This document shows positions 1 to 64,000 of a stretch of 64,000 bases of DNA, piece by piece. How positions within the stretch are numbered: the first letter of the stretch is position 1; every line of letters starts with the position of its first letter. The translations under genes were made by a program, and so were the position numbers. Under the pieces are notes generated by a model. That model did no database searches, was not told where the DNA came from, and saw nothing but the letters and a program-made list of their open reading frames with translations. The DNA comes from Fennellomyces sp. T-0311 (lineage: Eukaryota > Mucoromycota > Mucoromycetes > Mucorales > Lichtheimiaceae). The DNA is taken from positions 992,001 to 1,056,000 of the forward strand of contig JALLLT010000005.1 of the NCBI GenBank assembly GCA_025266875.1, read 5' to 3'.

Positions 1-1560
1 CTTGGCTCGGGCACCAGGAGGTTTGTTGGATTTGTGATCGTATATGCAGAGTGATTCAAAGTGGTGGGATGAAAAATCAAGCGTAAACCGAGGAAGTAGA
101 CTAGGGCCTGTGCATCGGAACATGTGCAGATGAGAAAGTTGAGGACAGCTTTTGGATACGAAGCGTAACAGTGATCCGCATTGGATATCAACACACCGCA
201 GTCGCAACCTCTTCAATGTCGACGTAAAATTCTTGGTGGCCAGATTGGCTCTGCCATGCACTCCTACGAGCGTCAAGTCTTTCAGGACGGGACAGCATTG
301 TAGCACGCAGTCGACCCTGACATTCACCAATTCGGTCCAGAGACCCGAGCAGACGAGTTCCAGCTGCACCAATCGACTGCACATGGTTGCATTCGTGAAC
401 GGTTCGCCGATAAATTTGGACGGGAGCGACAGCCTGAGTCGGCTTACTTTGCTAGCCACTAGGTCCACCATCGCCTTATATCCCTCCGCATCCACTAGGT
501 CCGTGCACTCTCCTTTGACCATGACCTGGTTTAATTCACCCCCTGAAAAGATCTGGTACATGGCTTCTTTGGGCAACGACACATCTGCCAATTCCACAGT
601 GCGAAGCTGGGGGCAACGTTGGGCAAGCAGCGGTTTGTCGCAATCGTAGCGCCACTCTTGCGGCGTAGCGTCATGTGACCAGTTCATCGAGCGTTCCCAG
701 CACCAATTACTGAAATAAAGCGCACGTAGACGAGGGTACATGGCCGCAGCATATCGAATCCATCGCTCGAAGTCCAACAGGATGCTCTCATCGCACACTT
801 CAAGGCGCTGCATTCGCGCTGCCTTTGCTGGCCAGAGCGGGGAATCCAGATCGCTGATACGCTCATCACTCTCGGCCGTCGCCTCCGTTGGGGTGCTCAA
901 AATGTCGACGTAGCTAGTGTAATCTGAGGTAGTAATGGTGATTTTGAGGTGGGTAAGGTTGGGGCAGGCCTCGTGGATGATGTCCATTTGCCTGTATGTC
1001 AGTTTGCGAAGCACACCATGCAATGCCAAATAGCGCAAGTTTTGGGCTGCATTGAGGTAAAGTGACACGTCGTCGTGCTGTAACGTCGTACGGTTACGTC
1101 GGCTTTTCGGTTCGCACTCCAGCGTTAGTTGCGTTATGCGCGGAAACATCTCCATGATTCGTGCGGGAGTGCCAAAGTAGCGTCGACTAGCCCCGTGGTT
1201 CGTCTTTGTTACATGCGCCTCGTGCGCCTTGCTATCCTGCCACCGAAACGTCAGCGAGTTCACATACGGACACAGCTCCAACAGCCGATTCATTCGCTTG
1301 CATGTCATGAATCCGTCACAGATCTTGAGCTCACGAACACATTGACCGAGTGGGAGCGTTGATTTTGCCGTGCCATCGAGACGTTGCATAAATGCAAGAA
1401 ACATGTATCGCTGGCGAGTGTCGACGCTTTTGTACAGCACCCGCTCAAACACAGTGTGCCACTCGTGATTCACAAGGAGACAAGTGATTATGTCGTGCAG
1501 AGAGATTAAACTGGCAACGAGATCCAAGATCTCCAGTGGGAGATCCCCAATGGAAGGCAT
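1..1560 (-). CDS. F-box / leucine-rich-repeat protein, 3' end outside window
   Basis: One uninterrupted frame of 520 codons runs from an ATG at 1560 to the window edge without a stop, so the C-terminus is missing. The first 45 residues fit an F-box (LPLEILDLV..., then a conserved W in HEWHTVFERVLY). The rest contains irregular leucine-rich segments such as CPYVNSLTF, CPNLTHLKI, CPQLRTVEL, CPVLKDLTL and CPQLSHLHM, the usual F-box/LRR pattern. Such proteins recruit substrates to SCF ubiquitin ligases; the substrate cannot be told. No intron is needed. The start lies 101 bp from the end of SKI2 on the same strand, so its promoter is very short or overlaps the SKI2 3' end. A CT-rich tract lies just upstream of the start. 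Confidence 0.85.
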   Translation of the reverse strand, partial: MPSIGDLPLEILDLVASLISLHDIITCLLVNHEWHTVFERVLYKSVDTRQRYMFLAFMQRLDGTAKSTLPLGQCVRELKICDGFMTCKRMNRLLELCPYVNSLTFRWQDSKAHEAHVTKTNHGASRRYFGTPARIMEMFPRITQLTLECEPKSRRNRTTLQHDDVSLYLNAAQNLRYLALHGVLRKLTYRQMDIIHEACPNLTHLKITITTSDYTSYVDILSTPTEATAESDERISDLDSPLWPAKAARMQRLEVCDESILLDFERWIRYAAAMYPRLRALYFSNWCWERSMNWSHDATPQEWRYDCDKPLLAQRCPQLRTVELADVSLPKEAMYQIFSGGELNQVMVKGECTDLVDAEGYKAMVDLVASKVSRLRLSLPSKFIGEPFTNATMCSRLVQLELVCSGLWTELVNVRVDCVLQCCPVLKDLTLVGVHGRANLATKNFTSTLKRLRLRCVDIQCGSLLRFVSKSCPQLSHLHMFRCTGPSLLPRFTLDFSSHHFESLCIYDHKSNKPPGARAK

Positions 1561-1603
1561 AAGAGATAGATTGAGACAACTTTTTTTGTGCTTAAAACGA
1601 GAG

Positions 1604-1629
1604 GAACGAGAGAAAGAGAGAGAGAGAGC
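1604..1629. repeat. short GA/CT microsatellite in the F-box upstream region
   Basis: A run of GA dinucleotides with minor interruptions lies in the 101-bp gap between the SKI2 stop and the F-box start. Read on the minus strand it is a CT tract just before the F-box ATG, as is common in fungal promoters and leaders. Confidence 0.6.
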
Positions 1630-1661
1630 AAAGGAGAAAAGGGGTGGCGCCGATAGACTTT

Positions 1662-4600
1662 TTAGAAATACTAAAGGAGGTGCGTCAGAAAACGGTTCAC
1701 ATGCTCTTGTCGTTGTTTACTTACCAAGCTAGCCGCAAACACAATGTCTCTCTTGATGTCCTGTTCCGCCTGCTCCATCTTTTTGTATAAATTGGTATCG
1801 CCCATCATGCGCGCCGCGCTCATCACCTCACGCGTTGTTTCATCCAACCGGCTGATACATCGAACAATCGAACCTTCCAGGACATCCGTAAGATCCGTGA
1901 TGTGTTTGAACGGCAGTCCGCGAGCCCATTCATACACAACTTCCACAAGCCCGAAATGCAGCCCGTTCACATAGTCTTCCACCGAAATCGGCAGTCCGCA
2001 ATCCGCCTGCACTTGCGCCACCTTGCGGGCATACGTCAGAACCGTCTCTTTGGCCTTGAGCAGCTTGGGTGTCAACCGTGGCTCGCTCGCGTTGCGTTCC
2101 TGAAACACGAAGGCAGATAGGATAGCAACAACCTCCGCGGGCTCGTAGTCCGCAAACACATTGTCCAGTACAAGCTCCGTCAAGAGCAGCTCGTCCGCAC
2201 TGTTGATCTCGCATGCCACGCGGCCCTTGAGCTGCACCGTGCCCTGTTCATCAATGTAGTTCATTTGCTTCAGCACCTCGATGCGCTGCTGGTAATCGGG
2301 AAGCAGCTCCAGGTTTTGGTCCGAAATCGTCAGCTTGAGCATGTCGATTTGACTGGAAATCCGCTTGTGCGCATGAATGAGACCATACTTTTGTGTAACG
2401 TAAACGTTAGGGCGCATTGACGGGTGGATTCGGCTCACAAGGAAGGTCTTACATGTTCATTTAAATCGGGGCATTTAGTGCATTGGAAATCGCCTCTCAA
2501 TCGCTTCATGTGACCCGCTTTGGTCCGTAACATTTCTTGAAACTCAATGTCCTTGATCTTTTGCCAGTCAAATTCCGCTAGCGAGCCTTGGGATAGAGTT
2601 TAGTAGGGGGCGTTAATCTGAAAACCTGCTTAATTATTACCCTTTGCGGCATCCATCGCAAACCGTTCCAGCTCTTGCTTGATTCGGGTCATCTCCAAAG
2701 GATCCTGGTTCGTCATGACCGTATCCACGTCGAGCTATCGATTGTTTAGCTACAGCCTAGAGCTCACTCATGCCACGCTGCACGTACCTTGACGCTTGAC
2801 TTGGTGACATTCAGGATATCCGATACGCCGATTGCCGCAACCTGAGTGACACTCTCGGTGCTGTTTGGTATATTGACTTCTGTTATTGGCAATGGCACAT
2901 TCTCGTCTAATCAACAGCAGTTACTACCATCGACATGGATTAGAATTTTTCATCTCTCTTTTTGTTTACCCGCAGCGCCTTGTAGGCTAGTATCCAAGTC
3001 CTTGGAGGTAAGGACGAGGCAGTAAAACATCTTTTGAGCCGAAGCTGCTGCAGCGCCCGAAGTGGTAGCCATAGGTTTCAAGAGGATTGCAGGGGCATTT
3101 CGATAAATCTGGCAAAAACGGGGTAAGCATTTTTCACAGGTGCCACACGATATATCATCACGCACATTGCTATTTACAATCACAAGTCTACCCGGAGTCA
3201 ATGCACGATGGCCTGCTGGTGACTTGGAAATATGTTGGAGCATCATGGTTCGATTGAGTTGCACAACTTCACCACAAATATCATAGAAGGTATCCAGATC
3301 GGGTCCACAGATTGTACAATCCAATTGCCGCAACGCACTCTTTTTCTGTTCATTTTCATCCACCAACCGCTTGGTGTCTGGCAACAATCGCTGCGTACTG
3401 TTTTCGGAAAAGCTTCTCTTGATCATCTCTTCTACTTTGAGTGCCTCGACACGCAGCAAGTTCAAAATCATATTGTACGTCAATCGGAACTGGGACTCGA
3501 GTTTGGTCGGTTTGCCTAGAATCATTGTGGCTAATGTGGATGTCTATAAAATGTCGCAGTTTAGAAAGAAAAAATAAACTTTTTTTTGGTGTAAATATGC
3601 GTTGCTTACCGCGGGTGGTTCATCACCGCTACATGCAATAATCACCATACCCGTGTTGTCTAGACCACGACGGCCTGCTCTTCCTGACATCTGAGTATAT
3701 TCACCTATATATCCAACCCAATATTAAGTATAGTTATTACGTGCAGTATCATGTCACTTACCTGGTAGCAAATCACGGAAACCTCGACCATCGTGTTTGC
3801 GAAGACCCGAAAAGACTACACTACGTGCCGGCATATTGACTCCCTTAATCAGCAATTAGTAATCCAACGTCATCAAATACCCGGATATGTAGTACAAACC
3901 ATGGCAAATGTTTCCGTGGCAAACAAAACCTTGACAAGGCCCCGTGCAAACAGAATTTCCACAATCTAGCAAATCATGTTAACTAAAAAAAAGTCCAGTG
4001 ACTCTGGATCGATAGTAGTACATACTTCTTTGATGATCGGCAATAAACCGCCGTGATGAACTGCAATGCCGCGACCTAATAATTCACGCATACGCAGAAT
4101 TTGGGGAAGCTCCTTATCTGTACCTCGCAGACGAACCAAACTGCGTTCAATGAAAACGTGAATTTCGCTCTTTTCGAGACTTGTGCAAAGGTCTGTCTTG
4201 GATAAACTGCTGGCATATTCTTCACATCGCTTTTTAGAGAACGTAAAGATGACCACAGGCAAGAGCTGTTTCTTTTGCAAATGGCCAATGAGATGTACAA
4301 ATAGATTTCTATCCTGTTGATTCAGAGCGGATATAAGCCTATGTTTTATCGAGACTGTGCCTTTCAACTTACGGATTGCATTGCAGCTTGGTAACTACGG
4401 CCAATGGGTTTGTGAGATCCACGGGCAACACCGCGACCACCTCGGCCACTTCCACCGCGAGCACTTCCACCTCGAGCACCCGCTGACTTGTCAAGCTGCT
4501 CTTTACGCTTGGTTAAGGCATCAGATGCTTGTTTATAGCTAAGAAACATTCAGGCATTAGTCTGACCGTATATCTAAATCGAGAAAATAACTATTCCTTA

Positions 4601-6600
4601 CCCAGTGCCATTCAATTTGGTTTCGTTTGCGCCGACAATCTTGTAGAGCTCCTTGCCGGCATAAAGATGATGTTCAAGTGGAACTGGACGCTTCAAAGTG
4701 CTGATCACATAAATATCCTTCTTCTTTGTGCGTCTGTAGACATGGATCTTCATTAGCTCCACCACAGACGATACGTTTTTTAAAATACAACACTTTACCC
4801 AACCCAATCAGCAAATTCTCTCGTATTTGGCACAGTGGCCGACAGTAAAATAATGTTGACATGAGCGGGAAGCATGATAATGACTTCTTCCCAAACGACG
4901 CCTCGCTATCAACAGAATTAGCAACCTTATTGCACATATTATAGAACGTGACATACCTCAAGATCGTTGACATAATGGACTTCATCAAAAATAACAAACT
5001 CCACATCACGGATAAGATCAGCACCACGATAAAGCATACTTCTCAGAATCTCAGTGGTCATAATCAAACAGCTTGCTTCAGGGCGGATCTGAACATCGCC
5101 TGTCAGGATACCAACATCTTCACCAAACGAATGTTTGAAATCACGGAACTTTTGGTTTGAAAGTGCCTTGATAGGCGATGTATAGATGGCCCTAAAAAAA
5201 GCCATAGTTAGTAAAATGATGTAAATGTCGAAAAATACACATACTTGGTCATGTGTTTTGAAGCCAGAGCTATGGCATAATCTGCAACAACAGTCTTACC
5301 AGCTGATGTGTGTGCTGCGATAAACACTGAATCTCCCATTTCCAAATGATATACTGCATGCTTTTGGAAAGTATCGAGCTCGAATGGAAACTGCTGTGCC
5401 ATTTCTGGTACAAGTTCGTGAAAGTTATCGAATGGCTCGTTGACGTTGATTTCGTGAGCCCATTCACGTCGACGGTGGGCTTCATTGACAGTCTTTATCT
5501 TTGGTACGGATTCTACTGTTGGTGGAGGAACAAGTTGCTGGGGCAAAAGAGTATCGACTTCTTCAACTATTAATCCCAATTGTTAGCCACATAGGTTATT
5601 CTGACCCCGGGAGTCTACTTTTTACCTTCTGATGAAGCTTGGGCCGTAGGCTCTTGCTTGACTTCTTCCTCTACTGTCTTTACTTGCAAGAAATCGAACG
5701 CATCCTCTGAGGTAGGTTTGATAATATCTTCAATGTTGAATACCGAAGAAGTGGTCTCCTTTTGACGCGTATCCGTTCCATCTAATGCACCCTCTTATTA
5801 GACCCAACTGGACAAACATATGGATCACTAAACGTACCATCAAATGTAAGTCCGCGACTCAAACCAGGAGCAACTGTGGATAATTCTAGCATATAAAAGA
5901 CAATCAATACCCCAGACCGACGTTCCAACCGCACCCGTTACCATCCAAGAAATCCAGATCAATATCCAAAGTTTGATCCATATCGTCATCAACCGTTGTC
6001 ATGACTTCAGATTCCAGGCCACCGGGGGCAAAGGGGAACTGGGTAGCATTGCCTCGGACGAAATTCTTGACCGAGCCGAATGGACGACTAAAACTGGTTG
6101 AATTCGTCGAAGAGATATTCGGATCATCAATGATCGTCTCCCTGTAACCAACAATATCACCATCGTAACCGCGGCGAGCTACTTCGATACGCGTGCGTGG
6201 TTTCGATATTTGTGCATGACTAAATCCTGCAAAGTCGGGTGTTTCGCTCCAGTGTCTAAATAGAACCGTGTCAGTTTCTTTCACTTGTCAAAAGTGAATC
6301 CCCTTAAACTTACTCTTGACATTTAGCTAACCACGATGCTGGAAAACTACGTTCTGGTGTTAAAAATACTTTTTCAAGTTCTTGTCGAATGTCGTTGTCA
6401 GATTGTTTTGGGAATAGCGACGATGGCTAAGTAACGCGATCAGTTTTGGATTCGAACCATTGTTGTCTGCAACACACCTCCACGGGCTGATCCGTCTCAT
6501 TTCGAAGAATGGCGAAAATATCTTCAAGGCTCTCGCTGTTTACTGTATCTTTCAAGTCATTAAACGCGTTTTGGCTGAAATTGTTCAAGCTTACGCTCAT
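1662..6600 (-). CDS. SKI2: SKI2-type DExH-box RNA helicase (Ski complex), multi-exon
   Basis: The gene encodes the helicase of the cytoplasmic Ski complex, which threads mRNA 3' ends into the RNA exosome. Exons read in order show motif [29 protein letters not shown], the box [48 protein letters not shown] and a C-terminal DSHCT region ([13 protein letters not shown]...). An Arg/Gly-rich stretch at about 4390-4500 lies in the arch insertion and favours Ski2 over Mtr4. The start at 6600 gives an N-terminal exon followed by a W-rich Ski2-type leader. At least a dozen introns of 50-90 nt are needed. The apparent stop at 1671 is intronic: splicing 1671-1724 (GTAAGT...TTTAG) adds a last exon encoding Tyr-Phe-stop, giving the Ski2-like terminus FAASLYF. 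Confidence 0.93.
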
Positions 6601-6703
6601 TCACCATTGTTTTACGAGAGAAAGCAAAAGGGTTGCTTAGATAAATTTACCGACAGACGCATATTTATTTATGAAATAGTTATCTAGTAAATATGTATAT
6701 AGC

Positions 6704-9167
6704 TTAAGCATGGTTTGGGCGATGCTTGTACTGCTCTCTCCAGAGCTTGGACACCCAGTTCGAGTTACCAACGCCCGAGTTCCTCTTCAACGTAGCATCT
6801 TCATCGAGCAGACCTTGGCTCTTGGCATCCATTCCAACCTCGTTGGTCAACTCCAGACACAAGTGGAGCCAATTGATGCTGTTCCACACTGTAAAGTAAT
6901 CTTCGCCTACATTCTTCTTGGCGGCCGTGCTCATCTTTTCACGAAGGCCATTATCCGTCACAAGTTGATACAGCTTATCAGCCACGCCCTGGACATCGCC
7001 AATCTTAACCAAGAAGCCATCCTCGTCAGGTCGGATCTGGAGTGGAATACCACCAGCCTGATATGCTACCACGGGAACGCCCTTGTGTAAAGCCTCAGTC
7101 ACTTTCACTTCGAAACCTTCGCGGTGAGAAAGCTGCAGAGCAACCTTGGCACGGCTAAGCACGAGGTCGAGCAGTTGATCCGATGGAGGGAGACGTGCCA
7201 CTACGATATCCAAGCAGACCGAAGTAAATTCTGCGCTTTGCAGTGTACGATGCGTCTGCTCATATATAATGGTGCCATCAGGATCATCGATACTTCCGTG
7301 GCCACCTAGGATATATAAAGTTAATGTTCTTGTCGGTAGAACAAAGGGGAGAAACACTTACAGATAATGAGCTGAGGGGTATTATAGTCATCAACTCCGT
7401 CGGATGCAAGCCTTTCACGCAGCAACTTGTATGACTGGAGGACATCTGGAATACCCTTGGAAGGGTCGAATCGGGCAACTTGTACAATATAAGGTCGAGA
7501 CCAATCGACTTCGTTTGCACCTTGATCCATGCACACACGATTGAATACCGATTGGTAGTACTCTTCACACCAAGCATCAAGAGGCTTGTTCAAGCCATCC
7601 AATGGGTCGGTCGTCGCGGGCATCAAGACCACATTTTTCCGTGGAACCACATCAGGGATAAAGTTATCCATTGGGTGAGCGATAAAGAGATCGGCATGTC
7701 GGATGAACTTCCAAAGGAAACTGAAAAAAAACATATCAGCACAATGACGTTGCTTGTGGGGTATAGACACACTTCCAAGTAACAGCCTGTGGACCATCGG
7801 GGTGATCTCTAATAAGATCGGCACGCATTTCGATATGTGAACGGAAGATGATGCGTGTCTTTGGATTGATTTTCTTGATATGAGGAATGACGCCGACCAC
7901 TGTAAGAGAAAATGTTAGGTGTCATTGTATGGCGCATACTTGGACAAACTCACATTGAGGATCATCAATGACAATGACATCAGATGTTCGAATAGGACCA
8001 CCTTCCTTGCTCCAGAAACGCTCTACATTTTCGTTGGACCAATCAGTAAACATCTGCATGTCGTGCTCGTTGAGTATAACGTCAGGTGGTGCTACGCCTT
8101 GCAGCACATTGTGGAACTTGCGCTTCGTAATGTCAAACACGTCAGGCTTGGGACGTGCCACAAACCCTATAGAAAAACTGTCAAACGCATTGTTCGGTTT
8201 TGACAGCTAGAAGAAAACGTGTTTGTACGTACAATGAGCATCCACATGCATCAAACGATAAAGTCGAAGCAATGCATGACGCATGAGAGCGACTAGATAG
8301 AGTATGGTAAAGTGCGTCAGCAAGCTTTATGTTATAGCCGAACGGAAACGTGGCACAACTTACCACCACCGCCTTGAGGTGTCGAGTTGAAGAACGATAC
8401 TTTAAGATTACGTTCTTTGAATTTTGCGGCCATTTCCTTGAGAATACGCCAAGTGTCTGGGCATACAGTCTTTTCATAATCGATCAAGTCAACCATGTGA
8501 ATCATGCCGTTAAAATCAACTATACTTGTTTTGTTAGATGGGGAATGGACATGATTGGCTTACAGGACTTACCTTCGACTTCATGGCGATACCCCACACA
8601 GACACGTGGAATGTTTCCAGGGTACTGCGGCGACATCCTGTAGTGACGATGTAGTAACATGGATTAATAAACGATAATACTGATAAATGGGGTTGCTTCT
8701 TACCATACGACAGCCTTGCGAACAGCAGCAGATGCACGCTCGTCAAGAGTATCACCATGTGTGTTAACATGGAAAGGGATCGCGTCCAGCTCCTTCCAGA
8801 ATGCACTGGCGGCAGTAAAAGGCGGCTCTTGATGTTTTGCATAATACGCTTGGTAAAGGGTGTTGGACAAGCTGATAAGTTGAATTTTGTAGTGTTGGGC
8901 CATCGAATACTGCCTGACGACGTTGAGCAGCTTGTGCAGGCCATCGAGCATGCACTCTTTCTTGTCAGTGCTCTTGCAATCAATCTTGAACTCGCCCGCG
9001 TAAAAGTCGGTTGTGTACGAGCCATCATGGACGGAGATGGCATACTGGGCGATGCTGGACTGGACGTCCACCTCTACATCGAGACCGAGATAGACGGCCT
9101 GCGGAACATAGTACTGCGAAAAGCGCCGGGTAGTAGGAAAGGTCGGGACATCAGGATTAGGAGGCAT
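6704..9167 (-). CDS. ccg-9: Trehalose synthase, GT4 family (clock-controlled gene-9 type)
   Basis: This is a fungal retaining GT-B glycosyltransferase of the CCG-9 / Grifola trehalose synthase family, which joins glucose units into trehalose. Visible are the N-terminal domain MPPNPDVPTFPTT..., the segment FFNSTPQGGGVALMRHALL, RIIFRSHIEMRADLI, the acceptor-side IAHPMDNFIPD, the nucleotide-sugar site YIVQVARFDPSKGIPDVL and the GT4 E-x7-E motif in SHREGFEVKVTEALHKGVPV. The start at 9167 is chosen over an upstream in-frame ATG (9230) because family members begin MPP-like and the extra residues are a low-complexity hydrophobic run. Six or more short introns interrupt it. It is divergent from the methyltransferase gene, with 243 bp between starts. 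The clock or heat regulation known for Neurospora ccg-9 cannot be inferred here. Confidence 0.88.
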
Positions 9168-9410
9168 AATGACGAATGGATGACAAGAAACAAAGAAAAC
9201 AAAAAAAAACTCTATCAGAAAACTTGGCACTTTAAAATCTGGTTGGCCGGGTTCAATTGTCAGGCTTTTTTTTTGTCCCAGCGATTTTTTTTTAAATCTG
9301 AAACCCCAGTTCTTTCTTTACAATTTTGACAGGGCCTTCCTTTCTTTGCACTTTTCTGTGTTTGTTCTAGCGCCTGGCTCAACATTTTTTCCTTTTTGTT
9401 TGCTTTATAC

Positions 9411-11014
9411 ATGGGAAACCATTTGTCGTCGCACAAAGATCGTCGCAATAGCGTGCCTCTAGGCAATCCCAGGCCTCCAGGCGTCGTCCGAAGAACAACC
9501 TCGCGTCTTCACAAAGCCTTGACTGCCAGCAGGACCGAGCAGGAAGATCCCCTCCCTCAGCAGAAACCAGTGATTGCCGACGACACCAACATTTATTACG
9601 CTGGTCGCAGATACCAGAATATGAACTCCAAGTATGCTTTGCCCAACGACGATCAAGAGCAAGATCGACAAACCAACCTGGTAAAATAAACATAAGCGCA
9701 CAGGCCCAGCGTTACACTGATGAGAATCCCCCCCTTTTTTTTCTTATTAGCACTTCCTTCTCAAGCACTGCTTTAGTGGCAATTATTCGGCACCGGTTCG
9801 TGATCTGTTGCAACAACCAGCTTCACACCCTCCTCCTACCAGTCATCCTAATGGCTCTTCAATGACCCTGTCAATCCCAAGTTCACAGTCTATTAATACA
9901 GATACAACACAGTCTTCCGAAGCTTTGGGCTATGTAAAGGTCTCACCCCGCGTTCTAGACATTGCATGTGGCTCTGGCATCTGGATTCTAGAGATGGCTT
10001 CGGAATTCCCTCATGCCCAATTCTACGGCATCGACCTCTCCAACATGTACCCCTCCGATATTAAACCACCGAATACCCACTTTTGCCAAGGAGACGTGTT
10101 GAATGGACTTCCGTATCCAGACGGCCATTTCGATTATGTTCATATGAGCTTTGTTTATAACTGCTTCTCTTACGATGATCGAAAGGTAACCCTATAAGAA
10201 TACAAAATGCATGCCAAAATTAAACTTCGTGATAGATGGTGCTACGTGAAATTCGACGTGTGATGAAACCTGGCGCATATGTGGAGTTTCGTGATGCAGA
10301 AGCCATGGTCCGAAATGCAGGTCCTTTTACCGCCAAGTTTGTAAAGCCTTGTAAGCGATCAGATTTAAAAAAGATCGTACACGTATTGATGCAGTTTATC
10401 TTTTTGCCATAGTCGCCAACGCGATGATGGAACATCTCGATGTCGACGTTACCTGGACAACGCACATGTGTGAAAACCTGCAGCACGTAGCGGGCATGGC
10501 TGATATTCATCACCAAATTGTATCAATTAACTTTGTCTCCAGCAGCAAACTCAGCAATACGTTCAATGCGACGATTCGAAGCGAATTGGAAGGATACCGA
10601 TGGTTCTGTCAAAGGGCCTATGGCTTTTCAGATTCAGACTACGACTTGGTCATGGATCAGTTTATCGAAGAATGCAAAAAGGAACGATCGTATCTCAACT
10701 ATGTCATGTGCTGGGGTCGCAAACCGATCATCCAAGTTCCAAGTAATCCAAGTCTGGAACATATCTTTGGGACACCTCCTCATCGGTCCGAGTCACCGCC
10801 GCTTCATCCGCCACTACTTATCAAAGCTGCCTCATCTCCAAATCCCCACCATGCCGTTTTACAGCGCTCACCAAAACTCCCTTCAGCAGGCAGCAGCAGC
10901 CTAATACCCTCATGCAAAAATTCGCCGGGAAGTCTTAAAGCACGGGAAGACGCGAGGAGAAATAAGGAAAAGACATCGGATATTTATCAGTTTGTACATG
11001 GCTATATCGAATAG
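9411..11014 (+). CDS. SAM-dependent methyltransferase with probable N-myristoylation signal
   Basis: Four exons join in frame: 9411 to about 9679, about 9750-10185, about 10235-10351 and about 10413-11014. The Rossmann motif I VLDIACGSGIWILEMASEFP is followed by an acidic strand end FYGIDLS, then FCQGDVLNGLPYPDGHFDYVH (motif II/III) and LREIRRVMKPGAYVEFRD, typical of class I methyltransferases of the Mucoromycota type (Methyltransf_25-like). The start at 9411 gives MGNHLSSHK, which fits a myristoylation consensus (Gly2, Ser6); an ATG 15 nt upstream would hide it. The C-terminal 110 residues are Pro/Ser-rich and not conserved-looking. The substrate is unknown. Confidence 0.82.
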
Positions 11015-13300
11015 AAAGAACCAAATATACCTTTTACTTTGTATACGCACATTCTACCTAATAATATATGTACTACTACCCGCCGCTTTTTGCTTTGGTC
11101 CAAGAAAATCTACATTGCATAATAGGGCACAATAGTATTGGCAAACGGGTGGTATGGACCATGATGTAAATGCCAGGAATCAACCATCTCTTATGCCTAA
11201 TAGGCTTAGCATTCGCAGCCGCAGGCAAGGGCGGGTGACAAAGTTAAATGCAGCTGTAATGCACCACGAAAAGAAAAAGCGATGCTTACCTCAATTATGC
11301 TGTCGACGAAAAAACAACAACAACAGCGATCAACATGGACCTGCAGCGTTATAAGCATAGTGGCGAATCACCATGCAGCATTCTTAATGTTGGTATTGAT
11401 GTAGTACAAAAGGGAGGGAGAAAGTTTGTATATTATTTTGATCAATCACCCAACCAATAGTAACCTCGAGGCGTGATGTCTTGCAACCGCATCATTTATA
11501 GTAAAGCCGAAAGGTTACAACACTACGGAACAATCCCCGCAGTACTACCCATAATGATCTTCATAACAAATCGCCGCCATATGTACGATGGCTAACCCTG
11601 CTTTCGAAAAGTCAAAGTGGTCCATGCCCCCCTTTGCACGCTCAATTTAGAGAACCGCTTGTTTTACTTCAAGGGGGTTACATCCCGTTTTTTTTTTATG
11701 AAAACTTGAGCCTTTTTTGAAAGAACGATTAGTTTCATAATGTTGTTATGGACTTTGAAAAAAAAAGATCAAAGTGGTTTATGCGATCACGATCATCTGA
11801 AACAATGTGTAACAAGGCGTAATGTAACGTGCACTGTTGCTAAAAATTCTACTACCCTCATATATTTGAACGATTGTAAATAGATGCATGCGCGCGCCAT
11901 AAATTATGCGGAAATTACGGATAACGCATATGATGTATCCCATCAAAATAAATCTAGGCTTCTTTACACGACATTTTAATGTCGAGAGTAGATCATTTAT
12001 TAGCCCATTCGTCATCATAAAATGATTGCTTGCGAAGAATCCCGAGCATAACTAAAATTTAGAATGTCGTCAGCATGTGTCTTGCATCGACGATAGAGTG
12101 TATGTGTTGTACTGTAAACCGATATTAATAGATCCCGTAATTAGGGAAAGTGTACTGAAACGATCTGACGTGTTCGAATTGCGGGAGTGATGTCTCAGAT
12201 GAGGGTAGTTGCTGTATTTAATACATAATCTGACAAGTGAGATCGAGGTTTTCTTTTTCTAAAAAGGAGGTACTGTAGTTTATTTTTTTCTCATGCTATT
12301 CTTGGGTACGACGTGCAATTCGGTGACAAAATGCCCATTATCTGCTAGCATTTGTCCTAGCGTATGCAAATCGTGTGCATCATCTTCGAATCAGACTCGA
12401 GGATTATTCCATGAGAACTCCTGTATAGTTGATAGATGGATGAATTTTCAATGTAGACAGCAATGTCCCGGAGTTTCTGAGCGAGCTAATGCAAGGAGAC
12501 CGAGCGACCAAACAAACAAAGGGAAAAAAAAAACATATTTTTTAGACTGATCGTGGAAACCGGATCGCGCGTATAGGGTGTGTTGACAAAAAAATGTGAT
12601 CAACCATGTGCTGGTATACTGATAACCATGTATAATTTATCGCCTAGAACTGGTATGAAGTAGAGCATGAATCGGTTAAACGAACTATATGGTAGCAAGG
12701 GAACTTTAAGTTTATCATTGAGCAACACAGTAACATGATTGTTTTACTCGTCACACGCGCAAGGCCATGATTGGCAGCTCTGTATGTTACTGCAACAAGA
12801 ACCCGGCAGTTGAAAGGGGGTCCGTATAGGTGGGAGTGTTTTCCTATTAGCTGTATACAATTTGTTATTCGCGAGAACCCAGTAGCTTTCTCCTTAAAGA
12901 TATCCGCCTCCCCCAATTTGACGTCGCACGGTATGGCTGCAAAACACACCTGCATCGAAGAAGATTGGCAAAAAAATAAATAAATCAATAATGCGTATGG
13001 AAAAATAACAAAGCGGCATGGATATTTATCTGTTATCGGTCGCAGCAATGGTACATTTTTGAATCAGAGAATAAAAAAAGGATAGAGTCATAAGGAGGAG
13101 GCCGGGATTACCGAATCAAAAAAGAGGAGATGGGAGAGCAGAAAGTAGATGACAGACTATTCCGAGCGTGAAAAGGGAGCTGCTGTATCAGGAGAACACA
13201 AAAAAAAAGATGCTCTATCAGAGAGCTGACTGTATTACAGTCCGTAAGTTCCCCTGGTATTTCTAATTTCCATGCGTCCCTCCCTGATCGCAAACTGTCT
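11015..13300. other. 2.3-kb intergenic region, no supported gene
   Basis: AT-rich with poly-A/T runs. The short open frames on both strands (for example 11154-11354, 11779-12018, 12644-13048) lack splice-consistent extensions, domain-like composition or promoter context. I see no tRNA or rRNA. Confidence 0.5.
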
Positions 13301-13304
13301 TTGT

Positions 13305-13314
13305 ATATAAATAC
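13305..13314 (+). promoter_or_regulatory. TATA box of the GPI-protein gene
   Basis: TATATAAATA lies 55 bp before the ATG at 13369 and is followed by a C/T-rich leader ending CACCATC. This layout is typical of highly expressed fungal surface-protein genes. Confidence 0.6.
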
Positions 13315-13368
13315 GCCTCCTCGGCTCAATTGAATTCCATCACACATCTTTTCTATTCTTTCACCATC

Positions 13369-14062
13369 ATGAAGTTCTCTAGCACTGCTATCATCTCGGC
13401 TGCCCTCATCGCTGTCGCTTCCGCTCAAGCTCCTGCCGCTGCTCCCGGTGCTCCCATTGTCTCCATCACCTCACCTCTTAGCGGTACCAGCTACAAGGCT
13501 GGTAGCAAGGCCATCATTTCATGGATCAACCCTCAAGTTCAGACGATCCCTCAAATCGTTTTGGCCCGTGGCCCCTCCACTGCTCTTCAACCCGTCGCTC
13601 AGATCGCTCAAAGCGTCATTGCTTCCGCTGGCCGATACGAATGGGAGATTCCCTATGACTGCACAAACGGCAATGACTGTAAGTTTTTTCAAGTATCTCT
13701 TTGGTAATTCTATTCTGACATATATTTTTTTCTTAGACGCTTTCGAGCTTGGTAGCTCCCCTGACCTTGCATTTGCTGGTCCTTTCTCCATTGATGGTTG
13801 CACTGGTGGTAACTTCTCATCTGCTGGCGGTAACTCCACTTCATCCGCACCTGCTGCTAGCGGTAGTGCTGGTGCTCAGCCTTCTTCCGGTGGTAGCTCA
13901 GGTACCAGCCCTGCTGCTCCATCCTCGGGCGGTTCTTCAAGCGGTTCCAGCTCCTCTGGTTCCTCTTCGCCTGCTCCCGACAGCAATGCTGGTAACAATG
14001 TCCTCCCTGGTGCCATTGCTGTTGTTGCTGGTGGTTTGGCCGCTGTCTACCAGCTTTTCTAA
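13369..14062 (+). CDS. Secreted GPI-anchored Ser-rich protein with Kre9/Knh1-like domain
   Basis: The signal peptide is MKFSSTAIISAALIAVASAQ. A domain of about 100 residues follows (IVSITSPLSGTSYKAGSKAI...W), matching the N-terminus of the Kre9/Knh1 'Ser-Thr-rich GPI-anchored membrane protein' family. Then comes a Ser/Gly/Ala/Pro linker and a C-terminal hydrophobic tail (VLPGAIAVVAGGLAAVYQLF) preceded by NAGNN, as expected for a GPI attachment signal. One 58-nt intron (13679-13736, GTAAGT...TTAG) joins the two exons in frame within NGND-YAFELG. Spliced length is about 211 residues. The likely place is plasma membrane or cell wall. Codon use is strongly biased to C-ending and GCT/GGT codons, suggesting high expression. 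Family function (beta-glucan assembly or surface structure) is inferred. Confidence 0.88.
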
Positions 14063-16446
14063 GCGATCAACCCCCCTTTTTTTCTTTCCATCACCACCAT
14101 TTATACCGCGTTACCGATAAACGCGATTTGAGATGAGCCATTCTTGTACTTACCTTTTTTGCTTATTACACGCACCGTCTTGCTCTCCACCCCCTTTACC
14201 GACTTTTTTATCTTTCGAAATTCCTTTCTCCTTCACACACACTTTTTGCTTCTCTCTCTCTTCTCTATAATCATAGTACACGTATAACGAATAAAAAGTT
14301 ATTTTAGTTATTGGTGTCCATTGATACCATTTAACAATTGTCTCAAATGCGCTTTTTTTCTTGCCATTCTCCTTGTAGCTCCTTTTTAATTCCTTTCAGC
14401 TTACTGACTTGCTGAACCCTACTTTTTTTAGTCCAATGATCGGCATACTTTTTTTCAGGGGACCCCAAGATTCTACTGAAGAATACAGTACTTTCTCGTA
14501 CTAGCTAGATTTATTTAGTATCAGATTTATTTCTCAAAAGCTTTGATTTTACTTTTTTTTTTAACAAAGAAGTCGCTAATTTACCGGCAGTATTGTTTTA
14601 GATCTGATCTGGCAGTTGCCCTGAAACATACACAGACGGTGATCGTCAAGATGATGTCTGGTGATTTGCGTTTTTGACGATCACCCGTGCCTTTTTCGTT
14701 ATTTTTAACTGCGATCATCACAAGGAATTCGTAGACATTTTTTTCTTTCCATATTTCTCTTGATGATATAATACGTGTCTATTGTTTTATCTAAAAAAGG
14801 ATATTAAAAGAATACATTCTCTTTGATCACATACTTCGTTACAGTAATACCAATTAATCTCCAAAATCGCCGTAATATCTACTTTCTCCTAAATGATCGA
14901 GCGAATTCTGTCTTGGTTGCATTTTTTTCCTAACCTGCCGTCGAGTTGCATAGCTGCGCAGATCAAGTTGAAATTGATCCATACCCTTTATTTAATCAAA
15001 AGATTGAATGTGCAGTTCATGAACAACGGTAAATGGTAGCGACGAAGATATGTATACCATATCTGGTGCATCCGTTCTTGCCACTTTTTCTTTATTAAAA
15101 ATAGTTGCCACTCCAAGCAATGAATCGAATCACTGACCCTTCCCCTTCGATGCGTGAGACACGTGATTTTATTTTACGTATTACCATTCTGGAGACAGGA
15201 TCATGAAAGTACTTTTACTGCTTTTGTCCAGAATTTATTGCAACATTCTTCTGACAATAATTTATTGGTGCCGTAACAAGTAGTAGAATGTAAAACTACA
15301 TACTGCAATTCATCCCACTCCTGTGCACGTGCAGCCTCACCGAAAAGTATTATGGATATGTGTAAGCAGATTTGGTGAGGACGCATGAGAAAAGCCTTCT
15401 TTCGAGTAACAGTATGATTGTCTGATTCAGCACAATGGTTCCATAATGCGACTTTTCCGGAAGAACATATTGTGAATGCAATTGATGATGAAGCTCAGGA
15501 GCTATTATCTTTGCTTTTAGCTTTCATTTAATGTAACAAGAGATTAGATAACTATGCACTTTTTAAATTCCAAATATATTCTGCTACGCTGGAAAATGCA
15601 AGTATATTCCCTTCCCTTTCACATTTGATTCTCATTATTAAATTAAATATCGACCGTTTAACATAGCTACCATAGCGAAGTTCCTGACTTTCACAGCTCC
15701 TATGCATGTTCTACACCGACAGCTAACAAAGCCCTATTCAAGTATTTTTGTTGCCCAAGTAGGTACGGAAAGTTGGGATCTGCGAGACCGCGTCACGAAG
15801 ACAAGACATCCATTCTGAAATTATGGTAAGATCCGTTATGTGAATCACTATCGACATTTGTTATGCCTGTAGTTTTTTTCGGCAAAGCATGATATCTGAG
15901 GAAACGGTGGGCGTAAGTAGCTGCATATGGGTTACACGAATAAAGAGCCTATGCATGCACGCTCTGTTTATTTTCGCTTCACCAATCTATTCATATCTTG
16001 TGCTTATAAATGCAGTATAGCATATTTTGCGTCAGTAAAAGTAACTTGTTGAACTTTCGCAAAGCAGAATCTTATAGACAGTTCTTTCGCTTATTTTTTT
16101 AATGGGTATTGCCTCATGAAAGATTCAGGTACTTCCAAAAATTTTAAGATAGGCTAGTAATCAAATGTACGTGGTCTTTATTTGTGATAATATCGCCAAA
16201 GAAGTCCCAATGTAGCCTCGCTTGTTTATCATATGTACGGGATATGAGACAGACATCGCTGCTATTGAAGCACCTGTGTCCACTATCGCTGAAAATATCT
16301 CTCTTGGGTTCGCAAACTACCAAATATATAACCTCTAGAAAGAAGCTAATATAAAAACGGTACAGTATCTTCAATATCCCCCAAATATCCCCAATATCCT
16401 CAGAAGTGTTAAAACAGTTGTTCATCACATTTGTTCTTTATTTATA
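14063..16446. other. 2.4-kb intergenic region, no supported gene
   Basis: AT-rich, with pyrimidine-rich tracts after the GPI gene and one strong hairpin (14638-14685, listed separately). The small frames at 15201-15386 and 16144-16428 look accidental. Confidence 0.5.
14638..14685. repeat. 12-bp perfect inverted repeat (hairpin)
   Basis: GGTGATCGTCAA (14638-14649) and its exact complement TTGACGATCACC (14674-14685) are separated by 24 nt. A short T-run follows four bases after the right arm. It could be a structured RNA, a protein-binding palindrome or a relic of a small transposon. Confidence 0.6.
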
Positions 16447-19400
16447 TTAATTTACTTGACCCACTTCGCCGGGCGTTATGGTGTTTCCACAAACCATATT
16501 CGGATATACTATATAGTAACGCTTAACGTGAACTGCAGATTTCAACATTCCAACGTAGCCTTGTATGTTCCGCAAGGATGTGACAATGGTCCTGTCCTTG
16601 ACGTGAGCTGTTCTTGGTGTATGTGAAATAGTATAAGGGACACCGTTCTCTGTTCGATTTTGATGAAGGTAGTGTGTTTTGGTTACACTGCCGTAAAGGC
16701 GTACCAGGCACAAGAAACGCAGATCATCTAATAAAGCAAATGAGAAAGCATGCTCATTTATTCCTACGAACTCTCCTTACCGTCAAACGAATGTGCGAAA
16801 AACAGAAGTGGCTCACCGAAGTATGTTGCCGTGGTATTGGAGGCTATGCTACCTACTGGCAACTGGAGTCTCACGAGAGTATCAAGTTTTTTAGCCTTGC
16901 TGAGAAACGCAAGGCAACTGTATACGGTTTTTTCGATGAGCACACGCTTGCCAATATGCGCGTCTTCATCTAATACAGCATTTCGTGCGCGATCATCTGG
17001 GAACTGATTGTGCCAGTATGCCCTGAGTTTTTCACGTAATGGGTAATCTTTCTCAAGCATACTGATTTTTCTGTTGCCCAGTCCCAGAGCTGTATAGTGA
17101 TGCTGTTGCCTAGGACTCCGAGGAAATCAAATGGAAGGTAGCTCTTGTCTGGCATCGCGTCATTATCATCGGAGTCGTTTTGGACAAAGCGTCGCTCAAA
17201 GGCGCGCATGGCGATTTGTCGCTTGAGGTCGTTTCCTGCGTTCGATGCGGGGTAGATACGAGATTTGATATGCTTTTGAAGTATCCTGCGCAAAGTAAGC
17301 GCACACGTCAGTAAAAAGATATTTCATCAATATTAATTGCGGTATCCATGATAGCATACCGATTGTGCGTTCTGTGGATCGTATGCTATATGCCCGTAGC
17401 GGCCCAAGCATCTCAATGATGGTGTTCATATGCCTCAAATAATGGAAGTTCACTGTATACATATTTGGCTCCATCATCGTTGGGTCACGCATGTGGGTAT
17501 GCCAATTCTGTATGCTTCTGAAAGAATGGCACTCAATTATTATGCATGCACGGCGAATTAGGTTGATGCGATATTATAGTAACTTACGTTCGGATTTTTA
17601 CCAAGTCTCTTCTAGAAATCTTCCACGATAGTGGTAATGCGCACCCCATCACAAGAGACAACAAGGCATGTATTTGTGGAGCCCCTGATCCATACTCATC
17701 GACTAACTGTTCAAATACCAAAGTAGGTACGGCATACAAGAGAAAAAGGATCCAATCGACAGATCGCATCATCTTGGGATTTCGCTCTACGTCTGGGTTA
17801 TGTTATATATTGACTGTAACATTAAGCAGGTATCTTTATACACACCTCTGAAATCACCCTCAAAGATGGCAGACATAATGGTTGCGCCGGAAGCAGTTAT
17901 GGCTTCACCCATAGCCTTGCGTCGTCGTAGTGGTAGGCGCAGTGTGTTTGTGTCGACATTGAAGGCGCTGGATACAGTCAGCCACAGCTCCTTTGAGCAA
18001 TTCATGACGATCATATGTAGCTCGTCCAAGCCAAAGGATGGATAACCATGGAAGGATAACAGAGTAGCAAACTCTGTAGCTCCCTTGATACCCATGGCCT
18101 GTAATGAATTAGTGTAAGTACAGTGATGGAAGTGTCTAGTAATTAACCTACTAATCACTTACATCGTTGCCTTGTTTGTAATGCTCGATCAGACAGCTTG
18201 ATAACATAGTTATATTGCCTCTGTAATAGCGGCCACGGCGACCACCGTTGGGGCTCGTTGCTGGATCTGTGCGAATTATACACATACGGCATCCGTATTC
18301 ACTGTTGTATCCAGTGTGGTGTATAAGTTCTTGTACCGCAATAATATCTCCAGATGCCGAAAGTAAGTGTGCCTTAAATTTGAAAATGTGTTGGCGTACG
18401 AGCTGGGGGGGGGTAGTGTTAGCGTCTTCTTGAAGGCCATAGATTTTTGTGATTGCGCCAGACGTCTGCAGAACGCGAAGCTCCTCAAACAATGGACTTA
18501 GGTAACTGTAGATGTCTTTTGCGTGAGCTGTGGGCAAGATTGCGACTTGGATCATGTTTTTGATTTTATATCTGAAAACATCCAGGATGTGAGTCACAAT
18601 GATGTAAGAGTTAAAAACGTGCAAGTAATACCTTTCCGTTGCTAGAAGACACAAAATCATAATGTTCACGATAGTCAAGCTAACTTGCTTTCCTTTAAAT
18701 GGCGTGAAGCCATCCATAAACGGGCCCAAGCAAAGATCGGTGTCTTGTGCCAAGTGAATTGGGCGAAGCGCTTTGTAGATGCTGCTGTCTGTAATGTCCT
18801 CAATGGCTCTGCACTGACCATCGCTGTTGCGCGCAGCACTGGGAGTGGTAGTCAGATTTTGTATTTTTCCAAAAATGTCTTTTTGTTGCATCCGCATGAA
18901 ATTTTCTTCTCCTTTATCGGTGGGTCCGATGGTATTTGCAGGTCAGTGAATTGCTCATGCACAGATTCATGGAAGCTTCTATCAGCTACAAGGGCACTTA
19001 GTTGCTTGGCCAGGGGATAGTACGACATGGTTCGGATTGGTGAGCTGTTCGTGCCTGGCTTGAATTGCGGCGCATTGCAATCACAATCATCCATGGAACC
19101 GACGGGGAAAAGGCGACACCCTTTGGGGCAAATGCGGTAAACCTTTGGCTGAACACCATAGCTTTTTGCCCTCTGGTTCTCAGTGACGGATGGGCTGTAT
19201 AAAGGCTGGCGATCTGCACCTGCATGAAAAGTTCTTTTCGTAAGTGCATTTTTGCTTTAAGTATCATACCATAGTGTGTACATACTCAGCTCATCATCTT
19301 TCATCCAGTTATTGAGCATCTTAATCAACGCATGATGTGTGTCTCGTGTCAGATTTTGTTCCGGGGTTAAGCAATACAGCTGGCAGCTTCTACGGGAACG

Positions 19401-20122
19401 AGCATCCCGACCAATGTGGGGATACTCGTCAAACTCATACCGAGGAGGATTGTCATCAACTATCGTACGAGGGTTGGCGTCATCGTCGGTATTGGTCTCA
19501 GTATTTTCACCATCCTCGTCACCATCAGATGCACCAGGACTGCCAACAGGAATGGCGCGACTGGGCATAGGTTCAACATGACTGTCAATAGACCTGGTGT
19601 CATCTTCTTCGTCAGCCATCATCCTCGCATCACCATCAGCATCTGTAGTATCGACATGGTCAGTACTGCTCGTAGTCTCGTCAATACCATTGCCATGGTG
19701 ATTTTCTGATATCCCGTCATGGTAATTTTCGCCGTAATCGTATTCAAAATCGAAGATTTCAGGAGACGAATGCGATTGTTGACCACCTTGGTTTCCCATA
19801 TGATGGCCATCAGTGGTGGGAGTAGCGCGGGATCCATTATCATCCTCCATGAGGACATCTTCATTCGTGCCACTTACACACATTGTGTAGTGTAGGCGTT
19901 TCATTGGTGTTCTCACCATGTTGGTTTTTAATGTACTTGCGTGTAACTATTATCAGCGAATATATGGCATCATCACTGTTTAGTACGTCCATATTCATAG
20001 TAGCAAATGCTAATATCCTTTGTATATGAGAATCTTACGCTAGTCTCCGATATGCTGATTGTCGGTAGATTTGTTGTTGACAATTCACAGTAAGGGCAGA
20101 TGAGGAATGTTGGGTTGGCCAT
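16447..20122 (-). CDS. tnp2-like (CACTA/EnSpm-type) transposase gene, multi-exon
   Basis: Exons on the minus strand follow the Transposase family tnp2 order. There is an N-terminal zinc-finger-like start MANPTFLICPYCE (20122), an acidic Asp/Glu-rich linker (19.4-19.9 kb), a Cys cluster KVYRICPKGCRLF...CDCN, and the core LCLGPFMDGFTPFKGK ... MIQVAILP ... DIYSYLSPLFEELRVL ... YGCRMCII. Then come AMGIKGATEFATLLSF, FHYLRHMNTIIEMLGPLRAY, RSTERTIG and a C-terminal segment with VHVKRYYIVYPNMV. Many introns are needed and I could not confirm an unbroken frame at every junction (for example near 18.9 and 19.9 kb), so it may be inactive or domesticated. I found no clear terminal repeats. The stop used is at 16447. 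Confidence 0.7.
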
Positions 20123-21120
20123 TTTTGCGAAGATATATAGAAAGAAAGTGTAGGTAATTGATAATAAACTTTTTTATAGGCAATGGAATGATGCAGTTAT
20201 GTCGCACCAAGACGTCGCGGTTGAATTGTAAGGTGATATTTTCAACAGTGGTGTATCACGTTGTCAGGATTCGCCGCTTCGCAATCTTTTATAGCAGAGG
20301 CGTATTCGTTTTGCGCTCCGTACGCTACGGCGTGATGGATGCATAGAACTGCTGAAAGTTCGGCATTTAAGACTTCTAGGCACAGGTGTAGTGCTTGACC
20401 GCGTTTGGTACTTTTGTGCTGTGTAAGGGTGTTTGCCTTTCTCGAGTACCTCATTGGTAGTATTAAAATTCAGTGTGGTAACTTTCAGTAAATGATAAGT
20501 GGATCTCTACGTCATGGCTGCCGATGCACAAAGGATTGTCGGTTGCGCCATGACAGATCCGTTGAAGGAGCGGCTGTTAACGTTATATCTGTTTGAGATA
20601 TAAATGGTTTTATGTAACCCGGATTTTAAACGTAGTGGCTAGACAGGGAATTGGTGGCCATTATATCGTCTCAAAAGTATAAGCATATACGGCTCTACTT
20701 TTGTCTTGCTTTTTATCATCATGTAAAGTTTGACATATGAGTGACATGTGAGGTATTTGACACGGGTATCCACAGATTTCGCTGCCATCTCCAATGCTAA
20801 AGGTTAATCTGCGAAGCCAAATGTTAAAAGATACACGGAATATACAACTTTTAGACAATAGCTGCCATGGTTATAAAAAATATCGATTGTTGTTGGTGGT
20901 ACACTTGTTTTGATGGAAGAAAATCCATTTTAGGATGTTTTGTTAAAGGAAAACAGAAAACCTGTTGAGAACTTGACCGTTGCCACGAGACACATAGTAC
21001 TTGTTGAGGCCTAATCGGATTATACACCAAAATGGCACGAAGAATCATTTGCATTCGGCGTGAAGGCTCTCAAAGCATCAAGGTACAAACGGAGAAGGAC
21101 ACAATAGATGCTAAAGTAAC
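20123..21120. other. Intergenic, no supported gene
   Basis: AT-rich spacer between the tnp2-like gene start and the SMC6 promoter. It may contain the 5' part of the transposon. The frames at 20242-20454 and 20851-21054 have no recognisable content. Confidence 0.45.
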
Positions 21121-21125
21121 CAAAC

Positions 21126-21148
21126 GCGCGAAACCCAGCAGCGCGAAA
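21126..21148 (+). promoter_or_regulatory. Two E2F/MBF-like GCGCGAAA sites upstream of SMC6
   Basis: GCGCGAAA occurs at 21126-21133 and again at 21141-21148, spaced 15 bp, 69-91 bp before the SMC6 ATG. The reverse complement TTTCGCGC is the E2F consensus, and fungal G1/S genes use closely related sites. A further GGCGCG lies just downstream. Confidence 0.55.
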
Positions 21149-21216
21149 AAAAAGGCGGCGCGTAAGCTCACCCAAACGGCTTTTCTCCTTTTGACAACCG
21201 CCTTTGCTCTAACAAT

Positions 21217-24200
21217 ATGCCGCCAGCATTGAAACGAGCATTCAGCTCTACTGAAAACTTGGAGGATATCTCTGAAGACGAATCGATAGTGAGTCCGCAT
21301 GGATCAGATCATGTATAGATAACGATTGACTAATGAGAAAAAAAAAGCGAGACGAACAAAGGAAGCCAGCCAAGTCAAGACGTATCAGAATGCAACTCCA
21401 AGAAGAAGAAGAGGACGACGACGACGATTACGACAGCGACTATGACCAACTCACGGCTCGTATCGAAGAAAAAGAAAACGCAAGTCGAGCAAAATCTTAT
21501 GTAGTTACACCCTCAGGAGACCGCATCGTGAGTTGGCCATGTCAAATTCAAAAACAATCACCATATATGCTGATACATTTTGCTACCTAGGACATTAACC
21601 CTTGTGGCACAATTGCGCGTGTCGAAATGGTGGATTTCATGTGTCATAAGTATCTGCGGATTGATCTTGGACCGAAGATCAACTTCGTGATTGGGCACAA
21701 TGGAAGTAAGTGGTTTAAAGGGAAGGTAAAGAAGATAGCTTGCTCACCAGCGAGATAGGTGGTAAAAGTGCCATCATGACAGCGTTGACAGTTGCCCTGG
21801 GAGCAAAAGCAAGCTCAACCAACCGTGGTAAAAATCTGGGATCATTGATACGCGAAGGAGCACAGTAAGTTGGATGCAGAGTCGGGTGCGCGGAAAAAAA
21901 GGCTAAGCTTGTTTTAGGGCTGCCCTGATCACGATCCATATCACGAACAGAGGTCCGGATGCATTTCGACATGACGTGTATGGCGATACGATTATTGTGG
22001 ATCGCAAGCTTCTGCTGGACGGAACCGGTCAATACAAAATCAAGAATTCATCCAAAAAGGTCATTTCCACCAAACGTGAAGAGCTGACGGCCATCTGTGA
22101 CCATTTGTCCATTCAGGTGGATAACCCGCTCACCGTGCTGAGTCAGGATAACGCTCGCGAGTTCCTGAACTCCAGTTCGTCAAAAGAAAAGTACAAGCTT
22201 TTCATGAGAGGTACTCAGCTTGCTGCCTTGGCCGAGGATTATCGTGATATCCAGGAGAAGCTTTCGATCATCGAGTCCATTCTGGATCGCAAGAAGCGAG
22301 GTCTTCCGGAGCTGAAAGCTCGCGCAGATGAAGCCAGATTACGTTACGACGAGGCTCTTGAACTGGACAAGCTCGAGTTGCAGCTCGAAAAATTGAATGC
22401 CGAACAAGGATGGGCCCAAGTCGTCGCCAAGGAGAAGGAGCATTTGGCTGCTCAGAAGGACTTGGAGGCGAGCGAACTCCAGGTCAAGTCTGCAAAGGAA
22501 AAGCTTGTGGTTGTCAAGGTAGGCGAGGGCTGGTTTGGAAACTACTCGGGTACTAACTGTGGGCGGCAGCGCAAAGTAGAGCAGTTTGAAGAAGAAAAAG
22601 CCGAAGTTCAAAGACAGGCTGATGAGTACCATGCCAATGTCTCGCTTAATACGGAGGGAAAGCGCGCTGAGTTCCGCGCCAAAGCTGAAGCCGAAGCAAG
22701 ACGTACTGATATCCAGGTAAAGCAAATAGTCTTCTCATTTCACGGTCTCTGCTATTTAACACAGTCGCATCAGAACGATATTAAGGAGCTCAATGAGTTA
22801 GTCAGGAGTGCAAAGCAACAAGTGACCAAATTCCAAAAGGAGATCGACGCAGAAACAGCCAAACAAGAGGCAAGCTCGCAGGCCATGAACGATGCCCGCC
22901 AGGCCAAACTCGACGCTTTAAACGAAAAAAAGAGCCAAAAAGAAGAGAAGCTACTAGACTACAAGCGACAGATCGGTGATCTTGAAGTCCTCGTTGGAGA
23001 GCACACGGCCGCACGGAAGGCGTTTAATGGTCGAGACGTTGAAATAGAAACACGAAAGAGAAATACGATGCAAAAACTCCAAGATCTACGAAACCAAAAG
23101 GGCGATCGATTGCGTTCGTTTGGCAGAAACGTGCCGCAGATCCTTCAAGACATTCAACGAGAAACGCGCTGGAAAAGACGACCTGTTGGACCGATGGGAC
23201 GTTTCCTAACGCTCAAACATATGGAATTTTCTGAAACAATGGAAATCGTACTTGGCAAGTTCCTGAACGCGTTCTTGGTGGAGAATTATGAAGATCGCAA
23301 ACTCATGTCCGCCATTTTGGATAAAAGACAATCGTGAGTTCGGCTGTTTGACGCGCGGTTGATAGTATTTACGAACTGTTTGAATCCAGGAGCGATACTC
23401 TCGTAATAGTCGCAAAGCAAGACATGTTTGACTTTAGTGAGGGTGAGCCGGATGAGAAATATCTCACCATGTTGCGCGCGCTGGAGGTATGATATTGGCA
23501 CATCAATCCAGACGATTCGACTAACCAAACATAGTTCCAAGATGAATGGGTCAAGCGTCAGTTGATTGTCGCAACACATATCGAAAAGACCATCCTGATT
23601 GCCGATCGACGAGAGGCGGATCGAGTTATGGAGAACGGTGGACCGCGTAATGTACAAGCATGCTACACGACAAACGCCAAAATAACTTCCAAGAACGACG
23701 GTAAGCGTACCGATGTTCTTGACCGGTACAGAGGTCCGTTACGCTTCAAACTCGATATCGAACCAGAAATCAGGTGCGTACTCGCTCTATGATCTTTTTT
23801 TTTCTGTTGAGGATATTAATTGCTATGCTTGGTACAGAGAGGCCGAGGCAGAATTGAGACGAATCGATGAGGAATACAGTCAACTGAAGCAGGAACGAAA
23901 GCAGGCTGATGATAGACTCAATAGCGCCAGACAGTCATTGAAGCAGATTCAGGTAAGCCTAGTTTCTTGCAAACAGTGTGTGCAAAAAGTATTCATCAGC
24001 AATGTAGCATATGGTGTATAATCTCGAGCGAGAAATTCGAACACTTATTTTTGAGATCCGACAAGTCGAGGAGTCAATGAGAGAAGAAGAGCCGGTGAAT
24101 ATACAATTGCTGAATGATCAAAAAGAGGCAAGTGCGCATACGTTCAAAGATGGCTTTCGCACTTACAAACGGAAGCAGAAATTGGAGGAACGAGTCCAAG

Positions 24201-25559
24201 GTTACATTAGCCAGTTCAGCGGTCTCCGAACACAGGATGACGAGATCAGAGTCCAAATTCATGAAATCATGGTCAGGATCCAAAAGTACGAGGCGGAAGA
24301 AACAGCCCATGAACGGAAGATGCAAGAGTTCCAGCGAACGATCAGCGGTATCGAGGCAATGCGTCAAAAGGCACTCCGACACATGGCCAATTATCAGGAT
24401 AGCCTTGATAAAGCAATGTCTCGCAACGAAGAAAAACAGAGGCATGCTTTGATTGTCGAACAAACGCTACAGGTACAGTAAATGCTGAAAGAGTAATATG
24501 ATTTAGCACTAAAATCATGTATAGCAATGGACTGCGGAAGTCATGCAGGCATTCCCGACCCGCGTCGAGACCAGACGTAGTCGAGAGCAGATTGACAAGG
24601 CAATTCGGCACTTGGAGATCCGCATTGATGAACGAAACAGGGCGTAAGCACTATCCAATAGTCAAAATAATGGTATGCTGATGTTTTGCCGTAGTATTGG
24701 TGCGAGCGTAGACGAGATCATGGAACAAGTCAAAGAAGCATTGCAGTCGTATAACACTGCTAAGGATACGATATCAAAGCTCGACGTATTCAAACAGGTA
24801 AACAGTAGAAAGCGTTCATGTCTACACTCGTGCTAAAGCATCTCGTTCAGAATCTTCGCGAAACAATCGATGAACGTATCGAACGCTGGCGTCAATTCCG
24901 TATGTTTATCTCGGTCTATGCCATGGGCCACTTTACATACCACATGCACAAACGTGGCTACAATGGCTATCTGAAATTTCTCCATGACAAGGAGCGATTG
25001 GATGTTCGAGTAAGTTTTGCCCATGTCGGTTATATAGCAAACACGTCTAATTATCGAAAATAGGTTTCTACGGGAGATCAATTACAGAAAGGCACCCGAC
25101 ACAAGGATTCAAAGACTCTTTCTGGTGGTGAAAAGTCATTCTCTCAAATCAGTTTACTCCTAGCATTATGGCAGGGTATCTCTTCTCCAATTTATTGGTA
25201 AGTTCTGTAGATACTCAAATGTAGCCACGGACGTGCTAAAAATCTTGGCAATAGTTTGGACGAATTTGATGTATATATGGATGCTGTCAACAGAAAGCAG
25301 AGCATGCGCATGATGGTAAGTCTAGCGGCCTTAACATCAAGCCATTTGCTAATATTTTGACCAGATGGATGCTGCCGAATCCAATAGCTCGCAATACATT
25401 TTCATCACGCCGCAAGGTAAGCTAAGCTCAGTTAGAAAGAGAGGCAGTTGATTTGACGGCTTTCTCTTTGCATAAATAGACGCATCCAACATGGTACCCG
25501 GGCCGCATATCAAGGTTCATCGTCTGAGCGATCCTGAACGACAAAACCCACCGAATTAA
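21217..25559 (+). CDS. SMC6: SMC6, ATPase of the Smc5-Smc6 DNA-repair complex
   Basis: Smc5/6 is a ring-shaped complex acting in recombination repair and replication-fork stability in the nucleus. After an acidic N-terminal tail (from MPPALKRAFSS), the head reads INPCGTIARVEMVDFMCHK with Walker A GHNGSGKSAIMTALT formed across an intron. Next are LTVLSQDNAREFL, long coiled coils (22.2-23.2 kb), a hinge (about 23.2-23.8 kb), a second coil (23.8-24.9 kb), the signature KTLSGGEKSFSQISLLLALW and Walker B YCLDEFDVYMDAVNRK. The stop is at 25557-25559 after SDPERQNPPN. About 13 short introns are required; the apparent stop near 23337 is an intron donor (GTGAGT). The first intron acceptor, in the A-run near 21335-21345, is the only uncertain junction. 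Confidence 0.93.
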
Positions 25560-25766
25560 ATACACCGTTCCCTCCATTTTGTAATATACTACCGACACTA
25601 TCTAGCTTAGTACTCAACGCCTTCTGTATTTCGATGATAAATATGATCATTCCAAAATGGCAGTTGCCATGCAACCGAACACCACGTCACGAAATTAACT
25701 GTCCGCCTAGTCGAGCGAGTGAGGTACACGCAATCTTTCTCCTCCTAACCAAATCCCTTTACCACC

Positions 25767-27173
25767 ATGACACAACTTGGCGTTAAACCGTACTATCAAG
25801 CCAAAATCGAAGAATGCGAGCTTGTTATCAACGAAAAGACGCAAGACTTACGACGCCTTGAAGCACAGCGAAATGCCCTGAACGCCAAGGGTTAGTTCGC
25901 GGACAGATTAAAAAAAGGAGACAATGCAACTGACGCGATCTACTTTACAGTTCGTTTGTTGAAAGAAGAACTTCAACTATTGCAAGAACCGGGCTCATAT
26001 GTTGGTGAAGTTGTCAAAGTGATGGGCAAAAAGAAAGTGCTTGTCAAGGTAATGAACGAATGAACTGCGTCCATCGGGTGGTCCAACTCATTGATATGTT
26101 GTAAGGTTCATCCCGAAGGCAAATATGTCGTAGACATTGCTTCAGATATCGACATTGCACAGTTGACACCTACAACACGCGTCGCCCTTCGTAACGACTC
26201 GTACCAGTTACACAAAATCCTGCCGAACAAGGTGGATCCTCTCGTATCGCTCATGATGGTGGAAAAGGTGCCAGACTCGACGTACGAAATGGTCGGTGGT
26301 TTGGAGCAGCAGATCAAAGAAATCAAAGAAGTTATCGAATTACCTGTCAAGCATCCCGAGCTGTTTGAATCACTGGGTATCGCCCAGCCGAAGGGTGTAT
26401 TGCTGTACGGTCCTCCCGGTACCGGTAAAACGTTGCTAGCTCGAGCAGTCGCGCATCATACAGATTGTCGGTTTATTCGTGTTTCTGGTTCGGAACTGGT
26501 ACAAAAGTATATTGGTGAAGGCAGTCGCATGGTTCGAGAACTGTTCGTCATGGCAAGGTGAGTGTGTGTTTCCACTGATCATGGTTTCTTGGACTCTGAC
26601 ATTCGTCGCAGAGAACATGCTCCATCAATTATCTTTATGGACGAAATCGATTCCATTGGTTCCGCACGTGCAGAGAGTGGCGGTGGTGGCGATTCCGAAG
26701 TGCAGAGAACCATGTTGGAACTGCTCAATCAGCTGGACGGTTTCGAACCCACCAAAAACATCAAGGTCATCATGGCCACCAACCGTATAGATATTCTGGA
26801 TGCAGCGCTATTGCGACCGGGCCGTATCGATAGAAAGATCGAGTTCCCGCCACCAAGTGAAGCGGTATGTCTTGATCAGCCAGTTTGTCTCTAGGATACT
26901 AAGTGACAACAATTGCGATAGGCTCGTGCCGATATTCTCAAGATTCATTCCCGCAAAATGAACCTGACACGCGGCATCAACCTGCGGAAAATCGCCGAAA
27001 AGATGTCGGGCAGCAGTGGTGCGGAGGTCAAGGCAGTGTGTACGGAGGCGGGTATGTTTGCCTTGCGAGAGAGACGTGTGCACGTTACGCAGGAAGACTT
27101 TGAGATGGCAGTGGCCAAGGTGATGAAGAAGGATTCGGATGCAAACACCAGTTTGAAGAAGCTGTGGAAGTAG
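25767..27173 (+). CDS. RPT6: 26S proteasome regulatory ATPase Rpt6 (PSMC5/SUG1)
   Basis: This is one of the six AAA+ subunits at the base of the 19S particle, which unfold substrates for the 20S core. It has an N-terminal coiled coil ([19 protein letters not shown]), an OB-fold region, Walker [17 protein letters not shown], Walker [12 protein letters not shown], sensor [10 protein letters not shown], Arg-finger region [14 protein letters not shown] and the C-terminal tail LKKLWK, which matches the Rpt6 rather than other Rpt C-termini. Five short introns, for example GTTAGT after NALNAK, join in frame; total length is about 400 residues, normal for the family. It follows SMC6 on the same strand by 208 bp and ends 79 bp from the convergent Tim17-like gene. 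Confidence 0.96.
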
Positions 27174-27252
27174 ATAAATATCTTGTCAGAAAAAACAAAG
27201 CATACTTTTTACATATACTTCATTTATTAAGGTATAGTTGCTATATGTACAA

Positions 27253-28028
27253 TCATTTGTTCTTGCGCAGCTCTTGTTCGATCTCCTTGACTTCCATCTC
27301 CAGCGTCTTCAGCCGAGTATCCAGCATTTCCTCATACTCTTGATCCGACAGCATTCGGATTGGCACCCACGTCGGCAGACTGAAGCTTTCCCAAATCGAT
27401 TTTTGCGGTAGTCCGGATGGCGATGCAGCGTCCAGGATAGCATCCTGTCGCCATCGATTGCCCATTGTGTAAACCGTTTGTCCAGCAGCACAAATAATAC
27501 CAAACATTACCGAACCAGGCAACACACCTTTTGGTCCCCCTAATATATTACGCCATTCATTCTTTTTGTTCTCGTTTTACGTAAAAGAAAAAAACCACTT
27601 ACGAAAGACTGCAGAGAGAAGTCCACCCGTGGTTGCACCTGCCAAAGTACTGCTGACAAGATCGTCCCGATCGCGTGTTTCGGAATCTTTGAGGCCAAAC
27701 TGAGGATTCTTGCTGCGTTGGTGATTGGCAAACGTTTCACGAACAACTGCGTTTGTTGTTAACCTCCATTTGCTTTCCAACTTTAACATTTACATACTCA
27801 AAAAAGTGGCACCGAATACACCACAATTGAGTGCAGTTGTAAACGCATATTGCTTGATTGGTCCATTTCGAAGAATCGCCACAGTGGCACCGGTGGTTGC
27901 TCCAGCCGCGGCTTGAACCAAATGTTAGAAGAAATCACCCTTGGAAAATTAAAACCTTTCTAACCTGCAATCGAGGTACCGGTCAAGACGGTTTGGCTCG
28001 TTTGTTTGACACGATCGGCAAGTGACAT
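27253..28028 (-). CDS. Tim17/Tim22/Tim23-family membrane protein
   Basis: Four exons join in frame (about 28028-27966, about 27913-27795, about 27746-27606, 27541-27253) into about 203 residues. After MSLADRVKQTSQTVLTGTSI there are Gly/Ala-rich hydrophobic segments (AAAGATTGATVAIL, ALNCGVFGATFLIV, LAGATTGGLLSAVF, GVLPGSVMFGIICAAGQ). These are typical of the Tim17-Tim22-Tim23-Pmp24 fold of mitochondrial inner-membrane proteins. A soluble C-terminal tail follows, with WESFSLPTWVPIRMLSDQEY and a short coiled coil. The tail is unlike canonical import translocase subunits, so the exact role is open; it may be a fungal-specific assembly or scaffold member. It is tail-to-tail with RPT6. Fragments of its first exon recur at 51.4 and 61.2 kb. 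Confidence 0.75.
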
Positions 28029-29914
28029 TTATCTAGCTTTTTAACCCCACTTTTGATACCGTCATTGTCAGGGCATTAATTTTCAGCCACCCAAATGCTG
28101 GTGGGTAAAGCTACTGGGGTAGACACCCATCCAATGATATTGAAAGTTAAGCGGTTGCTCCTGGAGCCATAGTGTGAGAGTACCCAACATCTAGCTAATG
28201 AGATTATGAGTTAAGGTAGTCGCCGCTGCCACCGTGCGTTCGAAAACGTTGTATTGCCCTTGTGTAGCACATCTATGCGTGGGAAAGTCGTTTGGCGTTT
28301 TGATTGTTTCTGTTGGTGAGAACATTTTCAACACGGGTTCTTTACCTTGCTCATTTTTCCGACCTATCCACCTCCTCCGTATTTGATCAATACACGTATG
28401 GACCAGTCTAATCAGGTTCAAGCCAAAAACGCCGTGGTCGTGGGAGGCCTCTGGGAAGCATGAACAAAAAGAAGAAAATCGTACTTCCTCGTACTGCTTC
28501 ACAGATGACAGTTTAGCAGTTCTTTTCTCGGCCTGCTCCTGAAGATTCATCGGAGCCTACCAAGGAAAATGATGGAAGCCTAGAGACTGAACCTTCGTCC
28601 GTTATAAATGATCAACAAAGCGCTACTTCTCCTCAGGTTTTTATCCAGAAAGAGTTGCTACCTATATATAGTATATATTTACCACTCATATAGGTTTCTA
28701 TCGATGACGACTATTTCACCTTGAAGGACTTGATAGATGAGCAAGAGGAAGATCAAAATCATGATATTGGCGTAGAAGTCAATGATGGCCCCATCCCGGA
28801 TGAAGCACAGATTCTCAAGGATGACGATCAAGCCTACAAAGAAAAAAATTACGGCGCACTAGCGAAATACTTTTTGGATATACAGGATCGAATCAAAGAC
28901 AAAGACAATGGTTATCCGCGGGAGTACGCTGCCGGCAATTTTTGGGTTGAGCCAAAGGCATCACATTTTGCGTTGCAAGACCAGGACATACTGAATCCCG
29001 AACCACTGTACTATCCCCGCGTGTTCTTGTGGTTCCCACATTTGCTTGTGGATCAACTGTACTGCCGCAGCACGAATGTTATGATGAGGCAGACAAAAAA
29101 ACGTATAAGAAAAGTAAACTGGATGACAAAGGGTTCTACAAAGACCCTCATGCACGTCGAGTGGTGGACCTCCAAAGGTATGTATAGCTATAATTTATAA
29201 GGTTTAACACGCCACTAACGGGCTATTATAATCTTGTTTAAGGTGTTTTTATATTATGTCAAGGCGATACAAGTGCAAAGCATGCGGTACTTCACTAGGG
29301 GCGCACGACGAAAAAGTTTTGGCACAACTGCCTGATAGATTAGCAGCAGAGTTCCCGGCCATTTTGACATATCGTTGTGGTATTTCGAAAGACCTCATCG
29401 ATGTATTACGACCTTGTGTGCAACACGGTATGGGGTTCGCAAACTTTCAAGATATGCTCAATGAGCTACATTCCAAGCGCCATATCCGTCTTGATGTCAT
29501 CTACACTTTATACCAACAGAATCCAACTCTGGAAGAGATCCGAAATCGTGTCGAAAGTTACGCTGAATTCTCAGCATTCAAGGACCCCGACGGATATGCT
29601 GGATATATACCTTCCGTGCCTTTCTTCCGACTTGTCTACAATGCGATATTGGATGTATGGTGCATGTATTTTATAACCGACACAAACCTTAATTTTTCTC
29701 AATTTTTTAATTTCAAATTCCGCTTTATATATATTGGTAGAGAGGGTTACACACAGCTAATCGTGTCTGCCAATTCTTCTGTGGGACTTCTGTCGCCTAG
29801 AAAATTTTTGGACTTCCCACTGCTGCCTCTCCTGCATTGTGGCCTAAACTATATGCTTTGATATATTGCACGTACTGATTATAGTATCGTTGAATGATAG
29901 CCTTGTCTGCTGCC

Positions 29915-30254
29915 TTATAGAGAAATTAGTGAATGTTTTTTGTAGGCCGCGGAATGAGTAGTCACGTTGCAGATGTGCTTCACGTTTTGCTGCAAGGTGG
30001 CGAACGAGCTACCATCATAATAAGCACGAAATGAATTATCAGCACCTTCTTTCCATGATAAGTCATCGACCTGAGAAAGTTCAGGTCTGGCAATAGCCTT
30101 TAACTGATTCGCTGATATGTCTGGAAGTTCCCAGTCTTCTTGCCTCTCAACCAATAACTCACCAGGATTACTGGTAGCAGCCTTCTTAAATTGTCAACTG
30201 GTACAGTTCAAATTTGCAACAGCTTTTTGACACTTTATTTTACCAGCCATTCTT
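29915..30254 (-). pseudogene. Antisense ORF fragment inside the exonuclease pseudogene
   Basis: A minus-strand frame begins MAGKIKCQKAVANLNCTS, meets one TGA, then continues (KKAATSNPGELLVERQEDWE...) to a stop at 29915. Its composition looks protein-like and it lies in the sequence that interrupts the host pseudogene between the DUF6729 and DDE-like parts. I do not recognise it; it may be the remnant of another inserted element. Confidence 0.3.
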
Positions 30255-32429
30255 TAAGAGATCGAAACAAGATGGATATAGATGAGCAACGGCACGCTGA
30301 GATCCTAAACGTAGGTCCAGCCAATGACAGCGGGTATACCAGTGTTACACAAATATTTTAAACTCAATAAGGTATTTGGGTATTCTCAATTTTTTCTCGA
30401 CCTTAGTATATTTTGCCCGAACTGACCAACTTTGAACTCTCATAAAGTTTTTTTTTTGTTAGAAAAATAAATGAAGCGGCTCGTAATAATTATTTACAAA
30501 GGCTTTCTCTTCCATTATTACGAATTAGTTTTACGAAATATTGACATAGGAAAATGTTATAACGATTCAAAGTTGGGGTAAATTCGTGTCGGTTATTAAA
30601 TACATGCACCATACTTCGTCCGTTTATGGACAAGGAAATGGTTGCAATCGAAGGCGAGATACTTAAAGGGGATCATACGTTCAAGTTTATCAAGAAAATA
30701 GCAAGGATGGGGGACTCACCGACTTTTGGCGCACTTTATACAGTATGTAACGAGTACGAGGAGATCCGCACGCAGCTATTAGTACCTACAAAATCATTGT
30801 CGCATTTGCAAGCACCGTTCCAAGAAATGATGAAATCATACAAGATATACGGGTTCAATCCTCCACAACTATTTTTTACTGATAATGTCCGAGGAGACAA
30901 GTGATTTCTGCTTGACAACATACCTTCACTTAAAGACAATGCAAAAATTGACAACATAACCTTGACTGAATCCGACACCAACGCCCGGTTTTTTGCAACT
31001 ACCTGACGACATTTCCAGACACTATTTACGAGATGCAACAGAGGCTGATCAAGCTATTACCGACACGATCTTGTGTGATACTGAAGCCAAAACCATTGTT
31101 ATCGGTCTGGAACTGTGAACGGAACTTCAGTCGGCCTGGCCCTCCTGGGAAAGTCGCCACATTACAGTTAGCATACAAGGTACGCATTCATATCCCTTAC
31201 TATTTGCAAGGCACTTTTACTAAGTGGCATCCCATGTAGAATCATGTTTTTATATTGCCAATCCATCAATTCGACATGATACCACAGTCGGTAAAAATCC
31301 TTCTCACATCTGACAAAGTTCTGAAAGCAGGTCGTAACGTGGGTGGAGATATGAGCAAGTTACAGCGCGATTATGGGTTGGACTATAAAAGGAAACAGTG
31401 TTGGAGCTCGGCAAGTTTACTCGCAGAAGGGGTTATATCGATCATGGTGGAGCCCCATTGTCCGTGATAGCTGAGGCAGTTCTCGGTGGCAAGATCAAGA
31501 AGGATGATAAGAATGCCGATTGGGAATTGCAAACTCTCTCTCAAACACAGCTCGATTACGCAGCTCTTGATGCGTGGGTGTCGCTGGCTATTTACACGAA
31601 ACTTGCTCCCTTTCGCACACTTGGTAACACCGTACAAAGCCCCCCTCCACCTGGTGCATATGTTGCCGTATTTTCTTGCTTCCAATGGTCACGTCCAATT
31701 GCATATGGAGAGATACTGCCAAGTGAAGAGCAGCAGGTAAATTTTGGTTTTGTTCACTTTTATACAAAAAAAGTATGCGGTCAACTAACATGCTTAATAT
31801 ACTAGGACACGATTGACAATAGTGTTGCATATGTTTCGATCAATCATGTTTTAGTCCCGGCTGCTATTCTTGATGCAGGTACTCAAAAAACTCTTTCGGA
31901 TTTCGGTACAGCACCGTTTATCGCCAAAATACCTGTATCCATGCTACGGTTTGAGAAAAAATCACTGTGTGAACAGCAAGAGCAACGTCACGAGCAGCAT
32001 AGTCATCAATACCGTGATACCGAAGAAGCAAGGCAGCAGGAGATGCCGATTGGCATTAATGATCTCATGGATACCATATTGGACAAGAACGAAGGCGGTC
32101 GCGAGTCTTCATCCTCATTAATATCATCGTCATCATCAAGTGAAACCAGAGAGTGCATCAATAACCAAGGCGCAGCAATGGTGACAGATTTGGAATCCTC
32201 AAATTGTACATTCACGGTCAACCACGCTCAAGATGACCAGAAGTCACTACATCCACGGGTTCTAAAAGACATTTATCATTTCATGGCCTTGATCAAAGTA
32301 CCAAAACGGCACGCTCTTGCCAAGGAATTTTCACAACAATTACGCAACGCACTCTTTGTTCCAGACCCGGAAGACAAGAGAAAAGTGGAAGAATACTTGG
32401 CAGAAAAGAATCTGACATGGGCATACATA

Positions 32430-33780
32430 CAGTCCCACCCAAAAAGTGATGGCCAGATTTTTGAACACCGCGATTAAGTAAAAAAACATACAAACTTTGA
32501 TGTACTTTTTTTATACAATATATTGACCTAAACTGCTTGTTACCACCAATAACATACGCTTTTATTGGTACAATACTATATAAGATTAAAAAATAATATG
32601 CAAACTAATATTTTGTATGCTGTCCTCTAGCTTTTATCACTGCCTTACATCGATTAGGCATGCTGTCAACAAGCTTCTTCGCGAAATCGAGTGAAAGATT
32701 GCTCCATTCTTCTTGCAAGCAGGCCTTCAACTGTTCCTTGTTTTTTATGAAGGCTCTGCGCTTCTGAATACGCTTGTCAAGAGCCCTCCATACGTTCTCA
32801 ATTGGATTGAGATCAGGACTTTGGGCAGGCCAATACGGAAAGCCTCTCACCCCACATTGTCGCTTAAACCACTGGCTATAGCTACCAGTATGACAGCTAG
32901 CACCATCCTCCTGGAAGGTGAACTTCCTACCAGTCTCGGCTTCAGTACTCTTCATATATGGAATCAAGTGCTTGGCAAGGCAATCCACATAGGCGTCTTG
33001 ATCAACTGTGCCATCCATAACAACTAATGGGCCAAAGCCTCCAGACCAAAAGCAACCCCACACCATCACTGATCCCTTGCCAAACTTTTCGGTGGTTACA
33101 ACATGGTGTGCCTCGTAACGCTCTTCATTCCGTCGTATAACCCGAGCACCTCCATCATTGCCGACGATCGTAAATCTGGACTCATCAGACCAGATGACAT
33201 TGCTCCACTGGTTGGTCGTCCAATTCTTGTACATAACTGCCCATGCGCGTCGTCTGATGATATGGCTCTTCGTAAGTCTTGGCTTACGAGCTGGAGAGCG
33301 CGAAGAGAATCCAGAAAGTCGTAAATATTTGATGACCGTGTTTCGACAAGCATGTATTCCAGCATGTGCAAGGCTAGCTTGGTGTACATGGTATGGCGCG
33401 AACGGTTCCTTGCGTACACTAAGTTGGAACGCCCTTGCACCTCTCTTAGTAACCTTGGCAGGCCTTCCGCTTCGTGGAGCATTGTCAGTGGACCCAGTTT
33501 CCTTATATTTATTGACAATACGGTTGACAGTTCTACGGGGTATACCCAAGTCATCTGAAATGAACTGGTCACTCTTGCCACCCTTATATAGGCCAACTAT
33601 GAGACCTTTTTGGTGATAGTTGAGCTGTTTCCGAATATTTGGAAGGTCGTTTGTGATATTTCTAAGTGACATTGTGTTGTATAAAAAGAAAAGATGTCAA
33701 GATTTGAAAAACAAAACAGATGCAATGTTTTTATTTCCATTTCCAAATTCGGCTTGGCCATCACTTTTTGGGTGGGACTG
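32430..33780 (-). mobile_element. Tc1/mariner element A (1351 bp, 26-bp perfect TIRs, TA duplication)
   Basis: The left end CAGTCCCACCCAAAAAG... (32430-32455) is exactly repeated in inverse orientation at 33755-33780, 26 bp in all. TA dinucleotides flank it at 32428-32429 and 33781-33782. It carries a single intact transposase gene on the minus strand and sits in an exon of the exonuclease pseudogene. Perfect repeats and an intact ORF point to a recent insertion. Confidence 0.93.
32605..33672 (-). CDS. Tc1/mariner transposase, DD35E, 355 aa
   Basis: An intronless, intact cut-and-paste transposase. N-terminal paired-type helix-turn-helix domains are followed by a GRPxK AT-hook-like motif (SGRPAKVTKRG). 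The catalytic core shows first Asp in IWSDESRF, second Asp in FQEDGASCH and Glu in SPDLNPIENVW, with 35 residues between the second Asp and the Glu. The WGCFWSGGFGPL and YWPAQSPDLNPIE blocks are typical of Tc1-like enzymes. Start MSLRNITNDL lies 83 bp inside the right inverted repeat. Confidence 0.93.
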   Translation of the reverse strand: MSLRNITNDLPNIRKQLNYHQKGLIVGLYKGGKSDQFISDDLGIPRRTVNRIVNKYKETGSTDNAPRSGRPAKVTKRGARAFQLSVRKEPFAPYHVHQASLAHAGIHACRNTVIKYLRLSGFSSRSPARKPRLTKSHIIRRRAWAVMYKNWTTNQWSNVIWSDESRFTIVGNDGGARVIRRNEERYEAHHVVTTEKFGKGSVMVWGCFWSGGFGPLVVMDGTVDQDAYVDCLAKHLIPYMKSTEAETGRKFTFQEDGASCHTGSYSQWFKRQCGVRGFPYWPAQSPDLNPIENVWRALDKRIQKRRAFIKNKEQLKACLQEEWSNLSLDFAKKLVDSMPNRCKAVIKARGQHTKY

Positions 33781-35196
33781 TATATGTTAAACACAAATCC
33801 TTCTTGGGTTTTGCAAAGAGTCAAGCACATGGTGCCACCGCCGAGTGAACTGGAGCCTATTGTTCAAAATCTTTTCGCCAAGTATGGTTACTTGATCTGT
33901 ACTAGAACTGGTCGGACTTTTCGATAATGAAGCGCATCAGCAAGCCCAAAACATGCTCAAAGCCATTCATAAAGGCCAAATATCTGATCATCCTGATGTA
34001 CCATTATATTACAAAATGGGATACGACAAGAAGGCAAATCTTCCACTGTATCTGTGTGTAGTCGTGAAACCAACTCCCTCGCAGGAGGAGTCCACCAGAA
34101 TATTATTCATGCTATTGGTTCCAGTGGAGCCGGGCCACATTTTTCCGACTGTTTCCTTGCTGAATATCGGCTCCGCCATAATATAAGGGTGAGTAAACAT
34201 ATTTAGCTTTTATCTATCCACCCGTAATGCTAATGTACAATATAAAAGGTTGGGACTGTGAATCGCTACCAGCATCAACACAAAGGGCACCATGACCCAT
34301 GGTTGATTGGAACATTGCTATATCTGCGAATGAAATTGGTGAAGGTGGGCACTGGTGGTGCTATTGTGGAGCAAGCGGGTATGCATCTACAAGGCTTCCA
34401 ACTAAAAGGATGTGGGGATACATTTGCCATAGGAAGGTTCGCAGCTGAGGTTGCTAGAGAGCTCGGGATACCGATGGTTTTGACAGAAGAGCAAGGGAAT
34501 CAACAACAGAACAATTCGAATATATCTGTATCTCGTCCGCGCGCCATCGATATCAGTATCAACATCTTTCTGTCATCTGGATCTACTGCAAATCTTTTAG
34601 ACCAACGATACAAATTTCTCGCTCAACGTCAAGGAACAAAGCATGCAGTCACTCCGGTCCACACAAAAGAAGAATTCGGGAAGTTCAATGATTTTATACG
34701 CGAGGCAGCTCAGGGACCAATAGGTGCCTCAGACTGGATCAGATTAGCAAAGACATGGAATACCTCTGTATTGAAGCCAGTAGATGGAAGTACCATTTTC
34801 TACAAGTCGCCAGATCACCTGAAAATCCACTACGAGCGCTGGAACGAGAAGCGATTCACAGGGGCCAGCAAAGCAATAAGCAATGGTATTTGTGAGATAA
34901 TGCATGAGCAGCTATCATCACCAAGCCGAGAATGTCTTGTATTGCCTGCTATCACACCGTCATCACCACCATTTACCCTTCCGTCGGCAGGAATAGTTCA
35001 GGAATTAGCAACAAATCCAGTTCCAGAAACATTAGCTGCTACGACGGACACATCACCTTTACCAGTATCATCTCAATCATCAACGCCTATATATTCACCC
35101 AGAAGAATAGCGCCCGCGCCACCGTCACTCTCTCCATTGCAGCCACTGTTTTCCGTCAATGTCCAAATTCCAAGGAAGCGCACACGTCGTAAATAA

Positions 35197-35531
35197 GATT
35201 TGCGTATCACCAGGACCCTGGTAATCATTATATCCTTGACTCGATCTCCATTGTTCAATTATATTTTCTGTCGTCATTACCACATACATTTACCACCAGT
35301 AAAAGCGTAATAAATGCCCTTCATGATATGGTGCTCCCAGGGGATTTTTTTTAAAAAAAAAATATTTAATTTCTTCCCCAGGAACATTACTAGGATTTAA
35401 ACGCCAAGTTGCACTTGACTGAACGATTAAAAGGATTAATATACTAAATTTGTGTTTTATTGGTCAGTTAGAGTACTTACGGACGGATGTGATTGGAGCG
35501 TACTCAAGCAGCCACAACTGGTCCGCTTTCG
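35197..35531. other. Short convergent intergenic spacer
   Basis: Lies between the exonuclease pseudogene stop and the BRCT gene stop. It has A/T runs near 35340-35370. On the minus strand an out-of-frame stretch just past the BRCT stop stays open until a GTAAGT, discussed as a finding. Confidence 0.4.
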
Positions 35532-37614
35532 CTAGGGCTCGCTAGACGCCTCTGATGATCTCAGGCGTTTTGTATAATTCACTTGTGGAGTAGACGCCGG
35601 GGTTACCGATCGCAACCGTTTTTCCTTTGAACTACCCGGCCGTGACTCTTCTGTAACAAGAGAAGAATTGGAAGATACTTCAGCCGGCAGTGCTTGCTGT
35701 GGCAGTGACCTGTGCTTCTTTTTGAATTCATCGACGATACTCTTCGAGGTAAACTCCTTCCAGTCTTTGTAGACCAGCTTTGCTTCCTTCGGTCGAATAA
35801 TCTGATCGCTCCACCAATAACGAGATTGCTCAGTGTCAATTTGAGTCAATCCAACCAGATCTTCCATCGTAATGTTTTTGGATTCAAAGAAATAGATGTA
35901 ACGATCCTTGTCAGGCGGATAGATTTTCCAATCCCTAAAACACTCTTCCAGCCAAATGTGATTAACCACAGCAACGTTCATCTCTTTTGCTGGTTGATAA
36001 AGTTTTGAATGCTTGCTATTTACGAGGGTATTCTGTTAGAATGCCACAAAGTGGAGTTTTCTTAAGGTTACCTAGCACATATCGCATAGTTTGTTTCTTT
36101 TGTTAGGACCGCTGAATAGACAAATCCACAATATGCAGCGAGGTACTGCAAGTAGTAATTTGTGGTAATATCACGATAACCAGAAATCGTAACAATCTAT
36201 ATGCACGTGATGTTAGCACTATAGATATTGATATTATTAGAAATGGGAATATGTACTATACTGGATGACTTTTCAGTAATCATGCCCTTTGGGCTGGGGT
36301 AATCAAGTAGACTTCGAAACGGTGGAATAAATTCTTGGCGCCACATTGTATTGGTAAGCCACCAACAAGAAGCGACGAATTTGGCGTCTTTAGATGCTTG
36401 AAGGTAAGTTACTGATGAGCGATTTTCCACAATCGCGATCGTGACCTTGGTGCTGTCGTACGTTTCCGCTGTTTGCGCACCTGCAGCCATTAGGTGTTTT
36501 TTCCAATTCATCGAGTCAGGTAATTTTCTCTTTAACGCGGGTTCAATATAAATGCACTCGTGCGCAAGATAGGGCTTCGGGTCCAGATTGAACTTGTTGC
36601 TATGGTGAACCTTCAGGTAGAAATCTGAAGGGTGTGACGGAGGATGGATAGACGGTTCACCAAATGGCACATATGTAGTATGCTGAATGTTTTCACTGCT
36701 TATCAGCTCGGTAGTTTTTGATGTCAAGAGCAATGGCTTGGGCCAGGCATACCACTTCTGTAGTTCGAATCATGTGTATAAGCTTTTGCCAATGTATTAG
36801 ATACGCGCCAAGGATACCTCGTGTAAGTGTCTTGCTAGTTTAGTAGATTGCTCCACAAACTGCCTTGCTACAATAGTCATTGTGCCTTCATTGACATTTG
36901 CAAAGAATTTACCGCTCTATCGATATAACCAAATGTGTTAGGGCACTAATATCAAATGTGAAATATGCGTGACCGAAAGCAATTACCTCCGCAGACATAG
37001 TGACAAGGTGGGTCACATCATTTGATAACGTTGCGATATACATCCCGCCGAAATCCTTAACAAGGCCAGAAATGTGATGCTCATCGTATTCGGAAAGCTG
37101 GATCATTACATCCGTCAATCTCGCAGTTAAAATTGATCTGTGTTTCTTTTTTTCTATACTTACATCGTACGAAGTGACCACCATACCAGAAAAAATCATT
37201 TCTGGATCTGGAGAGTAATAAACAGGTTCATGTGCAAAGCCGTTTTTTATTGCTGCTGTTACCCACATGGGCTAATGAATATGTTTAGCATAAGTGCGTA
37301 CGAGTAAACATAGTCTGTTCTAATTACCGTGACAAAGGCACAGCCTTCCAGTTGCTTATATCGCTCTTCATCCGTGAGCTTGTAGCCTTGCGCAACAATA
37401 AAGTGTGTTGCTGTATTTCCTTGGACCTGTGAAGCCCCGTTTTGATTAAGTATTGGTCCCAGCTAATATAAAGACAGGAAAGTACAGAAAAATAATCAGT
37501 TTAATTAAAGCTTGTTCAGTAACTCTACATACATACCACTTGCTTCCTCATGGTGGCGTGAATTGTACTGTGAAATTGATATTTCACATTCGAAAAAACG
37601 CCTGGTTGAGACAT
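35532..37614 (-). CDS. Multi-BRCT DNA-damage-response protein (Rtt107/Brc1/PTIP-like)
   Basis: Exons on the minus strand from MSQPGVFSNVKYQFHS (37614) give four BRCT-like units. They are: 1, FSNVKYQFHSTIH...ATHFIVAQGY...MWVTAAIKNG; 2, IFSGMVVTSYDV...VKDFGGMYIATLSNDVTHLVT; 3, SSVTYLQASKDAKFVASCWW; 4, TISGYRDITTNYYLQYLAAYCG...VNHIWLEECFRDW. The W-containing helices at the end of units 1, 3 and 4 are diagnostic. This order resembles the N-terminal half of Rtt107/Brc1, scaffolds that work with repair nucleases and Smc5/6. The protein ends after a basic Ser-rich tail (KRLRSVTPASTP..., stop 35532) without the usual C-terminal BRCT pair that reads phosphorylated H2A. About seven introns; length about 560-600 residues. 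It is divergent from the Fanzor-like gene. Confidence 0.75.
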
Positions 37615-38066
37615 TGTATATGTTTGTTGGTAGAAAGAAGTGTCAAAAACATGTCCCAACTTTAATTTCGTGCAGCGCTGGACTGGTGATTACCGGTATT
37701 CCGGACCAAGAGAATTACGTCATGCGAGATTCGTATAGATGCCCATCAAGTACAAAAGATCACTCTGAAACGACAATAGAAAAGAATTACACAGTTACTA
37801 CATCTGTAATTGTAACAATAGGCGGATGGGTTGCGGGTGACTTAAGTATACTGCTACCCTTGTTACTATATTTGTCGTCCCTGATTAAGAGCAAAGACGG
37901 GCCACATGGGCTAGCTTTGGATATAAACATATCAGAACATTATAATCAGAGGCGATATTTATAGTAACTGCATCAAAATGCTGTGTATATCGTACTTGAC
38001 GCATACTTCTCGCCACTGCTCAATCCATGGGGCATGGTCAACCCAAGAGCATAAAGCAATCGTACA

Positions 38067-38075
38067 TTTATAAAA
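38067..38075 (+). promoter_or_regulatory. Possible TATA element of the Fanzor-like gene
   Basis: TTTATAAAA lies about 150 bp before the ATG at 38224 in the 609-bp divergent region shared with the BRCT gene. This is weak support, by position only. Confidence 0.3.
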
Positions 38076-38223
38076 TCGCCGGTGCTGCAACGAGGTTTGT
38101 TTCGACGATTAAAGGCAGCAAAGGGACTTAGAACTTCCAAGACGAAAAAGGAAAAACGCGTACACGGTGAATTTTGTGAGCGAGACTCACAAGCGACGCG
38201 CACCACTCTTGACTCCACGCACC

Positions 38224-41200
38224 ATGAATGATCCCATGGACACCGACAGCGATGTTTCACTGGAAAGTAACAGTGACACTGATCAAGAAACATTGGCTGA
38301 CGATCAGCTCCTTCAAGGTATGCATGGATAGGCGACCCTTATCCAAACACACTAACAATTTGTAAAGAGGTTGTGATTGGCCCATGCTGCTTTCAAGTGG
38401 CCATCAGGGATGAATTGGTCAATGCGATCAATGCGAATACTGATCAATCGTCGGATGCCACCAATCGCTATAGACGCGCGTACAGTGCTGCAGGCGAGCA
38501 GCCGATTGCACCAGAGTCGAGACGAAAAGCAGTTGCATGGCTCGAAAGACGCTGTTTGCAAGTATCCAGCACCACGATCACCGTACAGCACCTGCTTTGC
38601 ACGATTATGAACAGCATCCAAGTCCACGATCATCCGCCGGTCATGCTGCAACTTGGGAACGGTATTTCAGACGACAGACCAGTCAAGGGTCTCCTTGCCC
38701 TTACGGCGCTCGCGCACGCTTTGAACCTCACAGTATTCGTGTTTTGTACCAGGAAAAAGCCAATAATCGTCAACGATTGCGATTCTACGAGATACTCGAT
38801 ATCAGTGTTACACCACTTGGATTCGTTCGACGCAGTAGGCGAATGGGAGCCGCTGGAATTGTCTGATACTGAATTCTTCGACGAGCAGCAAGCGCTTCCC
38901 ATTGCAGAGCCACAGACTCCTACAGCAATCCTCCGATCAGAAGGGTCCAAGAAGCCAAGACAATCGAAAATCGATCACTCGAACATATCGGACGAAAAGT
39001 ATGAAGAAGAAATCATCAACACGATGTAAGTGGAAACGAGTTGACCAATTCATTGCGTATGAACGAAAAGTATCGATCATTGACCCCTTTTTTGATATAT
39101 AGCATGGATACTGTAGAAGTATATTACAAGGATCATGTTCTTTCTGCTGGTAAAACCATCGACGATGTCAGGGAGCAGCGGCGTACCGCCACCAGTCGAT
39201 TGCCGTCAGGATTTTGGGAAAAGGTGGCAAGCAAAATTAATTCCCAATACCAGCTTGATCTCTTGCCCGAGAACGTTCGCAACCACACTAAATCGGTGTT
39301 CAAGGGCGCAAACTGGGCTGCATTATGGGAGAATGAGCTTGAAAAGCTTCTTGCACGTGCTCCACCAACTTTACATACCGCGCCTGGAGCCGAATACGGA
39401 ATGTACTTGTCAGAAACCCACGATGATTACGTCCAAGAGGTATAGCTGTAACTTATACAGTTGGGTTCCAAAAGTTTTGTCGCGAAATTCAACTCCGTCT
39501 GTCAATTTTTTTTTATAGCTTAAAAGAAAAGTCCTGTCTTTTCTTTTTTTCATTAATCAACACCCCTTTTTTTTTGTAAAAAAGCAATAGTTTACCCTCC
39601 TGAGAAGCGTATTGAAGCAATCACTTTACTCAATGTTGGCTGGAATGCTCCAGAAATTGCCAAGCAAATCGAGATCCCATTACGCATTGTGGAACGTTGG
39701 GTTGACAAGTTTAAGAAAACTGGCAACAAGTACAGAGATATCGCTTCTGGAAGGCCAAAAGCACTAGACAGTCATAGCGAGCGACAAATTATACGAAATG
39801 CAAAGTCTGACCGGCGTCAAACCTTAGGCGATATTACAAATAATTGTGTTAAGAAAGTGTCAAAGTCAACAATTCGACGCGTGTTACATGCAAAGGGTGT
39901 TCACAGCAGAATCGCCAAGCGCAAACCTTTTCTCAAGCCACAACACATAGCAGCGCGCAAGAAGTTTGTTAAGAAGCACAAAGATTGGACTTTAGAAGAT
40001 TGGAGGAGCGTTGTCTGGACTGATGAATGCTCTTTTGAAACTGGAAAAAATTGCCGTGTTGTTCGTGTCTGGAGACAAGCACATGAAGTTGACTATCTGG
40101 ATTGCATGACACCTACCTTTAAAAGCGATAGGTCCACAGTAATGATATGGGGTGCTATCACCTACGGTCGCAAGTCTGAACTCGTGTTTATAGACAAGAA
40201 CAGACGTAAAGCTGTTGACTTTGTGGATCAAGTGTATGCTGGCGCATTGTACGAGTTTTGGAATAGCCTGGAAGATCCAATTCTGATGGAAGATGGCGCA
40301 CCAGTACATAGAGCAAACGTTCCTAACGTTTGGCGTCAAAAAAATCGAATTACAAAGCTAGACTGGCCGGCCCAGAGTCCAGATCTAAATCCTATTGAAC
40401 ACGTTTGGCAACAGATGAAAACAATGGTACAAGCCAAGATGAACAGCGGCTCGAGGACCACCGAAGCACTTAAGCAAGCAATACAAGAGGCATGGAACGA
40501 GCTTCCAATCGAGAACGTGAACAAACTTGTGGATTCTGTCCCCAACAGAGTCGATCTTGTACAAAAAGCCCATGGTCGTAGTACTAGATATTAATGTCAC
40601 TGTAATTTTTTTTTCTGTCATTGCTTCATTGCTTTTTTTTATCTGTACATAATCTACATGAAATTCTGCTTCTATTCATACCCTTTGCCAATTAAACTTT
40701 TATTAGGATTTACTTCTAGTATAACTGGAAAGTCTTTAAGACATCAAATTTTAGCCTTGTCGGAGCACCTCACGACAAAACTTTTGGAACCCAACTGTAC
40801 TCTGACGATACGTATCAACTTATCAATCATCCGTAGCTTGTGCGCATGCATGTTGATGATGCCGGGCAGCAAGAAGAGGACGTCGAGTCCACGCCAATGG
40901 AACCTGAGCTGGAGGAACCGATGATCATCAATGAAGATGATGACAGCTGGATTTCCGAGGTAAGGGTTCGATGAGCGTATTTCCGGATTTGAGCTGACTG
41001 CGTTATAGTCTGTTGCACAAGCACTTGCGACAAAGCTATCGCAATACAAAGACGAGCGACGAGTGGTACAAACATCACTGAAATATGCGTTGCGCGATAC
41101 TTTGAGTGCCGAGGACATCGCTGGGAAGCTTGACGAGGAACAAGCAAAAGTCAGTCGTGAGATAGACTCCATGCACGGTCCCATAGAACTTCTCACAGAC

Positions 41201-44200
41201 ATGGTAAGTAGTACCATTCCACTGGTGTCTCGGCTGGATAGCGTTACTAATTGAAAATGCGTCCTTTGAAGGTTGCAAGCGGCCGCCTCGCTGAACTTTA
41301 TGATCCAGAACAGAAGCCAAAGGAGTTTGACATCAAGCAACTGGTGCCACAGAATTTCATCCAAGATACTGAGTCGGAGACACGCTTCCCCATCTGGGAA
41401 CCGGACGCAAAGCTTATCAAGAAATTCCAGAAAGACAATGTCCTGTCGTTCCAGCATCTGTCCCGCACAGCGACGGCATACCTTGGCAGGAAGGAAGCCA
41501 AAGAACCAAACAAGTAAGTTGGCATGCTTATTGAAAACGGTGCTTGGCTGATCTACTCCTTATAGGAACCTCCAAGTAGTTATGGATCATCTGCTGGAAT
41601 CTCTACCTCACGCCACGGTAGATAAATTCACGCACAGGCATAGTTTTGCTACCGCACTCGCTCAACTGAATGTATCAGCCACAAACATATGGTCCGAGCG
41701 GCGTATGAAGCGCGATGTCAAGAAACTGGTGATAGTTCTGTTGAAGATGGCGCTCCGACCAAAGTCGTTTCAACGTTATATCCAACATTGTCAGCCAAGA
41801 GACGATAATGCCAAGGAGCTTGACGAGTTCGATCCGGACCAAGTTCTATCATGCGATTCTGTCCTTTCAGACCGCGAATGGTACCAGCGCTACAGGGAAA
41901 TGTGCACCGACCTGGCTTTGAGGTTGAACTCCCCAAACGCCCAGAGACGCGCAGGAGCTTTGAAGCTAATCGAGTACATGAAAGCTGCCGCAGCTTTGAC
42001 ACCAGTCCTTATCCCGAACGACCGCATTGGACAGCATCTTGAGGAAGATTCAGACGATGACGACGCGAATATGAATGTAGATCAAGATGAGGGGATAGAG
42101 GAGGCACGAAACGAAGAATACGTCAAGGCTTTGGAGGACGACTTTGATGATGAAGAGCTGGCGGCGGAAGATATTTGCGAAGGAACCCAGATCGAAGGGG
42201 ATGAAACCGAGACCGAGATGGCAACCATCCGCGCACTACTGGCAATAGTTACTATGCTCGTGCACACTCCAAATATAGAGCACCAGGTCACCGCGTCTTA
42301 CATCCTAAAGCAAGTGTATTCGGGCACCACGGTATCGAGGGAGGAAGCACAAGTGGCAGCGAACATCGTCAACGCCCTTCGGCCGTTTGTACCGCACAAA
42401 CCAGAGAAAGGAAAGGCACCAGAACTCTCAGTGTTCAACTTGGCGCCACTGGCGACGCTTACCAAAAAAGTCATGGAAGCCATCAAATTGTCCAAGCAAT
42501 CTTGGAAGCTCGTTCCAGATTCCAAGCCCAAGATCGCCTTGGTTTTAGATGCAACATCCCTGTACGAAACTCTTGGAGACACGTACACTTTGTACGGCGG
42601 TCAAAGTGTGATGATTACGAGTGCTAAAACTGCAAGCTACTTTCGGGATACCATGCTAGCGAGTATCTTCAATATGAAGATGATTAGCAATTTACTCTGG
42701 AATCGTGGGCGCCGCCGAGCGGATAACGTACTGGTGTACACGAATCGCTGGACCGTTGGTTGGCTGGGGACGAAGTCGGTGGCGGTCATCAAGCCCGAGA
42801 CGAAAGAAAAGCAAGACCGTGCTAGCCAGACAAAGCCTCCAAAGCTGAAACAAAACATCCAGGAACTCACCAAGGATATCGGTCGCCTGGCAAAACAGCA
42901 AACCACCGCAAACAAGGCTTTTGCAGGTTCACTTGTACAAAAAATGGACTGTTCCGCAAAACAGGGAAACAATCGTATAACCTTGAGCGAACGTTTAAAC
43001 AACATCCAATCATATACCAAGGCAAAAGGACAAGCGGATCAAAACTGGGTTGCTATGGAGGAGATACGTGAAGAGTTGGCCTCTAAACGAGCGCAACTCT
43101 ATAAACTGAACAAGTTGGACAAGGGCCAGCCTTTGCCAAGGCCTTCAAAGCCGGAGGTAACACTGTAATTGAACAACCACACGAGCTGTCACTGATTCGG
43201 TATTCTTCTGTAGGTCATATCAAAGACCAAAGACTTTGACTTTGGAAACACAAACAATTTCGTTTCTGGAAGCGACCCCGGGATTGTGGTGACGACGTGT
43301 ACGACAGGCCAAACATTGGGATCGATGTTTGAACATATCAACAGATTCGCAACATTGTACGGCACCGAAGATGATGACCTTGATCCCTCTGCCTCTGGAC
43401 CCAGTGAAGAATCAGTAGCAATGGATATTGACGTTGCCCGTCCTGAGCAACAGCAGCTCAAACGCATTTCCTCATTGTCAGGCCCACACAAGATTACAGC
43501 CAAAAAAATTAACTGTATCACGCTATCGACAAAACATCGCAAAAAACGAGAGAGGAAGAAGCGTGCTGGAAAGGAGGCAAGTTCGAAATCGTTGGAAAAA
43601 GACAGGAAAACGCGCGACGTTCGAGACAAGAAGGCACACCGTCGACTCTCAGCACGGACACGAGCTGCAATCGTTGCTGGTACAAAGGGAAGCCACGTGT
43701 TGAACTGTTTTGGAAGCTGGGTTCCGCGTGAGTTTGTTCGCATGGATACCTATGACTCGAAACTGACAATATTGTATAGGGAACAACCCGATACGAGGGC
43801 ATGCACGCAGAGGTTCCAACAAAACCAAAGACGCGATGTGCTCAGTGCAAGGCGACTGCACTGTAGTCGGCGATGAACATTTGTCGTCATCCATATGTCC
43901 TTACTGTTTCCGGCGTTTGCACAACCATATGTACCGCAGGCAAAGAAAGAAGAAAAAGTCTAATGGGTCGAAAATATGCCACAACCCTGGTTGTCCCAGT
44001 CGCGAACTCAGATGCAACACAATGAACCGAGACAGCATCGGCAGTTTCAATATTGCACTCATGACTCTTTCTACGATGATTGCGAAGGACGGCCTGGTCT
44101 TCCCCCCCTTCCGACGCGCAGCAACAACAACCAAGCAACACAAGTCTTATCTTGCTAATAACTACTCTCCCGCGCTTGCTCCCATTGGTAATACGATCTT

Positions 44201-44222
44201 TCCCTTGAGCTTTCATAGGTAA
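38224..44222 (+). CDS. Fanzor1-like RuvC nuclease (eukaryotic TnpB/OMEGA family), 9 exons
   Basis: Exons 38224-38317, 38368-39025, 39103-39439, 40837-40959, 41009-41203, 41272-41513, 41566-43156, 43214-43727 and 43780-44222 join with GT-AG introns into 4197 nt, 1398 residues, with no lesion. The C-terminus has the TnpB/Fanzor order: RuvC-I GSDPGIVVTT (D1101), a basic helix KHRKKRERKK, FGSWVPRNNPIRGHARR, then VVGDEHLSSSICPYCF (E1284; Cys 1291, 1294), second zinc pair C1318/C1323 (KICHNPGCP) and RuvC-III NRDSIGSFNIAL (D1336). Known Fanzors are RNA-guided DNA nucleases, often carried by transposons. The N-terminal 1080 residues include an OTU-like stretch (about 32-230), acidic runs (about 705-760) and helical REC/WED-like sequence I cannot assign. 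Intron 3 contains a Tc1 element. Alternative: a Fanzor-derived host gene or transposon cargo. Activity is not shown. Confidence 0.75.
39458..40797 (+). mobile_element. Tc1/mariner element B (1340 bp) inside intron 3 of the Fanzor-like gene
   Basis: The left end CAGTTGGGTTCCAAAAG... (39458-39482) is repeated inversely and perfectly at 40773-40797 (25 bp). TA target duplications lie at 39456-39457 and 40798-40799. Removing the element and one TA leaves a 55-nt intron with donor GTATAG and acceptor CCGTAG. The element is unrelated in its ends to element A. Confidence 0.92.
39689..40594 (+). CDS. Tc1/mariner transposase, DD34E; N-terminus uncertain
   Basis: The open frame from MERWVDKFKK (39689) encodes the catalytic core: VVWTDECSFE, ILMEDGAPVHR and SPDLNPIEHVW, with 34 residues between the second Asp and the Glu. 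Homology clearly starts earlier in the same frame (YPPEKRIEAITLLNVGWNAP, from about 39592), forming the first helix-turn-helix, but no ATG precedes it after a TAA at about 39554. Either a short upstream exon is spliced on or the start has been lost. The transcript direction is the same as the host gene. Confidence 0.8.
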   Translation: MERWVDKFKKTGNKYRDIASGRPKALDSHSERQIIRNAKSDRRQTLGDITNNCVKKVSKSTIRRVLHAKGVHSRIAKRKPFLKPQHIAARKKFVKKHKDWTLEDWRSVVWTDECSFETGKNCRVVRVWRQAHEVDYLDCMTPTFKSDRSTVMIWGAITYGRKSELVFIDKNRRKAVDFVDQVYAGALYEFWNSLEDPILMEDGAPVHRANVPNVWRQKNRITKLDWPAQSPDLNPIEHVWQQMKTMVQAKMNSGSRTTEALKQAIQEAWNELPIENVNKLVDSVPNRVDLVQKAHGRSTRY

Positions 44223-45340
44223 CTAATATTTCGATTAATCAGGATCCCAGGCGCGTCATTCAGAAGGATGAATGGGCATGGTAAGTCGTGGCGCCACAAT
44301 TAAAAGCTTCAGTTTTTTCTTACCCCAGGCATGTTTTCATAGCCCAAATGCTGAATATATTTATATGGTAGACTGTATGCTTAATGATTTAGTGATATAG
44401 CAGAATATCTTTAAAGATGCTCCGTATGTATTCCTACTACGTCCCATCATTCCTCCAGCGACTTGACAAATGTGCGTACTAAACATGAGTGTGATCCCGT
44501 TTGCTTCAGCTTGCTTTATATAACAGTGCTAATAAAGAGAAAGCCTACCAAAATTTCACTTACAATCTCAAATTCCATGCGTATAAGCGTTTGGCAAAGA
44601 GAATGAAATCTTCATTGCCTATAGCCATCAGCACGCAAGTGTGCTGAACACTAAAAACACCTTGTGTGCGCAAAAGTATAGTAAGCATTAATTGGTTAGA
44701 TACTACAAAATTATAGTAGTTTCTGCGTGTATCCATTGATCTGTAGATTGTAGGCTCTTGATAATCCTTGCTTCAAGAAATCAAGAGAGAGCAGCTACTG
44801 CTAATGAAGATCTGTGTAGTAGTCGACCTGAACATTGGTTAACTTGGTAGTAGGCTATTCATAATACTACATAGCTACCACAGTGCTGACAAGTATCATT
44901 CGTTATTGTATCCTGAGAAGCAATTCGAGCCAATGGCACTAGCATGTTGATATAGGTCGCATGATAGAGCTTATTATACGTAGCCAGCATCAGGTTTCGG
45001 TTGTAGGTCGTATTAGGACAATCAAAACACAATTTGTCAATGGTTGTTTGCGATAGTTACCTAGCATTTATCCGACTCATGCTCACTGATATACCCTAAG
45101 TTTGCTATGTTACTATTTGGATACTCAGTGGGACGTATGACGCGTGTGTGAAATCTCAATCGTCCAGTGTCCCGCTTGAGCAGGTAAAGCTCTAAAGTGA
45201 TGTCGACTCACTTTATTATACACAGTCGGGAGAAGTTAACTGGCAAAAGTGTGGAATCAGGTAAGTATATACCAATCAGTTCTACTTTATAATGCATGTA
45301 ACACTACCATATAACATGTAATAAATTTAGAAGCACTTGT
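44223..45340. other. Intergenic region after the Fanzor-like gene; possible guide-RNA region
   Basis: No protein gene is visible. A 10-bp palindrome GTGGCGCCAC is at 44288-44297, 66 bp past the stop. In characterised Fanzor loci the guide RNA overlaps or follows the 3' end of the nuclease gene, so this is where one would be expected; no conserved RNA fold can be recognised by eye. Confidence 0.3.
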
Positions 45341-45781
45341 TTATTTACACGCAAACGAAGTAGTGATCAGTAGAACTGGCATATGATATCCCAGATACAC
45401 TATAATCTCATTCTGCAATGTACCATTCCAAACGCATTGTCCATATGCGTTGATATCGAGATACGTGACCCAAGTTACTGTATCCGTCTGACAATTGTCG
45501 CGATGAGTAAAGCAAATTGTTACTACAGTACCTAGAGTTAAGGAAACTTTTAGTAAATGGGTTGTTAGCGAGTTGAATGCAACGAGATCCGACGCAAAGC
45601 GGTGGAATCTCGAAAAGTAAAGCACCCTATTATGGAGGGATTTTTGGCACCTTTGTACCAGACTTACGTATTCGCAAATGCATATGCTTAAGTGTGCCAT
45701 TTTCAAAAGTGGAATCAAGGAGGTCATCATTATGACGCACATTGGAAACAAGTAGAATCCCAAAAATAGAGAGCGTTGCAT
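45341..45781 (-). CDS. Hypothetical protein, possibly membrane, weak
   Basis: An open frame of 146 codons with two hydrophobic stretches (SLFLGFYLFPMCVIMM, VTICFTH...). A good donor GTAAGTCTGG (near 45668) and an acceptor before GTACTGTAG (near 45533) suggest that the middle part is an intron, so the real product would be shorter. I recognise no family; it could be part of a decayed membrane protein. Confidence 0.2.
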   Translation of the reverse strand: MQRSLFLGFYLFPMCVIMMTSLIPLLKMAHLSICICEYVSLVQRCQKSLHNRVLYFSRFHRFASDLVAFNSLTTHLLKVSLTLGTVVTICFTHRDNCQTDTVTWVTYLDINAYGQCVWNGTLQNEIIVYLGYHMPVLLITTSFACK

Positions 45782-46034
45782 CGAATGTCCTAAGCATCTA
45801 GTACTTTTTTTGTATCCACATGGATCCGTAACTATAATGAGCTTACGTACGTCGTTTCCCAGAATAAAACCAAGACGTACGCTGTGATCATGTTATTTCA
45901 AAACAGATAGATCCATATGCACCATTCTTTTGGATTAATCGATTTGCACAGTATCAAAGCGCGAAACCATAGAACGTCAAACGCGTTTTCTGTTGTTTCC
46001 AAAATCAACGCTCAATTATCACGCAATTTCTATT

Positions 46035-47186
46035 ATGGTAAACCCACGCTAGCTTGGAAAGAACACTGGTGTTTTTGCAAACCCAGTTGGTTTTGAATCC
46101 ATCGGGTATGTCAATTTCTAAAAAGAAACATACACGACACTGACAATATATCTCACTTAGCATGAGCAACTTTTACGGCGCATACAGTGATGAACAGAGC
46201 ATTACCGTCCTGAACCGAGTAGTCGAGCTCAGATTCACTTTCTAGGACACGGCTGATTGCTACTGTCTTGGTGGAGACGAACGTCTTCTCGGCGAATTCT
46301 CTGCAAGAGAGGGCAAGTGCGATAACCTGTTCCTATGCATTAAGTTCGGAATCTTGCGTAACGAAGCAGGTGACTTTACTGGATCCAATGGAAAGCCAGA
46401 GTATGTTCGTGAAGCATGCGAAGCCAGTCTGAAGCGCCTTGGTGTTGATACAATTGACTTGCATTATATGCACCGTATGGATCTTGACACATAAATCAGT
46501 GGATAAGTACATCATCATAAGATTAGCTTTACTGACAGTCTTCTCTGCAGTCCTATCGAGGAAACAGTCAAGGCTTTAGCTGAACTGCTAAAAAAGGAAA
46601 GATTCGGTACATTGGTCTTCCTGAAATGACTACAGACGAATTGCGTCGTGCTCATAAAGTGAATCTCATTACCGCCGTCCAAGTCGAATACTCACCTTTG
46701 ACTTTGAATATCGAAACTGATGGCGTACTTGCAACATCACGTGAACTCAGTGTATCCATTGTTTGGTAGTAAGTCGAAGATCACACGGAGAAAGTAATGG
46801 GTAGTAATGTGGGTGTAAAGCTCTCCTTTGGGACGTGAATGCTTGACAGGTGCAATCAAATCATCTGAATGAAGATGACTGGCATCGCGTGAACCCACAC
46901 TTTTTGCCTGAAAACTTTGCAAAGAACTTGGTGATGGTGGACAAGATCCAAGGCATTGTAGCAAAGAAAAGGATTTCCCTGCAGAACTGATATTGGCGTG
47001 GGTGTTGAGTCCGGGAAAAGACTTTTTCTTGATCCCAGCAGCGAGCGAGTCAAGTATCTAGAGCAAAATGTCAAAGGTGGTCAACCAGACTTATCCAGTG
47101 AAGGATTGGCGAAAATTAGAATCATAGTGAATGCCGCTACAATTAGCAGTGAACATTACATTGGTACAGATCTCTACACAATATAA
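46035..47186 (+). pseudogene. Aldo/keto reductase (pyridoxal-reductase-like) pseudogene, unit A
   Basis: Aligned blocks of an AKR run in order: NPR-LGKNTG, MSNFYGAYSDEQSITVLNR, GKCDNLFLCIKFGILRNEAG, GKPEYVREACEASLKRLGVDTIDLHYMHRMD, PIEETVKALAEL, VQVEYSPLTLNIETDGVLA, FLPENFAKNLVMVDKIQ, RVKYLEQNVKGGQPDLSSEGL. These are NADPH-dependent TIM-barrel oxidoreductases. Lesions: TAG at codon 6 (46050-46052), a stop after the barrel entry, a one-base loss near 46600, a TAG after SIVW and a frame change near 47040. Two intron remnants are still visible. A second copy lies about 9.07 kb downstream. Confidence 0.8.
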
Positions 47187-47337
47187 TCAATACGTCGCAA
47201 CTTTCGACCACCCAAATGCTGTAACACGACTATAGTTATTGAATATTTATAACCTTTTACCTATAATTTTAGTAAGAGCCACTGATCTTTGTAAAGTTGA
47301 TACGCGATAACATTAATTAAGCAATAATGCTCGAGCT

Positions 47338-48988
47338 TTATTCTTCGTCTTTTTCGGACGAAAGTACCTCAATCAGCGCCATTTTTTTCTCACCATCCCA
47401 GTTGACCATCCTCGTAAAAGAATTGCCATGTTTAGCTACCAAAGTGCTGATGTTAAAAACAGATAGCTCACGTTGTGCTTTGCTCATAGATTCAAACTTC
47501 CTTTGCGTCTCTGGGTCATCTACGAGTGATACCACCACTGGGCGTGTATTCCTCTGTACGGAACTGCTTTGCTTATGTACCCATTTCAGGTTTTGCGCGC
47601 GGTTGTCCAGCCGGTCTCCGTTAAGGTGTATGATAACATTCCGTGTTTCGCTATAGTCGTCAACAAAGGCGTTGGCGACAAGACGAGACACCGTCAGGGC
47701 CTTCGGGCGTGTATGTAAGTCTTGGTTATCGTGGTGCATGTATACACAAGGATGGCCGTAATATGTATGGTATAATTTGAGAAGCTGAGAGCTATCTCTG
47801 TTGCGAACATGGCCCATGTCGGATACTTCATACTTGCTGAAAGACAATCCATTCCATGGAAGAGCACCGATGGTCTTCCACCTTGTCTCCTCGGTAATTG
47901 ATGGCAGCGGTATTACGTTGCGTGTGCTTCCTTGCTTCTCTGATGCTTCCGATCGTTCTTTTTCTCGAGTTTTACGTGGCAGTTTGGGGTCAGCGTATAC
48001 TAGGTTTTCCAGCGAGTTGTCATGCTTATCGCCGTTCATGTGAGAAATAAGAACGTTTTCTGGTCGACATCCATTGAAAGACAGCATAACGAGAGCATGA
48101 ATCTGGAGAGTAACACGGTAATTGACCGTCTGTTTAGCACCGGTATCACACATTAGGATGACATACAGATATCCCACCCCATCCTTTCCCGGGCGGAGAT
48201 GGCTTCCTCTGATTAGGGAGTATACGTTTCCAGTGTTCGAGACGAGGTAGCGCTCAAATGTCAGAGTGTCGTGTACATTGCGCACTACAGCGTATTTTGT
48301 GCCTTCTGGGTGCAATTTCTCCAGTCTGGCAATCTCGTGATCTTGTAATACAGCCAAGTTATCGCATACAACGAGATTGGACCACGCACAGTTCTCTCGC
48401 TTGCCGTCTTTGTGGAATATGTATTGCTCATCACTGTTGTATGGTTTTTCTGAGAAAGTGTACACCATGATCTCCTCCAATTTAAAGGCTCTCTTCTTCG
48501 TTTTGTCCAGAACGAGATAGTGAAGGTTCGCATATGCTCGTTTCAAAGGCTTGAGTTTTCCGGTAGCGTTCGAGTAGACAACAGCGCCCTTGTTGACGAA
48601 ATAACGAGGGTCTGTGGTAACCGGTAGTCTTGCGTGACGGATTGGTACCAGCTCTTGGTCCTCTGCTGTGTTCGCAATAGACGCGTCTTTTTCGCGTTTG
48701 ATAGTAACCGCGTCTACAGAATCAAGCTTCAGAACGGTGTGTACACGTCAGAAAGTTTTGTACCTTGAGCAGATTTATCATCGGTACTCTGAGTATCATT
48801 ATGTTCGTTGCTTGGTTCCGAGGGCTCACTGTGCTCCCTCTCGGGTTCTGGACAGAATAGTTACAGATGATTTCATTCATTACGACTGATCCTTGATTAC
48901 CCTGTGATCGCTCTTCCGTGGTATTCTTATCATCGGATTCTGTCTTCTGTAAAGCATCCATTTTCGTTTCTGTCTCGGATTCAGGCAT
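47338..48988 (-). CDS. Triple NUMOD4/HNH-like module protein, copy A (515 aa)
   Basis: Three exons (48988-48901, 48847-48764, 48713-47338) join in frame. After an acidic Ser/Glu-rich N-terminus (1-60) come three tandem modules, each a NUMOD4-like strand pair followed by an HNH-like half. Module 1 (about 92-165) has RYFVNKGAVVYS ... IFHKDGKRENCAWSNLVV. Module 2 (about 205-300) has RYLVSNTGNVYSL ... ISHMNGDKHDNSLENLVYAD. Module 3 (about 335-430) has YEVSDMGHVRNRD ... IIHLNGDRLDNRAQNLKWV. The H-x-NGD-x-x-DN-x-x-NL pattern is that of HNH_3 homing-type nucleases of phages and some fungi. Module 1 has degenerate catalytic positions; modules 2 and 3 keep His, Asn and Asp. An intact gene antisense to the AKR relic suggests recent transfer or selection. 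Confidence 0.8.
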
Positions 48989-49514
48989 TGTGAAGCGGAA
49001 ACAGGATAAGAAAGTCGAGATAGTGGTCACACGACTCTTCCGAAATGATCGTGACACTCCAGCAGTCCGACGAAGCAAAGCTCTGTGAGATCATACCAGT
49101 ATATTGTATATACAATAATCCATTTTACGCCAAGCTTAAAAAACACATACATGATATACCATGGAACCGCTTCGCAAAACCGACTTCAATGATTTTATAT
49201 AACTTAATTATACGGGTTAATCGGTCCCAGTCATGAGATGCCTGCATAGAGAGGAGATGGCACTTGACGCAAATATAGCGACTGGCATGATACATAGAAG
49301 CTATCCTGACGATTCAACAGTTGCCGTCGATTGGAAAAGAACAGGGTTATCGGGTCGTAAAGTGAGGACACATATCCAACTTTGCAATATCCAGCCAAAA
49401 GTCAAGAAAATACCTGAAACTGTCTACTATAACTCGCTCAAAACTCTGAGCTCCACTCACAAAATTAGGCATATCCGCTTCAGCAATAGACTGGTTACCA
49501 TGGTTTCTAGGTAA

Positions 49515-49590
49515 TAGCCATGTACTATGGAGTTTTTCTGCTGGAGTAGGTAGTAAGGGTGATCTCATATCCTTTTTCCATAGAGTACTT
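49515..49590. repeat. 76-bp insertion present only in copy A, imperfect inverted ends
   Basis: Compared with the equivalent point in copy B (near 58582), copy A has an extra 76 bp whose borders contain GTACTATGGA and, inverted with two extra bases, TCCATAGAGTAC. It resembles a tiny non-autonomous element. Confidence 0.5.
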
Positions 49591-50127
49591 TCCGGTCCGA
49601 ATGCTTTTGCACTTTTGACATTTCTATTTTCTATGCTTTTCAATTTGTCGTTTACAGGTACTGCTTTTATTTAATTCCTTCTAGCGCCGGTCTATTTTTT
49701 GACGTATCTCGGTCCCAAATTGCAATAGCAATACGAGCGCAACTATCCCTTATTACTTTCATTTATTACCATCCATGACAAAAGAACAAAATGGGCCCTC
49801 AGCTTGGCCAATTTTCTTAAACCTTGATAAAGACATGAATCAAAGACAAAAATCACACTTGTCTAAATAAACTTTTCCTCTGTCCCTAATTTGACTAACT
49901 GTTAACATCACTGAGTCCGTCATTTGAATTCACTACAAAAAAAGCTAATAGATCAATCGCAGGATCAGTTTCCATTTAACGACAAACGCTATCAAGATGG
50001 ATTTTCCAAGGCACTACTAGCCTTTGGCTTTTAGACTTCTCTGAGGTTTCTCACTTTCGAATATTTTTCATTTCATGTGTTTTTCTTGCTCTGACATTTC
50101 ATTTCGTATGCTCATCTTCTACTTCAG

Positions 50128-50418
50128 ATGCTCTTGGCATATTATCGTTTAGCAGAAGCTTATTATTTTTCGATCATAACTCTATACCAAGTTACGCTAG
50201 GAATAAAAACTCAACGGTTCCATGAAGCGTGTATCCGGGAGCATTTAGCACAAAATACCAAACATACTTTTGCATCGCAAAAGCGTCCTGTAAGTCACGT
50301 TTAACCACCAAAAAAATATATCTCATCCAAGTAAACTTTTTTCCTCCAGCGCGAATACTTTAAGCCGCTACCGAAATTGGATGCGGCTATAACTACTTTA
50401 CAAAAAGCAGATATATAG
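50128..50418 (+). CDS. Unknown small gene, 3' exons, copy A
   Basis: An exon opening right after an acceptor-like TACTTCAG reads MLLAYYRLAEAYYFS ... HTFASQKRP. It splices at GTAAGTCACG to an exon after CCTCCAG reading REYFKPLPKLDAAITTLQ and ends at TAG 50418. Both exons are also open and spliceable in copy B (59133-59423), with only two or three residue changes. Upstream exons are likely (for example near 49770-50030) but not resolved. The family is not recognised. Confidence 0.35.
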
Positions 50419-51366
50419 CAAGGAGATTCAATTGCTGGTTTAACGAATAAATGTACCCAGAGGACCTTCGAGCATTGCACTGCTGGCTCGAAACGAGGTA
50501 CGTAGAAAGTCAGTGCTTTTATTTCTAGTCAAGTTCATGTGATTTTTTAAAGGCCAATTCACTTTTATAGCAAGCTTATCGATCTGGATATACCTTTGAA
50601 TTGCTGCATATAATCAATATGGAAAAACCTCTCCTTTCACTTTTGGATTTTAATCCCGCCGGTTATGCCCGTATGTTCTCTGACTTTGCTCTATACGTAT
50701 CTTGTATTCTCATGTATGCTACTTCTTTTTAATTATTCGAGTCACGAAAAGCACTGGATGGTCGAAAAGGAGCAATTGGAGCCGACTTCTTCGTAATTTT
50801 TGGGATAACTTATTACGTAGTCATTGATTTGACTACGTAGCTATAAAAACAAGCAAAGGTACATTTAGACTCTCCACAAAGTGTACTTTTACTTCAAATA
50901 GCTCTAATCGTTGAATGATATAGAACAATATACGTGACTGAGCAGAAATACTTTTGTTAGCTCAACCACCGATCGGATTCATTTGTCATAAAAGTTAATT
51001 ACAGAGAAATCTAAGGTGTATCCAGAAGTTGGGTGGCTGATTGAACCAGCAACTAAGTAAAAGTTTTGTTAAAACCAAGTAGGGTACTGTAAATGTGTTT
51101 GTAAGTTCATGTAGTAAGTAGATTTGACTGATTGATAACGCTTTTCTTTTTAAAAAGCACAAATGTGCATCCAATAATTTTAGAGCAAAGTTAGCCGATG
51201 GATGAGAAGTTAACTTAGAAAACATGCAGCTATCAACTATAACCACTGCTCTTTAGGCTCATCAACACTTCAAGCGATTGTAAAGCGGCGGAAGAAACAG
51301 CAGCGTGAAATGCCCAGAAAGTCTAATCAGACTACGTTCTGGGCATACAAGAGGTTTCGTTCTACG

Positions 51367-51434
51367 TAACCAGCAATGGAGGTACCAGTCAAGATCGTTT
51401 GATTTGCCTGTTTAGAACTGTTGGCATATGTCAT
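51367..51434 (-). pseudogene. Fragment of the Tim17-like gene first exon, unit A
   Basis: On the minus strand MTYANSSKQANQTILTGTSI matches the first exon of the Tim17-like gene at 28028 (MSLADRVKQTSQTVLTGTSI), including the position of the following intron. Nothing downstream of the exon is retained. Confidence 0.6.
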
Positions 51435-51689
51435 TAATATATTTTTAACCTAAAATACCACCACTATGTTGGCAATGGATCTAAGCCATCCGGTGCAATA
51501 TGGTTCATTTATTTACAAGCTAAGCGAAATGATTTCAGTAAAGATTATATGATGGACTTTTGTTCAATCGTTCTGTGATACAGTAGAACCCCATTTTTGC
51601 ACACCCGTTATTTACACACCCCCGCTTTTTGCACAAGATTTTTGAAAAATCCTCCTGTGCAAAAAACGGGGTTCAACTATATCGCCGGA

Positions 51690-52560
51690 GAACTTCGCGG
51701 AAGCTGGTCACGCTTTCCAGTTGAATGGCATCCCTCCTTTAGCCGTTCAATCTTGGGATTCACGATAGTCGAAGATAGATCGGCACTTGGATACGTCATA
51801 TGTCGATATTCCTTCGCCTTGAATTTATACTCGCATTTCATCTTTTCGATTCTGGTAGCGGTTTTCTTCAATTTGATCTGTATTAAACAATGTTAAAAGT
51901 TGACGAAACACCGCATATAAGCAGATAACACATACGCATATGTCCCAGAAGCATTTCGTGAAGGGAATTAGCTCTTCATCCCGCCTTCCGAAGTGAGCTG
52001 GGATGACGGCACTCCATTCTCGTTTCATGATATAAACGTCAGCACGCGGTGTATGCAATGACCATAATCGCATCTCGTGTCCTACCAACAAATAAGATTA
52101 GCCGATACGTATGTATTAAGAACTGCAATCTGCTTACGATAGACATGTAGAAAATATAGTTTGCTCTTTGCGACGTTTTCAAAGCAGGCCATGGGGTACT
52201 GATCGGCAAGAAATTTTACCACCGACAGCATACCGAATGTGCCCTTATGGTGGTCAAAGGAGCTTTTCGTTTTGTCTGCACACGAATATCGATGAAAAGT
52301 TTCCAACAACAACATCTCCGCTCGGAAGCCATCGCCCATATCGCGACGTACCACACTGTCGACCTTGTAGCAGTCTCAGTCGGCATATAAAGTATTGGCT
52401 TTTTTAAGAGCGGCGCGTATCGAATGCAATAGCTCTTCTCCGGGAAAAAACTCTACACGCTGGTCTTGAACTGCTGCTATTGTTGTGCAGAGTACGGAGC
52501 GTACCAAAGCGCCATCATAATAGCTTTCCGAATGAGATAAGTTTGTCCTCGGATTGTATA
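51690..52560 (-). pseudogene. Decayed Mucoromycota-type gene of unknown function, unit A
   Basis: Minus-strand exon-like blocks: YNPRTNLSHSESYYDGALV ... QDQRVEFFPGEELLHSI, then MGDGFRAEMLLLETFH ... DKTKSSFDHHKGTFGML, KFLADQYPMACFENVAKSKLYF, MRLWSLHTPRADVYIMKREW and a basic C-terminal stretch. At least one in-frame stop (after ANTLYAD, near 52390) separates them. A diverged relative lies at 61450-62400. I recall the block pattern as a repeated, uncharacterised Mucoromycota family but cannot name it. Confidence 0.5.
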
Positions 52561-52749
52561 TATCTCGTGAACTGTAAATGCAAACATTGGTTAAAACGAC
52601 ATATGTATAATTGGCTATATTTGAACGTACAAGATCGATATAACATCCTGCAAGAAGAATGTAATTACTTTGGTGCCATCGGTATATACTGGCACCTGCC
52701 GTGCTTCTTCGTTCATTTTTTTACTGTCGACCTAATTCGATTGTGAATA

Positions 52750-53630
52750 AATACATTCAAATCCAGAGGTCCCCGCGCCCAAATTAGGAAATACCTTTTA
52801 TAATTCAAAAGTAAACAGAGAGCATCAAAAAAGTCACCTTTCTGGGGAAGAGCAGAAGTCATGTGAGATCACTCAGTATAGGGGGGTACGTAACAAAAGA
52901 GAGGTACTTTGGAAGCAGTGTTATTTCACTGAACCAACCACTGACGACCATCGCACTGTGCTTGTTGTGCGTTTGATCAGTTGATACTATATGACTCACC
53001 ACTCCAATCATCACAGTATTGTATTGGCATTGTCAATCAAAAAAGTGCCACGTCATCTCTCTGACTGATAATGTCAACCGATGGACGAAAGCGACGCGTG
53101 TCCTACAGCAGGTAACTGCGTTAGTATGCAGGTCGAAAATATTTCTTCAGTGCTTACCATGACATCCCAATAGAAAGGAAGTATCTAAACCAAACGCGTT
53201 ACAAAAGTGCTGTTGCTAGACGATTCAAAGTCTTATTTACCTTACAATTCATACATTGGTGGCACTCAAATAGATAAGAAACCTAAAAAAAAATGAGTTT
53301 TCTTCAGTGTCTAAGATTAAGTGACGAACTCACACGCTATCACGACTTCCACAAAGAGTAACCTGCAATCTAAATGAAACAAATTATTACTTTGGCAAAT
53401 TCAAATGGCTGGACTTACCGATAAGAGTGAAAATGAGAAATAGGAGCGAAAGAGAGAGTAAATTTAATGCGACTTAGCGGAACTTTATGTACTCGCACAC
53501 TGTAATGTTTGTGGTCATCTGCGTCTCTTCACCTGCACACCCCTAGCTCTTCCCCCAACATCTTCAGCGTTCAGCCAATAAATTTAGTCGAAAAAATTGA
53601 GTTGCCCATCCCCCCGAATAGCCCATTCTA
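52750..53630. other. Spacer with possible tiny minus-strand exons
   Basis: No long frame. Several donor/acceptor-like pairs on the minus strand between 53080 and 53470 could link very short exons encoding a Cys-containing peptide (SYLFECHQCMNCK), but no start is evident. Confidence 0.25.
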
Positions 53631-53989
53631 ATAAATTCTCACCTCTAGGTGTGTATACATACTGCGTCCGGTGTGCCGTCTAAATACCTTGAAAATGGCG
53701 CAAAATAATCAAAACCATTGTCATCACTTGGTATACCATTCAATTTTTGACACGCAGCACTAGGCATCTTATTCCTTCTTGCTATGCCATCACCATATAT
53801 TACGATGTCATATCGCTCCCGGCAATGCAGGCATTTAGCAAATAATGGTGATATTACGATGAGTCATACCTGTAGATAAACAATCCACGATCGTCGTGTG
53901 CACTCAGCAAAAACTCGGCCTAAACACCCCATAAAAGCATCGGTTAATTCCAAGTGTTACTTTCATTTGACTTTGTTTCCTGAAACGAG

Positions 53990-54839
53990 GTATTTAGGAA
54001 TCACCGTATATTCGAAAGCGTTTTAAACCAGGAAACGATCTTACCCCTACTGATGGCTGGGTGGATGTTGTCACGGTATCCGCTGTCTTGTTTCTCCTCT
54101 GCCATTTTTGTAAACGTCTTCTTTCCCGCTGATAGCTTGACCATCGTCTCCATTGGCCTGGTTGGTTCACATGGGATTCATCGGATGCTCATTGCTCAGC
54201 AATTCATGCTTCAAAAATTCTTTTCTTCTTTTAATACACGTATCACTTACTGAGCCATTTATTTTTTCGTTTCCCTGACCTAAAGTAGTAACATGCATAA
54301 AATTATCTTTGACGAGGCAGTGGCGCTGTTACTTACGAGGCTGTTGATTGAATTGTAAGTGTTATTTTGTCGCCCGATATAATTGACTTTTACTTCGACG
54401 TTGCCTTGAATGCTTATTCCAGGAACTGAAATGGATGCGCCTCGGCCTGGGTGTGTCTGGTCAACAGTTGCCGAATTGCTCGTTCTTGCTGGTTTCTTCA
54501 AACAACAAACGTCTTAATGATCTAAACATCAAAGTAAAACCAATGTTATAAAATCATATTTACAGCGTATGAACGATGGTTTACTTCAATATCTGCCTTG
54601 ATGCGTGCAACAGCTTTAATCTTTGCTTTTCCACCTTGACGCACTTTGTCAGCCTAATTAACGTAGGCCATAACTGTATTGTATATATCGATCAGACCCG
54701 CGTCATCGACAGCTTTATCATATTCTTTCAGAGCGTTGATCGCGTTCCGGCTTTTAAACCCGGCTCTGGCGAAGTACTTCATTGCTATTCTGTGTTGTAG
54801 ATAAACTAGCAGAAATGATTTTGAGTGTTTGCTCGGCAT
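53990..54839 (-). CDS. Hypothetical multi-exon gene, unrecognised
   Basis: From MPSKHSKSF at 54839 the minus strand shows protein-like blocks: RNAINALKEYDKAVDDAGLI, ADKVRQGGKAKIKAVARIKA, ARTSNSATVDQTHPGRGASI and NVEVKVNYIGRQNNTYNSIN. These are followed by GTAAGT-type donors and further short exon-like segments to about 53990. At least one frame break (after VMAYVN) must be an intron or a lesion. No domain is recognised. Confidence 0.3.
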
Positions 54840-55137
54840 TTAACCCCTCCCCGATATAGAATTGGACATTGCAACCACCAACCACGGCACTATATCACTG
54901 AAAATAATTTCTGGGGAATTTTGGTGAATGATTTTTTGAAGTTGTTAAACATAAGTTTTTTAACCGCTTGAGTTGCTAAAAATGGTAGTACAGATGGTTA
55001 AAAAGCTTGTGTTTAACTGCTGTAACCACTTTTAACCATCGAAATTTTTTGCAGTGATCCGCATGAGTAGTTTATTCTGATGCTCTAGTTGCACGGCAGC
55101 TCTAGCATAAACGCTCAGTTGTCACCCAATTTGTATT

Positions 55138-56259
55138 ATCACCAACCCTCGCAAGCTTGGTCTTTTCACAAACCCACTTGCCTTGGGATACATGGGGTAT
55201 GTCAATTTCTAAAAGAAAAAATAGCATGCATGACACTAACAGCATGTTTCACTTTAGCATGACGATGAAGAGATCATTACCGTCCTGAACCGAGCAGTCG
55301 GTCTGGATACACTTTCTAGGACACCACTAATTGCTACGGTGTGGGTAAAACGAACGCCTTCTCAGCAAATTCTCTTCTAAAGAGGGCATGCGCAACAAGG
55401 TGTTCCTATGCATTAAATTCGGAATCTTGCGTAACGAGGCAGGTGACTTTATTGAATCCAGTGGAAAACCAGAGTATGTTCGTTAAGCATGCAAAGCCAA
55501 TCTAAAGCGCCTTAGTGTTGATACAATTATTGATCTGTATTATATGCCCCGATACGTAAGACAATGTATAAAGTACAACATCATACTATAAGCTTTGCTA
55601 ATAGCCGTTATGTAGTCCTATTGAAGAAACAGTAATGATCTCGTTGAACTGGTAAACGAAGGGAAAATTCGGTACATTGGTCTTTCGGAAATGACTCCAG
55701 ACGAACTGCGTCGTGTTCATAAAGTGTATCTCATTACCGCCGTCCAAGTCGAATACTCACCTTTGACTTTGAATATCGAAACTGATGGCGTACTTGCAGC
55801 CTCACGTGAACTCAGTGTATCCATTGTTTGGTAGTAAGTCGAAGATCACACGGAGAAAGTAATGGGTAGTAATGTGGGTGTAAAGCTCTCCTTTGGGACG
55901 TGAATGCTTGACAGGTGCAATCAAATCATCAGATCATCGGAATGAAGATGACTGGCATCGCGTGAACCCACACTTTTTGCCTGAAAACTTTGCAAAGAAC
56001 TTGGTGATGGTGGACAAGATCCAAGGCATTGTAGCAAAGAAAAGGATTTCCCTGCAGAACTGATATTGGCGTGGGTGTTGAGTCCGGGAAAAGACTTTTT
56101 CTTGATCCCAGCAGCGAGCGTGTCAAGTATCTCGAGCAAAATGTCAAAGGTGGTCAACCAGACTTATCCAGTGAAGGATTGGCGAAAATTAGAATCATAG
56201 TGAATGCCGCTACAATTAGCAGTGAACATTACATTGGTACAGATCTCTACACAATATAA
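55138..56259 (+). pseudogene. Aldo/keto reductase pseudogene, unit B
   Basis: Second copy of the AKR relic. It keeps NPRKLG where unit A has a stop but lacks an ATG, and has its own frame breaks (around 55330 and 55490, where GTTCGTTAAGCATG introduces a stop). From about 55735 it becomes almost identical to unit A and shares the TAG after SIVW and the frame change at the C-terminal RVKYLEQNV block. The lesions in the identical part are shared; those in the diverged part are private. Confidence 0.78.
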
Positions 56260-56410
56260 TCAATACGTCGCAACTTTCGACCACCCAAATGCTGTAACAC
56301 GACTATAGTTATTGAATATTTATAACCTTTTACCTATAATTTTAGTAAGAGCCACTGATCTTTGTAAAGCTGATGGCCGATAACATTGATTAAATAATAA
56401 TGCTCGAGCT

Positions 56411-58058
56411 TTATTCTTTGTCTTTTTCGGATGGAAGCACCTCAATTAAAGCCATTTTTTTCTCGCCATCCCAGTTGACCATCCTCGTAAAAGAATTGCC
56501 ATGTTTAGCTACCGAAGCTCTCAAATTAAAAGATAGCTCGCGTTGTGCTTTGTTTCCTGATTCAAACTTCTTTTGCTTCTCTGGGTCATCCACAAGTGAT
56601 ACCATCACTGGACGTGCAGTTCTCTGTGCAGAACTACTATGCTTATTTACCCATTTCAGGTTTTGCGCGCGGTTGTCCAGCCGGTCTCCGTTAAGGTGTA
56701 TGATAACATTCCGTGTTTCGCTATAATCGTCAATGAAGGCGCTCGCGACAAGGCGAGGCACTGTCAGGGTCTTCCGGCGCGTATGTAAGTCTTGGTTATC
56801 GTGATGCATGTATACACAAGGATGGCCGTAAGATGTATGGTATAATTTGAGGAGCTGAGAGCTATCTCTGTTGCGAACATGGCCCATGTCGGATACTTCA
56901 TACTTGCTGAAAGACAATCCATTCCATGGAAGAGCACCGATGGTCTTCCATCTTGTCTCCTCGGTAATTGATGGCAGCGGTATTACGTTGCGTGTGCTTC
57001 CTTGCTTCTCTGATGCTTCCGATCGTTCTTTTTCTCGAGTTTTACGTGGCAGTTTGGGGTCAGCGTATACTAGGTTTTCCAGCGAGTTGTCATGCTTATC
57101 GCCGTTCATGTGAGAAATAAGAACGTTTTCTGGTCGACATCCATTGAAAGACAGCATAACGAGAGCATGAATCTGGAGAGTAACACGGTAATTGACCGTC
57201 TGTTTAGCACCGGTATCACACATTAGGATGACATACAGATATCCCACCCCATCCTTTCCCGGGCGGAGATGGCTTCCTCTGATTAGGGAGTATACGTTTC
57301 CAGTGTTCGAGACGAGGTAGCGCTCAAATGTCAGAGTGTCGTGTACATTGCGCACTACAGCGTATTTTGTGCCTTCTGGGTGCAATTTCTCCAGTCTGGC
57401 AATCTCGTGATCTTGTAATACAGCCAAGTTATCGCATACAACGAGATTGGACCACGCACAGTTCTCTCGCTTGCCGTCTTTGTGGAATATGTATTGCTCA
57501 TCACTGTTGTATGGTTTTTCTGAGAAAGTGTACACCATGATCTCCTCCAATTTAAAGGCTCTCTTCTTCGTTTTGTCCAGAACGAGATAGTGAAGGTTCG
57601 CATATGCTCGTTTCAAAGGCTTGAGTTTTCCGGTAGCGTTCGAGTAGACAACAGCGTCCTTGTTGACGAAATAACGAGGGTCTGTGGTAACCGGTAGTCT
57701 TGCGTGACGGATTGGTACCAGCTCTTGGTCCTCTGCTGTGTTCGCAATAGACGCGTCTTTTTCGCGTTTGATAGTAACCGCGTCTACAGAATCAAGCTTC
57801 AGAACGGTGTGTACACGTCAGAAAGTTTTGTACCTTGAGCAGATTTATCATCGGTACTCTGAGTATCATTATGTTCGTTGCTTGGTTCCGAGGGCTCACT
57901 GTGCTCCCTCTCGGGTTCTGGACAGAATAGTTACAGATGATTTCATTCATTACGACTGATCCTTGATTACCCTGTGATCGCTCTTCCGTGGTATTCTTAT
58001 CATCGGATTCTGTCTTCTGTAAAGCATCCATTTTCGTTTCTGTCTCGGATTCAGGCAT
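56411..58058 (-). CDS. Triple NUMOD4/HNH-like module protein, copy B (514 aa)
   Basis: Same three-exon structure as copy A, with start at 58058 and final exon 57783-56411, in frame throughout. The first 430 or so residues are nearly identical to copy A, including all three modules. The last 75 residues differ at many positions (for example ARPVMVSLVDDPEKQKKF against TRPVVVSLVDDPETQRKF) and one residue is deleted. Both frames remain open despite this divergence, which argues that both copies have been under coding constraint. Confidence 0.8.
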
Positions 58059-59132
58059 TGTGAAGCGGAAACAGGATAAGAAAGTCGAGATAGTGGTCAC
58101 ACGACTCTTCCGAAATGATCGTGACACTCCAGCAGTCCGACGAAGCAAAGCTCTGTGAGATCATACCAGTATATTGTATATACAATAATCCATTTTACGC
58201 CAAGCTTAAAAAACACATACATGATATACCATGGAACCGCTTCGCAAAACCGACTTCAATGATTTTATATAACTTAATTATACGGGTTAATCGGTCCCAG
58301 TCATGAGATGCCTGCATAGAGAGGAGATGGCACTTGACGCAAATATAGCGACTGGCATGATACATAGAAGCTATCCTGGCGATTCAACAGTTGCCGTCGA
58401 TTGGAAAAGAACAGGGTTATCGGATCGAAAAGTGAGGACACATATCCAACTTTGCAATATCCAACCTAAAGTCAAGAAAATACCTGAAACTGTCTACTAT
58501 AACTCGCTCAAAACTCTGAGCTCCACTCGCAAAATTAGGCATATCCGCTTCAACAATAGACTTGTTACATGGTTTCTAGGTAAGTCCGGTCCGAATGCTT
58601 TTGCCCTTTTGACATTTCTATTTTCTATGCTTTTCAATTTGTCGTTTACAGGTACTGCTTTTATTTAATTCCTTCTAGCGCCGGTCTATTTTTTGACGTA
58701 TCTCGGTCCCAAATTGCAATAGCAATACGAGCGCAACTATCCCTTATTACTTTCATTTATTACCATCCATGACAAAAGAACAAAATGGGCCCTCAGCTTG
58801 GCCAATTTTCTTAAACCTTGATAAAGACATGAATCAAAGACAAAAATCACACTTGTCTAAATAAACTTTTCCTCTGTCCCTAGTTTGACTAACTGTTAAC
58901 ATCACTGAATCCGTCATTTGAATTCACTACAAGAAAAGCTAATAGATCAAAGAAATTTCAATCGCAGGATCAGTTTCCATTTAACGACAGACGCTATCAA
59001 GATGGATTTTCCAAGGCACTACTAGCCTTTGGCTTTTAGACTTCTCTGAGGTTTCTCACTTTCGAATATTTTTCATTTCATGTGTTTTTCTTGCTCTGAC
59101 ATTTCATTTCGTATGCTCATCTTCTACTTCAG

Positions 59133-59423
59133 ATGCTCTTGGCATATTATCGTTTAGCAGAAGCTTATTACTTTTCGATCATAACTCTATACCAAGTTAC
59201 GCTAGGAATAAAAACTCAACGGTTCCATGAAGCGTGTATCCGGGAGCATTTAGCACAAAATACCAAACATACTTTTGCATCGCAAAAGCGTCTTGTAAGT
59301 CACGTTTAACCACGAAAAAAATATATCTCATCCAAGTAAACTTTTTTCCTCCAGCGCGAATACTTTAAGCCGCTACCGAAATTGGATGCGGCTATAACTA
59401 CTTTACAAAAAGCATATATATAG
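59133..59423 (+). CDS. Unknown small gene, 3' exons, copy B
   Basis: Counterpart of 50128-50418 at an offset of 9005 bp. It has the same exon ends and splice sites; differences include KRP to KRL before the intron and QKADI to QKAYI at the end. Function unknown. Confidence 0.35.
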
Positions 59424-60343
59424 CAAGGAGATTCAATTGCTGGTTTAACGAATAAATGTACCCAGAGGACCTTCGAGCATTGCACTGCTGGCTCGAAACG
59501 AGGTACGTAAAAAGTCAGTGCTTTTATTTCTAGTCAAGTTCATGTGATTTTTTAAAGGCCAATTCACTTTTATAGCAAGCTTATCGATCTGGATATACCT
59601 TTGAATTGCTGCATATAATCAATATGGAAAAACCTCTCCTTTCACTTTTGGATTTTAATCCCGCCGGTTATGCCCGTATGTTCTCTGACTTTGCTCTATA
59701 CGTATCTTGTATTCTCATGTATGCTACTTCTTTTTAATTATTCGAGTCACGAAAAGCACTGGATGGTCGAAAAGGAGCAATTGGAGCCGACTTCTTCGTA
59801 ATTTTTGGGATAACTTATTACGTAGTCATTGATTTGACTACGTAGCTATAAAAACAAGCAAAGGTACATTTAGACTCTCCACAAAGTGTACTTTTACTTC
59901 AAATAGCTCTAATCGTTGAATGATATAGAACAATATACGTGACTGAGCAGAAATACTTTTGTTAGCTCAACCACCGATCGGATTCATTTGTCATAAGAGC
60001 TAATTACAGAGAAATCTAAGGTGTATCCAGAAGTTGGGTGGCTGATTGAACCAGCAACTAAGTAAAAGTTTTGTTAAAACCAAGTAGGGTACTGTAAATG
60101 TGTTTGTAGGCCCATCTCGTGATTTTTGGAGCAAAAACAGCGGATGGATGAAACGTTATTTTTGAAAATATGCAACTATCAACTATAATTACCATTTTTT
60201 GAGGCTCATTGAGAAATTCAAGCGATCTATTTTATTGTAAAAACATTAAGGTAAAAACAGCAGTGTACAATACACAGAGTGTCTAATCAGATCACTTTCT
60301 GGGAATACAAGATGTCTCATTCTACGTAACTTGCACTGAAGGT

Positions 60344-61058
60344 GCGGAGAAACAACCCCAGGTGAGAATAAGAGAAGATATTTCCTGCCAGGATAACACA
60401 TATCAGTTCAACACCATTACAAAGTGTACTTACGTAGTAACTTGCCTTCACAAATTAAGGATTACTCCGTATGAACGAACGGGATAAACGCATCAGGAAA
60501 TGGAATTGACTTCAATAGAGCAATGGGGCATTACGCTCCAGGATGGGTGTCAAAGACATCCTCAGATCTGCATGATCAGAATAAAGGAAAGGATCCTATA
60601 CGTCCTCTATCCATTCAGGCAATTCTGAAGACGAAACACTATCTAAACTGCCATCACTGATTCAATATACAAAAAGGATATAAAAGCATAGAGCGTTGCA
60701 TTTGTGGTGAAACAACCACAGATGATAATAATAGAAGATATTTCCTATCGGATAACACATATCGGTTCAACATCATCACGAAGTGTACTTACATAGTAAC
60801 TTGTCTACACGGATTAATAATTACACCGTATGAACGAATGGGATAAACTCAACAGGACATGGAATTGACTCCAATATAGCAATGCAGTCATTACACTGCA
60901 TGGCGGATGTCAAAGACATCCTCAGATCCGCATGATCAGAACAAAGGAAAGGATCCTATACGTCCTCTATCCATTCAGGCAATTCTGAAGACGAAACACT
61001 ATCTAAACTGCCATCGCTAATTCAATACACAAAAGATATAAAAGCATAGAGCGTTGCA
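60344..61058. repeat. Two tandem ~360-bp direct repeats, LTR-like
   Basis: 60344-60700 and 60704-61058 align along their whole length with scattered differences. Each carries ACATCCTCAGATC, an identical stretch of over 50 bp around GGATCCTATACGTCC, then a TATA-like GATATAAAAG and GAGCGTTGCA at its end. The second is followed by TTCAATAAA. The layout resembles retrotransposon LTRs without an internal region. They are absent from unit A. Confidence 0.75.
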
Positions 61059-61216
61059 TTCAATAAAGCATATCCGAAACTTCAAAGATACTTTTATAAG
61101 TCTCTTTTCATTCTTTGTACCGTTGATTCACTTCAGCATTCAATAAATTATATCTGAAACTTCAAAGATACTTTTCGAAGACCTTTTTATTCTTTGTACC
61201 GTTTGATCCACCTCAG
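61057..61216. repeat. Two tandem 80-bp repeats
   Basis: Units 61057-61136 and 61137-61216 both begin CATTCAATAAA and share GAAACTTCAAAGATACTTTT and TTCTTTGTACCGTT. They directly follow the LTR-like repeats. Confidence 0.8.
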
Positions 61217-61250
61217 AAGGTACCAGTCATGACGGTATAAATCTTTTAAT
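61216..61250 (-). pseudogene. Remnant of the Tim17-like first exon, unit B
   Basis: AAGGTACCAGTCATGACGGT corresponds to GAGGTACCGGTCAAGACGGT in the functional gene and to the unit A fragment. It is more decayed, with no ATG left. Confidence 0.4.
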
Positions 61251-61449
61251 GAACATGATTGACAAACAACATTGAGAAAGCCTTCGGACCAGAGATAGTA
61301 CCATTGTGAAGGTAAATTAATTCAAATCACCAAATGTAGTATGATTCATTTATTTACAAATTAAGTGAACTGATGCCAGTGAAGATTACATGATAATCTT
61401 ATCTTTCGATCGCTCTGGGATGCAACAAGAAATTGCGGAAGCTAGTCAT

Positions 61450-62400
61450 GCGTTTCTTCCGAATCACACCCCTCCTTTATCCCGTTCAATCCTTGGGATT
61501 CACGGTAGATAAACCGGTGCTTGAATACGTCTTACGGTAATACTCCTTCGCCTTGGATTTATGTTTACTTTTCATGTCGTCGATATCGGTGGCGATCTTC
61601 TTCAATTTTTCTACAAACATAAAATGTTTTTAAAAATGAGCTGGTGAAAACTTCATAAAAAAAATAGTGTGGATAAACTATAGACATAGGTACCAGAAGC
61701 ATTCTAAAAGGAGCAAACTTTTGTCTCGTTTCTCCAAGTGATCGGTTAAGGAATGCGTCACATTCTTTGCCCCATATAGAGGGTTGTCAGAGGAAGTGTG
61801 CAAAGGCCATAATCTCATCTGTTTTCTACCAATAAGTACGACCAGTAGGTACAAATGTATGAATAAATGCATCCCACTTACCATACATAGTGCGTATAGA
61901 AAATATAACTTCATTGTTTGCAGGAGAAAAAGAAAGCCATCGGGTACTGGTCCGCGAGAAATTTTACCATCAGAAGTATATCAAATGTGCCCTTATGATA
62001 GTCAAATGAACTTTTCGTTTTGCCTACACACGAATGCCCATGAGAAGCTTCCAACAACATTTCTTCGCTCCGAAGCCATCGCATTATATCGAGATGTTCC
62101 ACACAGTAGGCTTGTAGCAGTCTTGGTCTGCGTATATAGTGTTGGCCATTTTGAGAACGGTGCACACTGAATGTACGTAATATATCTTCGCTCGCTAGGA
62201 AAAGCTCTGTATCACAATAACGAAAAAAAAAGATTACATGGGCAAGAAAAACTTGTCTATTCGTCTTTTTTTTTGTTATCGTGGTATGGTTTATCCTACT
62301 ATAGCACGTCATACGGGGTGTACCAAAGCATCATAATATATAATTAGTTTTGGAATGCGATAAGTTTGTCTTCGGGTTATAAACATCTTGTGAGCTCTGT
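61450..62400 (-). pseudogene. Decayed Mucoromycota-type gene of unknown function, unit B
   Basis: Diverged relative of the unit A gene, with blocks VYNPKTNLSHSKT, LRSEEMLLEASHGHSCVGKT, SSFDYHKGTFDILLMVKFLADQYPMAF, MRLWPLHTSSDNPLYGAKN and KRDKSLLLLECFW in the same order and orientation. Internal stops and frame changes make it non-functional. By eye it differs at roughly a quarter of positions from unit A, far more than the core duplication. Confidence 0.5.
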
Positions 62401-62439
62401 AGGTGCAAACAATTTTTAAAATGAAATAGGGAAAATCGG

Positions 62440-64000
62440 TTAGATTTGTTAGCATGCAAACATCGTCTCAAAATCTTGCTACAGAAGTACAAATGCTTTC
62501 GTGTCATCAGCATACCATGGTGTGTGTCGTGCTTCTCCGTTCATCCTTTGCTTGCCATCCTAATATGTAATTGTGCGTACGTAGGTACGTGCCCCATGCT
62601 TAAAATTGAAGAGCTATACATACTAGCTGTAACAGCCGATGACTGAAAGTGCAATATGCGCGTGAATGAGTTGACTATAGTGCGTGATGCAAATTAACGG
62701 AATGCTCGTTCAGTATTTACGGAACAGTTGCCAAAATAAACGCGATCAGACCGGCGTCGTGACGTCTGCGACATTCACTTTCTAAACTATCTTCTTCTCA
62801 AATAACCTCCATGACGCTTGATACGAGAGGCATACGAAAGAAATGTGAAAGGCTCTTGTATGCAGTACCACTGAAAAAAGCTTGAATGGCAAAGTAAATC
62901 TTGAGCTCTACATCCAGAGTTGGTCTTGAATAACTCGGGTTTGACTGGCCACTTTTGTCGGGGAATAGCTTAAACAGTCTTGAGTAGGATACATCTTGAT
63001 AGTTAAAAAATCTCTCATGGATAGCAACAATACGATAAGCATTCCAGTACGATTGATCTCAGTATTTAATTCATTCGATTCCCTTCCGAGTTGATCTAAA
63101 TGGGAGCCGTACAGTTGGAGAGATACGTTTGTCCGGGGAACTTGTAATTATACATACATATCGAATGATGGCATGATAATTGTAAACTAATCTTGGAGGT
63201 TGTCTTATATCGTAATACAATTATATTCTGCAACTTTAGGAGCAGGCCTAATACCTCCCATAAAATAAATAATAACTTTTGAGCTATATTTTGCAAAGCA
63301 GTAGATGTTAAAATTCTACTAATTGAGTTTGGATACGTAGAAGATAAGAAAGGCGAGTTGTTAAATTTTATATAAAAGAAGCACAGAGAAAAACCATTTA
63401 TATTATCAACATGAGGCGAAAAAGTGACGTAGCTTACGATTGCCTTTGATTTTGAGAACATTCGATGTCCACCTGAACACAACACACCAGATCGAACCTA
63501 TATTGCATATAAGTAAGAATCTGGAAGTACTAGCAAAAACGCAGAGTACGTAGCTATACAATAAGGCAAGACATACTTGTTACAAATTGGTCTCACTTTG
63601 CTCATATGCAGCATTGTATTTGAATGAAATGTACTGACGATATCAAAGTTCACACCGGCACTTGTGTGACAAAAAATGAGCCAATCCTTTTAGATCGAAT
63701 CGTTGGCGCAACATTCTGAACCAAATATTATGCAGCGGACGATGATCTCCGAGTACTATTGCAATTAAAAAAAAAACCAGGGATGTTACATAGTGCATGT
63801 TGCGTGCTGTATAATACTTTTTTGGTATCCAGTTTACGCATTTAGGTATGCCGTTTCCTAAAATGAAATACAAGGGGAGTGCAATATTCTGACATTTTCC
63901 TAACGAGTTGATCCATGCACACAACACCTTTTCCCAAAATGGCGTAACGATGCTCTACTGCAAACATATAGATCCTCACGAGTAATTTATTTCGGTGACT
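62440..64000. other. Terminal 1.5 kb, no supported gene
   Basis: AT-rich. Minus-strand frames at 63096-63485 and 63643-63927 are open but show no recognisable domain, and no convincing start or splice context. They may be parts of a gene that continues outside the window. Confidence 0.4.

Follow-up and report, generated by a model that had tools for sequence, protein, structure and literature searches.

Gene content of the locus

The window (the whole 64,000-nucleotide stretch of DNA that was analyzed) contains a predicted Fanzor gene. All of its introns are GT..AG and its exons splice to 1,398 residues, in agreement with the nine in-frame exons proposed by the initial annotation.

38224-44222, + strand: Fanzor gene, nine predicted exons; 1,398 codons plus stop, one frame, no lesion
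38224..38317, + strand: exon 1, residues 1-31
38368..39025, + strand: exon 2, residues 32-250; N-terminal domain, no assigned fold
39103..39439, + strand: exon 3, in-frame gene model
39457..40798, + strand: Tc1/mariner element nested in intron 3, 1,342 bp; transposase ORF 39557-40594, DDE_3 E=1.7e-15
40837..40959, + strand: exon 4, in-frame gene model
41009..41203, + strand: exon 5, in-frame gene model
41272..41513, + strand: exon 6, in-frame gene model
41566..43156, + strand: exon 7, residues 550-1080; REC/WED presumably in its second half
43214..43727, + strand: exon 8, residues 1081-1251; RuvC-I with D1101
43780..44222, + strand: exon 9, residues 1252-1398 and stop; E1284, C4 zinc finger, D1336

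The exon 7/8 join is also present in the annotated paralog P0003, and the exon 8/9 junction is uninterrupted in the homologs P0001 and the L001 ORF. Intron 3 (39440-40836) is 1,397 nt long because of the nested Tc1, compared with 49-77 nt in the other seven introns, and its splicing may be hindered. This Tc1 inserted at a TA site that is empty in the paralogous copy C136. It did not figure in the initial annotation's account of the gene.

At 1,398 residues, the predicted protein is about twice the usual Fanzor size. Lengths of 600-700 residues are typical and about 800 is the upper range reported, according to PMC11423790 and PMC10711439. The unusual length claimed in the initial annotation is real, but its figure of 1,080 extra residues is overstated. 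In Fanzors, the REC and WED domains precede RuvC, and for this reason the N-terminal excess is nearer 650 residues. This N-terminal region had no significant match in the PDB (best E=0.49), and the exon 2 region modeled alone gave a pLDDT of 35.5, too poor for use. Residues 32-250 share 25-27% identity with the N-terminal regions of two other subfamilies sampled in this genome. An OTU-type cysteine protease, an idea formed by eye for these residues, was rejected: there was no Pfam match, the PDB profile search returned no OTU chain, and the Cys and His are not kept in all three sequences compared. No description of a Mucorales Fanzor with a long N-terminus was found in the literature searched (open-licence papers). 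The extra part may tune the binding of RNA, target, or partner.

Identity of the nuclease

The C-terminal part of the protein carries the DPG motif of RuvC-I (D1101), a relocated (alternative) glutamate E1284 six residues upstream of C1291, a C4 zinc finger (CPYC at 1291 and CHNPGC at 1318), and an NRD motif ending at D1336. The DPG motif and the relocated glutamate follow the Fanzor fingerprint as given in PMC10711439, and the DPG, Cys pairs, and NRD listed by the initial annotation are all in place. In addition, columns D18, E201, and D253 are invariant in a six-row alignment (A1) with rows from three subfamilies.

Profile searches supported this identity for the family but not for the single protein. 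When the PDB was searched with the family profile, the only match was the Fanzor SpuFz1 (E=1.9e-4), in an alignment that covers the zinc finger together with the glutamate and the NRD motif. With database relatives added, the profile matched SpuFz1 (1.8e-5) and the Parasitella Fanzor1 (7.6e-4). SpuFz1 (PDB 8gkh, 638 residues) and Parasitella parasitica Fanzor1 (PDB 9cf0) were the sole Fanzor chains matched by family profiles, and the window protein differs from SpuFz1 in being 1,398 rather than 638 residues long. Furthermore, the paralog L001 scored 26.3 bits against PF07282, which is at the Pfam cut-off, and PF07282 matched at E<=1 in five of the six rows of another alignment (A3). As for the window protein itself, no Pfam family matched its whole length at E<=1, its C-terminus matched PF07282 at E=0.14, below the Pfam cut-off, and a phmmer search of the PDB with the full-length sequence returned no Fanzor chain. 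A RuvC model of the relative P0001, built with six alignment rows, had a pLDDT of 41.8, too poor for use. In a set of 5.8 billion proteins, no full-length relative was found at E<=0.001 among the best 7,985 candidates, nor at E<=1 among 970 candidates in a second look; this search requires shared 5-residue words and similar length, such that absence there says little. The RuvC profile had five matches in the same set.

The family-level profiles and the DPG/relocated-glutamate fingerprint support the classification of the window protein as a Fanzor. It is likely of the Fanzor1 type, as its best solved relatives are Fanzor1 proteins. It belongs to the same nuclease superfamily as the prokaryotic TnpB/IS607 RNA-guided nucleases, from which it differs by the relocated glutamate, the introns, and a far larger N-terminal part.

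A composite transposon containing the gene

The initial annotation placed the gene merely amid decayed elements. Instead, the gene belongs to one: a 16.2-kb transposon, bounded by target site duplications (TSDs), in which it forms the right part.

28092..28100: left TSD copy CAAATGCTG, identical to 44345-44353 and adjoining the element end
28101..44344, + strand: composite transposon, 16,244 bp; DUF6729/exonuclease half plus Fanzor module, 9/9 TSD
28101..28125, + strand: left terminus GTGGGTAAAGCTACTGGGGTAGACA, aligned with C172, C2, C123, C154, C151, and C79
28101..35394, + strand: left half, DUF6729/3'-5' exonuclease element; last letters of its right end missing
29232..29657, + strand: DUF6729 part of the left-half gene (PF20499 E=7.1e-11), cut by a nested element
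29658..30611: nested multicopy element with inverted ends of about 31 bp; ends approximate
31389..31802, + strand: 3'-5' exonuclease domain of the left-half gene (PF01612 E=9.3e-8)
32429..33781, - strand: nested Tc1/mariner, ends approximate; transposase ORF 32608-33696 (minus), DDE_3 and HTH_Tnp_Tc3_2
35395..37639, - strand: stretch with BRCT-like ORFs (PTCB-BRCT E=7.4e-6)
37640..44344, + strand: Fanzor module; left boundary common to copy C136
44223..44344, + strand: candidate guide-RNA scaffold, 122 nt, from stop codon to right end
44323..44344, + strand: right terminus CCCCAGGCATGTTTTCATAGCC
44345..44353: right TSD copy CAAATGCTG, adjoining the right end of the composite

The start of the element at 28101, with the Fanzor gene as its right part only, had been missed by the initial annotation. 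The nine bases to the left of 28101 match the nine to the right of 44344; for random pairs of 9-mers from the window, a 9/9 match has a chance level of 5.5e-5 and a match of at least 7/9 one of 0.0016. The left terminus is used as a start (query 44-61) in 25 of 48 matched rows, with the window's own excluded. Two other copies, C2 and C172, have the same left and right ends as the composite and their own duplications (9/9 and 7/9, respectively), and are therefore likely internal-deletion derivatives that moved. Duplications of 9 bp, as in MuDR/MULE elements, were read at 9/9 in the window, C2, and C154, at 8/9 in C123, and at 7/9 in C172.

Other delimitations of the element were considered and rejected. 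The interval 37640-44344 does not appear as an independent element, as the nine bases to the left of 37640 mismatch those to the right of 44344. No partner sharing the Fanzor ends emerged: all five exact genome matches of the last 15 letters of the right terminus belong to the Fanzor family itself, and with up to two mismatches this 15-mer had 62+53 matches versus 91+87 for the reversed-pattern control, i.e., no excess. The 16-mer at the left end of the Fanzor module has two exact matches, in the window and C136. Helitron ends were not seen.

It is highly improbable that two unrelated elements simply lie side by side with a 9-mer matching by chance, given the exact 9/9 match adjoining both ends. 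Such a reading would accommodate the left-half copies elsewhere, which stop at window position 35394 (query 1745) with no Fanzor following, as well as C136, which has the Fanzor module but lacks this left half. C136 is the sole other copy with the Fanzor 5' part; it has no duplication, and a composite-type left end is absent within 4.9 kb upstream of it. The same reading would also fit the four occurrences of CAAATGCTG in the window, two of them besides the TSD pair, and the outer ends of the composite, which are not detectable as inverted repeats (130 of 500 shuffles as good). Corresponding values for inverted repeats were 25/500 for the ends of the Fanzor module and 24/500 for the left-half element's own two ends. 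The right ends of the left-half element and the Fanzor module share TTTCTT(A)CCCCAGG (4/500 shuffles as good).

The left half alone is also an element with its own 9-bp TSDs (9/9 in C154, 8/9 in C123). A TSD was readable in these two of the four left-half copies with ends examined, and not in C79 or C151. Copies C123 and C154 end in ..TTACTAGGGCC, and in C123 the DUF6729 reading continues with no nested insert. In the window copy, the left-half gene is interrupted by the nested element, which speaks against the explanation favored below. Among the left-half and C123 ORFs, Pfam at E<=0.1 detected DUF6729 and DNA_pol_A_exo1 and no MULE or other transposase model; the left half was therefore not classified as a MULE. 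The DUF6729/exonuclease protein is a candidate transposase. For the BRCT stretch, a protein match of 40% was found on C115 and no other DNA match was found.

Sequence evolution of the Fanzor copies

The family of this Fanzor gene comprises at least eight loci. Every one of the four close copies tested (C136, C172, C2, and a 3' part on C116) is broken, with 1 to 13 indels each after edge effects were dropped. The frame and splice sites of the window copy are intact despite 30 substitutions private to it among the compared codons. Its private branch has 0.0186 singletons per site, compared with 0.033-0.047 in C136, C172, and C2 and 0.0207 in C116. The initial annotation took the lack of lesions as a sign of selection. 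This holds only in part: the copy is intact while the four close copies tested are broken, but its lineage dN/dS of 0.42 does not differ from that of the broken copies (P=0.54).

A host gene domesticated for a cellular role within old transposon sequence would explain the preserved reading frame and the short private branch. This explanation is improbable, as the gene is enclosed by transposon ends and a perfect TSD, belongs to a multi-locus family, carries a Tc1 in intron 3, and has the dN/dS of a broken copy. Alternatively, the copy may be a recent and inert passenger that is intact by youth, unexpressed, and moved at most in trans. The enlarged intron 3, the interrupted left-half gene, and the lack of a dN/dS sign of private selection are consistent with this possibility, which nonetheless appears doubtful considering that the frame and splice sites outlasted the private substitutions and that all four sister copies acquired indels.

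Candidate guide RNA

The 122-nt stretch that follows the stop codon may serve as a guide-RNA scaffold, with the guide beginning with CAAATGCTG. The first 67 nt of this 3' stretch are 82-84% identical, ungapped, in two diverged copies, compared with 70-77% for exons 8-9 and 77-80% for intron 8, such that its conservation is hardly above that of the intron. Its folding was no better than that of shuffled sequences (z=0.37), and none of the 24 pairs changed on both sides in a search for covariation.

Proposed mechanism and implications

Taken together, these findings are best explained by a lesion-free Fanzor1-type nuclease gene in a composite transposon, with a guide RNA from the right end and donor-site restoration, and this explanation is considered reasonably probable. 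The guide RNA would be read from the right end of the transposon and used by the Fanzor product, presumably an active nuclease. The guided protein would likely cut the emptied donor site, where subsequent repair would restore the element, and the Fanzor would thereby help the composite to survive each jump. Such retention of the transposon at the donor site would likely be a function in common with TnpB/IS607. As for the origin of the composite, the right end of the DUF6729 element was probably first truncated at its tip; movement would then have adopted the next downstream right end, that of the Fanzor element, with the BRCT-gene piece likely carried along in between. A more elaborate version, which seems unlikely, is that one mobile unit pairs the RNA-guided nuclease with a DUF6729 DDE-exonuclease transposase, and that a novel N-terminal module of about 650 residues physically links the nuclease to this transposase or to host repair, forming a eukaryotic guide-RNA-assisted homing transposon. 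If true, none of the solved Fanzors would have this arrangement of domains.

Among Mucorales Fanzor1 elements, PMC3627910 describes ROr-4, PBl-3, and MCi-4 as MuDR-like with 9-bp duplications, states that such MuDR-like elements encode no MuDR transposase, and describes MCi-2 as having a 6-kb Fanzor part with variable left parts. Like all four, the window element is mobile DNA from a Mucorales fungus with a Fanzor gene inside it. It further resembles the MuDR-like three in its 9-bp duplications and MCi-2 in the combination of a constant right Fanzor-coding part with variable left parts. Unlike the published elements as described there, the window unit adds a DUF6729/exonuclease gene (interrupted here) and a piece of a BRCT gene. 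The composite with the Fanzor gene at its right end is newly recognized here.

Fanzors occur in many types of transposons, where their role is hard to test, partly because many of these elements lack a recognizable transposase or clear ends. The ends of the window composite are fixed to the base by its duplication, deletion derivatives that likely moved exist, and the composite carries a candidate transposase gene with a fuller copy in the same genome (C123). With these features, donor-site restoration by a Fanzor is directly testable, and the predicted guide for this question would run from CAAATGCTG onward.

A probable Fanzor1-type gene of unusual length

The gene at window positions 38224-44222 is likely an unusually long Fanzor1-type gene that lies inside a composite transposon. 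The initial annotation had joined nine exons in frame, and this model is borne out: the nine predicted exons, joined from the sequence by coordinates and phases, give 1,398 codons in a single frame. Uninterrupted homologues (database protein P0001 and the reading frame of in-genome locus L001) back the join of exons 8 and 9, and the annotated paralogue P0003 that of exons 7 and 8. Intron 3 contains a 1,342-bp Tc1/mariner element, inserted at a TA site, and for this reason measures 1,397 nt, compared with 49–77 nt for the remaining seven introns. This TA site is empty in the paralogue on contig C136. Positions 39557-40594, within intron 3, hold a stop-free 345-aa Tc1 transposase reading frame.

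The whole 1,398-residue protein matched no Pfam family at E ≤ 1, and phmmer with this protein against PDB retrieved no Fanzor. For the C-terminal 315 residues, PF07282 (Cas12f1-like TNB) ranked first, weakly and under the cut-off (E = 0.14). The paralogue L001 just reached the cut-off for PF07282 and, as a single query against PDB, had the solved Fanzor SpuFz1 first at only E = 0.28. A profile of six sequences (the window protein, four members of subfamily B, and one from contig C104, representing two further Fanzor-like subfamilies of the same genome) matched one PDB sequence, SpuFz1, at E = 1.9e-4. With database relatives P0001, P0002, and P0005 added, a second profile matched SpuFz1 (1.8e-5) and Parasitella parasitica Fanzor1 (7.6e-4), followed by Cas12f (0.075). 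Family profiles reached Fanzor, but the window protein alone did not. These HMMER alignments span RuvC-II, the zinc finger, and RuvC-III, and RuvC-I was assigned from its motif. The D, E, and D catalytic-type residues are invariant across the six sequences. The Fanzor fingerprint comprises DPG and a glutamate six residues ahead of the zinc finger (PMC10711439); the window protein has both (D1101-P-G, and E1284 six residues ahead of C1291). AlphaFold models of exon 2 alone (residues 32–250) and of the P0001 RuvC domain were both poor.

Most Fanzor1 proteins have 600–700 residues (PMC11423790), and Fanzor lengths range up to about 800 residues (PMC10711439). The pre-RuvC loop lies at residues 345, 392, and 448 in three solved Fanzor1 proteins (PMC11423790); therefore, by our own arithmetic, about 650 of the 1,100 residues before D1101 would be extra. 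The N-terminal region of about 1080 residues had been described as far longer than in known Fanzors; its length is indeed unusual, but only this smaller part is in excess. Subfamilies B and C104 are likewise long, with layouts of several reading frames. Alignment across all three in-genome subfamilies is possible from residue ~770 onward and weak at residues 32–250 (25–27% identity), where Pfam and a PDB profile search found no known domain. Recognizable pieces of the middle region are also present in subfamily B reading frames.

Subfamily B comprises loci L001–L008 (L050 being joined to L001) and L051. Two of its copies are 95.8% identical across 4.8 kb; both start with CCCTTTTTAGGCG and end with GATTTTT, and their flanks differ. 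The third Fanzor-like copy, L052 on C104, has DPD in place of DPG at RuvC-I, and its reading frames have no evident counterpart of window residues ~250–700. A Pfam TNB search of the genome (45.6 Mb, 182 contigs) returned 17 places at E ≤ 0.001, and the window gene is absent from them.

Structure of the composite transposon

The features in and around the element are as follows.

26064-26891: putative proteasome-type AAA ATPase reading frames about 1.2 kb left of the composite insertion site
28101-35394: left half
34246-35193: reading frame in the right-hand part of the left half, weakly like restriction endonuclease PvuII (E = 0.0061, below cut-off; the same similarity occurs at L086:4152-4841, E = 0.0016, also below cut-off)
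35535-37271, minus strand: BRCT-like reading frames between the halves, with a 40% protein match to part of a gene on C115; they may represent a fragment captured from a DNA-repair gene
37640-44344: Fanzor module
46004-51103 and 55107-60108: two long direct repeats, with 93% identity across 3.5 kb and 98% across 1.5 kb

The Fanzor-module copies on contigs C136, C116, C172, and C2 have 91–96% DNA identity to the window and all end together at 44344-44347. The 3' part of the module occurs at eight loci (window counted) and the 5' part at two. The Fanzor part of C172 and C2 begins at residue ~620 and is preceded by DNA matching 28100-29009, which in the window lies 12.8 kb upstream. In the window, CAAATGCTG stands just before the left end (28101) and just after the right end (44344). 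The same two ends are flanked on both sides by ACTTTTGGG in C2, and by CTAATCTCG and TTAATCTAG in C172. Random pairs of window 9-mers agree at 9/9 positions with a frequency of 5.5e-5 and at ≥7/9 with 0.0016; CAAATGCTG occurs four times within the window. Given these shared ends and duplications, we read the 16,244 bp at 28101-44344 as a single transposed unit, with C2 and C172 as internal-deletion derivatives that have moved. Against a single unit, no inverted-repeat relationship was detectable between the outer ends (130/500 shuffles as good), although the two halves have similar right ends (4/500 shuffles as good).

The left terminus also starts 25 of the 48 other matches, the window's own excluded, and left-half matches elsewhere stop at 35394. 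The C123 copy, an element of 5,030 bp, is flanked by GTAGATCCG and GTAGATCCT, and the C154 copy has AAAAAATTG on both sides; a duplication is thus readable in two of four left-half copies, with none in the fetched pieces of C79 and C151. Two reading frames of the C123 element encode DUF6729 (E = 4.9e-11) and a 3'-5' exonuclease (E = 1.8e-13). Between these domains, a DHTFK..FTDN stretch resembles a DDE transposase core but matched no Pfam model. In the window, the DUF6729/exonuclease gene is interrupted by a 0.95-kb nested element, the left half also contains a second Tc1, and its right end is without its last letters. The 2.2 kb between the halves had no other match in the genome DNA search. 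MuDR-type Fanzor1 elements in Rhizopus, Phycomyces, and Mucor are reported to have a nine-base duplication (PMC3627910). The element here has this duplication in common with them, but tests for a MULE domain and inverted ends were negative; the MULE/MuDR assignment was therefore dropped, and the name DUF6729/exonuclease element was used.

Maintenance of the reading frame

The window copy has no lesions. C136 has nine frameshifting deletions, one 9-bp deletion, a deletion of 1,254 bp, two insertions, and two stops; C172 has nine frameshifting indels along with five stops; C2 likewise has nine such indels, among them an 86-bp and a 434-bp insertion, along with two stops; and C116 (3' part only) has one insertion. 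These counts, which omit gaps where C172, C2, and C116 are truncated at the 5' edge, cover these four copies rather than the more distant C172b, C150c, and C97. Pairwise dN/dS between the window and the four copies is 0.44–0.63 (for C116, some of the codons counted are aligned to foreign flank); such values are expected when one sequence is constrained and the other is decaying. Among codons with ≥3 sequences (777/1,398), changes private to the window comprise 12 silent and 18 replacing, compared with 66 silent, 123 replacing, and 6 stops in the other four copies; the silent/replacing ratio does not differ (Fisher P = 0.54). Judged by these comparisons, the Fanzor frame has been kept in the window copy while all four tested copies are broken, but the selection that the initial annotation drew from its intactness is not demonstrated by the private changes. 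Overall, what that annotation observed is confirmed, and its interpretation holds in part.

Candidate guide RNA and proposed mechanism

The first 67 nt past the stop codon have 84% and 82% ungapped identity in two diverged copies, compared with 70–77% for exons 8 and 9 and ~60% for the next stretch. This hints at a candidate guide-RNA scaffold, but weakly, because intron 8 is nearly as similar in the same copies (80% and 77%). Folding energy and covariation of the 3' stretch gave no support for such a scaffold.

Observed are the gene with its fingerprint and its right-end position, the element ends with their duplications, and two shorter relatives that have these ends in common. In the proposed mechanism, the DUF6729 protein would excise the element, and the right end would provide a guide RNA, with its guide starting inside the duplicated target. 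Fanzor would then cut the emptied site, and the element would be copied back from the sister. Cutting of the emptied site and copy-back have been proposed for TnpB and Fanzor (PMC10432273). Because intron 3 is long and carries the Tc1, and because the left-half gene is interrupted, the window copy may be only partly functional. Taken together, a lesion-free long Fanzor gene within a composite transposon, with guide-RNA-directed return to the donor site, is the explanation that we favor with moderate confidence.
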